Positions 1 to 64,000 of a stretch of DNA of 64,000 nt are shown one piece after another. Where the stretch lies: contig JBDUXZ010000031.1 of NCBI GenBank assembly GCA_039944855.1, positions 124,001 to 188,000 on the forward strand, in the 5' to 3' direction. The notes under the pieces were generated by a model. That model was not told the origin of the DNA and did no database searches. It saw nothing but the letters and a program-made list of their open reading frames with translations. The number at the start of each line of letters is the position of its first letter. Position 1 is the first letter of the stretch. This DNA comes from Rhodothermales bacterium. GTDB lineage: Bacteria; Bacteroidota; Rhodothermia; Rhodothermales; JANQRZ01. The position numbers and the translations under genes are program-made.

Positions 1-171
1 CGCCGCGACGGACCCGTTCCCGCAGCCGAGGTCGAGCAGGCGGCATGCGGAGAGCCCGCGCCGCGCGAGGATGCGCTCGACGGCGGGCAGCAGGTAGGCG
101 TGGTGGAAGCCGAGGTCGGCGGTTCCGTAGCCGTACGTGCCGGCGCTGAGATCCGGGGGGACGGACGTCAT
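1..171 (-). CDS. Class I SAM-dependent methyltransferase, N-terminal fragment (partial)
   Basis: Read on the minus strand from the ATG at 169-171; only the first 57 residues lie in the window and the rest runs off the left edge. Residues 45-54 read LLDLGCGNGS, the glycine-rich motif I that binds S-adenosylmethionine in Rossmann-fold methyltransferases. The start overlaps the stop of the DinB-like gene in an ATGA arrangement, so the two are probably co-transcribed. The substrate cannot be told from this fragment. Confidence 0.8.
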   Translation of the reverse strand, partial: MTSVPPDLSAGTYGYGTADLGFHHAYLLPAVERILARRGLSACRLLDLGCGNGSVAA

Positions 172-662
172 GAGAGCGCGTCGGCGGGGAGGATCTGGCC
201 GAGGTGGTGGCGGAGGTGGGCGCCGTAGTCCCGCATCAGGTCGTCGAGCGTGGCGGGCACGCCGGCGGGGAACGGCTGCCACGCGATCTCGTCGAGGTTG
301 TGGCGCTCGTACTCCCGGAACCGAACGGCGGCGGGCACGGCGTCCATCACGCGGACGAGGTGCGTGTTGTACATCCACCACAGCGTGACGAGCGACGGCC
401 AGTCGGCCTCGCGGTAGCGCTGCGTCTGGACCCATGCGTCCTGCTCGTAGCCGGGGAAGACGAGGTCGTCCTGCTCCTGCGCGCGGACGAACCGCTGGTG
501 GTTGTTCGCCGCCGAGTCGATGAGGTGGCCGAGGGTCTCCTTCGGCGACCAGCGGTTCGGGCTCGGGCGCTGCGTCACGTCATCGTCGGCGAGGCGGAGG
601 AGGGCGGGGGCGGCCCGCTCCACGAGGTCGTGGAGGCGAGCGATGAAATCGTCGTCGGGCAT
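168..662 (-). CDS. DinB-like (DinB_2) four-helix-bundle protein
   Basis: A protein of about 164 residues with the DinB/YfiT fold pattern: WSPKETLGHLIDSA near residues 38-51 (first metal-ligand histidine, about H46) and a C-terminal HLRHHLGQI with histidines near 149-153. These three histidines are the usual divalent-metal site. The family includes thiol (bacillithiol/mycothiol-type) transferases and many uncharacterised members; the substrate here is unknown. I chose the ATG at 660-662 because it follows the stop of the L,D-transpeptidase gene by one base; an in-frame ATG at 714-716 would overlap that gene by about 50 bases. It is translationally coupled to the downstream methyltransferase. 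Confidence 0.8.
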   Translation of the reverse strand: MPDDDFIARLHDLVERAAPALLRLADDDVTQRPSPNRWSPKETLGHLIDSAANNHQRFVRAQEQDDLVFPGYEQDAWVQTQRYREADWPSLVTLWWMYNTHLVRVMDAVPAAVRFREYERHNLDEIAWQPFPAGVPATLDDLMRDYGAHLRHHLGQILPADALS

Positions 663-663
663 A

Positions 664-2259
664 TCAATGGGCGGCGTCGAGTCCCAGCGCGTCAGCGAGT
701 GCATCGTCGTGGTCATAGATGTCTTCGTGGAAGGCGAGGCCGGCGTCGCCGTCGGCCGTCGCGGTGAAATAGACGAGGTGGACGGGGAGCGGCTCGGGCA
801 GGGCGACGGGCTGCGTGGCGTGGCCGTCGAGCGCGGCGTCCACCTTCTCCGGCGTCCACCCGTGCCAGCCGAGGAGCTGGCGGGCGAGCTCGCGGGGCTC
901 GGCGGCGCGGATGCAGCCGTGCGAGTAGGCCCGGCTGGGGCGCGAGAAGAGGCGCTTCTGGTTCGTGTCGTGGATATAGATGTCGTCCGCGTTGGGGAAG
1001 GCGAACTTCACCTCGCCGAGCGGATTCGCCGGGCCGGCCGACTGCACGAAGCGGTACGTCCCTGCACCCGCCGTCTCCCAGTCCACCGTCGCCGGGTCCA
1101 CGCGGGCGCCGCCGCTGTAGACGTTGTAGCCCCGGCTCGTGAGGTACTCGGCCCCGTTGCGCCGCGCCAGCGGGATCGTCTCGACCGACGCGATCGACGG
1201 CGGCACGCCCCACGTCGGGTTGAAGATGACGGCCGTCATCGTGTCGCTGAAGACGGGCGTCTGCCAGCTCTTGAGCCCGATCACGACGTTCATCGCGAGC
1301 ACGTCCGCCCCGCCTTCGACGACGTGGAGGCGGAACGCGGGGAGGTTGACGAGGACGTGCCGCGCGCCGAGGTCGTCGGGCAGCCAGCGCCAGCGTTCGA
1401 GGTTGAGCACGATCGCGCGGGCCCAGTGTTCGGGCGAGCGGTTGAGCGCGTGCCGCGTCGCCGGGTCGAGGTCGCCCGTCGCGTCGAGTCCGTGTTGCTG
1501 CTGGAAGCGGCGGACGGCGTCGGCGACGTCACCGGAATAGGCGAAGGCGAGGCTGTCGGGCACGTCGGCGCTGTCGAGCGCGCCGAAGAGGGCGAGGCGC
1601 TGGCGGACGAGCGGGACGCGCACGCTCTCGTCGCCGAGCGTGAGGGTGCTGGCGGGGAGGATGATCGGGAGGTCGACATCCGCGGCGGCGCGGGAGCGGG
1701 CGAGCGCCGAGCGGAGGTGGTCGTATGCCGCGTGCGGAGGCCGCAGCCCGTCGAGTGCGCCGCCGAGGTCGCCCGATTCGAGCGCGGCGGAGAGGACGGT
1801 GGCGAGGTCGCGGTCGCGCCGCGTCGGGTACCACTTCTCGTAGAGCGTCGCCGGGTCGACACGCCCGCGCAGGAGGTGCTCGCCGAGGCGGAGGAAGGCG
1901 TCGGTGAGGAGGAGGTCGCGGTCGGCGACGGCCTCGGGCGAAGCTTCGGCCGAGGCGAACGCCGTGCGGAGTTGGGCGAGGCGGTACGCCTCGGGGTCGA
2001 GCCCGTCGTTCGCGCTGTCCTCGATGAGCGCGAGGAATGCTTCGCCGTGGCCGCCCCATGCGGCGGTGTGGCCGCGCTCGGCGTAGAACCGGAACAGGTC
2101 GGCGTGCACTTCGACGCGTTCGCCCCCGATCTGGGCGGTGCCGCTCGCGGTGTCGAGGCGGGCGCGGAGGGCGTCGCTCGGGGCGGGGGACGAGGCCTCG
2201 GCCGGGGCGGCGAGGGCGAACAGGACGAGCGCGACGAGCGGGCGGAAAGCGGGGTGCAT
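664..2259 (-). CDS. Murein L,D-transpeptidase (YcbB/LdtD-like, YkuD domain)
   Basis: 531 residues. An N-terminal signal peptide (about 1-22, ending near PAEAS) sends it to the periplasm. A peptidoglycan-binding helical domain follows at about residues 230-270 (AVRRFQQQHGLDATGDLDP). The YkuD catalytic domain contains HGCIR with the nucleophilic cysteine near residue 449, preceded by SRAYS. The size and the domain order (N-terminal region, PG_binding_1, late YkuD) match YcbB/LdtD enzymes, which make 3-3 cross-links between meso-diaminopimelate residues, rather than small Braun-lipoprotein ligases. It is the first gene of a short minus-strand operon with the DinB-like and methyltransferase genes. 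Confidence 0.9.
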   Translation of the reverse strand: MHPAFRPLVALVLFALAAPAEASSPAPSDALRARLDTASGTAQIGGERVEVHADLFRFYAERGHTAAWGGHGEAFLALIEDSANDGLDPEAYRLAQLRTAFASAEASPEAVADRDLLLTDAFLRLGEHLLRGRVDPATLYEKWYPTRRDRDLATVLSAALESGDLGGALDGLRPPHAAYDHLRSALARSRAAADVDLPIILPASTLTLGDESVRVPLVRQRLALFGALDSADVPDSLAFAYSGDVADAVRRFQQQHGLDATGDLDPATRHALNRSPEHWARAIVLNLERWRWLPDDLGARHVLVNLPAFRLHVVEGGADVLAMNVVIGLKSWQTPVFSDTMTAVIFNPTWGVPPSIASVETIPLARRNGAEYLTSRGYNVYSGGARVDPATVDWETAGAGTYRFVQSAGPANPLGEVKFAFPNADDIYIHDTNQKRLFSRPSRAYSHGCIRAAEPRELARQLLGWHGWTPEKVDAALDGHATQPVALPEPLPVHLVYFTATADGDAGLAFHEDIYDHDDALADALGLDAAH

Positions 2260-2334
2260 GGGGGGCGGCGTGCGTGGAGGGGCGGAGGCGCGGAAGCTAG
2301 AGCGAATACGGCTCCGACGCTAGCACGCCCGTCC

Positions 2335-2874
2335 CTATTCCCGAAGGAGATCGCTGTACGACACGGCGACGAGGTCGCGCTCACGGACGCCGAGCGCGGC
2401 GAGCATCCGCTCGCACTGCGCCCGCAGCACCCCTTCGGTCCGGTGAGTATCGTCCGCTATCGCCTCAACTTCAACGAACGATCCCAATCCTTCCACCCGG
2501 TCGAGGTGGACTTTGACATTCCCGACGAAGTAGATCTCCCGCGTCTTGTCCACGACGACGAGCACGCCGAGCGCTGCGGTGAGTGCGGCTTTGAGCGCTG
2601 AGGCGTCCGGGCCGGTCGGGTAGAGCGTTACGTCGGAACGCTTCGGACCGGCGGCGTCCGGGCGGTCGTAGTGGATGAGGGCGCGCTCGACGGTGCCTTC
2701 GCGGAGCTTGAGGCGCCCGTGTGGGACGCGGAAGTACGTGTCGATCTGCCGGTCCACGTCGGGGCCGGTGGCATGCTGTTCGGCGAGGACGGCGCGGGCG
2801 CGGTCGAGAGCCTGCCCTGAGCCTGGCGATGGATCGGCGCAGCGGGCTTTGAACTCGACGTTGAGGTGCTGCAT
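2335..2874 (-). CDS. CYTH-domain protein (class IV adenylate cyclase / thiamine-triphosphatase-like)
   Basis: 179 residues. The N-terminus carries the CYTH tunnel signature NVEFKAR, followed by QIDTYFRVPHGRLKLRE, the region that places basic residues in the triphosphate tunnel. A later acidic strand FVEVEAI is also typical. CYTH enzymes act on triphosphates (thiamine triphosphate, ATP to cAMP, or inorganic triphosphate); the sequence does not say which. The long upstream in-frame extension antisense to 2956-3747 is a high-GC artefact, so I start at the ATG at 2874. It is divergent from the papain-like gene, with about 80 bases between. Confidence 0.85.
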   Translation of the reverse strand: MQHLNVEFKARCADPSPGSGQALDRARAVLAEQHATGPDVDRQIDTYFRVPHGRLKLREGTVERALIHYDRPDAAGPKRSDVTLYPTGPDASALKAALTAALGVLVVVDKTREIYFVGNVKVHLDRVEGLGSFVEVEAIADDTHRTEGVLRAQCERMLAALGVRERDLVAVSYSDLLRE

Positions 2875-2955
2875 CGGGCGGAAGATTTTCGGCGATGGGG
2901 AGAAACCGGGACGGTCGGGAGTATAGCGCCCGCCTCCTTTCCATCCGCCCCGCCG

Positions 2956-3747
2956 ATGCCGTTCTCCCAAGCCCGTCTCGACTTCGACCCGTCCCGCGAC
3001 GGGTTCGCCTTCCCCAACTCGTTCCGCTGGACCGAGCCCGACCTCGTCTACCTCCACCGAATGCTCCGCCCGGTCGCAGGACCGGGGGTGGCGGCGTTGC
3101 CCGCCGTGGGCGGTGCGGTCTCCGGCGGGTGGCGAGGGCTCGCGGCCGGCACAGCGGTCGGGGCGGGGCTCGCGTGGGCCGGGCTCGCGCCCGCGCTCGT
3201 CCGGGCGAGCGCGCAGCGGTGGCCGTCGTTCGGGCTCTGCGGCGGGATGGCGCTCGCGGCGGCCGAGCGCTGGCCGCGCCGCGCCGGGCTCCCCACGGCT
3301 GAGCTGCAAGCAGACCGGCTGCGTCCCCTGCTCTGGCGGCGGCAAGCGGACACGCTCCGCGCCGCCGCCCCGACGTTCCTCCGCTATTGGCTGTCCGCCC
3401 GGCTCGGCCGCGCGCGGTTCGGCGATGCCCTGCTCAGCGAATGGACCACGATCCGGGGGCAGATCGACGCGGGGCGGCCCGTCGTGCTCGGGCTCGTCGG
3501 CGATGCGCCGGACCCGTTCGCGCAGCATCAGGTCCTCGCCTTCGGCTACGCCGGCACCGACACGCGCGGCACGCTCTCGGTCTACGACCCCAACAGCCCC
3601 GGCGTGGAGCTGGAGATCGCCTTCACCGTCGCCGACGGCCGCGCCCGCATCACGACGGATCTTCCGACCGGCCCAACGCGCTCCGGCGGCTACCACATCA
3701 GCACGAGGCCGGGCCGGCTCGACATGGTGTTCGCCGTCGACGTTTAG
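2956..3747 (+). CDS. Papain/C39-like fold hypothetical protein
   Basis: 263 residues from the ATG at 2956. The layout suggests a papain-like cysteine-protease fold: SFGLCGGMAL with Cys95, HQVLAFGY with His191, then SVYDPNSPG with Asp211, a plausible Cys-His-Asp triad. A Gly/Ala-rich stretch (about residues 41-82) could be membrane-interacting. There is no signal peptide. I do not recognise a named family with certainty and cannot say whether it is a protease, a transglutaminase-like enzyme or inactive. Its stop overlaps that of the convergent PAS gene. Confidence 0.65.
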   Translation: MPFSQARLDFDPSRDGFAFPNSFRWTEPDLVYLHRMLRPVAGPGVAALPAVGGAVSGGWRGLAAGTAVGAGLAWAGLAPALVRASAQRWPSFGLCGGMALAAAERWPRRAGLPTAELQADRLRPLLWRRQADTLRAAAPTFLRYWLSARLGRARFGDALLSEWTTIRGQIDAGRPVVLGLVGDAPDPFAQHQVLAFGYAGTDTRGTLSVYDPNSPGVELEIAFTVADGRARITTDLPTGPTRSGGYHISTRPGRLDMVFAVDV

Positions 3748-4202
3748 CCGGGTTCGGGCGGGGGGCGACGGTTCCGCTCCCGGCGGAGGAGCTGCTCGAT
3801 CTTCTTCCGCAGCGTGATGTTCTCGAACACAACGCCCACGCACCGCTCCGGCATCGGGAACGCCTTCACGGCGAAATACCCCCGCTGGACACGCTCGTCC
3901 CCTTCGTACTCGAACGACCCGAGGTTGACCGATGGGTCGCCGAGGCTCACGTCGGCATACGTCTGGGGCAGGTCCGTGCCCCGGAGCGCCGGGAACGCCT
4001 CATCAATCGTCTGGCCGACGAGGAGGTCGAGGTCGGTGCCGGTGTAGCGCGATGCCACCGCGTTCGCGTAGACGAGGGTGAGGCTGCTGGTCTCCTCGGG
4101 GACGACGAGGTGGTAGATGAGCAGGCCCGTGTTGAGCGCGTCGAAGAGCGATGACACGGCGGTGACGACGGACTGCACGCCGGGCGGGAGGTCGGGGGCC
4201 AT
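3744..4202 (-). CDS. Single PAS-domain protein
   Basis: 152 residues. The PAS core runs through FDALNTGLLIYHL, LVYANAVASRYTG, VGQTIDEAFPAL and a closing GVVFENITLRKKIEQLL, the usual PAS-to-coiled-coil transition. No kinase, GGDEF or DNA-binding domain follows; the protein ends about 15 residues after the coiled-coil start. It may act in trans as a sensor or adaptor. Its TAA stop interlocks with the TAG stop of the convergent gene (3744-3747). The start at 4202 was chosen because longer versions would overlap the upstream HhH-GPD gene; an AGGAA element lies shortly upstream. Confidence 0.75.
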   Translation of the reverse strand: MAPDLPPGVQSVVTAVSSLFDALNTGLLIYHLVVPEETSSLTLVYANAVASRYTGTDLDLLVGQTIDEAFPALRGTDLPQTYADVSLGDPSVNLGSFEYEGDERVQRGYFAVKAFPMPERCVGVVFENITLRKKIEQLLRRERNRRPPPEPG

Positions 4203-4339
4203 GAGCGGGGGGGTGAGGGGGAGTTCCTGCTGCGCGGGCGCGCGACGCCCGGATGGCAGCAGGCTCCGGTGTAAACCTGCCCTGATGATAACGACCGTGG
4301 CCGATGCGAGGTTGCGGCGGGCCGTCTCCGCGGCGGCGG

Positions 4340-4849
4340 TCAGCCCCTCGCCGAGAGGTCGAGATCCTGGAAGTAATACAGACAGAACTTCAGCTTCTTC
4401 GCCTTCAGCGGGCCGAAGCCCGGCAGCTTCCGCAGCCGCTTCTCCACCGTCGCGAGGTCGGCCCCGTCGGCCCACAGATTCGCGGCGTCGCCATCGTATT
4501 CGTCGGCGAGGAGGCGGGCGACGGCCTGCGTCCGGTCGGCCATCGTGTTCGTGAATCGATGGACGGCCGGTGACTGGGCGAACACCTCTTTAAAGGCGTC
4601 GGCGTCGTGATCCGCGATCCGGCGCATCTCGAAGTGGCCGAGTCGCTGCTTCAGCTTGAGCGGGCCGCAGAACGCCGTCTCGGCGAGCACGCGCTGGTCG
4701 AAGAGGAGGCCGAGCACGACGGCGTTCGCGTCGTCGCGGAGGAACTGGTCGGCGTCGGGGTCCTTCGTGGCGGTGCCTTCTTGCTGGAGCCGGTCCAGCA
4801 TGCGGACGAGCCCGCCGTCGAGTTCGGAGTAGTCGGCTGCAATCGACAT
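4340..4849 (-). CDS. HhH-GPD family DNA repair-like protein
   Basis: 169 residues. The C-terminal half has a helix-hairpin-helix signature, KRLRKLPGFGPLKAKK, that fits the HhH-GPD DNA glycosylase superfamily. The N-terminal half (LLFDQRVLAETAFCGPLKLKQRLG) matches the small uncharacterised HhH-GPD group rather than Nth or MutY. No four-cysteine iron-sulfur loop is present. Likely role: base-excision repair, substrate unknown. The start at 4849 precedes the sequence MSIAADYSE; a possible start at 4888 lies inside a palindromic element and is less likely. Confidence 0.75.
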   Translation of the reverse strand: MSIAADYSELDGGLVRMLDRLQQEGTATKDPDADQFLRDDANAVVLGLLFDQRVLAETAFCGPLKLKQRLGHFEMRRIADHDADAFKEVFAQSPAVHRFTNTMADRTQAVARLLADEYDGDAANLWADGADLATVEKRLRKLPGFGPLKAKKLKFCLYYFQDLDLSARG

Positions 4850-4864
4850 AGAATCAGAGGTAGG

Positions 4865-4883
4865 GACGCCCCGCCGGGGCGTC
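4865..4883. repeat. Intergenic palindromic element A
   Basis: Perfect 8-bp inverted repeat GACGCCCC/GGGGCGTC around a 3-base loop. It is followed by CGTCTGCACGG and TCGGCGATGGGGAG, a tail similar to that of element B at 4920 and to the sequence at 2889-2902. It lies just upstream of the HhH-GPD gene. There is no T-tract, so it is not a convincing terminator. It looks like a REP-like dispersed element. Confidence 0.6.
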
Positions 4884-4919
4884 TGCACGGTCGGCGATGG
4901 GGAGCGAATCGGAGGGAGA

Positions 4920-4937
4920 GACGCAGCATGCTGCGTC
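4920..4937. repeat. Intergenic palindromic element B
   Basis: Perfect 18-base palindrome (GACGCAGCA/TGCTGCGTC). Its right flank, CGTCTGTACGGGTCGGCGG, parallels the flank of element A. It sits between the hemB stop and the HhH-GPD start. Same presumed REP-like family. Confidence 0.6.
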
Positions 4938-4966
4938 TGTACGGGTCGGCGGTGGGACGCGTCCCC

Positions 4967-5965
4967 TCACCCCTCGCGGAGCCAACGGGCGAGGTCTTTG
5001 GCGAAGTAGGTGAGGATGAGGTCGGCGCCGGCGCGACGGATGGCGGTCGTGGCTTCGAGCGCGGCGGCGCGGAGGTCGAGCCAGCCGCGCTCGGCGGCGG
5101 CGTGGAGCATGGCGTACTCGCCCGAGACGTGGTAGGCGGCGATGGGCACGTCGGTGATCTCGCGAACGCGGTAGATCACGTCGAGGTAGGCGAGCGCGGG
5201 CTTGACCATCACCATATCGGCGCCCTCGTCGAGGTCGAGGAGAACTTCGCGCAGGGCCTCGCGGGCGTTCGCCGGGTCCATCTGATACGTCTTTTTGTCT
5301 GTCGGCACGCCGGCTTTCTGGCGCGGCGCGGAGTCGAGCGCGGCGCGGAACGGGCCATAGAACGACGAGGCGTACTTCGCGGCGTACGAGAGGATCGCGG
5401 TGCGGCTGAAGCCCGCTTCGTCGAGCGCGGTGCGGATGGCGGCGACGCGGCCGTCCATCATGTCGCTCGGCGCGATCACGTCGGCCCCGGCCTCGGCCTG
5501 CACCACGGCCATCCGGGCGAGCGCGTCCAGCGACTCGTCGTTCACCACGTAGCCGTCCCGGACGATGCCGTCGTGGCCGTCCGACGAGTACGGGTCGAGC
5601 GCAACATCGCTGACGATGACGAGGCCGGGGACGGCGGCTTTGACGGCGCGAATCGCGCGCGGGAAAAGGCCGTTCCGGTTCGTGCCCTCGCTGCCCATCG
5701 CGTCTTTAAGCGCGTCCGGGAGGGCGGGGAAGAGGGCGACGGCGGGGATCCCGAGGTCGAACACTTCCTGCGCTTCCTCGACGAGCCGGTCGATCGAGAA
5801 GCGGAACTGCCCGGGCATCGCGTCCACCGGCTCGCGCTTGCCCTCGCCGTCGATCACGAAGAGAGGCATGATGAGGTTGTCGGTGGAGAGCCGCGTCTCG
5901 CGGGCCATCCGGCGGATAGTGTCGGTGCGTCGGAGCCGGCGCGGGCGGTGCAGGGGAGGGGGCAT
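4967..5965 (-). CDS. hemB: Delta-aminolevulinic acid dehydratase (porphobilinogen synthase)
   Basis: 332 residues. Condenses two 5-aminolevulinate molecules to porphobilinogen in cytoplasmic tetrapyrrole synthesis. Both Schiff-base lysines are visible: SYAAKYASSFYGPFR (near residue 196) and MVMVKPALAYLD (near 255). The metal region reads DVALDPYSSDGHDG, with aspartate instead of the zinc-binding cysteine cluster, so this is the magnesium-type enzyme found in many bacteria. APSDMMDGRV is the standard allosteric/active-site motif. The start at 5965 was chosen because upstream codons belong to the antisense of the HD gene. Palindromes lie on both sides. Confidence 0.95.
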   Translation of the reverse strand: MPPPLHRPRRLRRTDTIRRMARETRLSTDNLIMPLFVIDGEGKREPVDAMPGQFRFSIDRLVEEAQEVFDLGIPAVALFPALPDALKDAMGSEGTNRNGLFPRAIRAVKAAVPGLVIVSDVALDPYSSDGHDGIVRDGYVVNDESLDALARMAVVQAEAGADVIAPSDMMDGRVAAIRTALDEAGFSRTAILSYAAKYASSFYGPFRAALDSAPRQKAGVPTDKKTYQMDPANAREALREVLLDLDEGADMVMVKPALAYLDVIYRVREITDVPIAAYHVSGEYAMLHAAAERGWLDLRAAALEATTAIRRAGADLILTYFAKDLARWLREG

Positions 5966-5985
5966 CGGGGTGGGGAAGACCGTAG

Positions 5986-6005
5986 GGGCGCAGCACGCTG
6001 CGCCC
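5986..6005. repeat. Intergenic palindromic element C
   Basis: 9-bp inverted repeat GGGCGCAGC/GCTGCGCCC with a 2-base loop, in the 56-base gap between hemB and the HD-domain gene. The arm resembles that of element B (GCAGC/GCTGC core), and GAGGTGGGG follows. Confidence 0.55.
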
Positions 6006-6021
6006 GAGGTGGGGAATGGTG

Positions 6022-6450
6022 TCAGTCGTACTGCGTGAGCCGGAGCCAGGCGCGGCGGTAGCGGTCGAGCCGCTCGCGGTCGCGCTCGGTGAGGTCGCCG
6101 AGGCGGCGGACGTCGAGGTTGTCGTCGATGTCGGCGAGCTTGACGCGGCGGGCGATGGGGTGGACGGCGGCGCGCTCGATGAACGCCTCGTACAACTCGC
6201 CCTCGCGCCGTGTCAGGCAATCGATGGCCGTGACGACGTCGTCGGCGAAGCCGCGCGCGCGGAGGGCGTCGAGCGTCCAATCCGAGTCCTCGACCACGTC
6301 GTGGAGCACGGCGGCGATCTGCGCGGGCTCGTCGCGGAACTGCGCCATGAGCCGGAGCGGGTGGAGGACGTACGGCTGCCCGGCCTTGTCGGTTTGCCCG
6401 CGGTGCGCGGCGACGGCGATCTCGATCGCGTCTTCGATGCCCGCGCTCAT
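6022..6450 (-). CDS. HD-domain protein, SpoT/MESH1-like phosphohydrolase
   Basis: 142 residues covering only the HD hydrolase part of the RelA/SpoT superfamily. Visible metal-site elements: AAHRGQTDKAG and YVLHPLR, the HD pair in AAVLHDVVEDS, and the late aspartate in KLADIDDNL. Small stand-alone enzymes of this kind hydrolyse ppGpp or related nucleotides; no synthetase or TGS domain is present. The ATG at 6450 overlaps the cysS stop (ATGA), so it is probably translated after cysS. An in-frame start 21 bases upstream is possible. Confidence 0.85.
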   Translation of the reverse strand: MSAGIEDAIEIAVAAHRGQTDKAGQPYVLHPLRLMAQFRDEPAQIAAVLHDVVEDSDWTLDALRARGFADDVVTAIDCLTRREGELYEAFIERAAVHPIARRVKLADIDDNLDVRRLGDLTERDRERLDRYRRAWLRLTQYD

Positions 6451-8009
6451 GCGTTCACTTTTTTGCGCCACGTCGAGCCCTGCGGCGAGTCCATTACCTC
6501 GACCCCGAGCGCGTCGAGCTCGTCGCGAATGGCATCGGCGCGGGCGAAGTCTTTGGCGGTGCGGGCGGCGACGCGCTCGGCGATGAGGGCGTCCACCTGC
6601 TCAGCGAGCGGGTCGGCGGCATCGGCGGGCGCGCCGTCACCTTCGTGATTTACGATCCCGAGGAGGGCGTTGACGCGGTCGAGGAACGACTTCGCCGCGC
6701 GGGCCGAGGGCGCGTTGAGGTCGTGGGCCGAGATGTGGCCGACGCCGGCGAGCACTTCGCGAAGGGCGACGGGCGTGTTGAGGTCGTCGCAGAGCCCGGC
6801 GAGCGCGTCGTCGTAGGCGTTGTCGAGCAGCTCTTCAAGGGCGCGGTCCTCGTCGCGCGCGTCGCCGCCGGCGGCCTCGCCCTGCGGGATCAGCACGTCG
6901 TAGGCGTGGCGGATGCGGGCCGTGAGCTTGACGGCGGCCTTGAGGTTCTTCTCGGTGAAGTTGAGCGGTTTCCGGTAGTGCCCCGAGATGAGGGCGTAGC
7001 GGACGGCGAGTGGGTCGATCCCGCGCCCGCCCTCGCTCTCGGGTGCGACGAGGTCGCGAACGGTGAAGAAGTTGCCGCTCGACTTCGCCATGCGCTCGCC
7101 CTCGACGCGGAGGAAGCGGGTGTGGAGCCAGACGCGGGCGAAGGGCTGTCCGGTCAGGCTCTCGGCCTGCGCGATCTCGCACTCGTGGTGCGGGAAGATG
7201 AGATCCTCGCCCCCGGTGTGCACGTCGATCGTCTCGCCGAGGTACTGCCGCGCCATGACCGAGCACTCGATGTGCCAGCCGGGGAAGCCCCACGGCGTGC
7301 CCTCGGCGAACGGGCTGTACCACCGCATGAGGTGGCCGGCCTGATCCGTCGTCGTCTTCTTCCAGAGAGCAAAGTCCCGCGGGTCCCGCTTCGCCGCGTC
7401 GGTGACGACGGCGCGGGTCTCGGCCGCCGCGCCCGTCGCCAGCCCCTCGGCGTCGCGGTTGCCGCTGAGCTTGCCGTAGTCGGGGAAACTCGGGACGTGG
7501 AAGTAGACGCCGTCGGCGGTCTCGTAGGCGTGACCGGCTTCGATGAGGGCCTCGACGGCTTCGATCTGCTCGCGGACGTGCTCGGTGGCGCGGGGGCGGA
7601 CGTCGGGCTCCAGCAGGTTCAGCGCGCGCCAGTCGTCGAGGAGCGCGTCGGTGTAGTGGCGGGCGAGGTCCCACACGTTCTCGAACCCCTCGCCCTCCTT
7701 CGAGCGCAGTGCCTTCGCCATCTTGTCCTCGCCCGAGGCGTCGGCGATGTCGTCGTCGGTGAGGTGGCCGACGTCAGTGACGTTGCTCACCATGCGTGTC
7801 CGCCAGCCGAGCGCCCGCGCCGTCCGCAGGAGGAGGTCGGTCGTGAGGAACGTGCGGAAGTTGCCGATGTGGGCATAGGAGTAGACCGTCGGACCGCAGG
7901 AGTAGACGCGGAGGAGCGGGTGGCCCTCCGCATCGCGCTGCGTGGGCTCGACGGGCTCGGCCTGCCGGGTGAGGGTGTTGTAGAGCGTCAGCTCGGGCGA
8001 GGTGTCCAT
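6447..8009 (-). CDS. cysS: Cysteinyl-tRNA synthetase
   Basis: 520 residues, normal for the class I enzyme. SCGPTVYSYAHIGNFR contains both the first zinc ligand and the HIGH motif. GWHIECSVM and the following HTGGEDLIFPHHE supply the other zinc ligands and the cysteine pocket. RMAKSSGNF (near residue 308) is the KMSKS-type signature. A helical DALR-type anticodon-binding region and a C-terminal RKKVNA tail complete it. It charges tRNA-Cys in the cytoplasm and overlaps the HD gene. Confidence 0.97.
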   Translation of the reverse strand: MDTSPELTLYNTLTRQAEPVEPTQRDAEGHPLLRVYSCGPTVYSYAHIGNFRTFLTTDLLLRTARALGWRTRMVSNVTDVGHLTDDDIADASGEDKMAKALRSKEGEGFENVWDLARHYTDALLDDWRALNLLEPDVRPRATEHVREQIEAVEALIEAGHAYETADGVYFHVPSFPDYGKLSGNRDAEGLATGAAAETRAVVTDAAKRDPRDFALWKKTTTDQAGHLMRWYSPFAEGTPWGFPGWHIECSVMARQYLGETIDVHTGGEDLIFPHHECEIAQAESLTGQPFARVWLHTRFLRVEGERMAKSSGNFFTVRDLVAPESEGGRGIDPLAVRYALISGHYRKPLNFTEKNLKAAVKLTARIRHAYDVLIPQGEAAGGDARDEDRALEELLDNAYDDALAGLCDDLNTPVALREVLAGVGHISAHDLNAPSARAAKSFLDRVNALLGIVNHEGDGAPADAADPLAEQVDALIAERVAARTAKDFARADAIRDELDALGVEVMDSPQGSTWRKKVNA

Positions 8010-8033
8010 ACAGAAGAAGGAGGTGTCGGGGGA

Positions 8034-8462
8034 TCAGTCGGCGTAGCGCTTGGCGGCCTGCTGCATGCGCTGGAGCATCGAGGCGAGGCCGCCCTGCCGC
8101 GCGGGCGTGAGGCTGTCGGCGAGGCCGGCGTCGCGGATGAACGCGGGGTCCACGGCGAGGACGGTCTCAGGCGTCTCGTCGTTGAGCCCGTTGACGAGCA
8201 TCGCGACCATGCCTTGCGCGATCTGGCCCTCGGCGGCGGCGCGGAAATGCATCGTCCCGCCCCGGTGCTGCGCGTCGAGCCAGACGCGGGAGACGCAGCC
8301 GGGGACGAGGTACGTGCTCACCTTGCCCTCGGCGGGGTAGTCGCCGAGTTCTTTGCCGTAGTCGAGAAGGAGGAGGTAGCGCGCCGTCTTGTCGTCGAGC
8401 GAGCCCAACTCGTCCACGTAGGTCTGGAGCTTCGGGGGGAGAGTCGTCGTGGAGTCAGGCAT
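8034..8462 (-). CDS. sufE: SufE family iron-sulfur assembly protein
   Basis: 142 residues, normal for SufE. The conserved loop VPGCVSRVWL carries the sulfur-accepting cysteine near residue 58. SufE takes persulfide from the desulfurase SufS and passes it to the SufBCD scaffold. No other suf gene is in the window. The ATG at 8462 starts MPDSTTTLPPKL; longer upstream readings have a low-complexity arginine-rich start and were dropped. Divergent from the topoisomerase gene. Confidence 0.9.
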   Translation of the reverse strand: MPDSTTTLPPKLQTYVDELGSLDDKTARYLLLLDYGKELGDYPAEGKVSTYLVPGCVSRVWLDAQHRGGTMHFRAAAEGQIAQGMVAMLVNGLNDETPETVLAVDPAFIRDAGLADSLTPARQGGLASMLQRMQQAAKRYAD

Positions 8463-8622
8463 AGCAGGGCAGGGTTGGCGGCGTTCAATTCTATCGACTA
8501 ACACGGGACCGTGCCGCTGAGGTCCGTGCCACGCGGGTGAAGATGGGGCGGAATCCCCTGTCAGTGCCGCGAACCTCGGGCCGGGCCGCGCGGTTGACAG
8601 CGTTCCCCTCTCGCCGTTACGC
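8463..8622. other. Divergent intergenic region, sufE / topoisomerase IB
   Basis: 160 bases that must hold promoters for both directions. A TTGACA hexamer is at 8594-8599, but no convincing -10 lies at the right distance before the ATG at 8623. I call no promoter here. Confidence 0.4.
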
Positions 8623-9678
8623 ATGTCTCCGTCTCCCGATCTCCCCGCTGCCGACCCGCAGGGCACCGCCGAAGCCGCCGGGCTCGTCTACGTCACCGAC
8701 GCCGAGCCCGGCCTCGCGCGCCGCCGCCGCGGGCGCGGCTTCTCGTACCACGACCCCGACGGCGACCTCGTCCCCGACGCCGAGCGCGACCGCGTCGAAG
8801 CGCTCGCGATCCCGCCCGCGTGGGACGAGGTCTGGATCTGCCCGCTCCCCAACGGCCACCTCCAGGCGACGGGCCGCGACGAGAAAGGGCGCAAGCAGTA
8901 CCGCTACCACGAGCGGTGGGGCGAGGTGCGCGGCCGGGTCAAGTTCGACCGGATGGTCCCGTTCGGCGAGGCGCTGCCGGCGCTCCGCAGCCGCGTCGAG
9001 AGCGACCTCGGCCGCAAAACGCTCGACCGCGATAAGGTCCTCGCCCTCGCCGTCCGCCTCCTCGACCAGACCCTCATCCGCATCGGCAACCCCGAGTACG
9101 CCGAGGCCAACGACTCCTACGGGCTCACCACGCTCCGCGACCGCCACGTCGCCTTCGACGGGGCCGAGGTGCGGTTCTCGTTCGTCGGCAAGAGCGGGAA
9201 GGAGCAGGAGGTCGCGCTCAAGGACCGGAAGCTCGCCCGCCTCGTGAAGCGGTGCCGCGACATCCCCGGCTACACCCTCTTTCAGTACTACGACGGCTCC
9301 GACAAGGACGCCATCGGCTCCGGCGACGTGAACGCGTACCTCCGCGAGACGACGGGGGCGGCGTTCAGCGCCAAAGATTTCCGGACGTGGGGCGGCACCG
9401 TGCTCGCCGCCAAAGCCCTCCGCGCGCGCGGCGAGGCCGAGGACGAGACCGCCGCCGACCGCCACTGCCTCGACGTGGTGAAGGAGGTGGCGGCCGGGCT
9501 CGGCAACACCGTCGCCGTGTGCCGGAAGTATTACGTCCACCCCGACATCGTCGCGGCGTACTGCGAGGGCGGCCTGCTCGACGCGATGAAGCGGCGGAAC
9601 GCGGGCAACACGCCGTCGGGGTTAGAGCCGGCCGAGGCCGCCGTGCTGAGCGTGCTGAAGGACCGGCTCCCAAGCTAG
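8623..9678 (+). CDS. DNA topoisomerase IB (poxvirus-like)
   Basis: 351 residues. Relaxes supercoils by transient 3'-phosphotyrosine cleavage. Family marks: WICPLPNGHLQATGRDEKGRKQYRYH in the N-terminal DNA clamp (interrupted here only by substitutions), LIRIGNPEYA, FSFVGKSGKE, and the catalytic segment VCRKYYVHP near residue 302, which should hold the nucleophilic tyrosine. Length fits bacterial relatives of the vaccinia enzyme. Its stop codon shares the palindrome CTAG with the stop of the convergent T9SS gene. Confidence 0.92.
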   Translation: MSPSPDLPAADPQGTAEAAGLVYVTDAEPGLARRRRGRGFSYHDPDGDLVPDAERDRVEALAIPPAWDEVWICPLPNGHLQATGRDEKGRKQYRYHERWGEVRGRVKFDRMVPFGEALPALRSRVESDLGRKTLDRDKVLALAVRLLDQTLIRIGNPEYAEANDSYGLTTLRDRHVAFDGAEVRFSFVGKSGKEQEVALKDRKLARLVKRCRDIPGYTLFQYYDGSDKDAIGSGDVNAYLRETTGAAFSAKDFRTWGGTVLAAKALRARGEAEDETAADRHCLDVVKEVAAGLGNTVAVCRKYYVHPDIVAAYCEGGLLDAMKRRNAGNTPSGLEPAEAAVLSVLKDRLPS

Positions 9679-11273
9679 CGCACGAGCATCACCTTCTGCG
9701 CCTGCCGCCCGCCGCCCGCTTCGAGCACGACGAGGTAGATCCCGATCGGTAGGCCCGCCGCGTCGAAGGCCGTTGTGTGGTCGCCCGCCGCGAGCGGGCC
9801 CTCGGCCAGCGTGCGCACCCGGCGGCCGAGCACGTCGTACACCGCGAGGCGGACGGGTCCGGGCTCGGCGAGGGAGAACGCGACCGTCGCGCGGTCGCGC
9901 GCGGGGTTGGGGTAGACGGCGTGGAGCCGGAGCGTGCTCGGGTTGGCAGCGTGGCCCTCGCTGGCGACGGGCAGCCGCGCGTCGAAGAGGGAGCCGTCGT
10001 CGTAGGCGGCTTGCACGCGGTCGCTCGCAGCGCGGAGTTCGGTGATGGAGTCGAGGTTGCTGGTCCCCTGCGCGAAGAGGAACGCGATGTCGAACATGCG
10101 CGCCTCGCCGGGTTGGAGCGAGAACGGCGGCGCGGTGGGGATGATGCGGTGGTTACCTCCCGAGTTGGCTCCGCCCTCGCAGTTGTTGGTGTTGCTCCAG
10201 CACTCGTTCGCGACCGGGTCGCCGGGAAACGCCCAGACCGTGACGGGGCCATCCGTCCCATATCCAATCCCTGAGGCCGTCTGGGGTGTACCATCGTTCC
10301 AGAGCCCCCGCTGCGTGCGATCTATTTCAATTTTGAGGCGGGGGTCGCTCAATGGGCCTGATGAGTTAGTGGCATAGCGGAAGCTTCCCAACCCGGCGCC
10401 GAGGAAATCGAACCCGGCGGCCGGAGGGACGCCGTAGCGGCTGTCCGTCTCGCTCGCGTTGTAGTAGTAGCCGAGGCCGCGCGTCGTGTCGACGCCTTCG
10501 TATTCATCCGACACATCTCCCATGTCGGTATCGGCCCAGACGGAGAGGCGGGCGTCTTCGAGCGGGAGCGTGTTCCGGTTGACGAGGCGGTAGCGGTAGA
10601 ACGTCGCCTGGTCGAAGGCGGCGTCGGGGCTGGAGATGGCGAAGGCCGTCGCCTGCACCTCCAGCCCGATCGGTTCGGACTCGGACCGCACGTGCTCGTT
10701 GCCGACATCGTTCATCACCCAGAACGCCGTCTGACTCCCGTAGATGCGCGGCCGGTCGCCGCCTGCCAGGTTGTAGTTGCCGCTCACTCCGTCGCCATCG
10801 ACCACTTCGGCGCCGAGTTCGGCGGGCCACTCGGCGAGGTCGGCCGTGGCGATGCCGGTGGCGTCGTACGCCTGCACGTCGAGCGTGCTCACCACCCAGA
10901 TCCGGTCCCAGTCCGAGCAGTCGTCGGGATCGGGGAGCGTGGCTCCGTCTTCCAACGGGCCGGGCCACAGGTCGAAGTCGAGGAACGTCGCTGCCGCCAC
11001 GCGGAGTTCGCCACCGACCGTGCCGCCGACCCACAGGTTCGCTGCGAAGATGGCGGTGTTACCGGACTCTTTCGGAACGACGTACGCGCTCTGCACGAAG
11101 CCGCCGTCGGCGGGTCCGTAGAACAAGTTGCCGTTGTTGAGGAGCGTGGCCCGGACGTCGCTGATGTCGAGGTCGGCGGAGGCCGTCCCGGGGTCGCAAT
11201 TGCCGGGCGTCTGCGCGAGGGGAGATGCGGCGGCGAGGAGGAGAAGGGCGATGGCCGTAGCGGAGAGGCGCAT
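9675..11273 (-). CDS. Secreted protein with T9SS-type C-terminal sorting domain
   Basis: About 532 residues. N-terminal signal peptide (MRLSATAIALLLLAAASPLAQ). The middle contains repeated Asp/Asn/Gly-rich beta-like sequence with no domain I recognise. The last 80 residues are a typical type A sorting domain of the type IX system: YPNPARDRATVAFSL, YDVLGRRVRTL, GIYLVVLEAGG and a basic end. Such domains direct export across the outer membrane and surface attachment or release in Bacteroidota and relatives. Divergent from the T6SS cluster; convergent with the topoisomerase gene. Confidence 0.88.
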   Translation of the reverse strand: MRLSATAIALLLLAAASPLAQTPGNCDPGTASADLDISDVRATLLNNGNLFYGPADGGFVQSAYVVPKESGNTAIFAANLWVGGTVGGELRVAAATFLDFDLWPGPLEDGATLPDPDDCSDWDRIWVVSTLDVQAYDATGIATADLAEWPAELGAEVVDGDGVSGNYNLAGGDRPRIYGSQTAFWVMNDVGNEHVRSESEPIGLEVQATAFAISSPDAAFDQATFYRYRLVNRNTLPLEDARLSVWADTDMGDVSDEYEGVDTTRGLGYYYNASETDSRYGVPPAAGFDFLGAGLGSFRYATNSSGPLSDPRLKIEIDRTQRGLWNDGTPQTASGIGYGTDGPVTVWAFPGDPVANECWSNTNNCEGGANSGGNHRIIPTAPPFSLQPGEARMFDIAFLFAQGTSNLDSITELRAASDRVQAAYDDGSLFDARLPVASEGHAANPSTLRLHAVYPNPARDRATVAFSLAEPGPVRLAVYDVLGRRVRTLAEGPLAAGDHTTAFDAAGLPIGIYLVVLEAGGGRQAQKVMLVR

Positions 11274-11424
11274 AGGGGGCACGGAAGGAATAGTCGGTTC
11301 TTTCGGTTAGGATAGCAAGCACGTCAGAGAGCCTCAAGGGAGGCATCGGGAAGTGCCTCGGCGTCGGCGGCGGGCGCGTCGGGGCTCTCGGCGCGATTCG
11401 GTTCGGTGGGAGGGGCGAGGCATC

Positions 11425-11455
11425 TTGCTTGTTGAGGGCACGCCGCCTACCTTCA
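11425..11455 (+). promoter_or_regulatory. Candidate Bacteroidota-type promoter of the tagH operon
   Basis: TTG at 11425-11427, a 20-base spacer, then TACCTTCA at 11448-11455, close to the -33 TTG / -7 TAnnTTTG consensus. About 57 bases upstream of the tagH ATG, in the 238-base divergent gap. The same TTG-N19/20-TACCTTC layout is seen before tssB. Confidence 0.4.
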
Positions 11456-11511
11456 GACTCACGCCGGGAGCGCGTGTGTCTGAAGGAATTACTAACGTCC
11501 CGAATCGAGCT

Positions 11512-12888
11512 ATGCCGATCAAGCTGCTGGTGACCCACTCCGGGGATAACAATGCCGCGCCGGACGAGTACGTCTTCGACCAGGAGACGGTGATGATCGG
11601 GCGGGACAACGCGAACCTCCTCACGCTTCCGGACCCGGCCCGCGTCGTGAGCAAGCACCACGCGGAGATTCGCGAGTCCGACGCCGGCTTCGAGCTCGTC
11701 GACCTCGGCAGCAAGAACTTCACCTACCTCAACGGGAAGCGGCTGACCTCGGGCCAGCCCACGCTCCTCAACCCCGGCGACCGCTTCAAGATCGGCGAGT
11801 TCGAGGTCCAGTTCTTTCCCGAAGCCCCGAGCGCGCCCGAGGAGCAGCGGACGGTCTTCATCGCGAGCTTCGAAAACCCGTTCGAAGCGTCGGCCGATAA
11901 GCTGGCCGAGGTGCTCGGCAACCTCCGCCGGGTCTACGCCGGGGCCGACGCCGGGCAGCGCACGCACGCGCTCCGCGACGCGCTCGAATCCGCGATGATC
12001 GGCGGCGGCGACGAGCCGGGCGTGATCGTGGCGAAGCTGCTCGGGGGCGATGCGATGGCCGGGGGGACGGCGTCCGAACCGTTCCCCGCGCCGCCGGCTG
12101 CGCTTCCGTACGCTCCGCCACCCGCTCAGGCCGCCCCGCCGGCGGCCCCGGCGAAAGGAGGAGACCCCTTCGCTCAGACCTCGGCGTCGGCGTTCCAGCC
12201 GTTCATGCCGCCGTCGGTCCTCCCGGCCGACCTCCCGCCTCAGCTCCCGCCTCAGGCCCCGCCTCAAGCGCCGCCGCCTCAAGCGGCACCGCCGCCCAGC
12301 CCGCAAGCCCCGGCGTACACGCCGCCCACCCCTCCGCCCGCTCCCGCGTACGCCCCGCAGGGCGGGCCGGCCCCGGCGGGCGGCCGCGTGTTCGACACGC
12401 TCGTCGAGGCCGTCGCCAAGCTCGCGCCCATCCCGTGGCGCTTCCGGCACGAGTTCATCGGGCAGACGATCGTGCAGTCCAGCGAGTCGACGTTCGTGTA
12501 CGAGATGAACGCCACCGAACTGAAGGCCTATCTGACCGAGCCCCACCCCGACCCGAGCGAGCAGGAGCGCCGGCTCGCGGCGCTGACCGAGGCCACCGAC
12601 GCCGTCGCCGTGCACCAGCTCGCCATGCTCGACGGGTACAAAGCGAGCGTGCAGCAGGGCGCCAAGCGGCTGCTCGACGAGGTCGACCCCGCGCCGATCG
12701 AGGCCGAGGTGGAAGGCAGCGGCGCGATGTACAAAGTGGCCCAGTTCCGCAGCCCGGTCGTGCTCGACCGGCTCAAAGAGATCCACCGCGAGCTCGGCGG
12801 CGAGGACTGGTCGGTGGCCGAGCGGCGGGCGTTCCGGCCCGCGTTCATCAAAGCCTACCTCGCCCGCATGACCCGCCGCAAGCTGTAA
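11512..12888 (+). CDS. tagH: FHA-domain T6SS accessory protein (TagH/ImpI-like)
   Basis: 458 residues. The N-terminal FHA domain (about 15-100) has all phosphothreonine-binding marks: MIGRDNANL, SKHHAEI and NFTYLNGK. A very Pro/Ala-rich linker (about 190-290) follows, then a helical C-terminal domain (about 300-458; FRHEFIGQTIVQ) typical of T6SS TagH proteins. In Pseudomonas the homologue Fha1 is phosphorylated by PpkA and promotes assembly; a kinase and phosphatase are encoded at the other end of this cluster. First gene of the T6SS locus. The ATG at 11512 gives a protein beginning directly at the FHA domain. Confidence 0.88.
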   Translation: MPIKLLVTHSGDNNAAPDEYVFDQETVMIGRDNANLLTLPDPARVVSKHHAEIRESDAGFELVDLGSKNFTYLNGKRLTSGQPTLLNPGDRFKIGEFEVQFFPEAPSAPEEQRTVFIASFENPFEASADKLAEVLGNLRRVYAGADAGQRTHALRDALESAMIGGGDEPGVIVAKLLGGDAMAGGTASEPFPAPPAALPYAPPPAQAAPPAAPAKGGDPFAQTSASAFQPFMPPSVLPADLPPQLPPQAPPQAPPPQAAPPPSPQAPAYTPPTPPPAPAYAPQGGPAPAGGRVFDTLVEAVAKLAPIPWRFRHEFIGQTIVQSSESTFVYEMNATELKAYLTEPHPDPSEQERRLAALTEATDAVAVHQLAMLDGYKASVQQGAKRLLDEVDPAPIEAEVEGSGAMYKVAQFRSPVVLDRLKEIHRELGGEDWSVAERRAFRPAFIKAYLARMTRRKL

Positions 12889-12923
12889 CTCTCCGCTCTC
12901 CCCTGTTGAACTCTCCCCGACCT

Positions 12924-13409
12924 ATGCCCTTGCGTTCCCTCTCGCACCGCGTCCTCCACGTGCTCCTCTTCGCGGGCGTGTTCGCCGTTTTCTCTGGGTG
13001 CCGGAGCTCGGCTCCGCCGCCGCCGCCGCCGCCGGAGCCGCCGCTGACGGTGACGGTCGTGGGGGGGAGCGACCTCAACGGGGGCGGCAACGCCGCCGTG
13101 CTGCGGATCTACCAGCTCGCCGGCGACGCCAACTTCCAGCGCGCGCCCGTCCAGGCATTCTGGCAGAGCGACGAGCAGGTACTCGGCAGCGAGCTCCTCG
13201 GCGCCAAGCGCGAGGTGCTCCTGTTCCCCGAGAGCACCGAGATCGTCCGGATCGTCCTCGACGAAAAAACGCAGTTCCTCGCGATCGCGGCCGACCTCCG
13301 GGACCCCGACCCCGACCACTGGCGCGAGATCTACCCGGTCTCCGACGTGCGGGGTAAGGCTATGGCTGTGGTCGTCGGTGAGAACCGGCTCTTCGTGCGC
13401 GTGGAGTGA
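12924..13409 (+). CDS. tssJ: T6SS outer-membrane lipoprotein TssJ
   Basis: 161 residues. Lipoprotein signal peptide with lipobox VFSGC (Cys26), then a Pro-rich tether and a beta-sandwich (LTVTVVGGSDLN, AAVLRIYQLAGDANFQ, DEQVLGSELL, REVLLFP). These match TssJ/SciN, the lipoprotein anchoring TssM to the outer membrane. Its presence defines a T6SS-i envelope complex. It lies 35 bases after tagH. Confidence 0.9.
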   Translation: MPLRSLSHRVLHVLLFAGVFAVFSGCRSSAPPPPPPPEPPLTVTVVGGSDLNGGGNAAVLRIYQLAGDANFQRAPVQAFWQSDEQVLGSELLGAKREVLLFPESTEIVRIVLDEKTQFLAIAADLRDPDPDHWREIYPVSDVRGKAMAVVVGENRLFVRVE

Positions 13410-13431
13410 GCGAGGGCCGGCAGGAATAGGC

Positions 13432-13461
13432 TTGAGAAGCGCTCGGTTTCTCGTACTTTAT
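13432..13461 (+). promoter_or_regulatory. Candidate Bacteroidota-type promoter before tssK
   Basis: TTG at 13432-13434, 19 bases, then TACTTTAT at 13454-13461. It sits just after the tssJ stop and 58 bases before the tssK ATG, so tssK-tssL-tssM-tagF-tssA could have their own start. Confidence 0.4.
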
Positions 13462-13475
13462 GCCGAAAGGCGGAC

Positions 13476-13496
13476 GCGCGCGGATGGGCCGCGCGC
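13476..13496 (+). other. GC-rich hairpin in the tssK leader
   Basis: Perfect 8-bp stem GCGCGCGG/CCGCGCGC with the loop ATGGG, ending 22 bases before the tssK ATG. There is no T-run, so it is unlikely to be a terminator; it may stabilise the 5' end or modulate translation. Confidence 0.45.
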
Positions 13497-13518
13497 TCAG
13501 GATTAGATCGGACCCACT

Positions 13519-14874
13519 ATGGCGCAGGAGCGCAGCAAAGTTGTCTGGTACGAGGGGATGACCCTCGACCCCCACCACCTCCAACAGTGGGACCGCTACC
13601 ACCGCGACGTGCTCAACGCGCGCGTCGGCGCGATGATGCGGCACGGGTGGGGCGTGACGGCGCTCTCGATCGACGAGGAGCGGCTGGCGAACGGGGAGGT
13701 CGCCCTCCTGCGGTGCGCCGGCGTGATGCCCGACGGCTTCCCCTTCGACCTCCCCAGCGATGGGCCGCTGCCCGAGCCGCGGAGCATCGCCGAGAGCTTC
13801 GCCGCGACGGGCTCCGGCATGTCGATCCTGCTCTCGCTCCCGGCCGAGCGGCCGAGCGGAGGCAACGTCGCTCGCAACGGCGCCGCCGCTGCCCGCGCGA
13901 CCCGCTACGCCTCCACCTCTGTCAAGCTCCCCGACGAGAACACGGGGGCCGACGAGCGCGAGGTCGAGGTCGCCCAGCCGAAGTTCCGCATCGGGTTCGC
14001 GAGCGAGGGGCTCCAGGAGTTCACCTCGATCCAGATCGCCGAGGTCACCCGCAACGACTCGGGGCTGTTCGAGCTGCGCGAGTCGTTCGTGCCGACGTGC
14101 CTCAGCATCGGGGCCTCGGCGCGGCTGATGCAGCTCGCGCGGCGGGCGCTCGAACTCCTCGTCGCTCGGAGCACGACGCTCGCCGAGCGGTGGCGCGGCG
14201 TCACGCAGCAGCGCGAGCTCTCGCCGGCCGACCTCACGGTCCTCGGGCTCCACCTCGCCGCGAGCACCTACGTCCCCCTCCTGAACCACCACCACGCCGG
14301 GGCGGGCAGCCACCCCGAAGCGCTTTACACGACGCTCCTCGCCCTCGCCGGCCATCTCACCGCCTTCACCCCCGGTGTCTCGACGGCCCCCCGCGACTAC
14401 CCCGTCTACAACCACGCCGACCTCACGGCCTGCTTCGGCGCGCTCGACGCGATCCTGATGGAGGTGCTCGGCGGCGCCGCGCCGAAGGCGAACTACCACC
14501 GGATCCCGCTCGAAGAGCAGCGCGAGAACCTTTACGTCGCCCGCCCGGACGGGGCCCTCCTCGAGAAAGCGCAGTTCTTCCTCATCGCCCGCACCGACGT
14601 GATCCCCGAGGCGCAGCTCACCCAGACGCTGCCGCAGATGATCCGCGTCGCCTCGCCGGACACGATCGACGCCGTGCTCCGCAGCTACACGCGGGCGCTC
14701 AGCGTGGACCACACGAACCGCCTCCCGTCCGGTGTCCCGATGGACGACAAGGCGACGTATTTCCAACTCCAGAAGCGGGGGCCGTTCTGGGAGGCCATCC
14801 AGCAGAGCGGCGGCATCGCCCTCTTCATCCCCGCCGAGTTCAGCAGCTTGCAGATGGAACTCATCGCCGCCTGA
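13519..14874 (+). CDS. tssK: T6SS baseplate subunit TssK
   Basis: 451 residues, usual length. The N-terminus VVWYEGMTLDPHHLQQWDR is the hallmark of TssK (ImpJ/VasE). The shoulder, neck and head regions follow (YTTLLALAGHLTAF, GPFWEAIQQSG and a closing EFSSLQMELIAA). TssK links the baseplate wedges (TssEFG) to the TssLM membrane complex. It lies 12 bases before tssL. Confidence 0.95.
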   Translation: MAQERSKVVWYEGMTLDPHHLQQWDRYHRDVLNARVGAMMRHGWGVTALSIDEERLANGEVALLRCAGVMPDGFPFDLPSDGPLPEPRSIAESFAATGSGMSILLSLPAERPSGGNVARNGAAAARATRYASTSVKLPDENTGADEREVEVAQPKFRIGFASEGLQEFTSIQIAEVTRNDSGLFELRESFVPTCLSIGASARLMQLARRALELLVARSTTLAERWRGVTQQRELSPADLTVLGLHLAASTYVPLLNHHHAGAGSHPEALYTTLLALAGHLTAFTPGVSTAPRDYPVYNHADLTACFGALDAILMEVLGGAAPKANYHRIPLEEQRENLYVARPDGALLEKAQFFLIARTDVIPEAQLTQTLPQMIRVASPDTIDAVLRSYTRALSVDHTNRLPSGVPMDDKATYFQLQKRGPFWEAIQQSGGIALFIPAEFSSLQMELIAA

Positions 14875-14886
14875 TCCTGACGATCT

Positions 14887-15612
14887 ATGCCCTCTTTCGC
14901 TGCGGATACGTCCTCGCTCCGCGTCAGCTTCGACGAGGCTGGCGGCCGGCTCGCCGACGTCTACGCCCCGTGCTTCACCCTCACCCTCCAGCTCCGCGCC
15001 GGGCACGAGTTCGGCGACTCCGAGGTGCTGCGGAGCAAGATCAAAGGCCTCCTCGACAAGACGCGCCGCGAGGCCGTCCGCACCGGCCACGCGCCGGAGG
15101 ACGTGCGCGAGGCCGAATTCGCCCTCGTCGCCTTCCTCGACGAGACGCTGCTTTCGTCGGACTGGAGCCAGAAAGACCGCTGGCTCGCCAAGCCGCTCCA
15201 GCTCGAGCTCTTCAACCGCTACGACGCGGGCGAGGAGTTCTTCCACCGGCTCGACGGGCTCCGCGCCAACCCCAGCCTCCACGCCGAGGTGCTGGAGGTG
15301 TACTACCTCTGCATGGCGCTCGGCTTCAAGGGCAAGTTCCAGCTCCACGGGCAGGAGCAGCTCCGCGGGCTGATCGAGGAGACGCAGGCCGAGGTGGCGC
15401 GTCAGCCGGGCATGAACGCGACGACGCTCGCCCCGCACGGCCAGCCCCGCGACACCGTCGCCGACGAGGTGAAGAGCCGGGTGCCAGCGTGGGTGTTCGT
15501 CGCCGTCGCCGTCGTGCTCAGTTTCGTCGTCTACCTCGGCATGAGCTTCTACATCTCCAGCACGGCCGACGAGGTGGCCCAAGACATCGAGTTCGTGATT
15601 CAAGACCCCTAA
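14887..15612 (+). CDS. tssL: T6SS inner-membrane protein TssL (DotU family)
   Basis: 241 residues. The cytoplasmic hook domain has DotU marks (FALVAFLDETLLSSDW, LELFNRYDAGEEFFHRL, LEVYYLCMALGFKGKF), followed by one C-terminal transmembrane helix (about 199-221). No C-terminal OmpA-like peptidoglycan-binding domain, so this is the short TssL form; cell-wall anchoring must come from another protein or be absent. TssL binds TssM and TssK. Confidence 0.93.
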   Translation: MPSFAADTSSLRVSFDEAGGRLADVYAPCFTLTLQLRAGHEFGDSEVLRSKIKGLLDKTRREAVRTGHAPEDVREAEFALVAFLDETLLSSDWSQKDRWLAKPLQLELFNRYDAGEEFFHRLDGLRANPSLHAEVLEVYYLCMALGFKGKFQLHGQEQLRGLIEETQAEVARQPGMNATTLAPHGQPRDTVADEVKSRVPAWVFVAVAVVLSFVVYLGMSFYISSTADEVAQDIEFVIQDP

Positions 15613-15720
15613 GCGCTCCGGCGCTGCCGGCGAGCCCGTTGTTCCGCATCGCGCCCGCCTCTCCGCTTTCCCGACGCACCGCCCGCCTCCCGATCGAGGC
15701 GAACCGCAACCGTTGAATCC

Positions 15721-18700
15721 ATGAAGTGGCTGTTTAAGATGTTCACGAGTCGGGGCTTCCTGATCGCACTGGGGCTCGTGGTGCTGGTCGCGGTCGTCGC
15801 GCTCGGCGGGCTCATGCTGGCGTGGTCCCCGGTCGTGACCGGCCTCGTGCTCCTCGTCGTCGTCCTCGTGGTCGGGCTCGTGGTGCTCCTCGTGCGGATG
15901 CGGGCGACGAAGGCCGCGAGCGGGCTCGAGCAGCAGATCATGGCGCAGGCCCACGCCCAGCAGCTCAGCGTCCGGCCCGACCAGCAGGCCGAGATCGAGC
16001 GGCTCCAGCAGGACCTGGAGCGGGCCATCGAGACGCTCAAGCAGTCGAAGCTCGGGAAGAAGGGGTGGATGCCGGGCGGCGGGAAGGCCGCGCTCTACGC
16101 CCTCCCGTGGTACCTCTTCATAGGCCCGCCGGGCTCGGGGAAAACGACGGCGATCACGCAGTCCGGGCTCAACTTCCCCGTCGGGACCAACCGCGTGCGT
16201 GGCGTCGGCGGAACGCGGAACTGCGACTGGTTCTTCACCGACCAGGCGATCCTCCTCGACACGGCTGGCCGCTACGTCACCGAGTCCGAGGACACCGAGG
16301 AGTGGCTCGCTTTCCTCGACACGCTGAAGAAGCACCGGAAGGAGCGGCCCATCAACGGCGTCCTCGTCGGCATCGCCCTCGACGAGCTCGCCGACGCCTC
16401 GCCCGCCGAGATCGAGCGCCACAGCGAGACGATCCGCGCCCGCATCGACGAGCTCGTGAAGCACCTCGGCCTCCGCTTCCCCGTCTACCTCCTCTTCACG
16501 AAGGCCGACCTCCTCCAGGGCTTCGTCGAGTTCTTCGGCGAGTTCGGGCGGAAGGAGCGCGAGGCGATCTGGGGCGCGACGCTCGACGACGACCCGAAGA
16601 CGGCCCCCCGCGCCGTGTTCGAGCAGGAGTTCGACGCGCTCGCGGGGGCGCTCTCCAGCTTCCGCTCGAAGCGGCTCCGCCGCGCGATGAAGCGCGAGGA
16701 CCGGAAGCTCGTCTACAACTTCCCCCTCCAGTTCGCCGGGCTCAAAGAGAACCTCGCCCGCTTCGTCGAGGGGCTGTTCCAGCCGAACCCGTACCAGGAG
16801 ACGCCGATCTTCCGCGGGTTCTACTTCTCCAGCGGGACGCAGGAAGGCGTGCCGATCGACCTCGTGATCCGCGCGATCGAGGCCGAGTTCGGCCTCCCGC
16901 CCGACATCGCCCCGCTCGACGTGGCGACTGAGGCGAAGAGCTACTTCATCAAAGACGTCTTCACCGACGTCGTGGTGCCGGACCGGCCGCTCGCGCGGCG
17001 GACCTCGCGCGCGGCCTCGCAGCAGCGCCTCGCGAAGGCGGGCACGTCGATTGCCGCCGTCGTCCTCCTCATCCTCTTCCTCCTCGCCACGTCGCAGGCC
17101 CTCGTCCGCAGCAAGATCGACCTCAACAGCGTGAGCGAGGCCTCGGCTGCCGCCGCGACCGTCCGGTGGGACGAGAGTCGGCCGAGCACCGAGGACCTCG
17201 AAAAGATTCAAGGGCTACGCGCCGAACTCGACCGGCTCGACGGGGGCCCGCCGCTCCTCCAACTCGGCCTCAACCGGCGGGGGACCGTGCTCGAACCGGC
17301 CCGCCGGCTCTACCGCGCGAGGGCGCGTGCCTTCGTCGAGGCGTACCCCCTCGCCGCGCTCCGCCGCAACCTCGCGATCGCGTCGACGGCTCAGGACGAT
17401 CCCCTCGCCCGGCAGAACACGTACGACGACCTCAAGGCGTACCTCCTCATGACGAGCGAGGCCGCCCGGCTCACGGAGGACCCCGAGGCGAACTTCCTCC
17501 AGCGCTACCTCGCCGACGTCACGCGGACCTCACTCTACGGGCCCGACTCCACGGCCGTGCTCCCCGCCGCCGCGATGCAGATCGACGAGCAGGTGGCGGC
17601 GTTCGTGAGCGCACTGCGCGAGGGCGAAGCGCAGCCCTTCTCGCCCGACGAGCCGACGGTCGGCCGCGTTCGCTCGCTCATCTACGAGCAGCCGACGATC
17701 GCCGGCGTCTATGCCCGCATCCGCAGCGAGGGGAACGCCACGCTCCCCGAGTTCCGCCTCGCCGACGCGATCCCCGGCCGCTTCCTCAGCATCTTCCAGA
17801 CCGGCGGCGATGAGGCCGAGGGGCTCGGCGGCCCGCGCGTCCCCGGCTTCTTCACCCAGCGCGGCTGGCAGGAGTTTGCGAAGGCGGCGTTCGAGGAGGA
17901 GAGCGAGGACCCCTCGCGCGACGACTGGGTGATGGGCCGGACCTCGGGCACGCTTCCGCCCGAGATGATGGACCCCGCGCTGATGCTCGACCGCTTGCAG
18001 TCGACGTACTACGCCGAGTATGCCGCCGCGTGGCAGCAGTTCATGCGCAACGTCCGCTACGACTCGTTCGGCGACGCCCGCGACGCCGTCCGCACGCTCG
18101 ACGAGCTCTCGAACACGACGGACTCGCCCCTCCTCTACCTCCTCGCCGCCGTGACCGAGCAGACCTCGTTCGCGAGCCTCGACCTGCCGGGCGGCGACCT
18201 CGCCGACGACGTGGCCGACGCCGCGCGCCGTCGCGTCAACCGCGCCGCCCGCCGCGTCATCGGCGGCCGGACGAGCGCGGGGCTCGACAACGGGGAGGAG
18301 AGCGCGCACCCCGTCGCCCGGCAGTTCGGCGGGCTCCACGCGTTGCTGGCGCAACAGGCGGCCAGCGGCGGCGGGGCGCCTGAGCTTTACCAGGCGCTCG
18401 AAAGCCTCGGCCAAGTCTCCGGCGTGCTCGGCGGGGCCGCGGCCGACCCGGCGCAGGCGGCCGAGTTCGCCGCCGCCATCATCGAGCAGAACGGGGGCGA
18501 GCTCGACGGCGCGCTCCGCTCCGTCCGCAACGGCCTCCGCCGCCTTGACGCGGATGTGCGGCGGACGCTCTTCGAGCAGCCGATTGCCGTGGCGTGGGGC
18601 TCCATTCTCGGCGCCGCGCAACGCCACCTCAACGACCGCTGGCGCGACGAGGTCGTCGGGCCGTTCAACGCCACGCTCGCCGGGCGCTACCCCTTCGATG

Positions 18701-19338
18701 CGAGCAGCCCGCAGGAGGCCCCGCTCGGCGACTTCGAGCGGTTCTTCCGCCCGCGCGACGGCACGCTCGCGCTCTTCTACGACGAGGCGCTCGCGCCCTA
18801 CCTCACGCGCGACGGCCGGCCCCGCGCGTGGGAAGGCCGCTCGATCGGGATCTCGGGCCGGGCCGAGGCCGCGATCAGCCAGGCCCGCGAGATCGGCGAG
18901 GCCCTCTTCAGCGGCGGCGCGCTCCAACTCGACTTCGAGATGCAGGCAGAGGTGCCCGAGCGCGACGGTGGCGCCCCGCCCGCGAGCCAGGTCTACATCT
19001 CGCTCCACGGGCAAGAGGACGCCTATCGGATGGGCTCCTACCGGCCGTGGGTGCCGTTCTCGTGGCCCGGTCGCCCCGGCGCGCTCCTCTCGATCTCGAC
19101 GCAGCAGGGCGACCTCCCGGCCAAAGAGTTCACGGGCGACTGGGCGTTGTTCCGGCTCCTCCAGCAGGCGCAGGTCCGCCGCGCCTCGTCCACGCAGTAC
19201 GAGCTCCGCTGGCCGTTCCGGCAGCCCGGCAGCTACTCCCTCACGGCGCAGTACACCCTCCGCGCCAAGAGCACATCGGCCCCGTTCGGCAACCCCAGCG
19301 GGTTCTTCACCTTCGAGCCTCCGCAGACGCTGAACTAG
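15721..19338 (+). CDS. tssM: T6SS inner-membrane protein TssM (IcmF family)
   Basis: 1205 residues. Two N-terminal transmembrane helices (about 14-58), a cytoplasmic NTPase-like domain with Walker A GPPGSGKTTA (near 135) and the family segment ILLDTAGRYVT, then a third transmembrane helix (about 440-462). A large periplasmic part follows, with a late beta-rich TssJ-binding domain (about 1030-1200; WPFRQPGSYSLTAQY). It forms the trans-envelope channel with TssJ and TssL. The intact Walker A suggests a nucleotide-binding TssM. Separated from tssL by 108 bases. Confidence 0.95.
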   Translation: MKWLFKMFTSRGFLIALGLVVLVAVVALGGLMLAWSPVVTGLVLLVVVLVVGLVVLLVRMRATKAASGLEQQIMAQAHAQQLSVRPDQQAEIERLQQDLERAIETLKQSKLGKKGWMPGGGKAALYALPWYLFIGPPGSGKTTAITQSGLNFPVGTNRVRGVGGTRNCDWFFTDQAILLDTAGRYVTESEDTEEWLAFLDTLKKHRKERPINGVLVGIALDELADASPAEIERHSETIRARIDELVKHLGLRFPVYLLFTKADLLQGFVEFFGEFGRKEREAIWGATLDDDPKTAPRAVFEQEFDALAGALSSFRSKRLRRAMKREDRKLVYNFPLQFAGLKENLARFVEGLFQPNPYQETPIFRGFYFSSGTQEGVPIDLVIRAIEAEFGLPPDIAPLDVATEAKSYFIKDVFTDVVVPDRPLARRTSRAASQQRLAKAGTSIAAVVLLILFLLATSQALVRSKIDLNSVSEASAAAATVRWDESRPSTEDLEKIQGLRAELDRLDGGPPLLQLGLNRRGTVLEPARRLYRARARAFVEAYPLAALRRNLAIASTAQDDPLARQNTYDDLKAYLLMTSEAARLTEDPEANFLQRYLADVTRTSLYGPDSTAVLPAAAMQIDEQVAAFVSALREGEAQPFSPDEPTVGRVRSLIYEQPTIAGVYARIRSEGNATLPEFRLADAIPGRFLSIFQTGGDEAEGLGGPRVPGFFTQRGWQEFAKAAFEEESEDPSRDDWVMGRTSGTLPPEMMDPALMLDRLQSTYYAEYAAAWQQFMRNVRYDSFGDARDAVRTLDELSNTTDSPLLYLLAAVTEQTSFASLDLPGGDLADDVADAARRRVNRAARRVIGGRTSAGLDNGEESAHPVARQFGGLHALLAQQAASGGGAPELYQALESLGQVSGVLGGAAADPAQAAEFAAAIIEQNGGELDGALRSVRNGLRRLDADVRRTLFEQPIAVAWGSILGAAQRHLNDRWRDEVVGPFNATLAGRYPFDASSPQEAPLGDFERFFRPRDGTLALFYDEALAPYLTRDGRPRAWEGRSIGISGRAEAAISQAREIGEALFSGGALQLDFEMQAEVPERDGGAPPASQVYISLHGQEDAYRMGSYRPWVPFSWPGRPGALLSISTQQGDLPAKEFTGDWALFRLLQQAQVRRASSTQYELRWPFRQPGSYSLTAQYTLRAKSTSAPFGNPSGFFTFEPPQTLN

Positions 19339-19373
19339 CCGCGGCAGCGGCTCGGCCCTTACCCACCGTCCCC

Positions 19374-20342
19374 ATGCAGGTAGCTTCCCCCGGCGCGTCG
19401 TGCTTTGGCAAGCTCCCGACCCACGGCGATTTCCTTCGGTATAACGCGAGCGGTCGGGCCATGCAGGCGTTCGACGCCTGGGTCCAGCAGGGGATCGTCG
19501 AGGCGCAGCGTCAGCTCGGGCAAGAGCTCATCCCGGCGTTCGAGCAGGCCGGGACGACGTGCTTCTTCTTCGACGCGCCGAACGTGCCGCACGTCCTCAC
19601 GGGAGCGTTCCGCCCGAGTCGCGACCGGTCGGGCCGGCGCTACCCGTTCCTCGTGGCCGTCGAGGTCGAGAAGCGGACGGTCGAAGGGCGGCGGATACCG
19701 GGGTGGCCCGATCGGTACGAGCGATTTTTCCGCGCGGCGGCCCTGCTCGTCGACGAGGCCGTGGACGGGCGGCTCGAAGAGGGCGAGTTGCCCGAGCGAC
19801 TCGCCTTCCTCCGAGCGATCCACGACGCCACCCCGTTCTCGGTCGACTACGAGTTCCGGCTCCGGCAGGCCTCCGCCCAGGAGTTGTGGGCGCGGACGTG
19901 GGGCGACGCCGAGGACGGCCGGAAGTACGTCCTGCTGAAGAACCTCACCGAGGCCTTCGGCGCCGCCTCGAACGGGCGCTCGGCGAAGCTCCCCGGCGTG
20001 CTCGACCTCCCCCTGCCGGTGCCCCCGCGCGGGCTCGACGTGAGCTTCTGGCTAGAGGCGTGCTGGCACCTGCTCGGGTCGCCGCCGGACTACACAGCCG
20101 TGTTCTGGACGTCCGTGGGCGCCGCCGCCGAGGCGCGGATGCTCGTCACCTCGGCGCCGCCGCCGGCCGCCGTCTTCCCGCACCTCCTCACGGCCGGGTC
20201 CGGCCCCGGCGTGCTCGCGCTCGACGACGCCGCCGGGCAGCCGGCCGCGCTCGCCGCGCTCGCGCTCCCCGCCCGCTTCGGCACGCTACTCGAAGACGAG
20301 GCCCTCACCCTCTACACCTTCCTCCACCGGCTCAGCCCGTAA
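19374..20342 (+). CDS. tagF: T6SS-associated protein TagF
   Basis: 322 residues. The N-terminal TagF/DUF2094 signature CFGKLPTHGDFLRYNASG is clear, followed by RRYPFLVAV and a divergent C-terminal half (SFWLEACWHLLG). In Pseudomonas TagF is a post-translational repressor that binds the FHA protein and is overcome by the threonine-phosphorylation pathway, so its presence with kinase, phosphatase and FHA proteins is coherent. It ends 8 bases before tssA. Confidence 0.88.
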   Translation: MQVASPGASCFGKLPTHGDFLRYNASGRAMQAFDAWVQQGIVEAQRQLGQELIPAFEQAGTTCFFFDAPNVPHVLTGAFRPSRDRSGRRYPFLVAVEVEKRTVEGRRIPGWPDRYERFFRAAALLVDEAVDGRLEEGELPERLAFLRAIHDATPFSVDYEFRLRQASAQELWARTWGDAEDGRKYVLLKNLTEAFGAASNGRSAKLPGVLDLPLPVPPRGLDVSFWLEACWHLLGSPPDYTAVFWTSVGAAAEARMLVTSAPPPAAVFPHLLTAGSGPGVLALDDAAGQPAALAALALPARFGTLLEDEALTLYTFLHRLSP

Positions 20343-20350
20343 TTCCCCCT

Positions 20351-22045
20351 ATGGCCGACGACATCGAAGCGCCTGAGACTGAAGCTCCCGAGACCGACGC
20401 TTCCGCCGCCGAAGAGCCGGAGGCGGAAGCGGCAGAACCCGAACCCGAGGCGGCGGAGCCGGAGCCGGAAGAGCCCGCGCTCTCGCCCTTCCTCCAAGCC
20501 GTTCTCGACCCGATCTCGCCCTCGAACCCCGTCGGCGACGACGTGAAGTACGAGGACAGCTTCCAGCAACTCAAAGCGGAAGTGGACAAGGTCCAGAGCG
20601 CGGGCGCCGAGGCCGACTTCGACCGCATCGTCGAGCTCGGTCGGAAGGTGGTGACGACGCTGTCGAAGGACCTCACCGCGGCGTCGTACCTCGGCTTCGG
20701 CCTCCTCCGCACGCAGGGGCTGGGGGGGCTGGACGAGAGCGCGAGCGTCGTCCGCATCCTGTGCGAGACGTACTGGGACGACCTCTACCCGCCGACGCGG
20801 CGGATGGTCGCTCGGAAAAACGCGCTCCAACTCCTCATCGATAAGTCGTACGAGTGGCTCGAACCGTACAAGCCGAAGAAGGGCGACGGCCCGGCGCTCG
20901 ACCGCGCGCTCGCGGCCTACAAGTCGATCCAGGCGATTGCGGCGGAGCAGATGGGGGAGGACGCCCCCGTTCTCAGCCGCGTCACCAAGATGATCGAGAC
21001 GAAGCTGCGGGCCGTCCCCAAAGACGCGCCCCCGCCGCCGCCGCCCTCGGCGAGCGGAGGGGAGAAGGCGGGCGGTTCCGCATCGTCCTCGACCTCCTCC
21101 GCGGGGGGCGGCGACGCCGGCCCCGCCGAACTCCGCTCGCCGCAGCAAGCGGCTACGGTCGTGCTGAACGCGGTGACGTTCCTGCGCCAGCATAACAAGA
21201 CCGACGCGACGCCGCTGCGGCTCGCGCGGGCGCTCCGGTGGGGCGCGCTCGTCGCCGCGCCGCCGGCTGAAAACGGGAAGACGCTCATCCCGCCCTTCGT
21301 CGAGCAGCGGAAGACGTACCTCGCCGGCTTGCTCAGCCGCGCGGAGTACCTCGAACTCGCCGAGGAGGCCGAGACGTCGTTCTACGAGCAGCCCTTCTGG
21401 CTCGACCTCCAGCGCTACCTCGTCACCGCTTTCGACGCGCTCGGCGCCCCGTTCGCGGCGGCGCGGGACGGCGTGATCGACGACGTCGCCGGCCTCATCC
21501 GCCGGTTCCCGAACGTGAGCACCCTCACCTTCGCCGACGGCACGCCGTTCGCCGACGGGGCGACGCAGGAGTGGATCGAGACCCGCGTCCGGCCCGCGCT
21601 CGGCGGCGGCGACAGCGGCGGCGCGTCCTCCGGCGCGGGCGGGAGCGAGGCGCTCGAAGAGGCCTACGCCGAAGCCCGGTCCCACCTCGGCAAAGGCGAC
21701 CTCGCCGCGGCGATCGCCGCACTCGGCGACGCGTCCGACGCGTCGGGCCGCGACCGCTTCCGCCGCCGCCTCTACCTCGCCGCGCTTTGTGCTCGCGGGG
21801 GCCGGCCGGCCGTCGCTCGGCCGCTCCTCGAAGGGCTCGAAGCCGAGATCGCGGCGCATCGGCTCGACGCGTGGGAGCCGGCCCTCGCAGTCGAGGTGTG
21901 GACAGCGCTCCACGGGTGCTACGTCGCGCTCGAACGGAGCGCGAGCCCCGACCAGAAACCCACCTTCATCCAGGCCGCCGCCCGCGTGTTCGAGCGGGTG
22001 TGCGCGACGGAGCCGGGGCGGGGCCTCGCCTTGCTAGGCTCCTAG
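20351..22045 (+). CDS. tssA: T6SS baseplate/tail cap protein TssA
   Basis: 564 residues. An ImpA_N domain (about 55-180; LDPISPSNPVGDDVKYED, YWDDLYPP, RKNALQLL) is followed by a Pro/Ser/Gly linker (near 225-260) and a long helical C-terminal region with LYLAALCARGG (VasJ/TssA type). The first 45 residues are an acidic Glu/Pro/Ala tail not usual for TssA. TssA primes tube and sheath polymerisation. Confidence 0.88.
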   Translation: MADDIEAPETEAPETDASAAEEPEAEAAEPEPEAAEPEPEEPALSPFLQAVLDPISPSNPVGDDVKYEDSFQQLKAEVDKVQSAGAEADFDRIVELGRKVVTTLSKDLTAASYLGFGLLRTQGLGGLDESASVVRILCETYWDDLYPPTRRMVARKNALQLLIDKSYEWLEPYKPKKGDGPALDRALAAYKSIQAIAAEQMGEDAPVLSRVTKMIETKLRAVPKDAPPPPPPSASGGEKAGGSASSSTSSAGGGDAGPAELRSPQQAATVVLNAVTFLRQHNKTDATPLRLARALRWGALVAAPPAENGKTLIPPFVEQRKTYLAGLLSRAEYLELAEEAETSFYEQPFWLDLQRYLVTAFDALGAPFAAARDGVIDDVAGLIRRFPNVSTLTFADGTPFADGATQEWIETRVRPALGGGDSGGASSGAGGSEALEEAYAEARSHLGKGDLAAAIAALGDASDASGRDRFRRRLYLAALCARGGRPAVARPLLEGLEAEIAAHRLDAWEPALAVEVWTALHGCYVALERSASPDQKPTFIQAAARVFERVCATEPGRGLALLGS

Positions 22046-22076
22046 GGTGGAGACCGGAAATAGTGAGGAGATAACC

Positions 22077-22106
22077 TTGCACTTTGTTGTTTTTTTAATA
22101 CCTTCC
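22077..22106 (+). promoter_or_regulatory. Candidate Bacteroidota-type promoter of tssB-tssC
   Basis: TTG at 22077-22079, 19 bases including a seven-T run, then TACCTTCC at 22099-22106. It lies in the 145-base gap between tssA and tssB and leaves a leader of about 85 bases. The T-rich patch stands out sharply against the GC-rich surroundings. Confidence 0.45.
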
Positions 22107-22190
22107 AAGTCCCGTGTAGGCACGTCCTGAAGGGCACGTCCCGCCCTCGGTGTCACGCCCCAACGACCGATCCTATCCAGAGGTATCCCT

Positions 22191-22709
22191 ATGGCTCAGA
22201 GCTTCCAGCGTGAGAAACCCCCCGCCCGCGTCAACCTCTTTCTCGAGGTGTCCAAGGGCGACGCCCAGCAGAAAATCGAGCTCCCGATGCGGCTCATGGT
22301 GCTCGGCGATTACAAGGGCCGGTCCGACAGCACGCCCCTCGCCGAGCGCGAGTTGATCAACCTCAACAAGGACAACTTCGAGGACGTGCTGAAGTCGATG
22401 GACGCCAAGCTCGAGTACGCCGTCGAGGACACGTTCAAGGGCGGCGACGAGGAGATGAAGGTCGAACTCGACATCACCTCGATGAAGTCGTTCGACCCCG
22501 AGGAGGTGGCGAAGCAGGTGCCCCAGCTCAACCGCATGCTCGCGATGCGGAACCTCCTCCAAGACCTCCGCAACCGCGTCGTCTCCGCCAACGACTTCCG
22601 CAAGCAGCTCGAGGGCATCGTCAAGGACGAGAAAGCGCTCGAGAAGCTCGCCGCCGAACTCGACCAGTTCGTGCAGAAGACCGACAGCGAATCCGAGGAA
22701 GAAGCTTAA
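22191..22709 (+). CDS. tssB: T6SS contractile sheath small subunit TssB
   Basis: 172 residues, standard length. Family marks: ARVNLFLEV, LPMRLMVLGDYKG, FEDVLKSM, LDITSMKSFDPEEVAKQVP and LLQDLRNRV. TssB pairs with TssC to make the contractile sheath around Hcp. It lies 56 bases upstream of tssC. A second TssB-like domain is fused to a TssC-like domain at 53029-54840. Confidence 0.97.
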   Translation: MAQSFQREKPPARVNLFLEVSKGDAQQKIELPMRLMVLGDYKGRSDSTPLAERELINLNKDNFEDVLKSMDAKLEYAVEDTFKGGDEEMKVELDITSMKSFDPEEVAKQVPQLNRMLAMRNLLQDLRNRVVSANDFRKQLEGIVKDEKALEKLAAELDQFVQKTDSESEEEA

Positions 22710-22765
22710 GAGCCTCCTCCTCCCGCGCACTCACTCCGCCCACGACCAGACCCGCAGAACCCATC

Positions 22766-24301
22766 ATGGCTGAAGCTCAACAGGAAGGCGTCGCCCAGGC
22801 AGGCACGACCGAGACCGAAGACAAGGGGAGTATCCTCGATTCCATCTTCCAGCAAGTCGCCGTCAGCGCGCCCGAGGGGCAGGTCGACGTCGGCGAGTTC
22901 GACGACGTCAACAGGAACGCGGACAAGCCGCGCGGGGCCGTCGTCGCCGCCGCCCTCCGCGTCTTCGTCGACGCCGTGCACGACCTCGAGGGGCCCGTCG
23001 AGAAGGTCGACAAAGAGCTCATCGACTCGATGGTGGCGCAGCTCGACCACAAGCTGTCCCAGCAGCTCGACGCCATCATGCACCACGACAAGTTCCAGGA
23101 GATGGAGTCGGCGTGGCGCGGGCTGAAGTTCCTCGTGGACCGGACGGACTTCCGGAAGAACGTCAAGATCGAGATGATCAACTGCTCGAAGGAGGACCTC
23201 CTCGAGTCGTTCGAGGACGCCCCCGAGCTCACGCAGTCCGCGCTCTACCGGCACGTCTACACGAACGCCTACGACCAGCCCGGCGCGGACCCGTACAGCG
23301 CGATCGTGACGAACTACGAGTTCAAAAACACGGCGCAGGACATCGCCATCATGCAGCAGGCCTCGAAGGTCGCGGCGGCGGCGCTCTGCCCGTTCGTGGC
23401 GTCCATTGGGCACGAGTTCTTCGGGAAGGAGTCGATGGCGGAGTTCAAGAAGATCCCCGACATCTCGGCCCACATGGAGACCGTCGACTTCGTGAAGTGG
23501 AACGCATTCCGCGAGACGCCGGACGCGCGCTACCTCGCGCTCACGTTCCCCCGCTTCATGCTCCGCCTCCCCTACGGGCAGGACACGGTTCCCGTTAAGA
23601 ACTTCAACTACAACGAGGAAGTCACCGGCGACGATCACGACAAGTACCTCTGGGGCAACGCCTCCTTCGCCTTCGCCTCGAACATGGTGCAGGCGTACGT
23701 CCGCGATGGCTGGAGCGTGCAGATCCGCGGCCCGCAGAGCGGCGGCAAAGTCGCCGACCTCCCGGTCCACCTCTACGACGTGGGCAAAGGCAAGCAGATG
23801 AAGATCCCGACCGAGGTCCCGATCTCGGAGACGCTCGAGTTCGAGTGCGCCAACCTCGGCTTCATCCCGCTCTCGATCTACGAGGGCAAGGACTTCGCCT
23901 GCTTCTTCTCGGCCAACACCACGCAGTCGCCGCAGCTCTACGATGACCCCGAGGCGACGGCCAACAGCCGCATCAACGCCCGGCTCCCGTACGTCATGCT
24001 CGGCTCGCGCATCGCGCACTACCTCAAGGTGCTTCAGCGTGAGAACATCGGCGCGACGAAGGACTCCGGCAAGATCGAGGCGGAGTTGAACAAGTGGCTC
24101 AGCGGGCTCGTCACGAAGATGCCGAACCCGAGCGAGGCAATGATCGCGAAGTACCCCCTGCGCAGCGGGCAGGTGAAGGTCCAAGACATCGAGGACAACC
24201 CCGGGTTCTACCGCGTGGAGATGGCGATCATGCCGCACTTCCAGATCGAGGGCATGGACATCAACCTCTCGATGGTGAGCAAGATGCCGAAGGCGAAGTA
24301 A
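22766..24301 (+). CDS. tssC: T6SS contractile sheath large subunit TssC
   Basis: 511 residues. Signature segments: LDHKLSQQLDAIMHHDKFQEMESAWRGL (broken up by normal variation), YEFKNTAQDI, ASPSFFG-type region here as GHEFFGKESM, KWNAFRETPDARYLALTFPRF, LPYG, FLWGNA-type region here as YLWGNASFAFA, and the C-terminal FYRVEMAIMPHF with GMDINLSMVSKMPK. The N-terminal acidic stretch precedes the ClpV-interacting part in characterised homologues. It forms the sheath outer layer with TssB. Confidence 0.97.
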   Translation: MAEAQQEGVAQAGTTETEDKGSILDSIFQQVAVSAPEGQVDVGEFDDVNRNADKPRGAVVAAALRVFVDAVHDLEGPVEKVDKELIDSMVAQLDHKLSQQLDAIMHHDKFQEMESAWRGLKFLVDRTDFRKNVKIEMINCSKEDLLESFEDAPELTQSALYRHVYTNAYDQPGADPYSAIVTNYEFKNTAQDIAIMQQASKVAAAALCPFVASIGHEFFGKESMAEFKKIPDISAHMETVDFVKWNAFRETPDARYLALTFPRFMLRLPYGQDTVPVKNFNYNEEVTGDDHDKYLWGNASFAFASNMVQAYVRDGWSVQIRGPQSGGKVADLPVHLYDVGKGKQMKIPTEVPISETLEFECANLGFIPLSIYEGKDFACFFSANTTQSPQLYDDPEATANSRINARLPYVMLGSRIAHYLKVLQRENIGATKDSGKIEAELNKWLSGLVTKMPNPSEAMIAKYPLRSGQVKVQDIEDNPGFYRVEMAIMPHFQIEGMDINLSMVSKMPKAK

Positions 24302-24305
24302 TCTG

Positions 24306-24334
24306 TTGTTTTTTGTAACGCTCGTGTCCCTTTG
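24306..24334 (+). promoter_or_regulatory. Candidate promoter of hcp
   Basis: TTG at 24306-24308, 18 bases, then TCCCTTTG at 24327-24334 (one mismatch to TAnnTTTG). It directly follows the tssC stop. The TGTTGTTTTTT patch around the TTG repeats the one before tssB. Confidence 0.35.
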
Positions 24335-24359
24335 AGAGGGGGGGCTCCGTTTCCTCTCA
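24333..24359 (+). other. Hairpin between tssC and hcp
   Basis: 7-bp stem TGAGAGG/CCTCTCA with a 13-base loop, beginning within the candidate -7 box. It could act in transcript processing or as a 3' stabiliser for tssBC mRNA. There is no T-tract. Confidence 0.4.
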
Positions 24360-24428
24360 TGACATTCGAAGCCACACTTTCCGGCCTCGCCGGTCCGCTT
24401 CATCCGCGTCACTCACTCATCCACTGCT

Positions 24429-24434
24429 AGGAGG
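24429..24434 (+). promoter_or_regulatory. Strong Shine-Dalgarno of hcp
   Basis: A full AGGAGG seven bases before the hcp ATG. Nearly all other genes in the window lack a clear Shine-Dalgarno, so this one likely reflects the need for far more Hcp than the other subunits. Confidence 0.75.
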
Positions 24435-24441
24435 TTTCACC

Positions 24442-24912
24442 ATGGCCCTCGAAGCCGCACTCTACTACTCGAACGACATCGTAGGCTCCAACACCAAGGG
24501 GGGGCGCGCCGACTCCTCCCCGGTGATCGAGTTCGAACACGAGGTCTACTCTCCCACGGACGACCAGCGGGGCATCGTCAGCGGCGCCCGCGTCCACGGG
24601 AACGTTATCCTGACGAAAGAAATCGACACCGCTTCGGCGAACCTGTACAAGGCGTGCTGCAATGGCGAGACCCTCGACGAGCTGAAGATCGAGTGGTACG
24701 AGATCAGCCCGACCGGGCAGGAGCAGGTCTACTTCACGCACACGCTGACAAATGTGAAGGTGGCGGGCGTCGAGCAGATCCTCCCGAACACGAAGGACCC
24801 GAACAAGGAGAAGTTCCGCCACCTCGAGCGCCTGAAGCTGCTCTACGAGCGGATCAACTGGAAGCACGAAGGGGGCTACGAGTACGAAGACGCGTGGACC
24901 GACGAGCAGTAA
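24442..24912 (+). CDS. hcp: T6SS tube protein Hcp (TssD)
   Basis: 156 residues. Matches Hcp proteins of the DUF796-related kind: EFEHEVYSPTD, RVHGNVILTKEID, WYEISPTGQEQVYFTHTLTNVKV, RLKLLYERINWKHEGGYEYEDAW (each variable within the family). It forms hexameric rings stacked into the tube and can carry small effectors. It has its own strong ribosome-binding site, a candidate promoter and a downstream terminator-like structure, so it may be made from a separate transcript. Confidence 0.92.
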   Translation: MALEAALYYSNDIVGSNTKGGRADSSPVIEFEHEVYSPTDDQRGIVSGARVHGNVILTKEIDTASANLYKACCNGETLDELKIEWYEISPTGQEQVYFTHTLTNVKVAGVEQILPNTKDPNKEKFRHLERLKLLYERINWKHEGGYEYEDAWTDEQ

Positions 24913-24933
24913 CGAGCACGGTCGCTTCGCCTC

Positions 24934-24996
24934 CGAAAGCCGCTCCGATCCATGGCCCACTTGGGCCGCGAGGGTCGGGCGGCTTTCGCTCTATTT
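24934..24996 (+). terminator. Terminator-like structure after hcp
   Basis: Long stem: CGAAAGCCG (24934-24942) pairs exactly with CGGCTTTCG (24980-24988). The inner region has a further partial stem and a perfect GGCCCA/TGGGCC hairpin (24954-24967). A short T-rich tail (CTCTATTTCT) follows. Probable partial terminator separating hcp from tssE. Confidence 0.6.
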
Positions 24997-25077
24997 CTGC
25001 CTCCCCGTAGTTTTCTTACTCGAACAGGGGGCGCCTCACGGAGCCTCACCCCCCCCGCATATCGTCCCCGATGCCCC

Positions 25078-25497
25078 ATGAAAGCCAGTCTCTATGACGT
25101 TTTGCGCGGCACCTTCGGCGACGGCCGCCGGATCGCGAGCGTGAGTCCGGACGCGTGGCGGGAGAAGAGCATCCTCTCCAACCTCGACCGTCTGATGAAC
25201 ACGCGGCGGGGGGCGTTGTCTCACCTCCCTGACTTCGGGCTGCCGGACCTCTCCGACGTGTACCGGGACATGCCAGGATCGATCGGGGAGCTCCAGCGAT
25301 CGGTCGAGGCGGCCGTCGAGGTCTTCGAACCCCGCTTGCGCCGCGTCCGTGTGGAGCACCAAGCGACGGACCGCTACGCCATGCAGCTCGTGTTCCTGCT
25401 GACGGCCGAGACGTTGGAGGGAGAGCGGGTACGCTTTAAGACCACGTTTTCCTCGGAAGAGGAAGCCCACGTGTCTCCTGTGGTAGCAGCGCAGTAG
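25078..25497 (+). CDS. tssE: T6SS baseplate subunit TssE (gp25-like)
   Basis: 139 residues, usual size. The lysozyme-like gp25 family core is present: SILSNLDRLMNTRRGALSHLPDFGLPDL followed by YEPRL-type FEPRLRRVRV, including the baseplate-wedge acidic/aromatic FEPRL motif. TssE nucleates sheath assembly in the wedge with TssF/TssG/TssK. The start at 25078 removes an unrelated upstream reading across the hcp terminator; a TAGTTTTC element at 25008-25015 could be part of its own promoter. Confidence 0.93.
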   Translation: MKASLYDVLRGTFGDGRRIASVSPDAWREKSILSNLDRLMNTRRGALSHLPDFGLPDLSDVYRDMPGSIGELQRSVEAAVEVFEPRLRRVRVEHQATDRYAMQLVFLLTAETLEGERVRFKTTFSSEEEAHVSPVVAAQ

Positions 25498-25543
25498 TCG
25501 GAGCGCGGAGTTGGCACGATGGGGATGCCGTGGCGTCCTTTCA

Positions 25544-25575
25544 AAGAGCGGCCCCCGGTGGGACCGCTCTTCGTT
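25544..25575 (+). terminator. Terminator candidate downstream of tssE
   Basis: 8-bp stem AAGAGCGG (25544-25551) / CCGCTCTT (25564-25571), with possible CCC/GGG pairing inside, followed by CGTTT. About 46 bases after the tssE stop. Confidence 0.55.
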
Positions 25576-25705
25576 TATGAGGTGCGCAGCCCCGCCTTCG
25601 CCGTGGCTGCCCGTATTGCCTTTGAGAGAGGCATGGCGTCGTTTCAGTCGTGAGCCCCTGCCGACAGACAAGGCTTCAGTACGGTAGCAGCGGGAGGTCG
25701 CCCAG

Positions 25706-25756
25706 CTAGAAAGGGGCGCGAGCAAGTCGCACCGGCGCGCTCGCTTTCTAGATTTG
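25706..25756 (+). promoter_or_regulatory. Inverted repeat and TAGATTTG box upstream of vgrG1
   Basis: CTAGAAAG (25706-25713) and CTTTCTAG (25744-25751) are exact inverted arms, each bordered by GCGAGC/GCTCGC with a small offset. The right arm overlaps TAGATTTG (25749-25756), an exact TAnnTTTG -7 box, with no clear -33 TTG. It could be a regulated promoter with an operator or a folded leader. Confidence 0.4.
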
Positions 25757-25847
25757 GAGCGCTCCTCCCAGTAGCGGAGGATCCGCATCGCGAGGTTCTG
25801 CCCTGGGATATGATAGCGCTCGCCCATTTACTCATTTCGTGCACACG

Positions 25848-28028
25848 ATGGCACCGCTCGCAGCTAATACCGCTCGCTTCTCATTCTCTACGGCCCAACT
25901 CGCAGAGGGCAAGCTCGACGTCGTCTCGTTCGTCGGGCACGAGGCCATCTCGCAGCCGTTCCACTTCACATTGGATCTGCTCGCCGATAACCCGTCCGTT
26001 CCGTTCTCCGACGTCGTTGACCAGCCGGCGACGCTCGTGATGGAGGGGAACGAAGGGGTGCGGTCAGTCCACGGTGTCGTAGCGCATTTCGAGCAGGGTG
26101 GGAAGGTGGGGGACTACTATCGCTATCAGGCTGTGCTCGTCCCTCGGCTGTGGCGGCTCTCGCTGACCCACCAGAGCCGCATCTTTCAGGAGATGTCGGT
26201 GCCGGACATCGTCGAGCGCGTGCTGAAGGAGGACGGGTTCTCCCCGAGCGACGTCGAGTTCCGCCTCTCCGGCTCGTACCCGCCGCGCGAGTACTGCACG
26301 CAGTATCAGGAGACCGACCTCGCCTTCGTCTCCCGCCTCCTCGAACACGAGGGGCTGTGCTACTTCTTCGAGCAGGACGACAGCCGCGAGCTCCTCGTCA
26401 TCACCGACGACCGGAGCCACCATCCGCCCATCGACGGCGATAACACGGTGGCGTACCGGACGATGTCCGGGATGGCGCAGCCCCACGAGGAGACGATTCA
26501 GGAGTTCCTCTTCCGCGAGCACCTCGTCACCGGCAAGGTCATCCTCAAGGACCACAACTACCGTACACCTGAGGAAGACCTCCGCGTCGAGTCCCAGATC
26601 AGCGACGAACTGCCCGGCGTCTACTACGAGTACGGTCCGCACTACCAGGACGTGACGGAGGGGAAGCGGCTCGCCCGCATCCGCAACCAGGAGATCGAGT
26701 GCCGTCGCCGGATCGCTCAGGGCGAGGGGACGTGCGCGCGGCTCGCGAGCGGTCACACCTTCAAGCTCGACCAGCACTACCGCCTCGACCTCAACCACGA
26801 CTACCTCATCACCGAGGTCCGGCACTACGGCTCGCAGCGCAACCTCGTGAGCATGCAGGCGGGGGAGGGCACCGAGTTGCCGTACCGCAACGCATTCACC
26901 GCGATCCCGGCGAGTGTGCCGTTCCGACCCTCCCGGGTGACGCCGGAGCCCACGCTCCCCGGCGTGATGACGGCGAAGGTGGAGACCGGCGGCGGTGCCT
27001 ACGCCCACCTCGACGACCAGGGCCGCTACCACGCCAAGATGGACTTCGATCTGGGCGACGCCGGGGACGGGACGGCCTCGCTGCCGATCCCGATGAACCA
27101 ACCGTACTCCGGCCCGGGCTTCGGCATCCACTTCCCGAACCACGCCGGCACCGAGATGATCTGGGCCTGTCTCAACGGCGACGTGGACCGCCCGTTCGCC
27201 CTCGGCACCCTCCCCAATCCGTCCCACACATCGCCTTCGACGGTCGACAACCCGGAGCAGAACGTCATCCGAACCTGGGGCCTGAACGAACTGACGTTCG
27301 ACGACAAGCAGGGGGCGGAGAACATCTACATGCTCGCCACCAAGGACCACACGGTCGAGGTGACGAACGACGAGACGATCACCGTCGGCCACGACCAGGC
27401 GCTCTCGGTCGGCAACAATCAGGAGATCAGCGTCGGGGTCAACCGGGACAAGACGGTCGGATCGAATCAGAGCGAGACGGTCGGCGCGAACAAGACGATC
27501 AACGTCGGTGGCAACCACAACGAAACGATCGGCGGCAACATGACGCAGACCGTCGGAGCGTCGAAGTCGGAGAACGTCGCCGTTGCGAAGTCGCTCGCGG
27601 TCGGGGCGGCGTATCAGGTGACGGTGGGCGCGGCGATGAACGAGACCGTCGGCGGAGCGAAGATGGAGGAAGTGGGCGCGCTGAAAAGCGAGTCTGTCGG
27701 AGGGAATAAGAGCGAGTCTATCGGTGGCTCGAAATCGGTGTCGGTGGGGAAGAGCCTCTCGGTCGACGTCGGCGACAGCCAGACGGTGCAGATCGCCAAA
27801 GACCTCAGCGTCGAGGTGGGCGGCAAGCACACCGAGGAGATCGCCAAAGAGTGGGTGGTGAGCGCGAAGAAGATCCAGTTCACGGCGCAGGACGAGATCG
27901 TATTGAAGACGGGCAAGGCCGAGATCATCATGAAGAAGAACGGCGACATCACCATCAAGGGCAAGAAGATTGAGGTGAAGGGGAGCGGCGATGTGGTCCT
28001 CAAGGGCAGCAAGATCAAACAGAACTGA
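25848..28028 (+). CDS. vgrG: T6SS spike protein VgrG (first of three)
   Basis: About 726 residues. N-terminal gp27/gp5-like spike base (about 1-460; YCTQYQETDLAFVSRLLEHEGL, RVTPEPTLPGVMTAKVE, LPIPMNQPYSGPGFGIHFP). From about residue 503 to 669 comes a long run of 21 octapeptides of type x-V-G-x5, a beta-helix needle. The C-terminal basic strands (GDITIKGKKIEVKG) form the tip. No toxin domain is fused. The ATG at 25848 was chosen; a GTG three codons upstream (25839) is possible. Followed 9 bases later by the DUF6484 gene, opening the first cargo module. Confidence 0.95.
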   Translation: MAPLAANTARFSFSTAQLAEGKLDVVSFVGHEAISQPFHFTLDLLADNPSVPFSDVVDQPATLVMEGNEGVRSVHGVVAHFEQGGKVGDYYRYQAVLVPRLWRLSLTHQSRIFQEMSVPDIVERVLKEDGFSPSDVEFRLSGSYPPREYCTQYQETDLAFVSRLLEHEGLCYFFEQDDSRELLVITDDRSHHPPIDGDNTVAYRTMSGMAQPHEETIQEFLFREHLVTGKVILKDHNYRTPEEDLRVESQISDELPGVYYEYGPHYQDVTEGKRLARIRNQEIECRRRIAQGEGTCARLASGHTFKLDQHYRLDLNHDYLITEVRHYGSQRNLVSMQAGEGTELPYRNAFTAIPASVPFRPSRVTPEPTLPGVMTAKVETGGGAYAHLDDQGRYHAKMDFDLGDAGDGTASLPIPMNQPYSGPGFGIHFPNHAGTEMIWACLNGDVDRPFALGTLPNPSHTSPSTVDNPEQNVIRTWGLNELTFDDKQGAENIYMLATKDHTVEVTNDETITVGHDQALSVGNNQEISVGVNRDKTVGSNQSETVGANKTINVGGNHNETIGGNMTQTVGASKSENVAVAKSLAVGAAYQVTVGAAMNETVGGAKMEEVGALKSESVGGNKSESIGGSKSVSVGKSLSVDVGDSQTVQIAKDLSVEVGGKHTEEIAKEWVVSAKKIQFTAQDEIVLKTGKAEIIMKKNGDITIKGKKIEVKGSGDVVLKGSKIKQN
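27351..27854 (+). repeat. 24-nt periodic repeat coding for 21 octapeptides in VgrG1
   Basis: 168 codons fall into 21 units of eight residues with a V/I-G (or V/I-A) pair at fixed positions, for example SETVGANK, TINVGGNH, NETIGGNM. This is protein-level beta-helix periodicity; the bases are diverged, so it is not a recent tandem DNA expansion. Confidence 0.85.
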
Positions 28029-28036
28029 GCGAGCCG

Positions 28037-28543
28037 ATGGAAGCGAAACGACAGCCCGAGGCCGGTGGCCCGGAACTCCTCGATGCTCCGCTTGCCACGG
28101 CGAGCGGCCTCTGCCTCGGCACGCTGGTTAGCGCCGTGCCCGGCGCAGGGCTGCGGGTGGTCTACCCCGGCCCCCACGGCTGGGACCCCGTCGAGGCCCA
28201 CGCGACCGTCACCGTGACGCCGAGCGATGTCGGGCGGCAGGTCGTACTCGCCTTTCCCGGCGACCCCCGGCGGCCGGTCGTCCTCGGCGTGCTCCAGCCG
28301 AACCCCGTGCGCGCCGACGACGCGGAAGCGCAGGCAGCCGGGACGCTCCCCGAGCGTGCGCGGCAGGTCCGCGTCGACGGGCAGACGGTGGAGATCGAAG
28401 CGGAGCGCGAGCTCGTGCTCCGGTGCGGGAAAAGCAGCATCACGCTTCGCGCCGGCGGCGAGATCGTCGTCAAGGGCATGAAGATCGTCAGCCGGGCGCG
28501 GGCGACGAACAAGATCAAAGGCGGCAACGTGCTCATCAACTGA
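28037..28543 (+). CDS. DUF6484-like T6SS accessory protein
   Basis: 168 residues. The N-terminal part (GLCLGTLVSAVPGAGLRVVYPG, VVLAFPGDPRRPVVLGVLQPN) matches the small beta domain seen in DUF6484 proteins encoded near vgrG and DUF2169 genes. The end, LRCGKSSITLRAGGEIVVKG, resembles the C-terminal tip strands of VgrG2 (KCGQSSIVLKKNGDITLEG) and VgrG3. So it looks like a reduced spike tip, perhaps a separate needle segment. The name DUF6484 is from memory; a profile search would settle it. Confidence 0.65.
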   Translation: MEAKRQPEAGGPELLDAPLATASGLCLGTLVSAVPGAGLRVVYPGPHGWDPVEAHATVTVTPSDVGRQVVLAFPGDPRRPVVLGVLQPNPVRADDAEAQAAGTLPERARQVRVDGQTVEIEAERELVLRCGKSSITLRAGGEIVVKGMKIVSRARATNKIKGGNVLIN

Positions 28544-28551
28544 GGCGAGCG

Positions 28552-29622
28552 GTGGCAGAGCGAGGACTCACGAATGACAGCCCGTTCGAGGCGCAGGAAC
28601 TCTTCCTCGCCGACGAGGACGGCCGCGACCTCCTCGCCGTCGTCGTGAAGGCGACGTACGCCATCCGGCCCGACGCGCCGCTCGAACTCGCCGAAGAGCA
28701 AGTGCCCATCGACCTCGCCGGCACGTACTACGGCGAGCCGGCCGAGTCGAGCGCACGCTTCGAGCCCGAGGTCGCGTTCGTCAAGCCGGCGACGGACGTC
28801 GTGCTCGTCGGCTACGCCTACCCGGACCGGGCAGGGGCACGACAGGTGGACGTGGGATTCCAAGTCGGGGCCGTTCGCAAAACGATCCGCGTCTTCGGAG
28901 ATCGGCGGTGGGTCTCGCGGCTCGGCGTCGTGCGGCCCGGCGATCCGACGCCCTTCGAGCGGATGCCGCTGGTGTGGGAACGCGCGTTCGGCGGGTGGGA
29001 CTGGATGGCCGTCGATCCGGCCGACCACGGCGTGGAGCGGCGCAACCCGGTCGGCATCGGCTACCGGAAGACGGTGAAAGGCGCGCACGTTGAAGGCGCG
29101 CCGCTACCGAACCTGGAGGACCCGCGCGCGCTCATCGGCGATCCGAAAGACACGCCGGCGCCGGCCGGGTTCGGTTTCGTCGGGCCGCACTGGGAGCCGC
29201 GCGCTCGCTACGCCGGGACGTACGACGAGGCGTGGCGGCAAACCCGGATGCCCCTCCTGCCGACGGACTTCGACCGCCGCTTTTTCAACGCCGCCCCGCC
29301 GGACCAGATCGCCTCCGGCTACCTCGTCGGCGACGAGTCCGTCGTGATCGCGAATGCGGCGCCGACGCCGTGGCTGAAGTTCCGCCTGCCCGGCGAGCCG
29401 CCGCCGCGCATCACCGTAGTCCAGCAAACGGGAAGCGACTTGGGGCTCGAAGCGCGGCTCGACACCGTGATCCTCGACATCGAGGCGATGCGGGTGCTGC
29501 TGCTGTGGCGGGCGCACACCCTCGTCCCGGCCGGGCCGCACGGCGTCGCCGAGATCCGCGTCCGGCCGCACGAGCAGTCGGCCCATGCCGTGCCTGCCCC
29601 CGTCCTCATCCCCGTCAGCTAG
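28552..29622 (+). CDS. DUF2169 T6SS cargo adaptor (first copy)
   Basis: 356 residues from a GTG at 28552 with AGGCGAG just upstream; no ATG gives a sensible start. DUF2169 pattern: LLAVVVKATYAI, VFGDRRWVSR, FERMPLVWERAFGGWD, GIGYRK, LPNLEDPRALI, PAGFGFVGPHWEPR, FNAAPPDQ. DUF2169 proteins are proposed adaptors loading PAAR-like/DUF4150 effectors onto VgrG. Placed between the DUF6484 and DUF4150 genes. A second copy is at 51940-53004; shared segments suggest two dedicated adaptors. Confidence 0.85.
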   Translation: MAERGLTNDSPFEAQELFLADEDGRDLLAVVVKATYAIRPDAPLELAEEQVPIDLAGTYYGEPAESSARFEPEVAFVKPATDVVLVGYAYPDRAGARQVDVGFQVGAVRKTIRVFGDRRWVSRLGVVRPGDPTPFERMPLVWERAFGGWDWMAVDPADHGVERRNPVGIGYRKTVKGAHVEGAPLPNLEDPRALIGDPKDTPAPAGFGFVGPHWEPRARYAGTYDEAWRQTRMPLLPTDFDRRFFNAAPPDQIASGYLVGDESVVIANAAPTPWLKFRLPGEPPPRITVVQQTGSDLGLEARLDTVILDIEAMRVLLLWRAHTLVPAGPHGVAEIRVRPHEQSAHAVPAPVLIPVS

Positions 29623-29636
29623 CCGAGCCCAATGTC

Positions 29637-30098
29637 ATGGGAGTCACCGTAGGCGTCAACCAACTCTCCGTCGTCCACAAGTCGAGCAACGGCATCGCGA
29701 TCGCGTTCCCGGACGTGTGCAAGACGCCCGCCCCGCCCGCGCCGCCGATCCCGATCCCGTACCCCAACATCGCGAAGTCCGGCGACACGGCGAAGGGGAG
29801 CAAAAAGGTGACGTGCGACGGCAACCCGATCTGCCTCAAGGATTCCAATTTCAGCACGAGCGTCGGCGACGAGCCGGGGACGCTCAAGGGCCTCGTCTCG
29901 CAGAAGACGAAGGGCAAGGCCGAGTTCGTCAACTTCAGCTTCGACGTGCAGGTGGAGGGGAAGAACGTGGCGCGCGCGCTCGACCTCATGCTGCACAACG
30001 ACAAAAACACGCCGCCCTTCCCGCTCATCCAGCCGCCGATCATCAGCATCCCGAGCGATGAGAAGGCGACGTGCTTCCACTGTGGCAAACCGCTCTAG
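29637..30098 (+). CDS. DUF4150 (PAAR-like) spike-tip protein
   Basis: 153 residues. Typical DUF4150 content: CKTPAPPAPPIPIPYPNIAKS, VTCDGNPICLKDSNFSTSVGDEPGTLKGL. These proteins act as PAAR-like tips on VgrG and often carry a C-terminal toxin; here the protein ends soon after the domain with a CFHC pair, so it is an effector-less tip. Several cysteines could bind zinc. Start at the ATG 29637, in frame with the conserved GVNQLSV. Confidence 0.85.
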   Translation: MGVTVGVNQLSVVHKSSNGIAIAFPDVCKTPAPPAPPIPIPYPNIAKSGDTAKGSKKVTCDGNPICLKDSNFSTSVGDEPGTLKGLVSQKTKGKAEFVNFSFDVQVEGKNVARALDLMLHNDKNTPPFPLIQPPIISIPSDEKATCFHCGKPL

Positions 30099-30101
30099 CC
30101 G

Positions 30102-31244
30102 ATGGCCGCGACGGAAGACGATAGGGTGGCGATCACCGGCGTGGGCATGGTCGGGGCGCTCGGCCACGACGCCGTTACGAACTGCGCGGCGGCGCGGGCC
30201 GGGCTGTCGCGCGCGGAGGAACTCGACGTGCTGAACTTCGCCGGCGACGAGCGGTGGGGCAACGAGCCGGTCGTCGGCCACACGGTCGCGCGGCTCGCCG
30301 AGGGCTTCGTGGGGATCGGCAAGCTGGTGCTCCTCGCGGAGACGGCCCTGCGCGACGCCGTGGGCCGGGCCGGTCTGCGCCCCGAGACGAGCGGCGAGAC
30401 CGGGCTCTTCGTGAACTTCTCCGATCAGTATTTCGAACGCGCGGTGTCGGAGAGAAGACCCGACAGCGGGGGCGATGGCAGTCCTTCCTCTGACGACGCG
30501 GCGCTCGAAGCGAGCCGCGCCGATCAGCGTGCGCTCGTCCAGCGGCTTACAGAGCGGAACGGGTGGTCGGCGTCCCACGGCGGCGCGATCCACGGGGGGC
30601 ACGCCGGTTTTGCGAGCGCGCTGCGCGACGCCCTCCACGCCATCGAAACCGGCGCGCTCGACCGAGCCCTCGTTGGTGGCGTCGATGCGTGCGTCGACCC
30701 CCGCGCTCTTGTCGCGGCGGCGGCGTGCGGCGTGCTGAAGACAGCCGCGAACCCCGTCGGCTTCATGCCGGGCGAGGCGGCGGGCTTCGTCGTTCTGGAG
30801 CGCGCCCGAACGGCTCGGGCACGCGGCGCTTCGGCCGATGTGCTCGTGGCGTCTCCGGCGCTGGAGCGCGAGGCGTACCACCGTCTCGCCGGGGAGCCGC
30901 CGATCGGGCGGGCGCTGGCCCGCGCAGTTGCGGCGGCGCTCGGCGCGTCCGAGGCCGGCGGGGCGGCGGGCTTCGTCGTCGCCGACCTCAACGGCGACCC
31001 CTTCCGGGCCCAAGAGTGGGGCTACGCGCTCGTGCGCCTCACCGAGCGGTGGCGCCTCGGCGACCGTCCGCTGTGGCTGCCGGCTATCGCGTTCGGCGAA
31101 GTCGGTGCGGCGACCGGGGCCGTCGCGCTCTGCGTGGCCGTGCGAGCGTTGCAGCGCGGGTACGCCCCCGGCGCCCGCGCCCTCGTCGCCCTCGCCGGCG
31201 ACGACGACCGCCGCGCCGCCTTCTGCGTCACCGCGTCTCACTAA
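30102..31244 (+). CDS. Ketoacyl-synthase-like protein of T6SS cargo modules (probably catalytically dead)
   Basis: 380 residues with a thiolase/KAS fold: ITGVGMVGALG at the N-terminus, GALDRALVGGVDA, FMPGEAAGFVVLE and AIAFGEVGAATGAVALCVA (late KAS histidine region altered). The nucleophile elbow, normally A-C-S/A, reads HGGHAGFASAL, so the active-site cysteine is missing. KAS-like proteins are known next to DUF2169/DUF4150 genes in T6SS loci and are probably structural or cargo-binding. Three bases separate it from the DUF4150 gene. Confidence 0.75.
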   Translation: MAATEDDRVAITGVGMVGALGHDAVTNCAAARAGLSRAEELDVLNFAGDERWGNEPVVGHTVARLAEGFVGIGKLVLLAETALRDAVGRAGLRPETSGETGLFVNFSDQYFERAVSERRPDSGGDGSPSSDDAALEASRADQRALVQRLTERNGWSASHGGAIHGGHAGFASALRDALHAIETGALDRALVGGVDACVDPRALVAAAACGVLKTAANPVGFMPGEAAGFVVLERARTARARGASADVLVASPALEREAYHRLAGEPPIGRALARAVAAALGASEAGGAAGFVVADLNGDPFRAQEWGYALVRLTERWRLGDRPLWLPAIAFGEVGAATGAVALCVAVRALQRGYAPGARALVALAGDDDRRAAFCVTASH

Positions 31245-31266
31245 CGAAGTCCAGACACCGCGAGCC

Positions 31267-31971
31267 ATGGCTACATCCGACCACGACGACGGCGCCCCGA
31301 CCGGCGGCTTCAAAGGCACCCGGAACGGCGAGGAGCACATCAACAACTGCGGCGAGGGCTACACGGAGTCCACGACGTTCCCCAAACGAAAGAGCGCGCC
31401 CAACGCCAAGTTCTGGGACTCGCACCACCTCGTCATCATCTCGTGCGTCGCCGACGCCCACATCGAGGTCAGCAAGCCGGACAAGACCTACCTCAAGAAG
31501 TGCCTCGGCAAGACGAACTGGAATATCAACGCCGGGCCGAACGTGATGGGGCTCGACACGAAGTGGATCTACCTCAAGCACACGATGAACCCCACGGTGT
31601 ACCCGGAATCGCTCCTGCCGGACAAGCTGCCCTCTCACCGCGTAGACCACACACGGTACAACGACGAGGTCTACAGCTACATGAACGAGGAGGTGTGGAA
31701 GACGCTCAAGCAGAAGCGGGAGGATCACCCGAAAGGGGAATCGCTGCAGAAGGAACTGGAGGACGCGAGCAAGTTCTTCAAGAAAGCGCTGGAGAAGCGG
31801 GGCAAGCTGCACGATGGGACGCGCCACTGCTGGAAGAACAGAAACGCGGAGGGGATGGAGGATACGTGGTACGAGCCCTTCTCGATGGCGATCGGCGGCG
31901 ACCCGATCCCGCGGTGCCCGATCCCCGACACATTGAAGCAATACGATGAGCTGTTCCAGGCCATCACGTAA
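31267..31971 (+). CDS. AHH-type HNH/Endo VII nuclease, candidate T6SS effector
   Basis: 234 residues. AHH-family marks: SHHLVI at residues 52-57, NINAGPNVMGL at 86-96 (N-x-A-x-NG-L type), and PSHRVDHTRYNDEV at 122-135 (H-x3-H-x2-YN pattern). This is the layout of the AHH branch of the HNH/Endo VII superfamily, used as DNase toxins in polymorphic-toxin systems. A helical, lysine-rich extension follows and many cysteines are present. It lies in the first cargo module directly before an Imm11-like gene. No signal peptide or secretion domain of its own, so delivery would be through the neighbouring adaptor and tip. Confidence 0.72.
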   Translation: MATSDHDDGAPTGGFKGTRNGEEHINNCGEGYTESTTFPKRKSAPNAKFWDSHHLVIISCVADAHIEVSKPDKTYLKKCLGKTNWNINAGPNVMGLDTKWIYLKHTMNPTVYPESLLPDKLPSHRVDHTRYNDEVYSYMNEEVWKTLKQKREDHPKGESLQKELEDASKFFKKALEKRGKLHDGTRHCWKNRNAEGMEDTWYEPFSMAIGGDPIPRCPIPDTLKQYDELFQAIT

Positions 31972-32012
31972 CATCGATCCACCCCCAAGACTTCCAACCC
32001 AAGAGGATTCCC

Positions 32013-32588
32013 ATGGCATTCGCGTTCTGGAAAACGAGGACGGCACCCGGCACCTGCACGTGCACCGCGCTGCAGGGCTTCGACGAGGAGCACCGCATCG
32101 CCTACGCGCAGCCCGTCGCGGACCGCTTCCCCAGCGACACCTCGTACAAGATGAGCGACGAGCGGCCCAACGACATCCAACTCGCTGACGCCATCGCCAA
32201 CCGCGACAACTACCTCCTCGTCTCGCCCGCACTCCGGGCCTTTCTCGAGGCCGAGGGAGGGGCGCGTGCGGAGTTCCTGCCCACGCAGATCCTCAACCAC
32301 AAAGGCCGCGTCGCCTCCGACGAGTACGTCATCGTCAACGTCCTCGACGTGCACGACGCCATCGACCTCGACCGCTCCGAGGTGAAGTGGAACAACATCG
32401 ATCCCGACAAGATCAGTTGGTTCGACGAGCTCGTGCTGGACGAAGAGCGGATCCCGGCGGACTGCCGGATGCTCCGCCTCCAGCACTTCACCAATCGCCT
32501 GCTGGTCCGCGAGGATCTGGCCGATGAGATCCGGAATCAAGGGTTCACCGGCGTCTCGTTCGTGGCGACCGAGGGGTTCACGCGGTAG
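32013..32588 (+). CDS. Imm11/DUF1629-like protein, candidate immunity to the AHH nuclease
   Basis: 191 residues. The DUF1629 (Imm11) pattern is visible: FLEAEGGARAEFLPTQILNHKG, YVIVNVLDVHDAIDLDRSEVKW, ADCRMLRLQHFTNRLLVREDLADEI and GVSFVATEGF. Proteins of this family lie beside AHH-type toxins in other bacteria. AAGAGGATTC upstream is a fair ribosome site. Immunity to the preceding nuclease is inferred from family and order. Confidence 0.72.
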   Translation: MAFAFWKTRTAPGTCTCTALQGFDEEHRIAYAQPVADRFPSDTSYKMSDERPNDIQLADAIANRDNYLLVSPALRAFLEAEGGARAEFLPTQILNHKGRVASDEYVIVNVLDVHDAIDLDRSEVKWNNIDPDKISWFDELVLDEERIPADCRMLRLQHFTNRLLVREDLADEIRNQGFTGVSFVATEGFTR

Positions 32589-32594
32589 CCACTC

Positions 32595-33395
32595 ATGGAT
32601 ATCCGGGACGTACACACTGAGTTGATCCTCGAAGCGCAGTTCAGCTTCGCGGCGGTGACGGCCGAGCGCCCGGTCGCGGAGCGGGGCGGGGCGCTGGAGG
32701 AGGTGTCGTCGCACTTCCAGGGCCTCGCCCTCTGCCATCTGCTGGAGAACGCCGACGTCGCGCTGTTCCGCGAGAACCTCGTGCGCAGCGGCCACGCGCG
32801 CCGCTACTTCCTCCGCCGCAGCCGATCGGAGGGGAACGACGAAGACCGGCGCCTCGCGCTGAGCCGGACGGAAGCTTTCCTCGACGCCGCCGCCGCCGCC
32901 GACCTCCCGCTCGCGCGCGAGATCGCGACGCTGTCCGTCTCGACGTGGAATCCGGGCTGGGAATACGAGGACGATTTCTGCTACTACCGCATCCTGCAGA
33001 CCCTCGTCCTCGAACCGGATGCGGCGCGCGAGCCGTCACTCGGCGCGCTCCTCGTCCGGTTCGAGCGCGCGCTCGAAGGGGCCGCGTCGTGGCGGCTCGC
33101 GCTCTGCGAAGCGCTCGTGGAGCGAGAGGGGCCGGGCTTCGACGAAGCGCTCCGGGGCTTCGTCGAGGCCGAGCAGGAGGCGAACGACGCGCGGCGGGAC
33201 GCGCTCGAATCCTACGAGTTTCTCTTCTGGCCGCGCAGCTTCGTCTCGGTCGAAGCGCTCGCGCTCCTCCAACTCGCCGCCCTGCGCGGTATCGAGACAG
33301 CGGAGGCGTACCCGCTGTGCCCCGCCATCGCCCGCCTCGCCCCGACGGAGCACCGGTACCGCGACCTCTTCGCGGAGATCGAACGACTCCGGTAG
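32595..33395 (+). CDS. Imm49-like protein
   Basis: 266 residues, starting six bases after the previous gene. Helical with WNPGWEYEDDFCYYRIL near the middle, RRYFLRRSRSEGND earlier and YEFLFWPRSFVSVEALALLQLA late, a pattern I associate with the Imm49 family. If right, it is a second immunity-type gene; the matching toxin is not obvious here. Other possibility: an effector chaperone. Confidence 0.58.
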   Translation: MDIRDVHTELILEAQFSFAAVTAERPVAERGGALEEVSSHFQGLALCHLLENADVALFRENLVRSGHARRYFLRRSRSEGNDEDRRLALSRTEAFLDAAAAADLPLAREIATLSVSTWNPGWEYEDDFCYYRILQTLVLEPDAAREPSLGALLVRFERALEGAASWRLALCEALVEREGPGFDEALRGFVEAEQEANDARRDALESYEFLFWPRSFVSVEALALLQLAALRGIETAEAYPLCPAIARLAPTEHRYRDLFAEIERLR

Positions 33396-33425
33396 CCGTT
33401 AGCGGACTCTCACGCCCCCCACCCC

Positions 33426-34799
33426 ATGACGCAGAGCGGCCCTCCGTTGACCCCGGCCCAATCGGTCGCGCTCGACCTCTACGTCGAGCATCTCGAAGAG
33501 GCGGCGTTCCTCTACGAGCAGCGCCGCCACGGGCTGCTCGATGACCCCGATCTCGCGTGGATGGACCTCGCCGACACCGAAGACCGGCTCGAAGCGCACC
33601 TCGACGCCCTCGTGCTCGGCGGCGACTTGGCGCTCGCGCTCTGCCGGGAGCGAGTGGAGGAGGGCGATGCCGGGGAGCTGTACGCCGCGCTGTGCGTGTG
33701 CTGCCGTCAGCAACGGAAAGACCTGCTCGTCGCGGCGCTCGACAGCGTGGAGGCGGACGACGAGGAGCGGGTGCTGGCCGTGCGGGATGCGCTCGCCAGC
33801 GACCTGCCCGACGCATGGGCAGACACGTTGACCGATTGGCTGAGCCACGGCGACGTGTGGCGGCAGCGGGTCGTGGCCTACGTGATCGGCTCCCGCCGGA
33901 TCGCCGTCGCGCCGCGCCTCGTCGCCGCGCTGCCGGAGGCGGCGCCGGACGCCGTGCCCGACCTCCTCCGGGCGCTCGGCCGGGTCGGCACCGACGCCGA
34001 GCGGAGCGCGATCTGGAGCTACGTGCGGCACGAGCACGCCGCCGTGCGCGAGGCGGCGACGCTCGCGCTGCTCCGCCTCGGCGGACAGGCGGCGGTGAAG
34101 CACGCGGCGGTACACATCCCGGCTCCCTGGGCGATGCTCCTGCTTGGCGTCAGCGGCGGGGCCGAGCACCGCGCCGCGATCCACGCGCACGCCGCCGCCG
34201 AGGGCGCGACGCCCGACGGCCTCCTCGCGCTCGGCCTCCTCGGCGATCCGCAGAGCGTGGCTCTGTTCCTCGACTCCCTTCAAGACCCGGCGCTCGCCGA
34301 GGCCGCCGCCCTCGCCCTCCACCTCCTCACCGGGGCCGACCTCGACGAAGACGTGTTCGTGCCCGAAGAGATCGACGAGGACGAGCTGTTCGACGACGAA
34401 CTCGAAGCGTTCCGCCGAGGCGAGGTGCCGACCCGTCCCGACGGCGAACCATTCGGGACGACGCGCACCCGGCTATCGCAGGATCGGGAGGCGTGGGGAG
34501 CGTGGTGGGAGGGGCAGAAAGGACGGTTCCAATCCGGCCTCCGGTACCGGCTCGGCGAGCCGTGTACGCCGACGAGCGTCGTGCGCGCATTGGAGTCGAA
34601 AAGGATGCCGCGGAAGATGCGGCAACTGTTATCGGAAGAGCTTATAATCCGTTACAGCGCAGGGGCTTATTTCGAAGCTGATGCGGCGGTCGCTGCGCAG
34701 GGTCGAGGGCTCGGGGAGGCTAAACGGCAGGTGGCGCAGCACGACCCCCCGTTTCAGCCTGGACGGTGGTATCTCGCCGGCCGCCTCCTCACCGGCTAG
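33426..34799 (+). CDS. TIGR02270-like HEAT-repeat protein
   Basis: 457 residues. Characteristic start YVEHLEEAAFLYEQRRHGL and LADTEDRLEAHLDAL, then HEAT-like repeats in the middle (VPDLLRALGRVG, REAATLALLRLGG, GLLALGLLGDPQSV), an acidic patch (EEIDEDELFDDELEAFRRGE) and the end GRWYLAGRLL. TIGR02270 proteins occur in T6SS clusters near DUF2169/DUF4150 genes; function unknown, perhaps scaffold or chaperone. Last gene of cargo module 1, followed by a terminator. Confidence 0.75.
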   Translation: MTQSGPPLTPAQSVALDLYVEHLEEAAFLYEQRRHGLLDDPDLAWMDLADTEDRLEAHLDALVLGGDLALALCRERVEEGDAGELYAALCVCCRQQRKDLLVAALDSVEADDEERVLAVRDALASDLPDAWADTLTDWLSHGDVWRQRVVAYVIGSRRIAVAPRLVAALPEAAPDAVPDLLRALGRVGTDAERSAIWSYVRHEHAAVREAATLALLRLGGQAAVKHAAVHIPAPWAMLLLGVSGGAEHRAAIHAHAAAEGATPDGLLALGLLGDPQSVALFLDSLQDPALAEAAALALHLLTGADLDEDVFVPEEIDEDELFDDELEAFRRGEVPTRPDGEPFGTTRTRLSQDREAWGAWWEGQKGRFQSGLRYRLGEPCTPTSVVRALESKRMPRKMRQLLSEELIIRYSAGAYFEADAAVAAQGRGLGEAKRQVAQHDPPFQPGRWYLAGRLLTG

Positions 34800-34833
34800 C
34801 TGAGCATGCGGGCGCTAGTATTCTGGCATTCGC

Positions 34834-34854
34834 TAGGGCGGCTCGCCCTATTTT
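34834..34854 (+). terminator. Intrinsic terminator after the first cargo module
   Basis: Perfect 7-bp stem TAGGGCG/CGCCCTA with a 3-base loop, then TTTT. It lies 35 bases after the TIGR02270-like gene and 60 before tssF, separating the cargo module from the tssFGH operon. Confidence 0.7.
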
Positions 34855-34913
34855 GACCTCGCTGTTTATACACGGCCTACGCCTCCCTTGACGCCCGAAT
34901 TCGCCCAGTACGT

Positions 34914-36704
34914 ATGAGCCAGCGACGCTACTTCGACGAGGAGATGCGCTACCTGCACGAGGCCGGGAAGGCATTCGCGCGCGTCCACCCCGAGCAGGCT
35001 CGCTACCTCAACATCGATAGCGTAACGGACCGCGATCCGTACGTCGAGCGGCTCTTCGAGGGGTTCGCCCTCCTCACCGGCCGCATCCGCGAGCAGCTCG
35101 ACGACGAGCTGCCGCAGTACACCGAGGCGCTGTGCGAGATGCTCTTCCCGCACTTCCTCCGCCCGATCCCCTCGCTCGCGATGGTGTCCTTCCGCGGCCA
35201 GGCCGGGCGGCTCCGCGAGTCGGTCCGGCTGCCGCGCGGGACGGAGGTCCAGTCGACCCCCGTGGGCGAGGGCGTCACCTGCCGCTTCGTGACGACGCGC
35301 GACGTGGTCGTCCAGCCGTTCCAACTCGACGACGTCGCGCTCGCGTGGGCGCCCGACGGCACGTCGAGCGTGACGCTCACGCTTGGGCTCAGCGCGGGCG
35401 TGGCGCTCACGGACCTCGACCTCCGCTCGCTCCGGCTCTACTTCCACGCCGAGCCGGCGACGGCCGCGGCCATGCACTACTTCTTTACGCGCCGCGTGCG
35501 TGAGGTGACCGTGGAGTCCGGGCTTCCCAGTTGGATGACCGGCGAGTTCGCTCGCGGAGCCGAGACGGAGACGGAGGCGCTGACGCTGCGGGGGCAAGAG
35601 TGGATCCGGCCCGGCGGCCTCGACCCGAGCGAAGCCCTGCTGCCCCAGTCCGAACGGTCGTTCTCCGGGCTCCGGCTCGTACAGGAGATGCTCTGCTTCC
35701 GCCCGAAGTTCTGGTGCGTCGACGTGCTCGGCATCGACCGCTTCCAACCCAAATCCACCCCCGGCGCGCTCCGCATCACGGTCCGCTTCGACAAGGCGTT
35801 CCCGCAGCCGCAGCGCTTCGGGAACGAGCAAATCCGCCTATTCACGAGCCCCGTCATCAACCTGTTCGAGTCCGACGGCGAGCCCATCCGCGTGGACCAC
35901 CGGAGCGCCGAGTACCGCGTCGTCCCCGATGCCCGCCACCGCACCGGCGTCGAGGTGTACGAGGTCCGGTCGGTGACGGGGATCGAGGACATGACGGGGC
36001 GGCGGCACGAGTACCGCTCCCTCCTCTCGCCCGAGCGCACGGTGGGAGGGCGGACGTACACCGCCGACACCGGCCGCGGCTTCACCGACCGGTACGAGTC
36101 GACGATCACGCTTCAGGGCATCGCCCCGACTCCGGACGGGCAGCTGCCCGTCGAGACGCTCTCGCTCGAGCTGCGCTGCACGAACGGGACGGTCCCGCGC
36201 GAGCACCTCCGTGAGCGCTCGCTCGCCAAGCTCGCCGCGCAGACGGTGCGCGGCATCGAGGTGGAGAACTTCACGCAGCCGACGCTCATCCGCTACCCGC
36301 CGACGGACCGGCAGACGGACTTCTACTGGATGATGCTCTCGCACTGGTCGTTGAACTACCAGTCGGCAGCGACGCCGCAGGCGCTCGCGGGCGTGCTCAG
36401 CCTCTACGACTGGACCGACTCCGAGGTGAACAAGCGGCAGATCGAGGGCATCCGCGCCGTGCGGTGGGCCCCGAAAGAGCGCGTCCACCGCGGCGCGGTG
36501 TTGCGCGGGAGCGAGGTCACCGTCGAGCTCGACGAGACGCGGTTCGCGGACATCGGCGGGGCGGCGCTTCTCGGCCTCGTGCTCAGCCGGTTCTTCGCCG
36601 CCTACGCCACGATCAACTCCTTCGTCCACCTCACGATCGTCATGCTGCCGTCGGGCGAGCGGATGACGTGGGCGCCCGAGACCGGCGAGCAGCCCGTGCT
36701 ATGA
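34914..36704 (+). CDS. tssF: T6SS baseplate subunit TssF
   Basis: 596 residues, normal for TssF/ImpG/VasA. Start RYFDEEMRYLHEAGKAFARVHPEQARYLN is the family hallmark (wedge coiled-coil region), with DPYVERLFEGFA, LFPHFLRPIPSL, and late HWSLNYQSA, FADIGGAALLGLVLSRFFAAYATINSF-type segment. Forms the wedge heterotrimer with TssG. Its stop overlaps the tssG start in ATGA. Confidence 0.96.
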   Translation: MSQRRYFDEEMRYLHEAGKAFARVHPEQARYLNIDSVTDRDPYVERLFEGFALLTGRIREQLDDELPQYTEALCEMLFPHFLRPIPSLAMVSFRGQAGRLRESVRLPRGTEVQSTPVGEGVTCRFVTTRDVVVQPFQLDDVALAWAPDGTSSVTLTLGLSAGVALTDLDLRSLRLYFHAEPATAAAMHYFFTRRVREVTVESGLPSWMTGEFARGAETETEALTLRGQEWIRPGGLDPSEALLPQSERSFSGLRLVQEMLCFRPKFWCVDVLGIDRFQPKSTPGALRITVRFDKAFPQPQRFGNEQIRLFTSPVINLFESDGEPIRVDHRSAEYRVVPDARHRTGVEVYEVRSVTGIEDMTGRRHEYRSLLSPERTVGGRTYTADTGRGFTDRYESTITLQGIAPTPDGQLPVETLSLELRCTNGTVPREHLRERSLAKLAAQTVRGIEVENFTQPTLIRYPPTDRQTDFYWMMLSHWSLNYQSAATPQALAGVLSLYDWTDSEVNKRQIEGIRAVRWAPKERVHRGAVLRGSEVTVELDETRFADIGGAALLGLVLSRFFAAYATINSFVHLTIVMLPSGERMTWAPETGEQPVL

Positions 36705-37741
36705 CCGACGACGCCCCCATCGCTGAGCCTGTGCCGACGCCGCCTCCGCAGGCGGCCGGCCCCGCCGTGCCCCAACGCGGCATCTACGCCGACCTGTTCA
36801 AGACGGGCTATCGGTTCGACTTCTTCCAGGCCGTCCGCCTCCTCGAAGCCTACTTCCCCAACGCGCCAGAGCCCGGCACGAGCGCGAACCCGGCCTCCGA
36901 GCGCGTACACTTCCGCCCCTACGCCGCTACGGTGTTCCCCTCCTCCGACGTGCGCTCTGTGACGCTCGGCGAAGACGGGGCCGACGTGATGGTCACGTTC
37001 ATGGGGCTCTACGGCGTCGCCTCGCCCCTCCCGGTCTACCTCTACGAAGACCTCGCGACGGAGGCCGAGGACACGTTCCCGCTCCGGGACTTCCTCGACA
37101 TCTTCAACCACCGGCTCTACAGCTACTTCTACCGCGCGTGGAAGAAGTACCGCCCCGGCGGGAGCGCGGCCGGCACCCGCAGCGGCGGGACGGACCGCTT
37201 CCTCGCGATCGCCGGGCTCGGGACGCCGGGCGCGCTCGCCGGCGCGCCGGTCTCGGTCGCCCGCCTCGCCGGGTTCGCCGGGCTCCTCAACCGCCGCGTC
37301 CGCAACGCCGAGGGGCTGCACACCCTGCTCTCGGCCTTCACCGAAGGGCTGCCGGTTGAGGTCGTCCAGAACGTCCCGCGCCGCGTCCGCGTGGCCGACC
37401 GGCCCGCGCTCGGTCGCGGTGCCACCGCCGCGACGCTCGGCGGCTCGGCCCTCGTCGGCGCGACCGTCTACGACGTGGGCGGGAAGTTCCGCGTCGCCCT
37501 CGGCCCGATGGGCATCCAAGACTTCGAAGCCTACCTCCCCGGCGGACCGAAGGCTGAGGCGCTCGACTGGCTCGTCCGCCTCTACGCCCCCGACTTCCTC
37601 GACTTCGACGTGCTCCTCAAGCTCGAAACGCAGCAAGTGTCTGCCCTCCGTCTCGGCGACCGGAACGCCCGGCTCGGCGAGAACACGTGGGTGGGCCGCG
37701 GGGAAGCCGTCCTCACCGAACGCATCGTCACCTACTCCTAA
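36701..37741 (+). CDS. tssG: T6SS baseplate subunit TssG
   Basis: 346 residues, normal for TssG/ImpH/VasB. GYRFDFFQAVRLLEAYFP near 37-54, the PLPVYLYEDLA region, DFLDIFNHRLYSYFYRAWKKYR, and LAGFAGLLNRRVRNAEGL are typical. Translationally coupled to tssF. Partner of TssF in baseplate wedges. It precedes clpV by 11 bases. Confidence 0.95.
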   Translation: MTDDAPIAEPVPTPPPQAAGPAVPQRGIYADLFKTGYRFDFFQAVRLLEAYFPNAPEPGTSANPASERVHFRPYAATVFPSSDVRSVTLGEDGADVMVTFMGLYGVASPLPVYLYEDLATEAEDTFPLRDFLDIFNHRLYSYFYRAWKKYRPGGSAAGTRSGGTDRFLAIAGLGTPGALAGAPVSVARLAGFAGLLNRRVRNAEGLHTLLSAFTEGLPVEVVQNVPRRVRVADRPALGRGATAATLGGSALVGATVYDVGGKFRVALGPMGIQDFEAYLPGGPKAEALDWLVRLYAPDFLDFDVLLKLETQQVSALRLGDRNARLGENTWVGRGEAVLTERIVTYS

Positions 37742-37752
37742 CCTCTACGGCC

Positions 37753-40575
37753 ATGATCTCAAAAGACCTCAAGAAGCTCCTCCAGAAGCTCAACGGCACC
37801 ATGACGCGCGCGCTCGAAGCGGCGGCCGGGTTCAGCATTGCACGCGGCCACTACGAGGTCACGACGGAGCACGTCCTCGCCAAGCTGCTCGAAGCCGGCG
37901 ACGGCGACCTCCCGCGCATCCTCGACCGCTTCGACGTGGACAACGGGAAGGTGTGGGAGGCGCTTATGAATCGGCTCGAAGGGTTCAAAACGGGCAACAC
38001 CGGTCGCCCGGCATTCTCGCCCCTCATGCTCGACCTCATCGAGAAGGCGTGGGTGGCGGGCTCGGTCCACCACGGGGCGACGGAGCTCCGCTCGGGCTTC
38101 TTGCTCGAAGCGCTCCTCGAAGCCGAAGGGCTCCGGATGAGCGAGGTGCTCGACGCGCTCCAGCCGGTCAAGACGGAGGCGCTGCGCGAGGACTTCTACG
38201 AGATCGTCGCCGGCTCCGCCGAGAACCAGGCGTCCCACCGCGCGGGCGGGCCGCGGGCGTCGGGCCCCGGCAAGCCCGAGGGCGAGACCGCGCTCGACCT
38301 CTACACCGAGAACATCACGCAGAAGGCGCGCGACGGCAAGATCGACCCCGTGTTCGCGCGCGACAACGAGATCCGGCAGATGATCGACGTGCTCAGCCGG
38401 CGGCGCAAGAACAACCCGATCCTCGTCGGCGAGGCGGGCGTCGGCAAGTCCGCCGTGCTGGAGGGGTTCGCGCTCCGGCTCGCCGAGGGCGACGTGCCGG
38501 ACAGCCTGAAGGAGGTGGAGATCGTCGCGCTCGACCTCGGGCTGCTGCAAGCCGGGGCCGGCGTCAAAGGCGAGTTCGAGAACCGGCTGAAGTCGGTGAT
38601 CCAAGAAGTCAAAGAGGCCGCGAAGCCGACGATCCTCTTCATCGACGAGGCCCACACGCTCATCGGCGCGGGCGGCGCGGCGGGCACGGCCGACGCGGCC
38701 AACCTCCTCAAGCCCGCGCTCGCGCGCGGCGAGCTCCGCACCGTCGCCGCGACGACGTGGAGCGAATACAAGAAGTACATCGAGAAAGACCCGGCGCTCG
38801 AACGTCGCTTCCAGATGATCAAGGTCGACGAGCCCTCGGTCGACGACGCAGCGATCATGATGCGCGGCATCAAGGCGAAGTACGAGGACCACCACGACGT
38901 GCAGATCACCGACGCCGCCGCGCACGCCGCCGCGTCGCTCTCGGAGCGCTACATCACCGGCCGCCACCTCCCAGACAAGGCGGTCGACCTGATGGACACG
39001 GCGTCGGCCCGCGTCAAGATGAGCCAGTCCTCGAAGCCCGGCGCCGTGGACAACGTCGAGCGCCGCCTGCTCAACCTCGCCATCACCATGAAGGCGCTTC
39101 AGCGTGACCTCGACACGGGCCTCAACGACGACCAAGAGGGGCTCGACGCGCTCGAGATCGAACGCGGCGACCTCATCGCGCAGCGCGATGCGCTCATCTC
39201 CCGGTGGGAGCAAGAGCGCGACCTCGTCAAGCAGATCGAGGGCATTCGCCGACAGATCATGGAAGGCGTCGGCGGCGACGGCGCCTCGGCCGATCTCGGC
39301 GACCTCCGCGACGAACTGAACCGGCTCAAAGGCGAACTCGCCGTGATGCAGAAGGAGGAGGCCCTCGTCCACGCCGTCGTCAACGAGCACGTCGTCGCAC
39401 AGATCATCGCGGACTGGACCGGCATCCCCGTCGGCAACATGGAGCAGGACGAGGCGCAGATGCTGCTCCAGCTCGAAGACCGGCTCCGCACAGCCATCAA
39501 GGGGCAGGACGAAGCGCTCGATCAAGTCGCCGACTCCATCCGCACGGCGAAGGCGGGCATGGGCAATCCCGACGCGCCGATCGCCGTGTTCCTTCTCGTC
39601 GGGCCGAGCGGGACGGGCAAGACCGAGACGGCGAAGCAACTCGCCGAGCTGATGTTCGGCGGCGAGCGGTTCCTCATCACCATCAACATGAGCGAGTACC
39701 AGGAGGCTCACACCGTCTCCTCGCTCAAGGGCTCGCCTCCCGGCTACGTCGGCTACGGCGAGGGCGGCGTGCTCACCGAGGCCGTCCGCCAGCGCCCGTA
39801 CTCCGTCGTCCTCCTCGACGAGACGGAGAAGGCCCACCTCGACGTGATGGAGCTGTTCTATCAGGTGCTCGACAGCGGCTTCATGCGCGACGGCGAGGGC
39901 CGCGAGATCAACTTCAAGAACACGATCATCCTGATGACCTCGAATATCGGGAGCGAGACCGTCGTCGAGCTCGCGCGCGGGGCGGAACGGCCCGACGCCG
40001 ACACGCTCCGCGCGGCGATCCACCCGCAACTCGTCGGGCACTTCCAGGCCGCGCTCCTCGCCCGGATGAAGGTGGTGCCGTTCTTCCCGCTCGACAAAGA
40101 GGCGATCTCGAAGATCACCCGGCTCAAGCTCAACAAGATCGGGAAGCGGCTGCGCAACACCCACGGCATGGCGTTCGAGTACGGCGACGAGGTCGTCGAC
40201 CGCATCGCCGAGCGCTGCACGCAGGTGGACTCCGGCGCCCGCAACATCGACTTCATCATCGACCGGACGCTGCTCCCCGAGGCCTCGCGTGCGCTCCTCG
40301 CGCAGATGGCCGATGAGAAGGTGCCCGCCCGCCTCGAACTCGGCATCACCGAGCGCGGCGACTTCACCTACACCTTCGACGGCGTCCGCTACGGCGGCGC
40401 GGACGACGACGCGGACAGCGGCGCAGTCGACGGCGCGGGGGACGAGCCGGAGGTCGCGATCGCGGAAGAGCTCGTGCCCGACGGCAAGGCTGACGCTGCC
40501 GTGCCGCCCTCGTCAGGCGACGGCGAGGTCGGAGAAGCCGGCGAGCCCGAGCGGCCCGAGACCCCGGCCGAGTAG
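37753..40575 (+). CDS. clpV: T6SS sheath-recycling AAA+ ATPase ClpV (TssH)
   Basis: 940 residues. ClpN domain (about 1-160; ITEHVL-type TTEHVLAKLLE), first AAA+ with Walker A GEAGVGKSA (near 226) and Walker B ILFIDEAHT (near 296), a ClpB-like middle domain (about 430-550), second AAA+ with GPSGTGKTE (near 617) and VVLLDETEKAH. The end carries an extra acidic tail of about 60 residues after residue 880, not common in ClpV. Disassembles contracted TssBC sheath. The ATG at 37753 starts the usual MISKDLKKLLQKLN. Confidence 0.95.
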   Translation: MISKDLKKLLQKLNGTMTRALEAAAGFSIARGHYEVTTEHVLAKLLEAGDGDLPRILDRFDVDNGKVWEALMNRLEGFKTGNTGRPAFSPLMLDLIEKAWVAGSVHHGATELRSGFLLEALLEAEGLRMSEVLDALQPVKTEALREDFYEIVAGSAENQASHRAGGPRASGPGKPEGETALDLYTENITQKARDGKIDPVFARDNEIRQMIDVLSRRRKNNPILVGEAGVGKSAVLEGFALRLAEGDVPDSLKEVEIVALDLGLLQAGAGVKGEFENRLKSVIQEVKEAAKPTILFIDEAHTLIGAGGAAGTADAANLLKPALARGELRTVAATTWSEYKKYIEKDPALERRFQMIKVDEPSVDDAAIMMRGIKAKYEDHHDVQITDAAAHAAASLSERYITGRHLPDKAVDLMDTASARVKMSQSSKPGAVDNVERRLLNLAITMKALQRDLDTGLNDDQEGLDALEIERGDLIAQRDALISRWEQERDLVKQIEGIRRQIMEGVGGDGASADLGDLRDELNRLKGELAVMQKEEALVHAVVNEHVVAQIIADWTGIPVGNMEQDEAQMLLQLEDRLRTAIKGQDEALDQVADSIRTAKAGMGNPDAPIAVFLLVGPSGTGKTETAKQLAELMFGGERFLITINMSEYQEAHTVSSLKGSPPGYVGYGEGGVLTEAVRQRPYSVVLLDETEKAHLDVMELFYQVLDSGFMRDGEGREINFKNTIILMTSNIGSETVVELARGAERPDADTLRAAIHPQLVGHFQAALLARMKVVPFFPLDKEAISKITRLKLNKIGKRLRNTHGMAFEYGDEVVDRIAERCTQVDSGARNIDFIIDRTLLPEASRALLAQMADEKVPARLELGITERGDFTYTFDGVRYGGADDDADSGAVDGAGDEPEVAIAEELVPDGKADAAVPPSSGDGEVGEAGEPERPETPAE

Positions 40576-40636
40576 CACCGGCTCAGGGCGTCGATCGCTC
40601 TTCGTTTTTCTGCAATACTAGCTAGTCCAGAAGCCC

Positions 40637-43600
40637 ATGGCTGTCCCGACCTTTTCGCTAACCGTCACTCCAACCGCCGGCACCGCGACTGTTTTCTCGG
40701 ACATAACGGGGGACAATGGGCGCATCGAGTCGTTTGTAGGAGAAGATCATATTTCGAAGCTGTTTGAGTACCGGCTCAAACTCCAGTACACCTATGCCGT
40801 GGTAGCGGGGGAGCCGCCGCCCATCGACTTCAGCAAACTGGTCAACCAGAGCGCTACGCTCACGATGGTTCAGCAGGCTCTCAACGTCAAGGCCGTAGGG
40901 AATACGCCAGCGGAGTACGTCCCGACGACGGTGAACATCGAGGGCGTGCTGTCGAGCTTCTGCGTGACCAAGAAGGTCAGCGATGGCGTCCTCGCCTGCG
41001 AGGCCGTGCTCGTCCCGACGCTGTGGCGGCTCGGGATGTCGCGCGGCAGCCGGGTGTTTCAGAACCTCACCACGCAGGCGATCGTCACGCAGATTCTCAA
41101 TCAGGCCGGACTCACGAACTACGAGTTCAGGTTGAGCGCTTCCGCCTATCCGACGAGGGAGTTTTGCATGCAATACCAGGAGTCCGACCTGGACTTCGTC
41201 CAGCGCCTGCTCGAATACGAGGGGATCTTCTATTTCTTCGAAGGCGGGAAGCTGGTCTTCGCCGACGGTAAGACGCTGCCGCCGGTGGCAGATCGGGGAG
41301 GTGTGTGGTTCTTCGAACCGAGTGGGGCGATGACCCCGACGGACGACCAGGTGTACAGCTTCATCTACAGCGAGCAAGTCGTCCCCCATACCGTCACGGT
41401 GCAGGATCACGACTTCGAGTCGTTTCTGAGCGAGGACGACAGCCAATCGGGTACGGATGTCAACGCGAGCGGGGAGACGCATGCTCGGGTGGGCACCCAC
41501 CGGGAGCACGGCCGCTTCGTCGTTAGCAAGCGGAATTGGGTAGCCAAGCAGAGCGGAGACCCCAACGGCAAGCTCAGCACGGAGTCCGGGAGCACGATCA
41601 CGACCCGCGATACCGAGCTAACGCGCCTCGCTCGGATCCGTGCTGAGGAGCTGGAAGCGCAACGGAAGACGGCCACGGCGAAGTCGACGATCTCGCGCAT
41701 CCAGCCGGGGCACGTCATCGGACTCACCGACCACTTCCTCTTCGACGATTCGTATCTCATCACCAGCGTCTGCCACAGCTACGAAGCCGGGGCGTACAAG
41801 AACGGGTTCACGTGCCTCGCCTCGGCGGTGCAGTTCCGGCCCTCCCGGAGCACCCCGATCCCCCGCGTGCCCGGCATCATGACGGCGAAGGTGAAGGGGT
41901 CCGACCCCAACAACGACGACGCCGAGCCGCACATCGACGACGAGGGGCGCTACCGGGTTCGGTTTCCGTTCGATCCCAACGCCGCGTCGGCGGCCGAGCC
42001 GTCCCGCCCCGTCCGTCTCGCGCAGCCCTACGCCGGCAAGGATTACGGGATGCACTTCCCCAACCGCGGTGAGGTCGAGATGGTCGTCGCGTGCCTCGAC
42101 GGGGACCCCGACCGCCCCCTCGGGCTCTCCGTCATCCCGACCCCGTGGAAGCACGCGCCCGTCCCGAACTCCAAGCACGGACTCCGTACGCAGAACCCCT
42201 GGACGGGGTCGGCGGCGGGGTCGGCGGCGGGGATAGACCGGGAGGCGGCCATTTCCAAAGCGGGGGAGGCGGCGAAGGAGGCGGCCATCACGGCAGGGCA
42301 GACGGAGGTCCAAGCTGAGGCAGCGGCCGAAGCAGCGAGGACGACCACTAGGCAACAACTGGAATCGGCGGCGGCGTCCGACGCGACAGCGACGGCAGCG
42401 GCGGGACAGACGGAGGCTGCCTTCCCCTTCTTCGGGACGAAGAGCGTGATCCGGACGCAGCTCGGCCACCAACTCGTCATGGACGACGCCGACGGCGGAG
42501 CGAACGTCGGCGTCACGTTGCAGGTGGGGAAGAAGGACAACGCCACCGGGCGCAACGTGTACTGGAACAGCCGGATCGACATGGGCGGCTACCGACACCT
42601 GAGCGGGCTGGAAAAGACGCTCGGCATCATCAGCACGGCCGTCGGCTATTTCCGGTCCGCCTTCACCCGCGATTTCCCGGGGATGGCCTCCGAAGCGTTG
42701 GGGATCATCGCTTCGCAGGTAACGACGGACGACTACGTCGACGACACGTTCGGGAATACGACGCCCGTGGGGATCAGCATCTCCACCGACAAGGACGTGA
42801 ACGTCAAAGGCGGTGGCGGGGTGAACATCACCTCGCCCAACCTCTTCGGCATGTTCAGCAGCAGCCTCGTCGGCGACGACTCCAGCGAGAAAGAAGGGCA
42901 GTATCGGGCCGAGGCGATCTCGAAGTTTTTGGTCAACCTCATCTGGCAGGAAGTGATCAACGGCACCGCTGACGAGCTGATGGAGACGAGGGAGGACGAG
43001 AAGGCATACAAGAACAATCCCCGCGTCAATCCCAAGGTGAAAGCTGCGTTCAAGTGGAGGGAGAACTTCAAAGAGCAACGAGTCAGCGCGCTGCTCTTCA
43101 CCCTCCTCCAGCGCACCGGGGTCAACATTTTCTCAGCGGGGGAGCTGAAGATGGCCTCGCTCCAGAGCACGTCCGTCGCTGCAGGGCAAGGGGGGCTCGC
43201 GCTGAAGTCCTTCGGCGATATCGAGCAGAAAGCGGACCTCGGGATAGAGCTAAGCTCGCACCAGGGGATCAAGCTCACGACAAAAGGCCGCCCCTACAAA
43301 GGCAAGGGCGTGTTCAAGGTGCTCGGCAAACTAGGAGGGGCGGTGGCGAATCCGGCCATCGCGGCAGGGCTGAAGAAAGCCCAAGCCATGCTGAACAAGG
43401 GGCAGACAAAGCTCTCCAACCTCGGGTTCGACGAGAGTGAGATGTTCAGCATCGAGCTCAACAATGACAACGGGGACATCCTACTCCACACCGGCGGGCC
43501 AAAGCAGAAGGGAGAAGGGGACATCATGGCCCATGTGGAAGGGAAAGGCGATCTCAAGGCCTTCGCGAACGATGGGCAGGTTCACCTGTGGTCCGGCAAA

Positions 43601-44074
43601 GATGGATCGGAGGGAGGCATCGTGATGGAAGTCGGGCCAAGGAAAAAGTCGGATGAGAATAAGCGTCTGGCCACGGATGTATTTGGCTCGCGGATTAGCC
43701 AAACCGACAAGGTCGCCGAGGTATTTGCTAAAGAGAAGGTGCGTATTAGTACAGATGATTTCGTCCGGGGTAAGTCATACGTGGAAATAGATAAGGGAGA
43801 TCAGATCGAGATCAAGTGCGGGCAGTCCAGCATTGTGCTGAAGAAGAATGGAGACATCACCCTGGAAGGGAATAACATCACGCTCAAGGGTAAGAAGAAG
43901 GTGACGATTGACGGGACGGATGTGTTGTCGAAGGCGAAGAAAACGATGGCTATTTCGGGGATGAAAGTGAGCGTGGATGCGAAAACGCAGGCGACGTTGA
44001 AAGGCAAGGTCGCCGTCGCAGTCGACGGGGCGATAGCGCAGGTGAAGGGGAAGATGGTCAAGGTCGGCTCGTAA
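40637..44074 (+). CDS. vgrG: T6SS spike protein VgrG (second, long form)
   Basis: 1145 residues. A gp27/gp5 base as in other VgrGs (EFCMQYQESDLDFVQRLLEYEG, RPVRLAQPYAGKDYGMHFP) is followed by an Ala/Glu-rich helical insert (about 523-596), then KSVIRTQLGHQLVMDD, a 400-residue region with a helical segment (about 755-820), and beta-prism-like tip strands (KCGQSSIVLKKNGDITLEG, final VKGKMVKVGS). Much longer than VgrG1. The middle shares order and motifs with VgrG3 (YWNSRIDMGGYR, DTFGNTT). No enzymatic domain recognised. The 3' part is less GC-rich than the surroundings. Confidence 0.93.
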   Translation: MAVPTFSLTVTPTAGTATVFSDITGDNGRIESFVGEDHISKLFEYRLKLQYTYAVVAGEPPPIDFSKLVNQSATLTMVQQALNVKAVGNTPAEYVPTTVNIEGVLSSFCVTKKVSDGVLACEAVLVPTLWRLGMSRGSRVFQNLTTQAIVTQILNQAGLTNYEFRLSASAYPTREFCMQYQESDLDFVQRLLEYEGIFYFFEGGKLVFADGKTLPPVADRGGVWFFEPSGAMTPTDDQVYSFIYSEQVVPHTVTVQDHDFESFLSEDDSQSGTDVNASGETHARVGTHREHGRFVVSKRNWVAKQSGDPNGKLSTESGSTITTRDTELTRLARIRAEELEAQRKTATAKSTISRIQPGHVIGLTDHFLFDDSYLITSVCHSYEAGAYKNGFTCLASAVQFRPSRSTPIPRVPGIMTAKVKGSDPNNDDAEPHIDDEGRYRVRFPFDPNAASAAEPSRPVRLAQPYAGKDYGMHFPNRGEVEMVVACLDGDPDRPLGLSVIPTPWKHAPVPNSKHGLRTQNPWTGSAAGSAAGIDREAAISKAGEAAKEAAITAGQTEVQAEAAAEAARTTTRQQLESAAASDATATAAAGQTEAAFPFFGTKSVIRTQLGHQLVMDDADGGANVGVTLQVGKKDNATGRNVYWNSRIDMGGYRHLSGLEKTLGIISTAVGYFRSAFTRDFPGMASEALGIIASQVTTDDYVDDTFGNTTPVGISISTDKDVNVKGGGGVNITSPNLFGMFSSSLVGDDSSEKEGQYRAEAISKFLVNLIWQEVINGTADELMETREDEKAYKNNPRVNPKVKAAFKWRENFKEQRVSALLFTLLQRTGVNIFSAGELKMASLQSTSVAAGQGGLALKSFGDIEQKADLGIELSSHQGIKLTTKGRPYKGKGVFKVLGKLGGAVANPAIAAGLKKAQAMLNKGQTKLSNLGFDESEMFSIELNNDNGDILLHTGGPKQKGEGDIMAHVEGKGDLKAFANDGQVHLWSGKDGSEGGIVMEVGPRKKSDENKRLATDVFGSRISQTDKVAEVFAKEKVRISTDDFVRGKSYVEIDKGDQIEIKCGQSSIVLKKNGDITLEGNNITLKGKKKVTIDGTDVLSKAKKTMAISGMKVSVDAKTQATLKGKVAVAVDGAIAQVKGKMVKVGS

Positions 44075-44146
44075 CCAAACACGTCACTCTTACAAGTCCC
44101 CACTGCTATGCTGAATCGCGCCGCCCAACTCGCTCGAAACGCTAGG

Positions 44147-44187
44147 CCCGGCCCGCCCCTCCTCCGTCCGAGGAGGGCGAGGCCGGG
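44147..44187 (+). other. Long stable hairpin between vgrG2 and vgrG3
   Basis: CCCGGCC (44147-44153) pairs with GGCCGGG (44181-44187); the inner GCCC-TCCTC pairs with GAGGA-GGGC with one bulge; 5-base loop. The 182-base gap holds no gene. There is no T-tail; possible mRNA processing signal, rho-related stop, or REP-like element. Confidence 0.6.
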
Positions 44188-44256
44188 TGAACCAGTCCGT
44201 CGTCATACGTACGTCCTCCTGCTCCATCTCTCGCGTCCTTAGAACCCCACACCCGT

Positions 44257-47200
44257 ATGCCACTGGACATCTCGTACTCGTTCACGGTGACGCCCCCGGC
44301 GGCGCCCCCAGGCGAAAGCCTCTCGAAAGCGGCCCAAGCGGCGGCCGACAAGCTCACGTCCTCGACGTTCACCGTGCTCTCGTTCGAAGGAGAGGAGCGG
44401 ATGTCGAGCCTGTTCCGCTTCGAGATCGAGGTGTTCTCCAAGGAGACCGACTTCCCGCTCGAGGAGCTCGTCGGGCTGGCAGCGACGTTCAAGCACACCA
44501 TCGACAAGACGAAGCATAGCTACGTCCATGGCGTCGTCGCGGACATCAGGCAGGAGCGCGGGTGGTATCAGGACGTGGAGGGGAAGTCTGTGGTGGGGGG
44601 CGCCTACTACCGGGTGGTCCTGGTACCGCAGCTGTGGAAGCTCGGCCTCCGCTTCCGTAGCCGCGTCTTCCAGAATCTTACGATCGATGATCTCTTGAAG
44701 GAGGTCTTGCAGGGGGCGGGGTTGCGAGAGAAAGTCAGCTATCAACTCAACCTCCGCGATACCTACGAGCCCAAGCAGTTCTGTGTGCAATACCGAGAAA
44801 CCGATCTCCAGTTTATCCAGCGGACGATGGAGGAGACGGGGCTCTACTACTTCTTCGACCACACCGGGACTTCGGACCTCCTCGTTATTACGGACGACCG
44901 CCGGGAGGAATTGCTCCTTGACGGGACCCGGGTCGAGACGGCCAGTACGGCCTCCGCTGCGTCGCTTCCCGCGCCGGTCCCTTACGATCAGACCGGCGGG
45001 CTCTCCGCGGATGCCCCACGTATCGCCGAACTCGTCGCCCGGCAGTCCGTCATCCCCAAGCTTGTGATCGTGCGCGACATCAACTTCGAGGACTATGCGG
45101 ACGTCGACGAGGCCGGCTGCATGGAAGAGAAGGGGCTCATCACCGTGTTCGACAAGGCGACCCTCCCGGCCGAGGACCACGTCCACTACGAGCACGGGCA
45201 CTTCTTCACTGGCGAGCGCAGCGGGGTCGAGCCTAAGACCACGACGGGGGAGACGAGCGACGCCGCCACTCGACGGCAGGCTCTGCTCAAGCGGCTGGCC
45301 CGGCGGCGGTACGAGGAGTTCCAGTGCGAGCGGTTCGTCCTCGTCGGCCGGGGGAATCACCCCGCCTTCCGAAACGGCCACCACTACGAACTCAGCGCCC
45401 ACTACCGGGGGAGTTGGAACGGCCAGTTGTACCGGCTCACCCGGGTGCGGCACCGTGGCTGGGCCACGACCCTCTATAACGAGGCGCGTACGGCTCCCCC
45501 CTACGAGAACGAGTTCGAGGCAATCCCTTCCACCATCCAGTTCCGCCCGAAGCGGACCACGCCGGTCCCGAAGGCGCCCGGCGTCATGACCGCCCGCATC
45601 GAGGCGTCCGAGGTGGCCCGGACCGCTGCGGAGGACGCCAGCAGTCCCTTCGCGGCCGACATCGACGCCGAGGGCCGCTACGTCGTCCGCCTCCCGTTCG
45701 ACCGCCGGCCCGACACGACCAGCCAGGAGGGGACGGGATCGCGCCGAGTGCGCATGGCGCAGCCGTACGCGGGACCCGATCACGGTCTCCACTTCCCGAA
45801 TCCGCCGGCCGCCGAGATGCTGCTCGGGTTCCTCGACGGGGACGTGGACAAGCTCGTTGGGCTCTCCGCGTTGCCGGACCCGTGGAACCACTCGCCGGTC
45901 CCGAACGAGGCCCTCTCGACGAGGACGCAGAACGCGGCGGAGGAGACGCCGCTCGTCGCCCCCTCGCCGATCATGTTCGGCGACACGAAGAACGTGATCC
46001 GCTCGCGCGTGGGCCACCAGTTCATCATGGACGACGGGAACGCCGGGGAGAACGTAGGCATCACCTTGGAGACCGGAAACAAGGTGTCGAGTTCGGGGAT
46101 CCGGCCGCTGAACCTGTACTGGAACAGCCGGATCGACATGGGCGGCTACCGCCAGCGCGACTTCTTCGAGCAACACCTCGGCAATATCTCGCACGTGTGG
46201 AACTGGGCCAAGTTTTTCCGCGAGCCCTCCGTCCCCGAGTTCATGGGGATTGCCCTCACGGAAATGGCTACCATGCTCAGCTTCGGGCCGAGCCCGGAGG
46301 ACTGGGCCGGCGAGACGTTCGGCAACACGACCCGCGTCGGCATCGAGATGAACACGGACGAGTCCATCAAGCTGATGGGCCAGAACGGCGTCGAGATCGT
46401 GATGCCGAACGTGTTTGGCTTCTGGGGGGGCGGGACCGTGCCCGGTATGGACACGCAGGGTTCGCACCGGCTCGGCTGGGCCATTACGGACTTCCTGATC
46501 AGTGCGCTCTACGAAGACGCGATTAAGGCAACCGTAGATAAGGTCAAGGATGGGAGGAAGGCAGCCGAGGGGAAGGTGGGGACGGCGGCGCGCAGCGCGA
46601 GGGCGGCCGAGTGGATAAAGCACGAGGAGTACAAACAGAAAAAACGGTTACAACTGGTGGGTAACATCGTCAAGTCTGCGCTTGGCGCTCCCAGCCTCGA
46701 CCTCAAGTCGGCCGGCGATGTTCAGGTGATGGCGTTCGACACGACGAAGATCGGCGGCGGCCACGGCGGCATCGAGGTGGTTTCCAACGCCGACGTCACG
46801 CAGATGGCCGGGCTCGACTACACGGTAGAGGCCGCGCAGGGGATCAGTCTAAAGGCGAAAGGAGAGCCTGTGGGGCGGCCCGGTATCCTCAACGCGATCC
46901 CCAAAATGTTTTCGGAACTCGGGGTCCCAGCTCCGCCAGGGGTCAAGGTCAATCCGGGCGGCTCCATCATGCCGGAGCCGACGGATTGCAAGATCGAGAT
47001 CGAGAACGAGAACGAGGACGTCCAGATCATCGCCGGCGGCAAGGACGACGGCGCACGGAAGAAGAAGATCTCCCTCCTCTCCCGGCACGGGGACATCGAG
47101 CAGATCGCCGGCTCCACCGTGCGCGTGCAGATCGCGACGTGGGATGAGAAGAAGGGGGAGTATAAGTACGAGCATGATCACCCGTTCTTCGAACTTCGCA

Positions 47201-47730
47201 AGGGCGAACTCATCCTCAAATGTGGAAGCTCGGCGATCAAGCTCGAGGCCGACGGCACCATCACGCTCCAGGGGAAGAAGGTGCAGATCGCCAGCAAAGA
47301 GACCAGTCTTGTCTCGACAAAAGACATCACTCTGCGGTCGATGCAGGGTAAAGTCAACCTCTCGGTGGACTCGCCTTCGGGGCCGCCCCCGGACGACAGC
47401 GGCATCAAACAGGCGTCTATGGATTATGCAGACGCAGCCGGCAAGCAAACAGGCGTGGAGGCCGCTCTGCGGAAATACAACGCCGAGTTCGATAAGTATG
47501 AGACGCAGGTGTTCATGCAGAAGCAGCCCTCGTCCTCCGTCGAGGTCTCGGCGACCGACGTCAAGGTCACGGGGAAGATGGGCATCAAGATGGACTGCGT
47601 GAACTTCGAATCCGAGGCGAAGATGAAGCAGGAACTGAAGGGCAATATGCTGACCATCGACGGAAAGATGACCGACGTGAAAGGGCAGATGACGATCGTG
47701 AAGGGGAGTCTCATCAAGATCGGCTCCTAG
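44257..47730 (+). CDS. vgrG: T6SS spike protein VgrG (third, long form)
   Basis: 1157 residues, same overall plan as VgrG2: spike base (KQFCVQYRETDLQFIQRTMEETGLYY, MAQPYAGPDHGLHFP), then NVIRSRVGHQFIMDD, YWNSRIDMGGYR, TFGNTTRVG, a helical segment (about 750-810) and repeated tip strands (KCGSSAIKLEADGTITLQG). It lacks the Ala-rich insert of VgrG2 and ends in a separate helical stretch (near 1055-1085) plus a last beta segment ending KGSLIKIGS. Preceded by a large hairpin and followed by PAAR, so it is likely the spike carrying that PAAR. Confidence 0.93.
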   Translation: MPLDISYSFTVTPPAAPPGESLSKAAQAAADKLTSSTFTVLSFEGEERMSSLFRFEIEVFSKETDFPLEELVGLAATFKHTIDKTKHSYVHGVVADIRQERGWYQDVEGKSVVGGAYYRVVLVPQLWKLGLRFRSRVFQNLTIDDLLKEVLQGAGLREKVSYQLNLRDTYEPKQFCVQYRETDLQFIQRTMEETGLYYFFDHTGTSDLLVITDDRREELLLDGTRVETASTASAASLPAPVPYDQTGGLSADAPRIAELVARQSVIPKLVIVRDINFEDYADVDEAGCMEEKGLITVFDKATLPAEDHVHYEHGHFFTGERSGVEPKTTTGETSDAATRRQALLKRLARRRYEEFQCERFVLVGRGNHPAFRNGHHYELSAHYRGSWNGQLYRLTRVRHRGWATTLYNEARTAPPYENEFEAIPSTIQFRPKRTTPVPKAPGVMTARIEASEVARTAAEDASSPFAADIDAEGRYVVRLPFDRRPDTTSQEGTGSRRVRMAQPYAGPDHGLHFPNPPAAEMLLGFLDGDVDKLVGLSALPDPWNHSPVPNEALSTRTQNAAEETPLVAPSPIMFGDTKNVIRSRVGHQFIMDDGNAGENVGITLETGNKVSSSGIRPLNLYWNSRIDMGGYRQRDFFEQHLGNISHVWNWAKFFREPSVPEFMGIALTEMATMLSFGPSPEDWAGETFGNTTRVGIEMNTDESIKLMGQNGVEIVMPNVFGFWGGGTVPGMDTQGSHRLGWAITDFLISALYEDAIKATVDKVKDGRKAAEGKVGTAARSARAAEWIKHEEYKQKKRLQLVGNIVKSALGAPSLDLKSAGDVQVMAFDTTKIGGGHGGIEVVSNADVTQMAGLDYTVEAAQGISLKAKGEPVGRPGILNAIPKMFSELGVPAPPGVKVNPGGSIMPEPTDCKIEIENENEDVQIIAGGKDDGARKKKISLLSRHGDIEQIAGSTVRVQIATWDEKKGEYKYEHDHPFFELRKGELILKCGSSAIKLEADGTITLQGKKVQIASKETSLVSTKDITLRSMQGKVNLSVDSPSGPPPDDSGIKQASMDYADAAGKQTGVEAALRKYNAEFDKYETQVFMQKQPSSSVEVSATDVKVTGKMGIKMDCVNFESEAKMKQELKGNMLTIDGKMTDVKGQMTIVKGSLIKIGS

Positions 47731-47775
47731 CCCCCATACCACCTCTACAACCCTCCCCGGGAACCCGCTCTCACC

Positions 47776-48105
47776 ATGCCGAAACCCGCCGCCCAACTCG
47801 CCGACAACGCCACGCACGGCCCGCCCCTCCTCGGCGCCGGCCAGCCGACGGTCCTCATCTCGAACCGCCCCGCGTGGTGCGTCGGCGACCAGCACACGTG
47901 CCCGATCCCGAACGCGCCGCCGCCCGTCGGGCCGGGGACGCCGCACGGGCCGGGCGTCACCGCGCCGCCGGGCGCCATCACCGTCCTCATCAACAACAAG
48001 CCTGCCGCCGGGCTCGGCGACCAAGTGATGGAGCCGGGGGCGATCGTGCCGCTGCCGCCTCCGAACCCGATCGTGATGGGCGCACCGACCGTGCTTGTGG
48101 GCTGA
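47776..48105 (+). CDS. PAAR-domain spike tip
   Basis: 109 residues. PAAR-type repeats: TVLISNRPAWCVGDQHTCPIPN and TVLINNKPAAGLGDQVMEPGAIV, with P/G-rich turns and histidine/cysteine residues suited to tip metal binding. Sits on the VgrG trimer as the sharp tip and connects to cargo. It ends seven bases before the Rhs-like gene, so both may form one tip complex in two chains. Confidence 0.85.
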   Translation: MPKPAAQLADNATHGPPLLGAGQPTVLISNRPAWCVGDQHTCPIPNAPPPVGPGTPHGPGVTAPPGAITVLINNKPAAGLGDQVMEPGAIVPLPPPNPIVMGAPTVLVG

Positions 48106-48112
48106 GAATGCT

Positions 48113-50890
48113 ATGACGCTGCGCGCCGACATCGCCACGGGGGAAACCTCGCTCGACCGGACGGACCTCCGGCTGGGCGGGGCGCTCCCGCTCGTGCTGG
48201 CGCGGCAGTACCGTAGCAGCGCGCCGGCCGGCATCTTCGGCGTCGGCTGGCGGCACGGGCTGGACCGGACGCTCCGCGTCATGGCCGACCGCATCGTCTA
48301 TCGCGAGGGATCGGGGCGGGAGGTCGTGTTCGCACCGGTGGCCGTGGGGATGGAAGTGCGGCACCCAGAAGGGCTCACGCTCCAGCACCACGCCGACGTG
48401 TGGGTGGTGTTCGCCTCGCCGCTCGCGCAGGAGGTGTTTCGTAAGAGGACAGGCGGGGATGCGTTGCCGCTGGAGCGCATCGTGGACCCGAACGGCAACC
48501 GGATCAAGCTGGGCTATGCGGGCGGGCGGCTCGCCGAGATCAGCGGCTCGGGCGGGCAGCGGATCCGCTTTACGTACGCGGGCGGCGTCGTGGGGCAGAT
48601 CGTGGTCGTCGGTGCGGACGGACGGGCGAGCGCGGTGCGGACGTTCCGCTACGGCGCGGGCAACACCCTCGTCGCCGAGACCGACGCGGCGGGACGGACG
48701 ACGGAGTACGCCTATCAGGACGGTCTGCTCGTCCGTGCTGGCCCGTGGCTCGCGCAGTACGGCAGCGACCGCCGCTGCCTCGCCGTGTGGCGCTCCGACG
48801 GCACCGCCGCGACGCACCTCGCCTACGACCTCCTCCGGCAGACGACACGTGCTGTGGGCCTCGACGGACGGCAGACGCTCTACCGCCACGCGCCCGGCAC
48901 GAACGGGCAGGTCGTGCTCGAACGGCTCGATACCGGAAACGAAAGCCTCAACTACTACTACGACGAGGCGCAGCAACTCATCGGCCACTCCGACCCGGGC
49001 GGGACCGTCGTCACGTTCCAGCGGCTCGACCCGGCGAAGGGCGAGCGCTTTCAGATCGACTACGAGGACCGGTTCTCAAACGCGACGCTCGGGCCGGGCG
49101 GTCTCGTCGAAGCGATGGACGGGCCTGGCGAGGGCGTCTTCGCCTTCGGCTACGACGAGCGGTTCAGCCTCACCCAACTCACGACGCCGCTCGGCGCGAC
49201 GTGGAGGTTCGAGCGCGACGGGAAAGGGCGCGCCTCGGCGATCGTCAGTCCGGCCGGGCGGCGCATCGCACTCCGTCGCGAAGGCGCGGCGCTGCTCGTG
49301 GAGGGCGAAGAGGGGCTCCGGCTCCGGCTTACCTCCGACCTCTTCGGCCGCGTCGCCGCCCGCACCGACCGGCTCGGCCGCGAGCAGCGCTTCCGTTATG
49401 ACGCCGAAGGCCGGCTGATCGGCGTGGCCGTCGGCGACGGGTACAGCGTGGCGTGGGACTACGACGGGGCCGGTCGGCTCACGCGGATCGTAGACGCCGA
49501 GCGCGTCGAGGTCCGCCGGACGCACGACGCGGCGGGTCGCGTGCTCACGGCCGAAGCGGGACGCGGAGGGGTGCGCTTTGCCTACGATTTAGCCGGACGC
49601 ATCAGCGCGGCCGAGGGGGCCGGCGGGAAGGTCGGGTTCGCGTACGACGAGCAGGACCGCCTCGTTCGCGCCGAAGGGCCGGGCGGGACGATGACTTACG
49701 ACTACGATGGAGACGGCGTCGCGGTGACGACCGGCGACCGGCGCGCGGTCTACAGCGCGCACGGCGAGCCGCTCGAAGAGCACGCGGCCGACGGCAGCGC
49801 CCGGCGATTCCAGTATGGCGCGACCGGCGAGCTGCTCGCCGTCGAGCACGAGGCGGAAGACGAGACCACGACGTTGCTCTTCGACTACGACGATGACGGA
49901 CGGTTGATCGGCGCGGAGCGCGGGGACGCGGCGGCCACGTTCGGCTACGACCCCGACGGCCTGCTGACGACGGTCGAAACCGGTGGCCGCACGTTCCGCC
50001 TTGAACACGATACCCGCCTTCGCCCCGCGCTGCTCCGCGTCGGCGAGACGGCGTATCGCTTCACCTTCGACGACGGCGACCGGCTGACGGCTTTCGCGCG
50101 CGACGGGGAAGGTCGCAGCGCACCCGATTCCTCGGGCGGGGACTCCGCGCCGGCATCGGATGAGACGCTGCCCTTCGCCTCGGTCACCCCGTACGCCCCG
50201 CAGCCCGACAGTCCGCAGCCCGCCGTTCCGCCGCCGGCCTCGTGCACATTCCAGTACGACGCGCTCGACCGGTGCACGTCGTTCCGCACCGGCGACGGCG
50301 CCGAGCAGCGCACGACGGTCGGCGGCGTGGATCGGGTGCCGGTGGGGGACGGGCTCGCCTTCGTCGTCGCCCCACGCGGGCTCGCGCTCGTGTTGGAGAC
50401 CGATGCCCTCGTCCTTCCGCTGTGGGGAGGCGAAGAGATGAGGTTGCCCCGGCTCGCCCTCGACGCGCGGATCGTCCGGGCGCTCGTTCGCGGACCGGAA
50501 GCGGCGCTCGTATCGCCGAACACCCAGCCGGGTCCGCCGGTCGAGCGGTGGCAGACGCTCGCCCGCGCCGAGGGCTTCGAGACCGGCGTGCCGAGCGCGA
50601 CGGCGCTCGGGCTTCCGTGGCCCACGCTCGACGTGTTCGCCCTCGCCCGCGACCGCTACGATCCGCACTTTGCACGGCGGCTTGCGGGCTCGCTCCCGCA
50701 CCATCAGCCCGACACTGCCCGCGCGCCCGACGACGCGCTCACCGGCTCGCATCGGACCGGCGTGCTGCACCCGCCGGTGTGGGCCGAGCGCGCACACGGC
50801 CGCCATCTCGCCTCCGCGCTGCTCGCCCCGCCTGGCGGCGTCCCCGATACCCTCGCGCTTCGGCTCTACCGGACGCTCACCCGCCCCTGA
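48113..50890 (+). CDS. Rhs-like protein (DUF6531 plus YD repeats, no toxin tip)
   Basis: 925 residues from the ATG at 48113. N-terminal DUF6531-type start (DIATGETSLDRTDLRLGGALPLVLARQYRS, GVGWRHGLDRTLR), then many YD repeats through about residue 740 (FRYDAEGRLIGV, YDYDGDGVAV, FDYDDDGRLIGAE, FQYDALDRCTSF). The conserved Rhs-core end and autocleavage motif (DPxGxxGG-type) and a C-terminal toxin are absent. Instead there is a unique 190-residue tail (LDVFALARDRYDPHFARRL and similar). It may be a scaffold, inactive relic or a cocoon for cargo encoded elsewhere. Confidence 0.78.
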   Translation: MTLRADIATGETSLDRTDLRLGGALPLVLARQYRSSAPAGIFGVGWRHGLDRTLRVMADRIVYREGSGREVVFAPVAVGMEVRHPEGLTLQHHADVWVVFASPLAQEVFRKRTGGDALPLERIVDPNGNRIKLGYAGGRLAEISGSGGQRIRFTYAGGVVGQIVVVGADGRASAVRTFRYGAGNTLVAETDAAGRTTEYAYQDGLLVRAGPWLAQYGSDRRCLAVWRSDGTAATHLAYDLLRQTTRAVGLDGRQTLYRHAPGTNGQVVLERLDTGNESLNYYYDEAQQLIGHSDPGGTVVTFQRLDPAKGERFQIDYEDRFSNATLGPGGLVEAMDGPGEGVFAFGYDERFSLTQLTTPLGATWRFERDGKGRASAIVSPAGRRIALRREGAALLVEGEEGLRLRLTSDLFGRVAARTDRLGREQRFRYDAEGRLIGVAVGDGYSVAWDYDGAGRLTRIVDAERVEVRRTHDAAGRVLTAEAGRGGVRFAYDLAGRISAAEGAGGKVGFAYDEQDRLVRAEGPGGTMTYDYDGDGVAVTTGDRRAVYSAHGEPLEEHAADGSARRFQYGATGELLAVEHEAEDETTTLLFDYDDDGRLIGAERGDAAATFGYDPDGLLTTVETGGRTFRLEHDTRLRPALLRVGETAYRFTFDDGDRLTAFARDGEGRSAPDSSGGDSAPASDETLPFASVTPYAPQPDSPQPAVPPPASCTFQYDALDRCTSFRTGDGAEQRTTVGGVDRVPVGDGLAFVVAPRGLALVLETDALVLPLWGGEEMRLPRLALDARIVRALVRGPEAALVSPNTQPGPPVERWQTLARAEGFETGVPSATALGLPWPTLDVFALARDRYDPHFARRLAGSLPHHQPDTARAPDDALTGSHRTGVLHPPVWAERAHGRHLASALLAPPGGVPDTLALRLYRTLTRP

Positions 50891-50893
50891 CAT

Positions 50894-51943
50894 ATGGAAC
50901 CGACGACGCTCGCTTTCGACCTCGACCGGCTCCGGCCCGATGCGGACCTGCGCGGCGTCGACCTAAGCGCGGTCCCGCTCACGTCGGCCGATCTCACCGG
51001 CGCGAACCTCGCCGGGACGAACCTGCCGGGGGCTGAGATCACCGGAGCCCTGCTCGATGGCGCGGATTTCACCGGGGCCGACCTGCGGGGCGTTCGGTTC
51101 GGCGGTGCGCTGCTGAGCGGCGCGACCTTCTCCGGCGCGAACCTGACCGGGGCGACGTTCGAGGGGTGCTTGCTCGACGACGCTATGTTCCGCAACGCCC
51201 GGCTCGACGAGGTAACGCTGACCTCCTGCACCGCCGACCGCGCCGACTTTCGCGGCGCGTCGCTCCTGCGCTGCGTAATCGAAGGGTCGGTGTTGGAAGC
51301 GGCGAACCTGAGTGGGTGCGAGATGAGCGGGGCGAGTCTCAAAGGAAGCGTCTTCACCGCCGCCGATCTCAGCGGGGCGAAGCTCGTCGGCGCGAACCTC
51401 GAACAGGCGCTGCTCACCGAAGCGAACCTCGCCGGCACCGATTGCACCGAGGCCGTGCTCTCGGGGGCGATCCTCGACAAGGCGCGCGCGCCGGGCGCCG
51501 TCTTCCGCAGCGCGTTCCTCGTCGCCACGTACGCGCCGCGCGCCGACCTCTCGGGGTGCGACTTCTCCGGGGCCAAGCTCTCCGTCGGCACGTTCACGCG
51601 GGCGACGCTGGCGCGGGCGACGTTTCACCACAGCACGGTCGAGACGGCCGTGTTCGAATACGCCGACCTGCGCGAGGCGCGGCTGAGCCAGTCCTCGTTC
51701 GACTTCGCCAACTTCGTCGGGGCCGACTTCGCCGGGACGCAGGCCGCCGGGTGCAGCTTCTTCGGCGCCGACTTCTTCTGGACGACGCTCGACGGCTTCC
51801 AGCGATCGGAGTGCGACTTCGAGTCGGCGCGGATGCCGGAGCCGGTCGCGCCCGCGTTCGGGCCGGGTGCCGCGCCGCCGCCGGTCCGCCCGCTCCCGCT
51901 CTATCGCCCGCCCGCGTCGGCGCAACCTCGCCCGAGCCGATGA
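50894..51943 (+). CDS. Pentapeptide-repeat protein of the second cargo module
   Basis: 349 residues made mostly of A(D/N)LXX units (ADLTGANLAGTNL, ADLRGVRF, ANLSGCEMSGASL, ADLREARL, ADFAGTQAAGC), i.e. a right-handed square beta-helix. Pentapeptide proteins beside DUF2169 genes are seen in T6SS loci and may be spike extensions or adaptor partners. Starts three bases after the Rhs-like gene and overlaps the DUF2169 gene (ATGA). A Pro-rich tail ends it. Confidence 0.85.
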   Translation: MEPTTLAFDLDRLRPDADLRGVDLSAVPLTSADLTGANLAGTNLPGAEITGALLDGADFTGADLRGVRFGGALLSGATFSGANLTGATFEGCLLDDAMFRNARLDEVTLTSCTADRADFRGASLLRCVIEGSVLEAANLSGCEMSGASLKGSVFTAADLSGAKLVGANLEQALLTEANLAGTDCTEAVLSGAILDKARAPGAVFRSAFLVATYAPRADLSGCDFSGAKLSVGTFTRATLARATFHHSTVETAVFEYADLREARLSQSSFDFANFVGADFAGTQAAGCSFFGADFFWTTLDGFQRSECDFESARMPEPVAPAFGPGAAPPPVRPLPLYRPPASAQPRPSR

Positions 51944-53004
51944 ACGTCACGAATGACACGCCGTTCGTCGACGGCCTCGCGATTGGCATGGGGCCGGACC
52001 GGAAGCCGTGCCTCTCGGTCCTGCTCAAGGCCACGTTCCGCATCCCCGTCGGGGCCGACGGCACGCTCGCGCCCGTCGCCGACGAGCAGCAGCCGATCAC
52101 GGCCGACGACGAGTTTTTCAAAGGCGACATCACGGGCAGCGTCCGGCTCGAAACCGACGTCGTCCCGTTCAAGCCTCGCGCCGATGTCGTGGTCGTGGGC
52201 CGGGCGTATGCGCCGGGCGGGAAGCCGGTGCCCGCGCTCGACGCCGCGATCCGCGTGGGGCGCGTGCAGCAGGCCGTCCGCGTCTTCGGCAACCGGCGGT
52301 GGGTCTTCCCGACCCGGCTCGTGATGGTGCCGGTCATGTCCGACCCCGAGCCGTTCACCGAGATGCCGCTCGTCTACGAACGGGCCTTCGGCGGGTTCGA
52401 CCACAAAGGGCGCGCGTGGAGCCCGCAGAACCACATCGGGCGCGGCTTCATCGGGAAGAAGACACGCGAGTCCGTGGATGGCAAGCCGCTCCCGAACCTC
52501 GAAGACCCCCGCCGCCCGATCCGCTCGTGGGACGACCAGCCTGCGCCCGTCGGGTTCGGGTTCTACGGCCGGAGCTGGCAGCCCCGCGCCGCCCTCACCG
52601 GCCGGAACCTCAACGACCTCGACCCCGAGTTCGGCCTGCCCGCCGACTTCGACTTCGGGTTTTACAACGGTGCGCACCCCGCACTTCAGGTGCCCGGCTA
52701 CCTCGTCGGGAATGAGGAGGTCGAGCTCCGTCACCTCACGCCCGACGGCTACCGCCGCTTTCGCCTCGCCGGCGTTCAGCCCCGCCTCGGGCTCAGCGTG
52801 TACACCGACGGGCTCGGCCCGGACGAGGCCGCAGCGGTCGATCCGCAGGCTCGGCCGGTGCAGACACACGCCCTCGCCGCCAACCTCGATACCCTCTTGT
52901 TTTTAACGGACGAAGGCGTATTCTGCCAGGTGTGGCGCGGGACCCACACCCTTCCTGAACTTAGCCTCGACACGATTGCGGGCATCGACCTCCGCATGGC
53001 GTGA
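51940..53004 (+). CDS. DUF2169 T6SS cargo adaptor (second copy)
   Basis: 354 residues. Shares the pattern of the first copy: LSVLLKATFRIP, VFGNRRWVFP, FTEMPLVYERAFGGFD, LPNLEDPRRPI, PVGFGFYGRSWQPR, FYNGAHPALQ. Coupled to the pentapeptide gene by the overlapping start. By family analogy it loads the Rhs/PAAR or pentapeptide protein. The two copies are well diverged, so this is an old duplication or independent acquisition. Confidence 0.87.
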   Translation: MNVTNDTPFVDGLAIGMGPDRKPCLSVLLKATFRIPVGADGTLAPVADEQQPITADDEFFKGDITGSVRLETDVVPFKPRADVVVVGRAYAPGGKPVPALDAAIRVGRVQQAVRVFGNRRWVFPTRLVMVPVMSDPEPFTEMPLVYERAFGGFDHKGRAWSPQNHIGRGFIGKKTRESVDGKPLPNLEDPRRPIRSWDDQPAPVGFGFYGRSWQPRAALTGRNLNDLDPEFGLPADFDFGFYNGAHPALQVPGYLVGNEEVELRHLTPDGYRRFRLAGVQPRLGLSVYTDGLGPDEAAAVDPQARPVQTHALAANLDTLLFLTDEGVFCQVWRGTHTLPELSLDTIAGIDLRMA

Positions 53005-53028
53005 GCGCGGCCACTTGACTCGATTGAC

Positions 53029-54840
53029 ATGAGCGACGTACACAAGAACGTAGGCCTCTTCATCTCCTCCGATCCCGACACGACGTCGGTCACGCAGCCC
53101 GGCGCGGGCGCCCAGCGGCGCGAGAAGCGGATGCCGCTGCGGCTCATGCTCGTCGCCGATCTCGTGCCGCAGCAGCGCCCGAGCCGGACCGAGTCCGTCG
53201 CGCGGCGGGTGGACGTGAACAGCTTCGCCGGGGTGATGGAGGAGTGGAAGCCCGCGCTCCGCATCGAGGTCCCGAATCGGCTGAGTCCGCAGCCGGCGTC
53301 GCTGGAGATCGGGCTGCGGTTCACGTCGCTCAAAGACTTCGCGCCCGCCGCGATCGCGCGGCAGGTCCCGGCCCTGGCCCGGCTGTTGGCGATCCGTACC
53401 GAAGTCCACGGCGTCCGCACCGAAGGCACCGACCGCGAGACGTTCCGCGCCCGCCTCGCCGAAGCCGGCATCGACGCCGCTTCGGCCGACGGACTCTACG
53501 GCCAGCTCACCGTCGAGCCACCGAAGCCGAAGCCCGCGAAGCCGAAGACGGACGACCCGCTCGACCGGCTGATGGGCCTCGTGGACACGGGGGATGGGAG
53601 CGACGACGAGCCGGTCGGCATCGGCGCCGCGCTCGCCGACGCGGTGTCGGACGGCGCGCCGCGCATCGCGGCCTCGGCCGCCGACAAAATCTTGGCGGAC
53701 TTTGACGCGAAGCTCGGTGGGCAACTCCGCGCGATCATCGAGCACCCGGACCTCCGCCGGCTCGAAGCCGCGTGGCGTGGGCTGAAGCTGCTCGTCGACC
53801 GGCTGCCCTTCCGCGAGGGCGTCCTGCTCGACGTGGTTCCCGCCCGCCGCGAGAGCCTCAGCGAGACCGTCTATTACCAAGTGCTCGTCCCCGAGCACGA
53901 GGCCGCCGACGCCGGCGACCCGCTCACCGCCGTCATCCTCGGCTTCGCCTTCGACAACAGCCAGGCCGACGTCGAACTGCTCGACGACCTCGCCGGGACG
54001 GGGGCGAGCCTGCAGGCGCCGTTCATCGCCTCCGCCGCGCCGGGATTCTTCGGGTTCGACGCGCCCGAGGCGATCGGGCCGCTGCCGCTCGTGCCGCAGT
54101 TGATGCAGGGCCCGGAGTACATCCACTGGAACAAGCTCCGTGACAAAGACGAAGCGCGGCACCTCGCGCTCGCGTTCCCCCCGTTCCTCCTCCGCCCGCC
54201 GTACGGGCCGGAGCATCCGTCGAAGGAGGTCCCCGTCGAAGAGCAAGGCTACCTGTGGGGCGGCGGCGCGCTCGCCGTCGCGCTCGCGATGGCCGATTCG
54301 CTCGCCAAAACGGACTGGCCGACACACCTCACCGGCCGTCCCGTCGACGATCTCCCGATCTGGGAGACCGACCGGGGCACGACGCCGCTCGCCGTCCTGC
54401 TGCCCGAAGGGAAAGCCGCCGAACTCGGCGACGCCGGGTTCGTCGCGCTCACCGGCACGGCCAACCGCGACCGGCTGCAGATCGCGCAGGCTCCCAACGC
54501 CTCGCGGCCCCAGATTTTCGACGACGCCGAGAAGACCGCGCACGCGGCAGCGCACGCGACGCTCGGGTGCGGCCTCTTCGCCGCGCGGGCGGCCCACCGC
54601 CTGCTCCTCCTGCCCGCCGAAATCGATGCCTCGGCGGATCTGGAAACGAAGACGGCAGCCGTCGTCGCGCGGCTTCGTAGTTTCCTCGGCGGAGACGAGG
54701 CCTCGGTCACGGCCGATCCTGTCCCCGACGCCGAGATCGAGGGGTACGACCTGCTTGCCATCCGCATGCAGCCGCCGCGCCACGTGTTGAGCACGCCGGT
54801 CCACCTCGCCATCGGCTTGCCGATTCCGAGAAAAGAATGA
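53029..54840 (+). CDS. Natural TssB-TssC fusion (paralogous T6SS sheath protein)
   Basis: 603 residues. Residues about 33-150 match TssB (KRMPLRLMLVADL, SFAGVMEEWKP, LRFTSLKDFAPAAIARQVPALARLLAIR). A Lys/Pro linker (PKPKPAKPKTDDPLDRL, near 164-180) joins them to a TssC-like part: FDAKLGGQLRAI, RRLEAAWRGLKLLVDR, LIGFAFDNS-type segment, FFGFDAPEAI, HWNKLRDKDEARHLALAFPPFLLRPPYGP, YLWGGGALAVA. The dedicated tssB and tssC genes are separate at 22191-24301, so this is an extra sheath-type protein in the cargo region. Role unknown: decoy, modified sheath or structural cap. Confidence 0.85.
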   Translation: MSDVHKNVGLFISSDPDTTSVTQPGAGAQRREKRMPLRLMLVADLVPQQRPSRTESVARRVDVNSFAGVMEEWKPALRIEVPNRLSPQPASLEIGLRFTSLKDFAPAAIARQVPALARLLAIRTEVHGVRTEGTDRETFRARLAEAGIDAASADGLYGQLTVEPPKPKPAKPKTDDPLDRLMGLVDTGDGSDDEPVGIGAALADAVSDGAPRIAASAADKILADFDAKLGGQLRAIIEHPDLRRLEAAWRGLKLLVDRLPFREGVLLDVVPARRESLSETVYYQVLVPEHEAADAGDPLTAVILGFAFDNSQADVELLDDLAGTGASLQAPFIASAAPGFFGFDAPEAIGPLPLVPQLMQGPEYIHWNKLRDKDEARHLALAFPPFLLRPPYGPEHPSKEVPVEEQGYLWGGGALAVALAMADSLAKTDWPTHLTGRPVDDLPIWETDRGTTPLAVLLPEGKAAELGDAGFVALTGTANRDRLQIAQAPNASRPQIFDDAEKTAHAAAHATLGCGLFAARAAHRLLLLPAEIDASADLETKTAAVVARLRSFLGGDEASVTADPVPDAEIEGYDLLAIRMQPPRHVLSTPVHLAIGLPIPRKE

Positions 54841-54940
54841 GGCGGGGACGGCCCGCGTTGCAGAGGAACGACGTTACCTATACGTTAAGGCGCAGTCCCG
54901 ACACGAGGCCTGACCTTCTGCCCTCCCGAGTCCTACTTTT

Positions 54941-56695
54941 TTGAGCTCGTATCCCTACTCCGCTTCCCAGCCGACAGGGGCGCGCCCCGAGATCTTGGTG
55001 CGTGTCGAGGGGAGCAGTGTGCCCGGTCTCGAGCGAGCCTTCACCGAAGCCTTTACGATCGGGCGGGGGATTCAGGCGACGCTCCACGTGGACTCCGGCC
55101 GTGTCAGCCGCATCCACGCCGAGGTGCTTCTCGAGGACAGCCAGTGGGTGCTTCGGGACGCAGGGAGTACGAACGGTACCTACTGCGACGGAGAGCGGAT
55201 CGATGAGATGCCCCTGGCGGGGGAAATCGTCGTGCGGCTCGGGCGCGACGGACCGGCCGTGCATTTCAAGGTGCAGGACCGCGCGCCTGTGAGAGAGTCC
55301 GCCGAGACGGCGGTGACGGAAGAGGCGCCCATCGAGATCTTAGAGGAGAAGGCCGAAGCCGATCGGATCGGTCGCAGAACCTCGCCCGACCGAGGGTGGA
55401 TGGGTGCCGGGGTACCTGAGGAGCTTGCTCCGAGCGTGCCGTCGGCAGGTGCGAGCGCTCCGCAGCAGAACGGAGGACCCGCGTCGAGCAAAGCGAAGGA
55501 TCCCAAGGCCTCCGTAAGCCAAGTGATCCGGCGCTACTTCGAAGAGGGAGCCGACGGGCCGGTCGGGGAGCGGACGATGATGATCCGCCAGGCCTATCAG
55601 CAGGTCCAGACCAAACAGAAACGGGCCTACGGCGGCATCATCGGTGGCGTGGCGGTGCTGCTGATTCTGGCGCTCGCCTTCGCCATTTGGCAGCAGATCC
55701 GGGTAGAGCGGTTGGAAGGGACGGCCGAGTCCCTGTTCTACGAGATGAAGGAGCAGGACCTGGAGACGGCCCAACTCCGTCTGCTGGCCGAAGAAGGCGG
55801 GAACGCCGACCTCGCGGCCCAACTCGACAACATCGAGGCGCGTCGCCTCCGCAAAGCCGAACTCTACGAGGGGTACATCGAGGAACTCGGCCTCTACCGC
55901 AAGCTCTCGCCGCAGGAACGGGAGATCTACCGCGTCGCCCGCATCTTCAACGAGAGCGAGTTCACGATGCCGGCGGGCTTCGTGCGCGAGATCAAAGGGG
56001 TCATCACCGAGTGGCAGAGCTCGGGCCGGTTCGAGAACGCCGTCCGGCTCGCCGAGCGCAACGGGTACACGCCCGCGATCGTCCGGACGATGCAGGCCTA
56101 CGGCCTCCCGCCCGAGTTCTTCTACCTCGCGCTGCAGGAGAGCAACTTCGACACGTGCATCAGCGGGCCGCAAACGCGGTGGGGCATCGCGAAAGGGATG
56201 TGGCAGTTCATCCCGACGACCGCGCAGGCCTACGGCCTCGTGACGGGGCCTCGCGTCGATCTCCGCGTCTGCGACCCGCAGGATGAACGCCACGACTTCG
56301 CCCTCGCCACCGACGCCGCCGCTCGCTACCTCCTCTACATCTACACCCACCTGGCCCACGCCTCCGGCCTGCTCGTGATGGCGTCCTACAACTGGGGCGA
56401 GCACCGCGTCGCATCGAAACTCGATCAACTCCCGGAGACGCCCCTCGAACTCGTGCAGCAAGACTTTGAGGGCATCCCGGAGAACCCGCAGCAGCGTAAC
56501 TATTGGCGGTTCCTCAACGAGTACCGAGACCGCATGCCGGATGAGACGAAGAACTACGTCCTCCATATCTTCGCCGCAGCCGTGATCGGGCAGAACCCAC
56601 GCCTCTTCGGGTTCGACTTCGATAACCCGCTGGAGCCTTACCTCCAGGATGCTGCGTCGAGCCCCTCTGCAGCTGCTCTCCCTCCCCACCCCTGA
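54941..56695 (+). CDS. FHA - transmembrane - lytic transglycosylase (SLT) fusion
   Basis: 584 residues from a TTG (54941) preceded by an in-frame stop. The N-terminal cytoplasmic FHA domain (about 15-110) has TIGRGIQATLHV, SRIHAEVLLED and STNGTYCDG. After a Ser/Pro linker comes one transmembrane helix (about 228-250), a periplasmic coiled-coil region and an SLT domain (about 380-560) with LALQESNFD (catalytic Glu), KGMWQFIPTTAQAYGL and ASYNWGEH. So phosphothreonine recognition in the cytoplasm is joined to peptidoglycan cleavage outside. It lies directly before the PP2C and kinase genes. I know no named family with this order. Confidence 0.85.
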   Translation: MSSYPYSASQPTGARPEILVRVEGSSVPGLERAFTEAFTIGRGIQATLHVDSGRVSRIHAEVLLEDSQWVLRDAGSTNGTYCDGERIDEMPLAGEIVVRLGRDGPAVHFKVQDRAPVRESAETAVTEEAPIEILEEKAEADRIGRRTSPDRGWMGAGVPEELAPSVPSAGASAPQQNGGPASSKAKDPKASVSQVIRRYFEEGADGPVGERTMMIRQAYQQVQTKQKRAYGGIIGGVAVLLILALAFAIWQQIRVERLEGTAESLFYEMKEQDLETAQLRLLAEEGGNADLAAQLDNIEARRLRKAELYEGYIEELGLYRKLSPQEREIYRVARIFNESEFTMPAGFVREIKGVITEWQSSGRFENAVRLAERNGYTPAIVRTMQAYGLPPEFFYLALQESNFDTCISGPQTRWGIAKGMWQFIPTTAQAYGLVTGPRVDLRVCDPQDERHDFALATDAAARYLLYIYTHLAHASGLLVMASYNWGEHRVASKLDQLPETPLELVQQDFEGIPENPQQRNYWRFLNEYRDRMPDETKNYVLHIFAAAVIGQNPRLFGFDFDNPLEPYLQDAASSPSAAALPPHP

Positions 56696-56706
56696 TCCGC
56701 TCGCTC

Positions 56707-57468
56707 ATGCTGTGGAAGCGCTCCGCTCGCCCGCTCACCATCCACTTCGGCGCCAAGTCTGACGTCGGCCAGGTCCGTACGGAAAACCAAGACGACTTCG
56801 GCCGCTTCCCCGTCGTGCGGTCTTCGCGTAATGGAGAGCACTTGTTCGTCGTGGCCGATGGGATGGGGGGGCACGAGGACGGGGGGCACGCGAGCCGGGT
56901 CGCCGTTGAGGCAGTCGGCGACACGTACTTCGGTAGCTCGGAAGGCTCCGTCGAAGACCGGTTGCACCGCTCGGTCGGCGAGGCCAACGCCCGGGTATAT
57001 CAGTTCGCGCAGGGCGGCGGGATCCCGAAGAAAATGGGAACGACTTGCACGGCTCTCGCGCTTGTGGGGGAGGATGCGTATCTCGCCCACGTCGGAGATA
57101 GCCGGGCATATCTCATCAACAAGAAGGGGATCGTGCAGCTCTCGCGGGACCACACGCTCGTGGAGGCCCTGATGCGCGAGGGCGTGCTGACCGTAGACGA
57201 GGCCGCGCGGCATCCGCAGCGGCACGCGCTCGTCCGGGCCATCGGGATCGAGCCGCAAGTGCAGGTGGACGTGAAGCAACTCCACACGCCCCAAGCCGGC
57301 GACGCCTTCCTGCTGTGTTCTGATGGGCTGGCTCGCGTAACGAACATCGAGATCCGCGATATCGTCCGCTCAGAGGCCCCACAGCAGGCCGCCGAGACCC
57401 TCGTTCAGCTCGCCAACGATCGGGGCGGCCACGATAATGTGACGGTACTGGTGGTAAAGGTAGAATAA
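56707..57468 (+). CDS. PP2C-family serine/threonine phosphatase (PppA-like)
   Basis: 253 residues. PP2C motifs with metal-binding aspartates: DVGQVRTENQDDF, FVVADGMGGHEDGG, AYLAHVGDSRAYLI, LSRDHTLVEALM, LLCSDGLAR and GGHDNVTVLVV. Length is that of small bacterial Stp/PppA enzymes. With the downstream kinase it forms an on/off pair likely acting on FHA partners (TagH, FHA-SLT). Starts 12 bases after the FHA-SLT gene. Confidence 0.92.
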   Translation: MLWKRSARPLTIHFGAKSDVGQVRTENQDDFGRFPVVRSSRNGEHLFVVADGMGGHEDGGHASRVAVEAVGDTYFGSSEGSVEDRLHRSVGEANARVYQFAQGGGIPKKMGTTCTALALVGEDAYLAHVGDSRAYLINKKGIVQLSRDHTLVEALMREGVLTVDEAARHPQRHALVRAIGIEPQVQVDVKQLHTPQAGDAFLLCSDGLARVTNIEIRDIVRSEAPQQAAETLVQLANDRGGHDNVTVLVVKVE

Positions 57469-57528
57469 GTTATAGTTTTCGTACTCTAGGCCTGCTGGCT
57501 TTTCGATTCCCGACGCGCCCCCTGGTTC

Positions 57529-59508
57529 ATGCCTGACACGTACATCGGCCAAGAGATCGACGGCTTCCGCATCCTTGAGGAGCTAGGGCGCGGCGGGATG
57601 GGCGTGGTGTACAAGGCGGAGGACGTGGCGCTCGCCCGGCCGGTCGCGCTCAAGATGATCGCCCGTGAACTGTCCCGCGACGAGTCGTTCGTGCGGCGCT
57701 TCCGCTCCGAGGCCCGCGCCCTCGCCCGGATTAACAGCTCGTACATCACGAGCATCTACGCGCTGCGCCGGACCGACGACGGCATCTTCATCGTGATGGA
57801 GTTCATCGGGGGCGGGACCCTCGGCGATAAGATGGAGCGGGGGCCGGTGCGCTGGGCCGACATCCGGGCCCCGTTCCTCGAGATGATCTCGGCGCTCGAA
57901 CACGCGCACGGCGTCGGCGTCATCCACCGGGATATCAAGCCGGGCAACATCCTCCTCACCGAGGACGGCCACGTCAAGGTGACGGACTTCGGCCTTGCCA
58001 AGCTCCATACGGCCGACCAGGGGATGACCGTCACACAGGGGATTGCGGGGACGCTCTACTACATGTCCCCCGAGCAGGTCAAGGGCGAGCGCAACCTCGA
58101 CGGCCGCAGCGACCTCTACGCCCTCGGCATCACGATCTACGAAGCGCTCAGCGGCCGCCTGCCTTTCGACCGTGGCGGCAGCGAGTTCTCGACGATGCGG
58201 AAGATCGTCGAGGACCAGTACCCGCCCCTGGGAGAGTTCGCCCGCGACCTCCCGCCCGGCCTCGAATCTGCCGTAATGAAGGCGCTTGCCAAATCCCCCG
58301 ACGACCGCTACGCGAATGCGGCGGCGATGCGGGAGGCGTTTGAGGCCATTCCCGGCGATGCGGCTCCGGCTAGGCTTAACACCAACGGACCGCCACCGCG
58401 TCGGGAGGCGGAGACGGTGGTAGCGGGGGAGGCGTATCAGTCGGCTCCCCCGCCCGTGGTGACGAAGCAGGCGGTGCCGAAGCAGCGCATGATGATTGGC
58501 GGTGGGGTATTCGCGGTGCTCGCGCTCGCCGCCCTCGCCTATTTCTTCTGGCCCTCGGGCAGCACGACCCCGCTCAGCGTGAGTACCGATCCGCCCGGCG
58601 CGGCCGTGTACTTCGACGGGCGAGAGATAGGCCGGACGCCGCTGGAGTCTGTCGCGGTGAGGGGGGAGGGCGGGCGGCTTCGGGTCGAGCGGGTAGGCTA
58701 CGCAACCGTCGATACAACGCTTTCCTTCACTGAGGGGGAGCCGATGAACCTCCTCCTGCCGCTCGTGGCGGTCGCCTCTACGGGGGATGGGAACGTTGGC
58801 AGCGCGCGGGTCGCGCTCCTCAACGTAGCGTCGAACCCGTCCGGCGCTACCGTCGTCATCGACGGGCAGCGGGTAGGGGAGACGCCCTACACACACCGTG
58901 ACAGCACGGGCCGCCCGCTCTCGGTCCGTCTCGAACGACGCGGCTACCAGCCATACAGCGAGACGGGCGTCGTCCTCAACCCCGCGTCGCCGAGAGAAAT
59001 CCGCGCCGATCTAGAACGCGTCACCACCCTGCCTTCGGACAATGCGCCGCCGGGCAACACCGCATCCGATCCTCCTCCGGCCCAGACGGGCACACTCGTC
59101 CTCCGGTCTAATGAGGGCGGCACGGTGACGGTCAACGGGCAGAGCAGGCCCGATTCCGGCACGTTCACCGTCCCGGTTGGTACCCAGACCGTCCGGTGTA
59201 CGCATCCAGACTACGGTAACGCCACCGGCCCCGTCACGATTCGCGCCGGGCAGACCACCACGGCGACGTGCTACTTCCAGGCGAACGTCAACGTGCAGGC
59301 CACAGGCGAGTCGACATGGGGCTCCGTATGGGTCAACAACCGGAACGCCGGCGAGACCGGCGTCATCAAGCTTCCCCCCGGCACTCACACCGTCGAGGTG
59401 CGGCGCAGCGGGTTTAGGTCCGTCGAACCGCCACAACCGGTTACCATTCGGGCAGGGTTAGTACAGCAAACCGAACGGTTGGTATTCACTCTGCAGAAGG
59501 AGGAGTGA
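57529..59508 (+). CDS. Transmembrane Ser/Thr kinase with PEGA repeats (PpkA-like)
   Basis: 659 residues. Kinase domain (about 9-270): LGRGGMGVVYKAED, ALKMI, IHRDIKPGNILL, VTDFGLAK, YYMSPEQVKGE. Residues about 323-341 form one transmembrane helix, followed by about four PEGA-type beta domains outside (TDPPGAAVYFDGREIG, SNPSGATVVIDGQRVG, and two more diverged). The outside part may sense envelope damage or wall contact. In Pseudomonas PpkA activates T6SS by phosphorylating Fha1; the same role is inferred here from the phosphatase and FHA proteins next door. Confidence 0.92.
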   Translation: MPDTYIGQEIDGFRILEELGRGGMGVVYKAEDVALARPVALKMIARELSRDESFVRRFRSEARALARINSSYITSIYALRRTDDGIFIVMEFIGGGTLGDKMERGPVRWADIRAPFLEMISALEHAHGVGVIHRDIKPGNILLTEDGHVKVTDFGLAKLHTADQGMTVTQGIAGTLYYMSPEQVKGERNLDGRSDLYALGITIYEALSGRLPFDRGGSEFSTMRKIVEDQYPPLGEFARDLPPGLESAVMKALAKSPDDRYANAAAMREAFEAIPGDAAPARLNTNGPPPRREAETVVAGEAYQSAPPPVVTKQAVPKQRMMIGGGVFAVLALAALAYFFWPSGSTTPLSVSTDPPGAAVYFDGREIGRTPLESVAVRGEGGRLRVERVGYATVDTTLSFTEGEPMNLLLPLVAVASTGDGNVGSARVALLNVASNPSGATVVIDGQRVGETPYTHRDSTGRPLSVRLERRGYQPYSETGVVLNPASPREIRADLERVTTLPSDNAPPGNTASDPPPAQTGTLVLRSNEGGTVTVNGQSRPDSGTFTVPVGTQTVRCTHPDYGNATGPVTIRAGQTTTATCYFQANVNVQATGESTWGSVWVNNRNAGETGVIKLPPGTHTVEVRRSGFRSVEPPQPVTIRAGLVQQTERLVFTLQKEE

Positions 59509-59588
59509 CAAGTTCTCGGTTGCTCCTATATTGTTACGCCTTACACGCTTTCGTGCTAGGGATTTGTCAGCCAACGAGGTACTTCGCG

Positions 59589-60620
59589 ATGTCTCCGATT
59601 ATGTCCCGCCTACTCTGTGCAATCTTTTGTTTCGTCGGTCTGTTGGGCGCGAGCGCTCAAGCGCAAGAGGCGTCCCTGCAGAAGGCTGTCGAAGCCTTCA
59701 CGGCCGGTGAGTACGACCAGGCCATCAACGGCTTCGCTGCGCTGATCGAAGACGGCTCTGCTGACAAGACCGTCAAGAAGGAGGCGCTCCAGTACCTCGG
59801 CCGTGCCTACGTTGCCAAACGCGCTTTCGACGACGCCCGCTCGACGATCGACCGACTGCTCGACCTCGAGCCCCCGCTCGTCGAGCTCGACCCCGACGAC
59901 GAGCCGCCGTCGCTGATGAAGCTCTACTACGAGGTCCGCCGCGACTACGCCGGCTACGAAGTGCAGCGCCCCGAGCCGGGGATGAAGACCCTGGCTGTGA
60001 TGGACTTCACGAACAGCTCCGTCGACGAGAAAGAGCGCTTCGACCCGATGCAGCAGGGGTTCGCGTCGATGATGATCAACTACCTCGAAGGCTCCACCGA
60101 TCTGAAGGTGGTCGAGCGCGAGCGGATCCAGTGGCTCCTCGACGAACTCGAACTCCAACGTGACGACGGCATCGTCGATCAGGCCTCGGCCGTGCGCACC
60201 GGGCAGCTCCTCGGCGCGAATGCGGTCCTCTTCGGCGCCTTCACGGTGCACGAAAAGCAGATGTGGATCTCGGCTCGCCTCGTGAAAGTCGAGACGGGGG
60301 AAATCCTGCTGGCCGAGCAGATCTTCGGGAAGCGGGACGAGTTTTTCGAGCTCGTCGAGAAGCTGTCCGATCAGGTGACCGAGGCGATCGGCGTAGAGCT
60401 TGCCAGCGCCGGGCGAAACAGCGAAGGCGGCAGCGGCAACGGCGGTCAGACGCGCTCCCTCGACGCTCAGCTCTCGTACTCGCAGGGGCTTGGGCTGATC
60501 GAACAGGAGAAATATCAGGAGGCCTACGACAAGTTCTTGGAAGCGCTCGAGTACGATCCCCAGTATGCCGACGCCCGCCGACGAGCGGACAGCCTGCGCC
60601 CCCAACTCGCGGCGAACTAA
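59589..60620 (+). CDS. CsgG/TolB-like exported protein with TPR-like repeats
   Basis: About 343 residues (a start four codons later at 59601 is also good). Signal peptide (MSRLLCAIFCFVGLLGASAQAQ). N-terminal TPR-like helices (AVEAFTAGEYDQAINGF), a CsgG/FlgO-type core (KTLAVMDFTNSS, EGSTDLKVVERERIQWLLDELELQ, QLLGANAVLFGAFTVHE), and a C-terminal TPR (YDKFLEALEYDPQYADA). Such proteins are periplasmic or outer-membrane associated. It follows the kinase by 80 bases and may be part of its sensing module. Confidence 0.78.
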   Translation: MSPIMSRLLCAIFCFVGLLGASAQAQEASLQKAVEAFTAGEYDQAINGFAALIEDGSADKTVKKEALQYLGRAYVAKRAFDDARSTIDRLLDLEPPLVELDPDDEPPSLMKLYYEVRRDYAGYEVQRPEPGMKTLAVMDFTNSSVDEKERFDPMQQGFASMMINYLEGSTDLKVVERERIQWLLDELELQRDDGIVDQASAVRTGQLLGANAVLFGAFTVHEKQMWISARLVKVETGEILLAEQIFGKRDEFFELVEKLSDQVTEAIGVELASAGRNSEGGSGNGGQTRSLDAQLSYSQGLGLIEQEKYQEAYDKFLEALEYDPQYADARRRADSLRPQLAAN

Positions 60621-60686
60621 CCCACGCGAACAGTACGGGCGCAGTCCACCGGGTCGCGCCCCCACCAACCGCCATCCAACGCCCCT

Positions 60687-61994
60687 ATGCCCCGCGGACT
60701 CGCTCTCCTCACTGTGCTAGCGCTCGGGCTGCTCGCTGCCTGCGCACCGACCAACCAAGTCGGCACGGTAGCGCCGGAGAAGCTCGACCGCGCTATTGAT
60801 CGGGCCCGGGCCGACCTCGTCCGCCGGCCCAACGACGCGGGCGCGCTCCGCGACCTCGGCGCGCTCCTCGCGCAAGCGGAGCGCTTCGACGATGCCGCTC
60901 AATATCTCCGGCAGGCGTACGTCGAAGACCGGGACGATCCGAAGACGCTCTACTACCTCGGCCTCCTCAACGAGGCGGAAGGGGATCCCGGGGAGGCACT
61001 TCAGTTTTACGGCCGATTCGAGGACATCTCTCCGCGGTCGGCGTTCCGGCCGTTGTTGAAAGGGCGCTACGAATCGCTCGTCCGCGAACAGATCGAGCAG
61101 GAGATGGGGTCCCTCGCAGCCCGCGAGGACTCGCTCGCTACGGCCGAGGCGTCGCCCCAGACCGTTGCCGTGTTCCCGTTCGCCTACCGTGGGAGCGACC
61201 TCCGCTACGCGCCGCTCGGCCGCGGGTTGGGAGAGATGGTGCAGGCCGACCTCGCCGGCATCGGCGGGCTGCAGGTGGTGGAGCGGCTCCGGCTCCAGTC
61301 GTTGCTGGACGAGCTTTCGCTTTCGCAGTCCGAGGCGTTCAACCCGGCCACGACGCCGCGCGTGGGCCGGCTCCTCCGCGCTGGTCGTGCCGTCGGCGGC
61401 TCCTTCGACGTCGAGGACCGCGACCTCCGGATCGATGCCGCGCTGTGGAACTGGGCGGTGCAACCAACGCCAAACCTGCAGTCGCGGTCGGACAACCTCA
61501 ACGATCTCTTTCAACTGAAGCGCGAGGTTGTGCTCGCCCTCGTGGAGCAGATGGGCGTGCCCCTCACCGCCGAAGAGCGGGCGATGTTCGACGCGGTGCC
61601 CACACGTAACCTCCAGGCCTTCCTCCTCTACTCCCGCGGGTTGGAAGAGGAGGACGCCGGGAATTTCGCCGCGGCGACCGGGCTCTTCCGCGAAGCTGTG
61701 AAGCTCGACCCGTCGTTCGAGCGTGCCGCCGATGCATCGGCGCGCGCTGATGCCGTCGACAAAGCGGGCGGGTCGATCCAGAACGGACTCGCCGCGGCCC
61801 GCTCCCTCGAAAACTTCGGGGGGATCGACCTCGTCGGCAGCCGCCTCGGCAAGCTGAACGATAGCATCGGGTCTGCCTTCATTCCGGGCACCGGGGGCGG
61901 ACGGGATGACCCGTCCGGGGAAGCAGCGGCGGCCACGAGCACCTTCGAGCCGCTCCCCCTCCCGCCGTCACCGCCGCCGCCGGGCGGCAACTGA
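60687..61994 (+). CDS. CsgG/TolB-like lipoprotein with TPR
   Basis: 435 residues. Lipoprotein signal (GLLAACAP; Cys19). TPR-like helices (RDLGALLAQAERFDDAAQYLRQAYVED), a CsgG/TolB-like core (QTVAVFPFAYRGSDLRYAPLGRGLGEM, VERLRLQSLLDELSLSQSEAF) and another TPR near the C-terminus (FAAATGLFREAVKLDPSFERA), with a Pro-rich end. Divergent paralogue of the previous gene; together a probable envelope pair downstream of the kinase. Confidence 0.78.
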   Translation: MPRGLALLTVLALGLLAACAPTNQVGTVAPEKLDRAIDRARADLVRRPNDAGALRDLGALLAQAERFDDAAQYLRQAYVEDRDDPKTLYYLGLLNEAEGDPGEALQFYGRFEDISPRSAFRPLLKGRYESLVREQIEQEMGSLAAREDSLATAEASPQTVAVFPFAYRGSDLRYAPLGRGLGEMVQADLAGIGGLQVVERLRLQSLLDELSLSQSEAFNPATTPRVGRLLRAGRAVGGSFDVEDRDLRIDAALWNWAVQPTPNLQSRSDNLNDLFQLKREVVLALVEQMGVPLTAEERAMFDAVPTRNLQAFLLYSRGLEEEDAGNFAAATGLFREAVKLDPSFERAADASARADAVDKAGGSIQNGLAAARSLENFGGIDLVGSRLGKLNDSIGSAFIPGTGGGRDDPSGEAAAATSTFEPLPLPPSPPPPGGN

Positions 61995-62032
61995 TGGGTC
62001 ACGAGTGATATGAAGTCAACAGGGATTGAAAT

Positions 62033-63691
62033 ATGAAACGAATGGTACGGATCGTCGCAGCGCTCGCCGTCCTCCTCGGAGGAGCGGACCTGCGCGCACA
62101 GGACTTCGAGATCGAAGAACTCTCGGTTCCCATCCCCGGTGAGGAGTTAGAGGCTACGGTGACCGTGTTTGTTGATGGCCCCGTTTCCAATGGCCGGCTG
62201 TTTTACCGCCCCACGGGCGAGGTGCAGTACGAATCGGTGGTGCCACAGCAGACCGGCAATATGTTCAGCGTCGTGATCCCGGCGTCGGCGGTGACCGAGC
62301 GCGGGCTCGACATCTACGGCGAGTACGCCGAGGATGGGGAACTGCGCACGTACCCTGAGCAGAACGCGGCGGAGAACCCCTACCGCCTCCCGGTCTACCT
62401 TGGCTCGTTCGAGGTGCCCATCGAGCTGGCACCCCGCCAGTATCGGATGGTCTCGGTGGCCGCCGACCTCGGCACGGGCACAGCCGATGGGGAACTCACC
62501 GACGACTTTGGCACCCCGGACATCGCGCGGTGGCGCGCAGCCCGGTGGGACCCGGCGCAGGAAGCGTATGTGGAGATTCCCGGAGCAGCGAGTTCCCTGA
62601 CGGAAGGGGCTGCGTTCTGGCTCATCACTGCCACCGGCGGTGCGTTCGATATCGACGCGGCCTCGTCGACCAACCCGGACTCGTTGCCGTCCATCACACT
62701 CCTACCGGGGTTCAATCAGATCGGCAACCCGTACGCCTTCCCGATTGCGTGGGACGACGTGCGGGGCGGAGCGGACGTAGGACCGTTGCTGGCCTTCAAT
62801 CCAGCGTCCGGCGACTACGACGTGGCGTCTACGCTCGAGCCGTGGACGGGGTACTTCGTCCAGAGCTTCGAAGTGCAGCCCGTCACCTTTCTCGTGCCGC
62901 CGCGTGAATCCGTGGGCGGAGGGGCCGTGCAGGCACCGGAGACGGACTACATCGTTCACATCGGTGCTCGGATGGGAGATCGCGCCGATCTCCACAACGT
63001 CGTCGGGTTCGCCGCGACGGCCGCTACGGGTCGGGACCGGCTGGACCTTGGCGAGCCGCCGCCCATCGGGGAGCACGTCCGCGTGAGCGTGATCGAGAAC
63101 GGCGAGCGGTGGATGCGGAGCTTGAAGCCCGTCCGTGCGGATGGCGAAATGTGGGACGTCGAGGTGACGGCGTCAGAAGAACTGCTCACGAGCGGGACGC
63201 AGCGCGTCACGGTGTCGCTGAGCGAAGAGGGCGTCCGGCCCGACGGGTTCGAACTGTATGTGATCGATCTCGATCGCGGGACGGCCGTGCAGCGGGTCGG
63301 CAACACGTTCGAGGTGGCGCTGAGCCGGGACGCACCGCTGCGTCGGCTGCGGCTGATTGCAGGGACGGAAGCGTTCGCCCGTACCGGCAGCGAGGGCGCA
63401 CCGCTCGAGTTCACCGGCTTCGCCCTCGATGCGAACTACCCCAACCCCTTCGCGGAGCAGACGACCATCAGCTACCGCCTCGACGCGCGCGGCCCCGCCA
63501 CGCTCGAGGTGTTCGACCTCCTCGGGCGCCGCGTGCGCGTGCTCGCCGATGGCGACCACAACGCCGGGGCTCACAGCGTCGAGTGGGACGCCCGTGATGC
63601 GTCCGGACGCACGGTCTCGAACGGGCTCTACCTCGTCCGCCTCCGCGCTGGCGATGCTTCTGCGACGCGCCGAGCGTCCGTCCTCCGCTAA
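62033..63691 (+). CDS. Secreted protein with T9SS-type C-terminal sorting domain
   Basis: 552 residues. Signal peptide (ending near LRAQD). Beta-rich middle of unknown function with an ALVEPWTGYFV-like segment reading LEPWTGYFVQSF. C-terminal sorting domain: NYPNPFAEQTTISYRL, FDLLGRRVRVLADG, NGLYLVRLRAG, ending in basic residues. Exported by the type IX system if present in this organism. AGGGATTG upstream is a weak ribosome site. Outside the T6SS operon by function. Confidence 0.85.
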   Translation: MKRMVRIVAALAVLLGGADLRAQDFEIEELSVPIPGEELEATVTVFVDGPVSNGRLFYRPTGEVQYESVVPQQTGNMFSVVIPASAVTERGLDIYGEYAEDGELRTYPEQNAAENPYRLPVYLGSFEVPIELAPRQYRMVSVAADLGTGTADGELTDDFGTPDIARWRAARWDPAQEAYVEIPGAASSLTEGAAFWLITATGGAFDIDAASSTNPDSLPSITLLPGFNQIGNPYAFPIAWDDVRGGADVGPLLAFNPASGDYDVASTLEPWTGYFVQSFEVQPVTFLVPPRESVGGGAVQAPETDYIVHIGARMGDRADLHNVVGFAATAATGRDRLDLGEPPPIGEHVRVSVIENGERWMRSLKPVRADGEMWDVEVTASEELLTSGTQRVTVSLSEEGVRPDGFELYVIDLDRGTAVQRVGNTFEVALSRDAPLRRLRLIAGTEAFARTGSEGAPLEFTGFALDANYPNPFAEQTTISYRLDARGPATLEVFDLLGRRVRVLADGDHNAGAHSVEWDARDASGRTVSNGLYLVRLRAGDASATRRASVLR

Positions 63692-63705
63692 ACCCTTCCG
63701 AACCC

Positions 63706-64000
63706 GTGAGACACCTCCTCCTGTTCGCCCTCCTCGCTACGCTGACGGCCCCACTCGCCGTGGGACAGCCGACGTCGCTATACGCGAGCGCTGATCGTCA
63801 GCCCATCCGGGTTTCGATGGAGGGGCTCTACCAGCGCTTCTCCGACGATGGGGAGGACATCAGCGAGTTCAGCGTGCCCCTGGGCATCTTCCTCCCCATC
63901 GGGAACGCAGTCGCGCTCAGCTTGCAGACGAACTATGCGTCGGTGAGCGGGAGCGACGTCACGACCGTTTCCGGGCTGGGCGACGTGCAGTTCGTCGCGA
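63706..64000 (+). CDS. Outer-membrane beta-barrel-like protein, N-terminal fragment (partial)
   Basis: Starts at a GTG at 63706, 14 bases after the T9SS-gene stop, and is cut by the window edge after 98 complete codons. Signal peptide (RHLLLFALLATLTAPLAVGQ) followed by short amphipathic strands (VSMEGLYQRFSDDG, EFSVPLGIFLPIGN, ALSLQTNYASVSG). Family undetermined. Confidence 0.6.
   Translation, partial: MRHLLLFALLATLTAPLAVGQPTSLYASADRQPIRVSMEGLYQRFSDDGEDISEFSVPLGIFLPIGNAVALSLQTNYASVSGSDVTTVSGLGDVQFVA

Follow-up and report, generated by a model that had tools for sequence, protein, structure and literature searches.

An FHA-lytic transglycosylase protein in a T6SS cluster as a candidate wall cutter under threonine phosphorylation

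Results

A T6SS cluster that ends in an FHA-SLT operon

The window (the whole 64,000-nucleotide stretch analysed, from a host genome of 4.6 Mb) contains a T6SS cluster that extends from ~11.5 to 62 kb on one strand. The first part of the cluster encodes a TagH-like FHA protein, TssJ, TssK, TssL, TssM, TssA, TssB, TssC, Hcp, TssE, VgrG and DUF2169, and the middle part encodes immunity-like genes, TssF, TssG, ClpV, two long VgrGs, PAAR and an RHS-repeat protein. The last part comprises a pentapeptide protein, a second DUF2169, a TssB-TssC fusion, a protein that joins an FHA domain to an SLT domain through a transmembrane (TM) helix (FHA-SLT), a PP2C phosphatase, a PEGA kinase and two CsgG/TPR proteins (Table 1). 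The genes from the TssB-TssC fusion to the CsgG-TPR proteins likely form an operon, which lies at the end of this TssJKLM-containing cluster. The canonical TssJLM set is present; absence of TssJ was considered and proved wrong, as its PF12790 match shows. No peptidoglycan-binding domain was matched in TssL. The cluster thus encodes two FHA proteins, one cytosolic (TagH-like) and one membrane-bound with an enzyme domain, and its gene content includes the transmembrane Thr kinase, PP2C phosphatase and FHA partner of a Thr phosphorylation pathway.

The TssB-TssC fusion lies directly upstream of FHA-SLT and is adjacent to it in most orthologous loci of the window's order. Its C-terminal VipB_2 domain was not matched, and we know of no described role for this protein. 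In Thermodesulfobacteriota and Nitrospirota (L058, L061, L063, L074, L083, L090, L097), too, sheath-like genes lie close to FHA-SLT. At the other end of the operon, the two CsgG/LpoB-like TPR proteins are conserved; one has a lipobox and one is weakly similar to TssQ T6SS lipoproteins.

Table 1 Features of the FHA-SLT operon and of the T6SS cluster that contains it (window positions).
Feature	Position	Strand	Details
TagH/Fha-like cytosolic FHA protein (second FHA protein of the T6SS)	11488-12888	+	TIGR03354 E=1.1e-23, below cut-off
TssJ (SciN) stretch	13044-13382	+	PF12790 E=1.4e-18 (contig 31: 137044-137382)
TssK	13519-14874	+	PF05936 1.7e-114
TssL, DotU domain only	14887-15612	+	PF09850, TIGR03349
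TssM	15721-19338	+	TIGR03348 4.3e-236
Canonical TssB	22191-22709	+	
Canonical TssC	22766-24301	+	
ClpV	37753-40575	+	
TssB-TssC fusion (second, divergent sheath-like protein)	53029-54840	+	PF05591 + PF05943; TIGR03355/03358 below cut-off
FHA-TM-SLT protein (FHA-SLT)	54941-56695	+	open ORF, 584 aa, putative TTG start
FHA domain	55055-55243	+	residues 39-101; PF00498; pThr-binding residues R42, S56, R57, H59, N78
Juxtamembrane motif GERTMMIRQAY	55565-55597	+	residues 209-219; Thr212 codon 55574-55576, candidate phosphosite
Transmembrane helix	55625-55690	+	residues ~229-250; hydropathy
SLT (lytic transglycosylase, MltD-like) domain	56093-56428	+	residues 385-496; PF01464; Glu400 codon 56138-56140
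PP2C Ser/Thr phosphatase (Stp1/IreP-like)	56707-57468	+	PF13672; NF033484
Transmembrane Ser/Thr kinase, PknB-like kinase domain, three extracytoplasmic PEGA domains	57529-59508	+	Pfam; TM ~322-340
CsgG/LpoB-like + TPR protein, N-terminal hydrophobic signal	59505-60620	+	operon conserved
CsgG-like + TPR protein, lipobox-like N-terminus (LLAAC)	60687-61994	+	operon conserved

FHA-SLT joins an intact phosphothreonine reader to an MltD-like enzyme domain

Along the FHA-SLT chain, the FHA domain is followed by a ~100-aa disordered linker, one TM helix and the MltD-like SLT domain. Both domains scored well over their Pfam gathering scores (FHA, E=8e-13; SLT, E=2e-11), and no other Pfam family exceeded the cut-off on this protein. 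Hydropathy analysis revealed a single hydrophobic span (KD mean 2.63) with a K/R-rich flank on its cytoplasmic side. Because this K/R-rich stretch precedes the span, the FHA domain is predicted to be cytoplasmic and the SLT domain periplasmic, an N-in/C-out topology. An AlphaFold2 model computed from a 57-row alignment had a mean pLDDT of 82.5, with values >90 for the FHA domain and most of the SLT domain; in this model the linker is disordered at residues ~118-190, and one long helix (208-286) contains the TM span. These results bear out the earlier note, which had described a complete FHA domain, one TM span and an SLT domain with its catalytic Glu on one chain, a PP2C phosphatase and a transmembrane kinase as the next genes, and a TssL that lacks a peptidoglycan-binding domain. 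We also considered that FHA-SLT might be a T6SS effector, which is unlikely given its membrane anchor, its predicted cytosolic FHA domain and the lack of an adjacent immunity-like gene (Imm11 and Imm49 are 20 kb off, at 32-33 kb).

The SLT motifs are complete (ALQE400S, GMWQFIP and ASYNWGE, with E400, W421-Q422 and Y483-N484), and the PF01464 score (43.7 bits vs a cut-off of 21.3), the catalytic Glu, the GxWQ and YN motifs and the fold all place the domain in the SLT family. Foldseek output was dominated by FHA chains, so the structural match of the enzyme part was taken from VIA-align; the best solved structure was P. aeruginosa MltD (Z 19.2), while MltE matched with Z 14.2. The whole-protein MltD profile NF008050 scored 35.3 bits vs a cut-off of 508, and Pfam matched no LysM repeats in FHA-SLT. 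Pfam likewise matched no peptidase family, and with an SLT enzyme domain the protein is distinct from TagX-type endopeptidases. Conservation of individual sites was counted in an alignment of 93 homologues, with the juxtamembrane Thr scored in 91 and the FHA contacts in 92. The catalytic Glu is present in 90 of the 93, and the other active-site motifs are nearly as conserved.

The FHA domain is likewise complete in its pThr-binding residues (GR41-42, S56-R57-H59 and S76-T-N-G-T80), so that the PF00498 match is accompanied by all GR, SRxH and NG contacts of a pThr-binding FHA domain. Contact residues R42/S56/N78 are intact in 91/92 homologues that possess the domain. Structural comparison of the model matched the reader to Rv1747 FHA-1 (Z 17.5), and the T6SS Fha/TagH profile TIGR03354 scored 24.9 bits vs a cut-off of 120.25.

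The linker could not be aligned among homologues except for a stretch before the TM helix with the consensus Y-[FL]...G-[ED]-[HR]-T-M-M-[IV]-R-x-A-[FY]. This motif (from its G-[ED]-[HR]-T onward) is previously unremarked, and its Thr is kept in 88 of the 91 homologues scored. Thr212 lies ~17 residues from the membrane, and the residue at +3 is aliphatic (T-M-M-I), which is a preference of some FHA domains. In the AlphaFold2 model, Thr212 is the beginning of a predicted helix; its conservation could therefore be structural (a helix N-cap), and the residue would need to unfold for FHA binding. However, a helix cap alone should tolerate Ser, Asp or Asn, and the exceptions have instead lost the whole motif, which argues against a cap-only view. 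We discarded the idea that GE[HR]T is common to other proteins of the window: the single match of this kind, in TagH (AGQRTHALRDAL), is weak and is absent from the TagH proteins of G009 and G012. Two relatives, G001 and G002, additionally encode a 218-aa paralogue (L175 1372-2025 and L176 1435-2088) that has a C-terminal hydrophobic anchor and an FHA domain ~60% identical to that of FHA-SLT; neither an enzyme domain nor the GE[HR]T motif was found in it.

We propose, with a probability of roughly 55%, that FHA-SLT serves the T6SS as a dedicated lytic transglycosylase, anchored in the inner membrane and equipped with a phosphothreonine reader of its own, and that Thr phosphorylation recruits the enzyme or switches it. 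On the cytoplasmic side, the FHA domain and the Thr212 motif would lie near the PEGA kinase and the PP2C phosphatase, with the MltD-like enzyme facing peptidoglycan on the periplasmic side. The most plausible target of the transmembrane kinase would be Thr212 (pT-M-M-I), either on the chain whose FHA domain reads it or on an adjacent one; another T6SS protein, for example TagH or TssL, could be phosphorylated instead. FHA binding would then cluster the enzyme at, or recruit it to, the nascent TssJLM complex, and wall opening would thereby be local and reversible by PP2C. Our preferred version, which we hold tentatively, is that pThr212 is read by the protein's own FHA domain. The main alternative is that the FHA domain reads phosphorylated TagH or TssL, by analogy with Agrobacterium, where Fha binds pThr14 of TssL (PMC3953482).

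FHA-SLT co-occurs with T6SS in the window's order and frequently beyond it

Among 60 relatives from the window's order, 17 have a strong FHA-SLT orthologue, 15 have VipB and 14 have both. VipB is thus present in 14/17 carriers of FHA-SLT vs 1/43 non-carriers (Fisher 5.5e-10, uncorrected for kinship), and three families (f2, f11 and f12) include genomes with both genes beside genomes with neither. The exceptions in the order are G047, which has a T6SS and no FHA-SLT, and three f9 genomes, which have FHA-SLT and no VipB. The gene order TssBC fusion-FHA-SLT-PP2C-kinase-CsgG-CsgG is wholly or largely retained in most carriers of the order. In G009, the kinase and phosphatase had been thought lost, wrongly: the PP2C-kinase-CsgG-CsgG part is located beside TssK and TagH. 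The kinase also sits with TagH in G047, and a candidate wall enzyme replacing FHA-SLT in that genome was rejected when the gene proved to be TagH. Based on these gene positions, the neighbouring kinase and phosphatase may serve mainly the cytosolic TagH.

With the alignment from the window's order as query, 84,980 species genomes were scanned and 214 loci with FHA-SLT relatives were found. The best 80 of the 214 are nearly all full-length and come from about ten phyla, including Acidobacteriota, Thermodesulfobacteriota, Nitrospirota, Ignavibacteriota, Bacteroidota/Rhodothermota, KSB1, Aminicenantes, Gemmatimonadota, Myxococcota and a few Pseudomonadota. VipB is encoded by 39 of 50 checked carriers, nearly all of them outside the order. 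Among the remaining carriers, two have TssM, and in one the contig with FHA-SLT also carries VgrG and DUF2169; about 8 of the 50 have no T6SS signs (VipB, TssM), several of these being incomplete MAGs. Some T6SS-negative carriers keep all FHA-SLT motifs intact. Iterated profiles were used for distant neighbour genes, for which single-query phmmer was too weak. At loci of at least 12 kb outside the order, a T6SS gene was found within about 10 kb in 17/43 and a kinase or PP2C in 19/43. In the phylum sample of 296 genomes, 12 have FHA-SLT, 13 have VipB and 8 have both, and outside the order only one of the four FHA-SLT carriers (G181) has VipB. The T6SS link of FHA-SLT is thus strong in the order, where the gene is encoded in and co-occurs with T6SS, and frequent elsewhere but not absolute.

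FHA-SLT is intact or nearly so at L069 (2544-7062), L072, L113, L116 and L120, in genomes where neither VipB nor TssM was detected and with neighbours such as SPFH, DUF3160 and a NamZ exo-muramidase; a non-T6SS use is possible at these loci.

Some genomes in which no T6SS was detected (Aminicenantes, Ignavibacteria, f29) have intact copies beside such ordinary neighbours as NamZ, SPFH and MatE, and in many Acidobacteriota the gene lies away from the T6SS cluster. Both observations would fit a general phosphorylation-controlled wall-remodelling enzyme of diderms that is often near T6SS genes and not part of the machine. We consider this unlikely, however, given the strong VipB co-occurrence in the order, the adjacency of a TssBC fusion or VgrG/ClpV in several phyla, and the scattering of T6SS-free carriers among T6SS carriers in the tree.

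Natural losses separate the enzyme from the reader

The three f9 proteins (G010, G022 and G031) have an intact FHA domain, a replaced catalytic Glu (PLTLSLFD and like) and no Thr motif, and by their sequences are a natural enzyme-dead form. The PP2C and kinase neighbours are retained in G022 and G031. VipB was found in none of the three f9 genomes and TssM in G031 only. At the corresponding loci (L044 3316-5061, L045 3-1328 and L046 13574-14908), the other SLT motifs are lost along with the Glu, and PP2C and kinase neighbours are present in L044 and L046.

That f9 lost the Glu and kept the domain, the FHA reader and, in two genomes, the PP2C and kinase neighbours suits a different function, in which the SLT domain would be chiefly a peptidoglycan anchor that replaces the missing binding domain of the DotU-only TssL, FHA would dock it to phosphorylated TagH or TssL, and cutting would be secondary. 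A lytic transglycosylase, AgmT, does link a gliding machine to the wall, although AgmT activity is required there (PMC11444678). A pure binder would need neither the catalytic Glu nor the other active-site motifs, yet these are kept in nearly all homologues across about ten phyla; moreover, f9 is one clade, and neither VipB nor TssM was found in two of its three genomes. An anchoring role is therefore unlikely in our view.

The reader has been lost in other lineages. In G046, the FHA contacts (GS-RD-H, RANQT) and the Thr motif are lost while the SLT motifs are intact. No PP2C or kinase gene was found around the T6SS of this genome, TagH is absent genome-wide, and no orthologue of the PEGA kinase was found, the only two other kinases matching over the kinase domain alone. 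G070 (an f29 genome, in which VipB and TssM were not found) has likewise lost the FHA contacts and the Thr motif and kept the SLT domain intact. Two lineages have thus lost the reader residues and the Thr jointly while keeping the enzyme, and degenerate FHA domains are associated with absence of the Thr (Fisher p=0.003, from few events). The counter-case is f9, where the Thr was lost while the FHA reader was retained; in all, four proteins from two lineages keep FHA and lack the Thr. A phospho-independent or TagH-type scaffold role for FHA, with the kinase and phosphatase acting on TagH only and the conserved Thr as a helix cap, would agree with the presence of TagH, the kinase beside it in G009 and G047 and the helix that Thr212 begins in the model, but is very unlikely given the near-universal retention of the pThr contacts, the absence of Ser, Asp or Asn among the few Thr exceptions and the joint decay of reader and Thr.

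Discussion

From the sequence, the earlier note inferred a T6SS wall-cutting enzyme that Thr phosphorylation would either recruit or switch, and our analysis upholds this in part. The protein is T6SS-linked and membrane-anchored, its pThr reader is intact, the kinase and phosphatase are conserved beside it in the order and often elsewhere, and the coupled losses strengthen the claim. It is qualified by the G009 and G047 arrangements, where kinase or phosphatase genes lie beside TagH, and by the carriers without VipB or TssM, so FHA-SLT may not serve the T6SS alone.

FHA-SLT resembles known T6SS wall enzymes combined with a known phosphorylation pathway and is not categorically new. MltE is a housekeeping lytic transglycosylase needed for T6SS membrane-complex assembly in EAEC (PMC10433429; mechanism in PMC5841429). 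Both proteins have an SLT-fold lytic transglycosylase domain, but MltE is encoded outside the cluster, lacks FHA and is recruited and stimulated by TssM, whereas FHA-SLT is encoded in the T6SS locus, is predicted to be anchored in the inner membrane and is closer to MltD. TagX, which opens the wall for T6SS in Acinetobacter (PMC5061870), is like FHA-SLT a membrane-associated wall enzyme encoded within a T6SS cluster; TagX, however, belongs to the L,D-endopeptidases, is homologous to phage endopeptidases and has no reported FHA domain, in contrast to the glycan-cutting SLT fold. P. aeruginosa MltD (8rhe/8rhi) shares the catalytic domain fold and motifs, but known MltD has LysM domains (8rhf), and FHA-SLT has FHA and a TM helix in their place. 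On the phosphorylation side, the Fha/TagH-PpkA-PppA systems also combine an FHA domain, a transmembrane Thr kinase and a PP2C phosphatase in a T6SS cluster (PMC3953482, PMC12607579), and in Acidovorax PpkA phosphorylates Fha (PMC12607579). Unlike FHA-SLT, Fha/TagH is cytosolic, has no enzyme domain and is a separate protein in the window's cluster, and the window's kinase differs in bearing PEGA domains. GarA/OdhI and DgcB are FHA proteins with phosphothreonine on their own chain (structures 6hc1 for DgcB and 2kb3 for pOdhI), but no wall enzyme is attached to them, and GE[HR]T bears no relation to the Thr motif ETTS of GarA/OdhI (PMC8546545). A literature search, with most subscription papers outside its reach, found no description of an FHA + transglycosylase/SLT protein in T6SS, and a 2023 review treats specialised lytic transglycosylases as the exception in T6SS clusters (PMC10433429).

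How a T6SS passes through its owner's peptidoglycan has been only partly answered so far. FHA-SLT may mark a widespread class of T6SS with its own wall cutter under a one-protein phospho-switch: the PEGA kinase would sense the periplasm and phosphorylate the Thr of GE[HR]TMM[IV]R, which the protein's own FHA domain, on the same or an adjacent chain, would read, coupling wall opening to assembly across the membrane. This wider proposal is possible, though we consider it doubtful as a whole. A family that joins a wall cutter to a pThr reader in roughly ten phyla, often with a kinase/phosphatase operon, would supply a built-in answer for many little-studied T6SSs, and Thr phosphorylation would, unusually, govern peptidoglycan cutting across a membrane. 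Because the Thr is conserved and natural losses are coupled, such a phospho-switch would be addressable by single point mutations.

Two further parts of the cluster are of separate interest. The two VgrG-like proteins (1145 and 1157 aa) at 40637-47730 have very long C-terminal parts and lie beside PAAR and the 931-aa RHS-repeat protein. Finally, the block of DUF2169, ketosynthase-like, Imm11, Imm49 and HEAT-like genes at 28423-34799 is also found in G002, G032 and G039, with partial versions in L059, L109 and L122.
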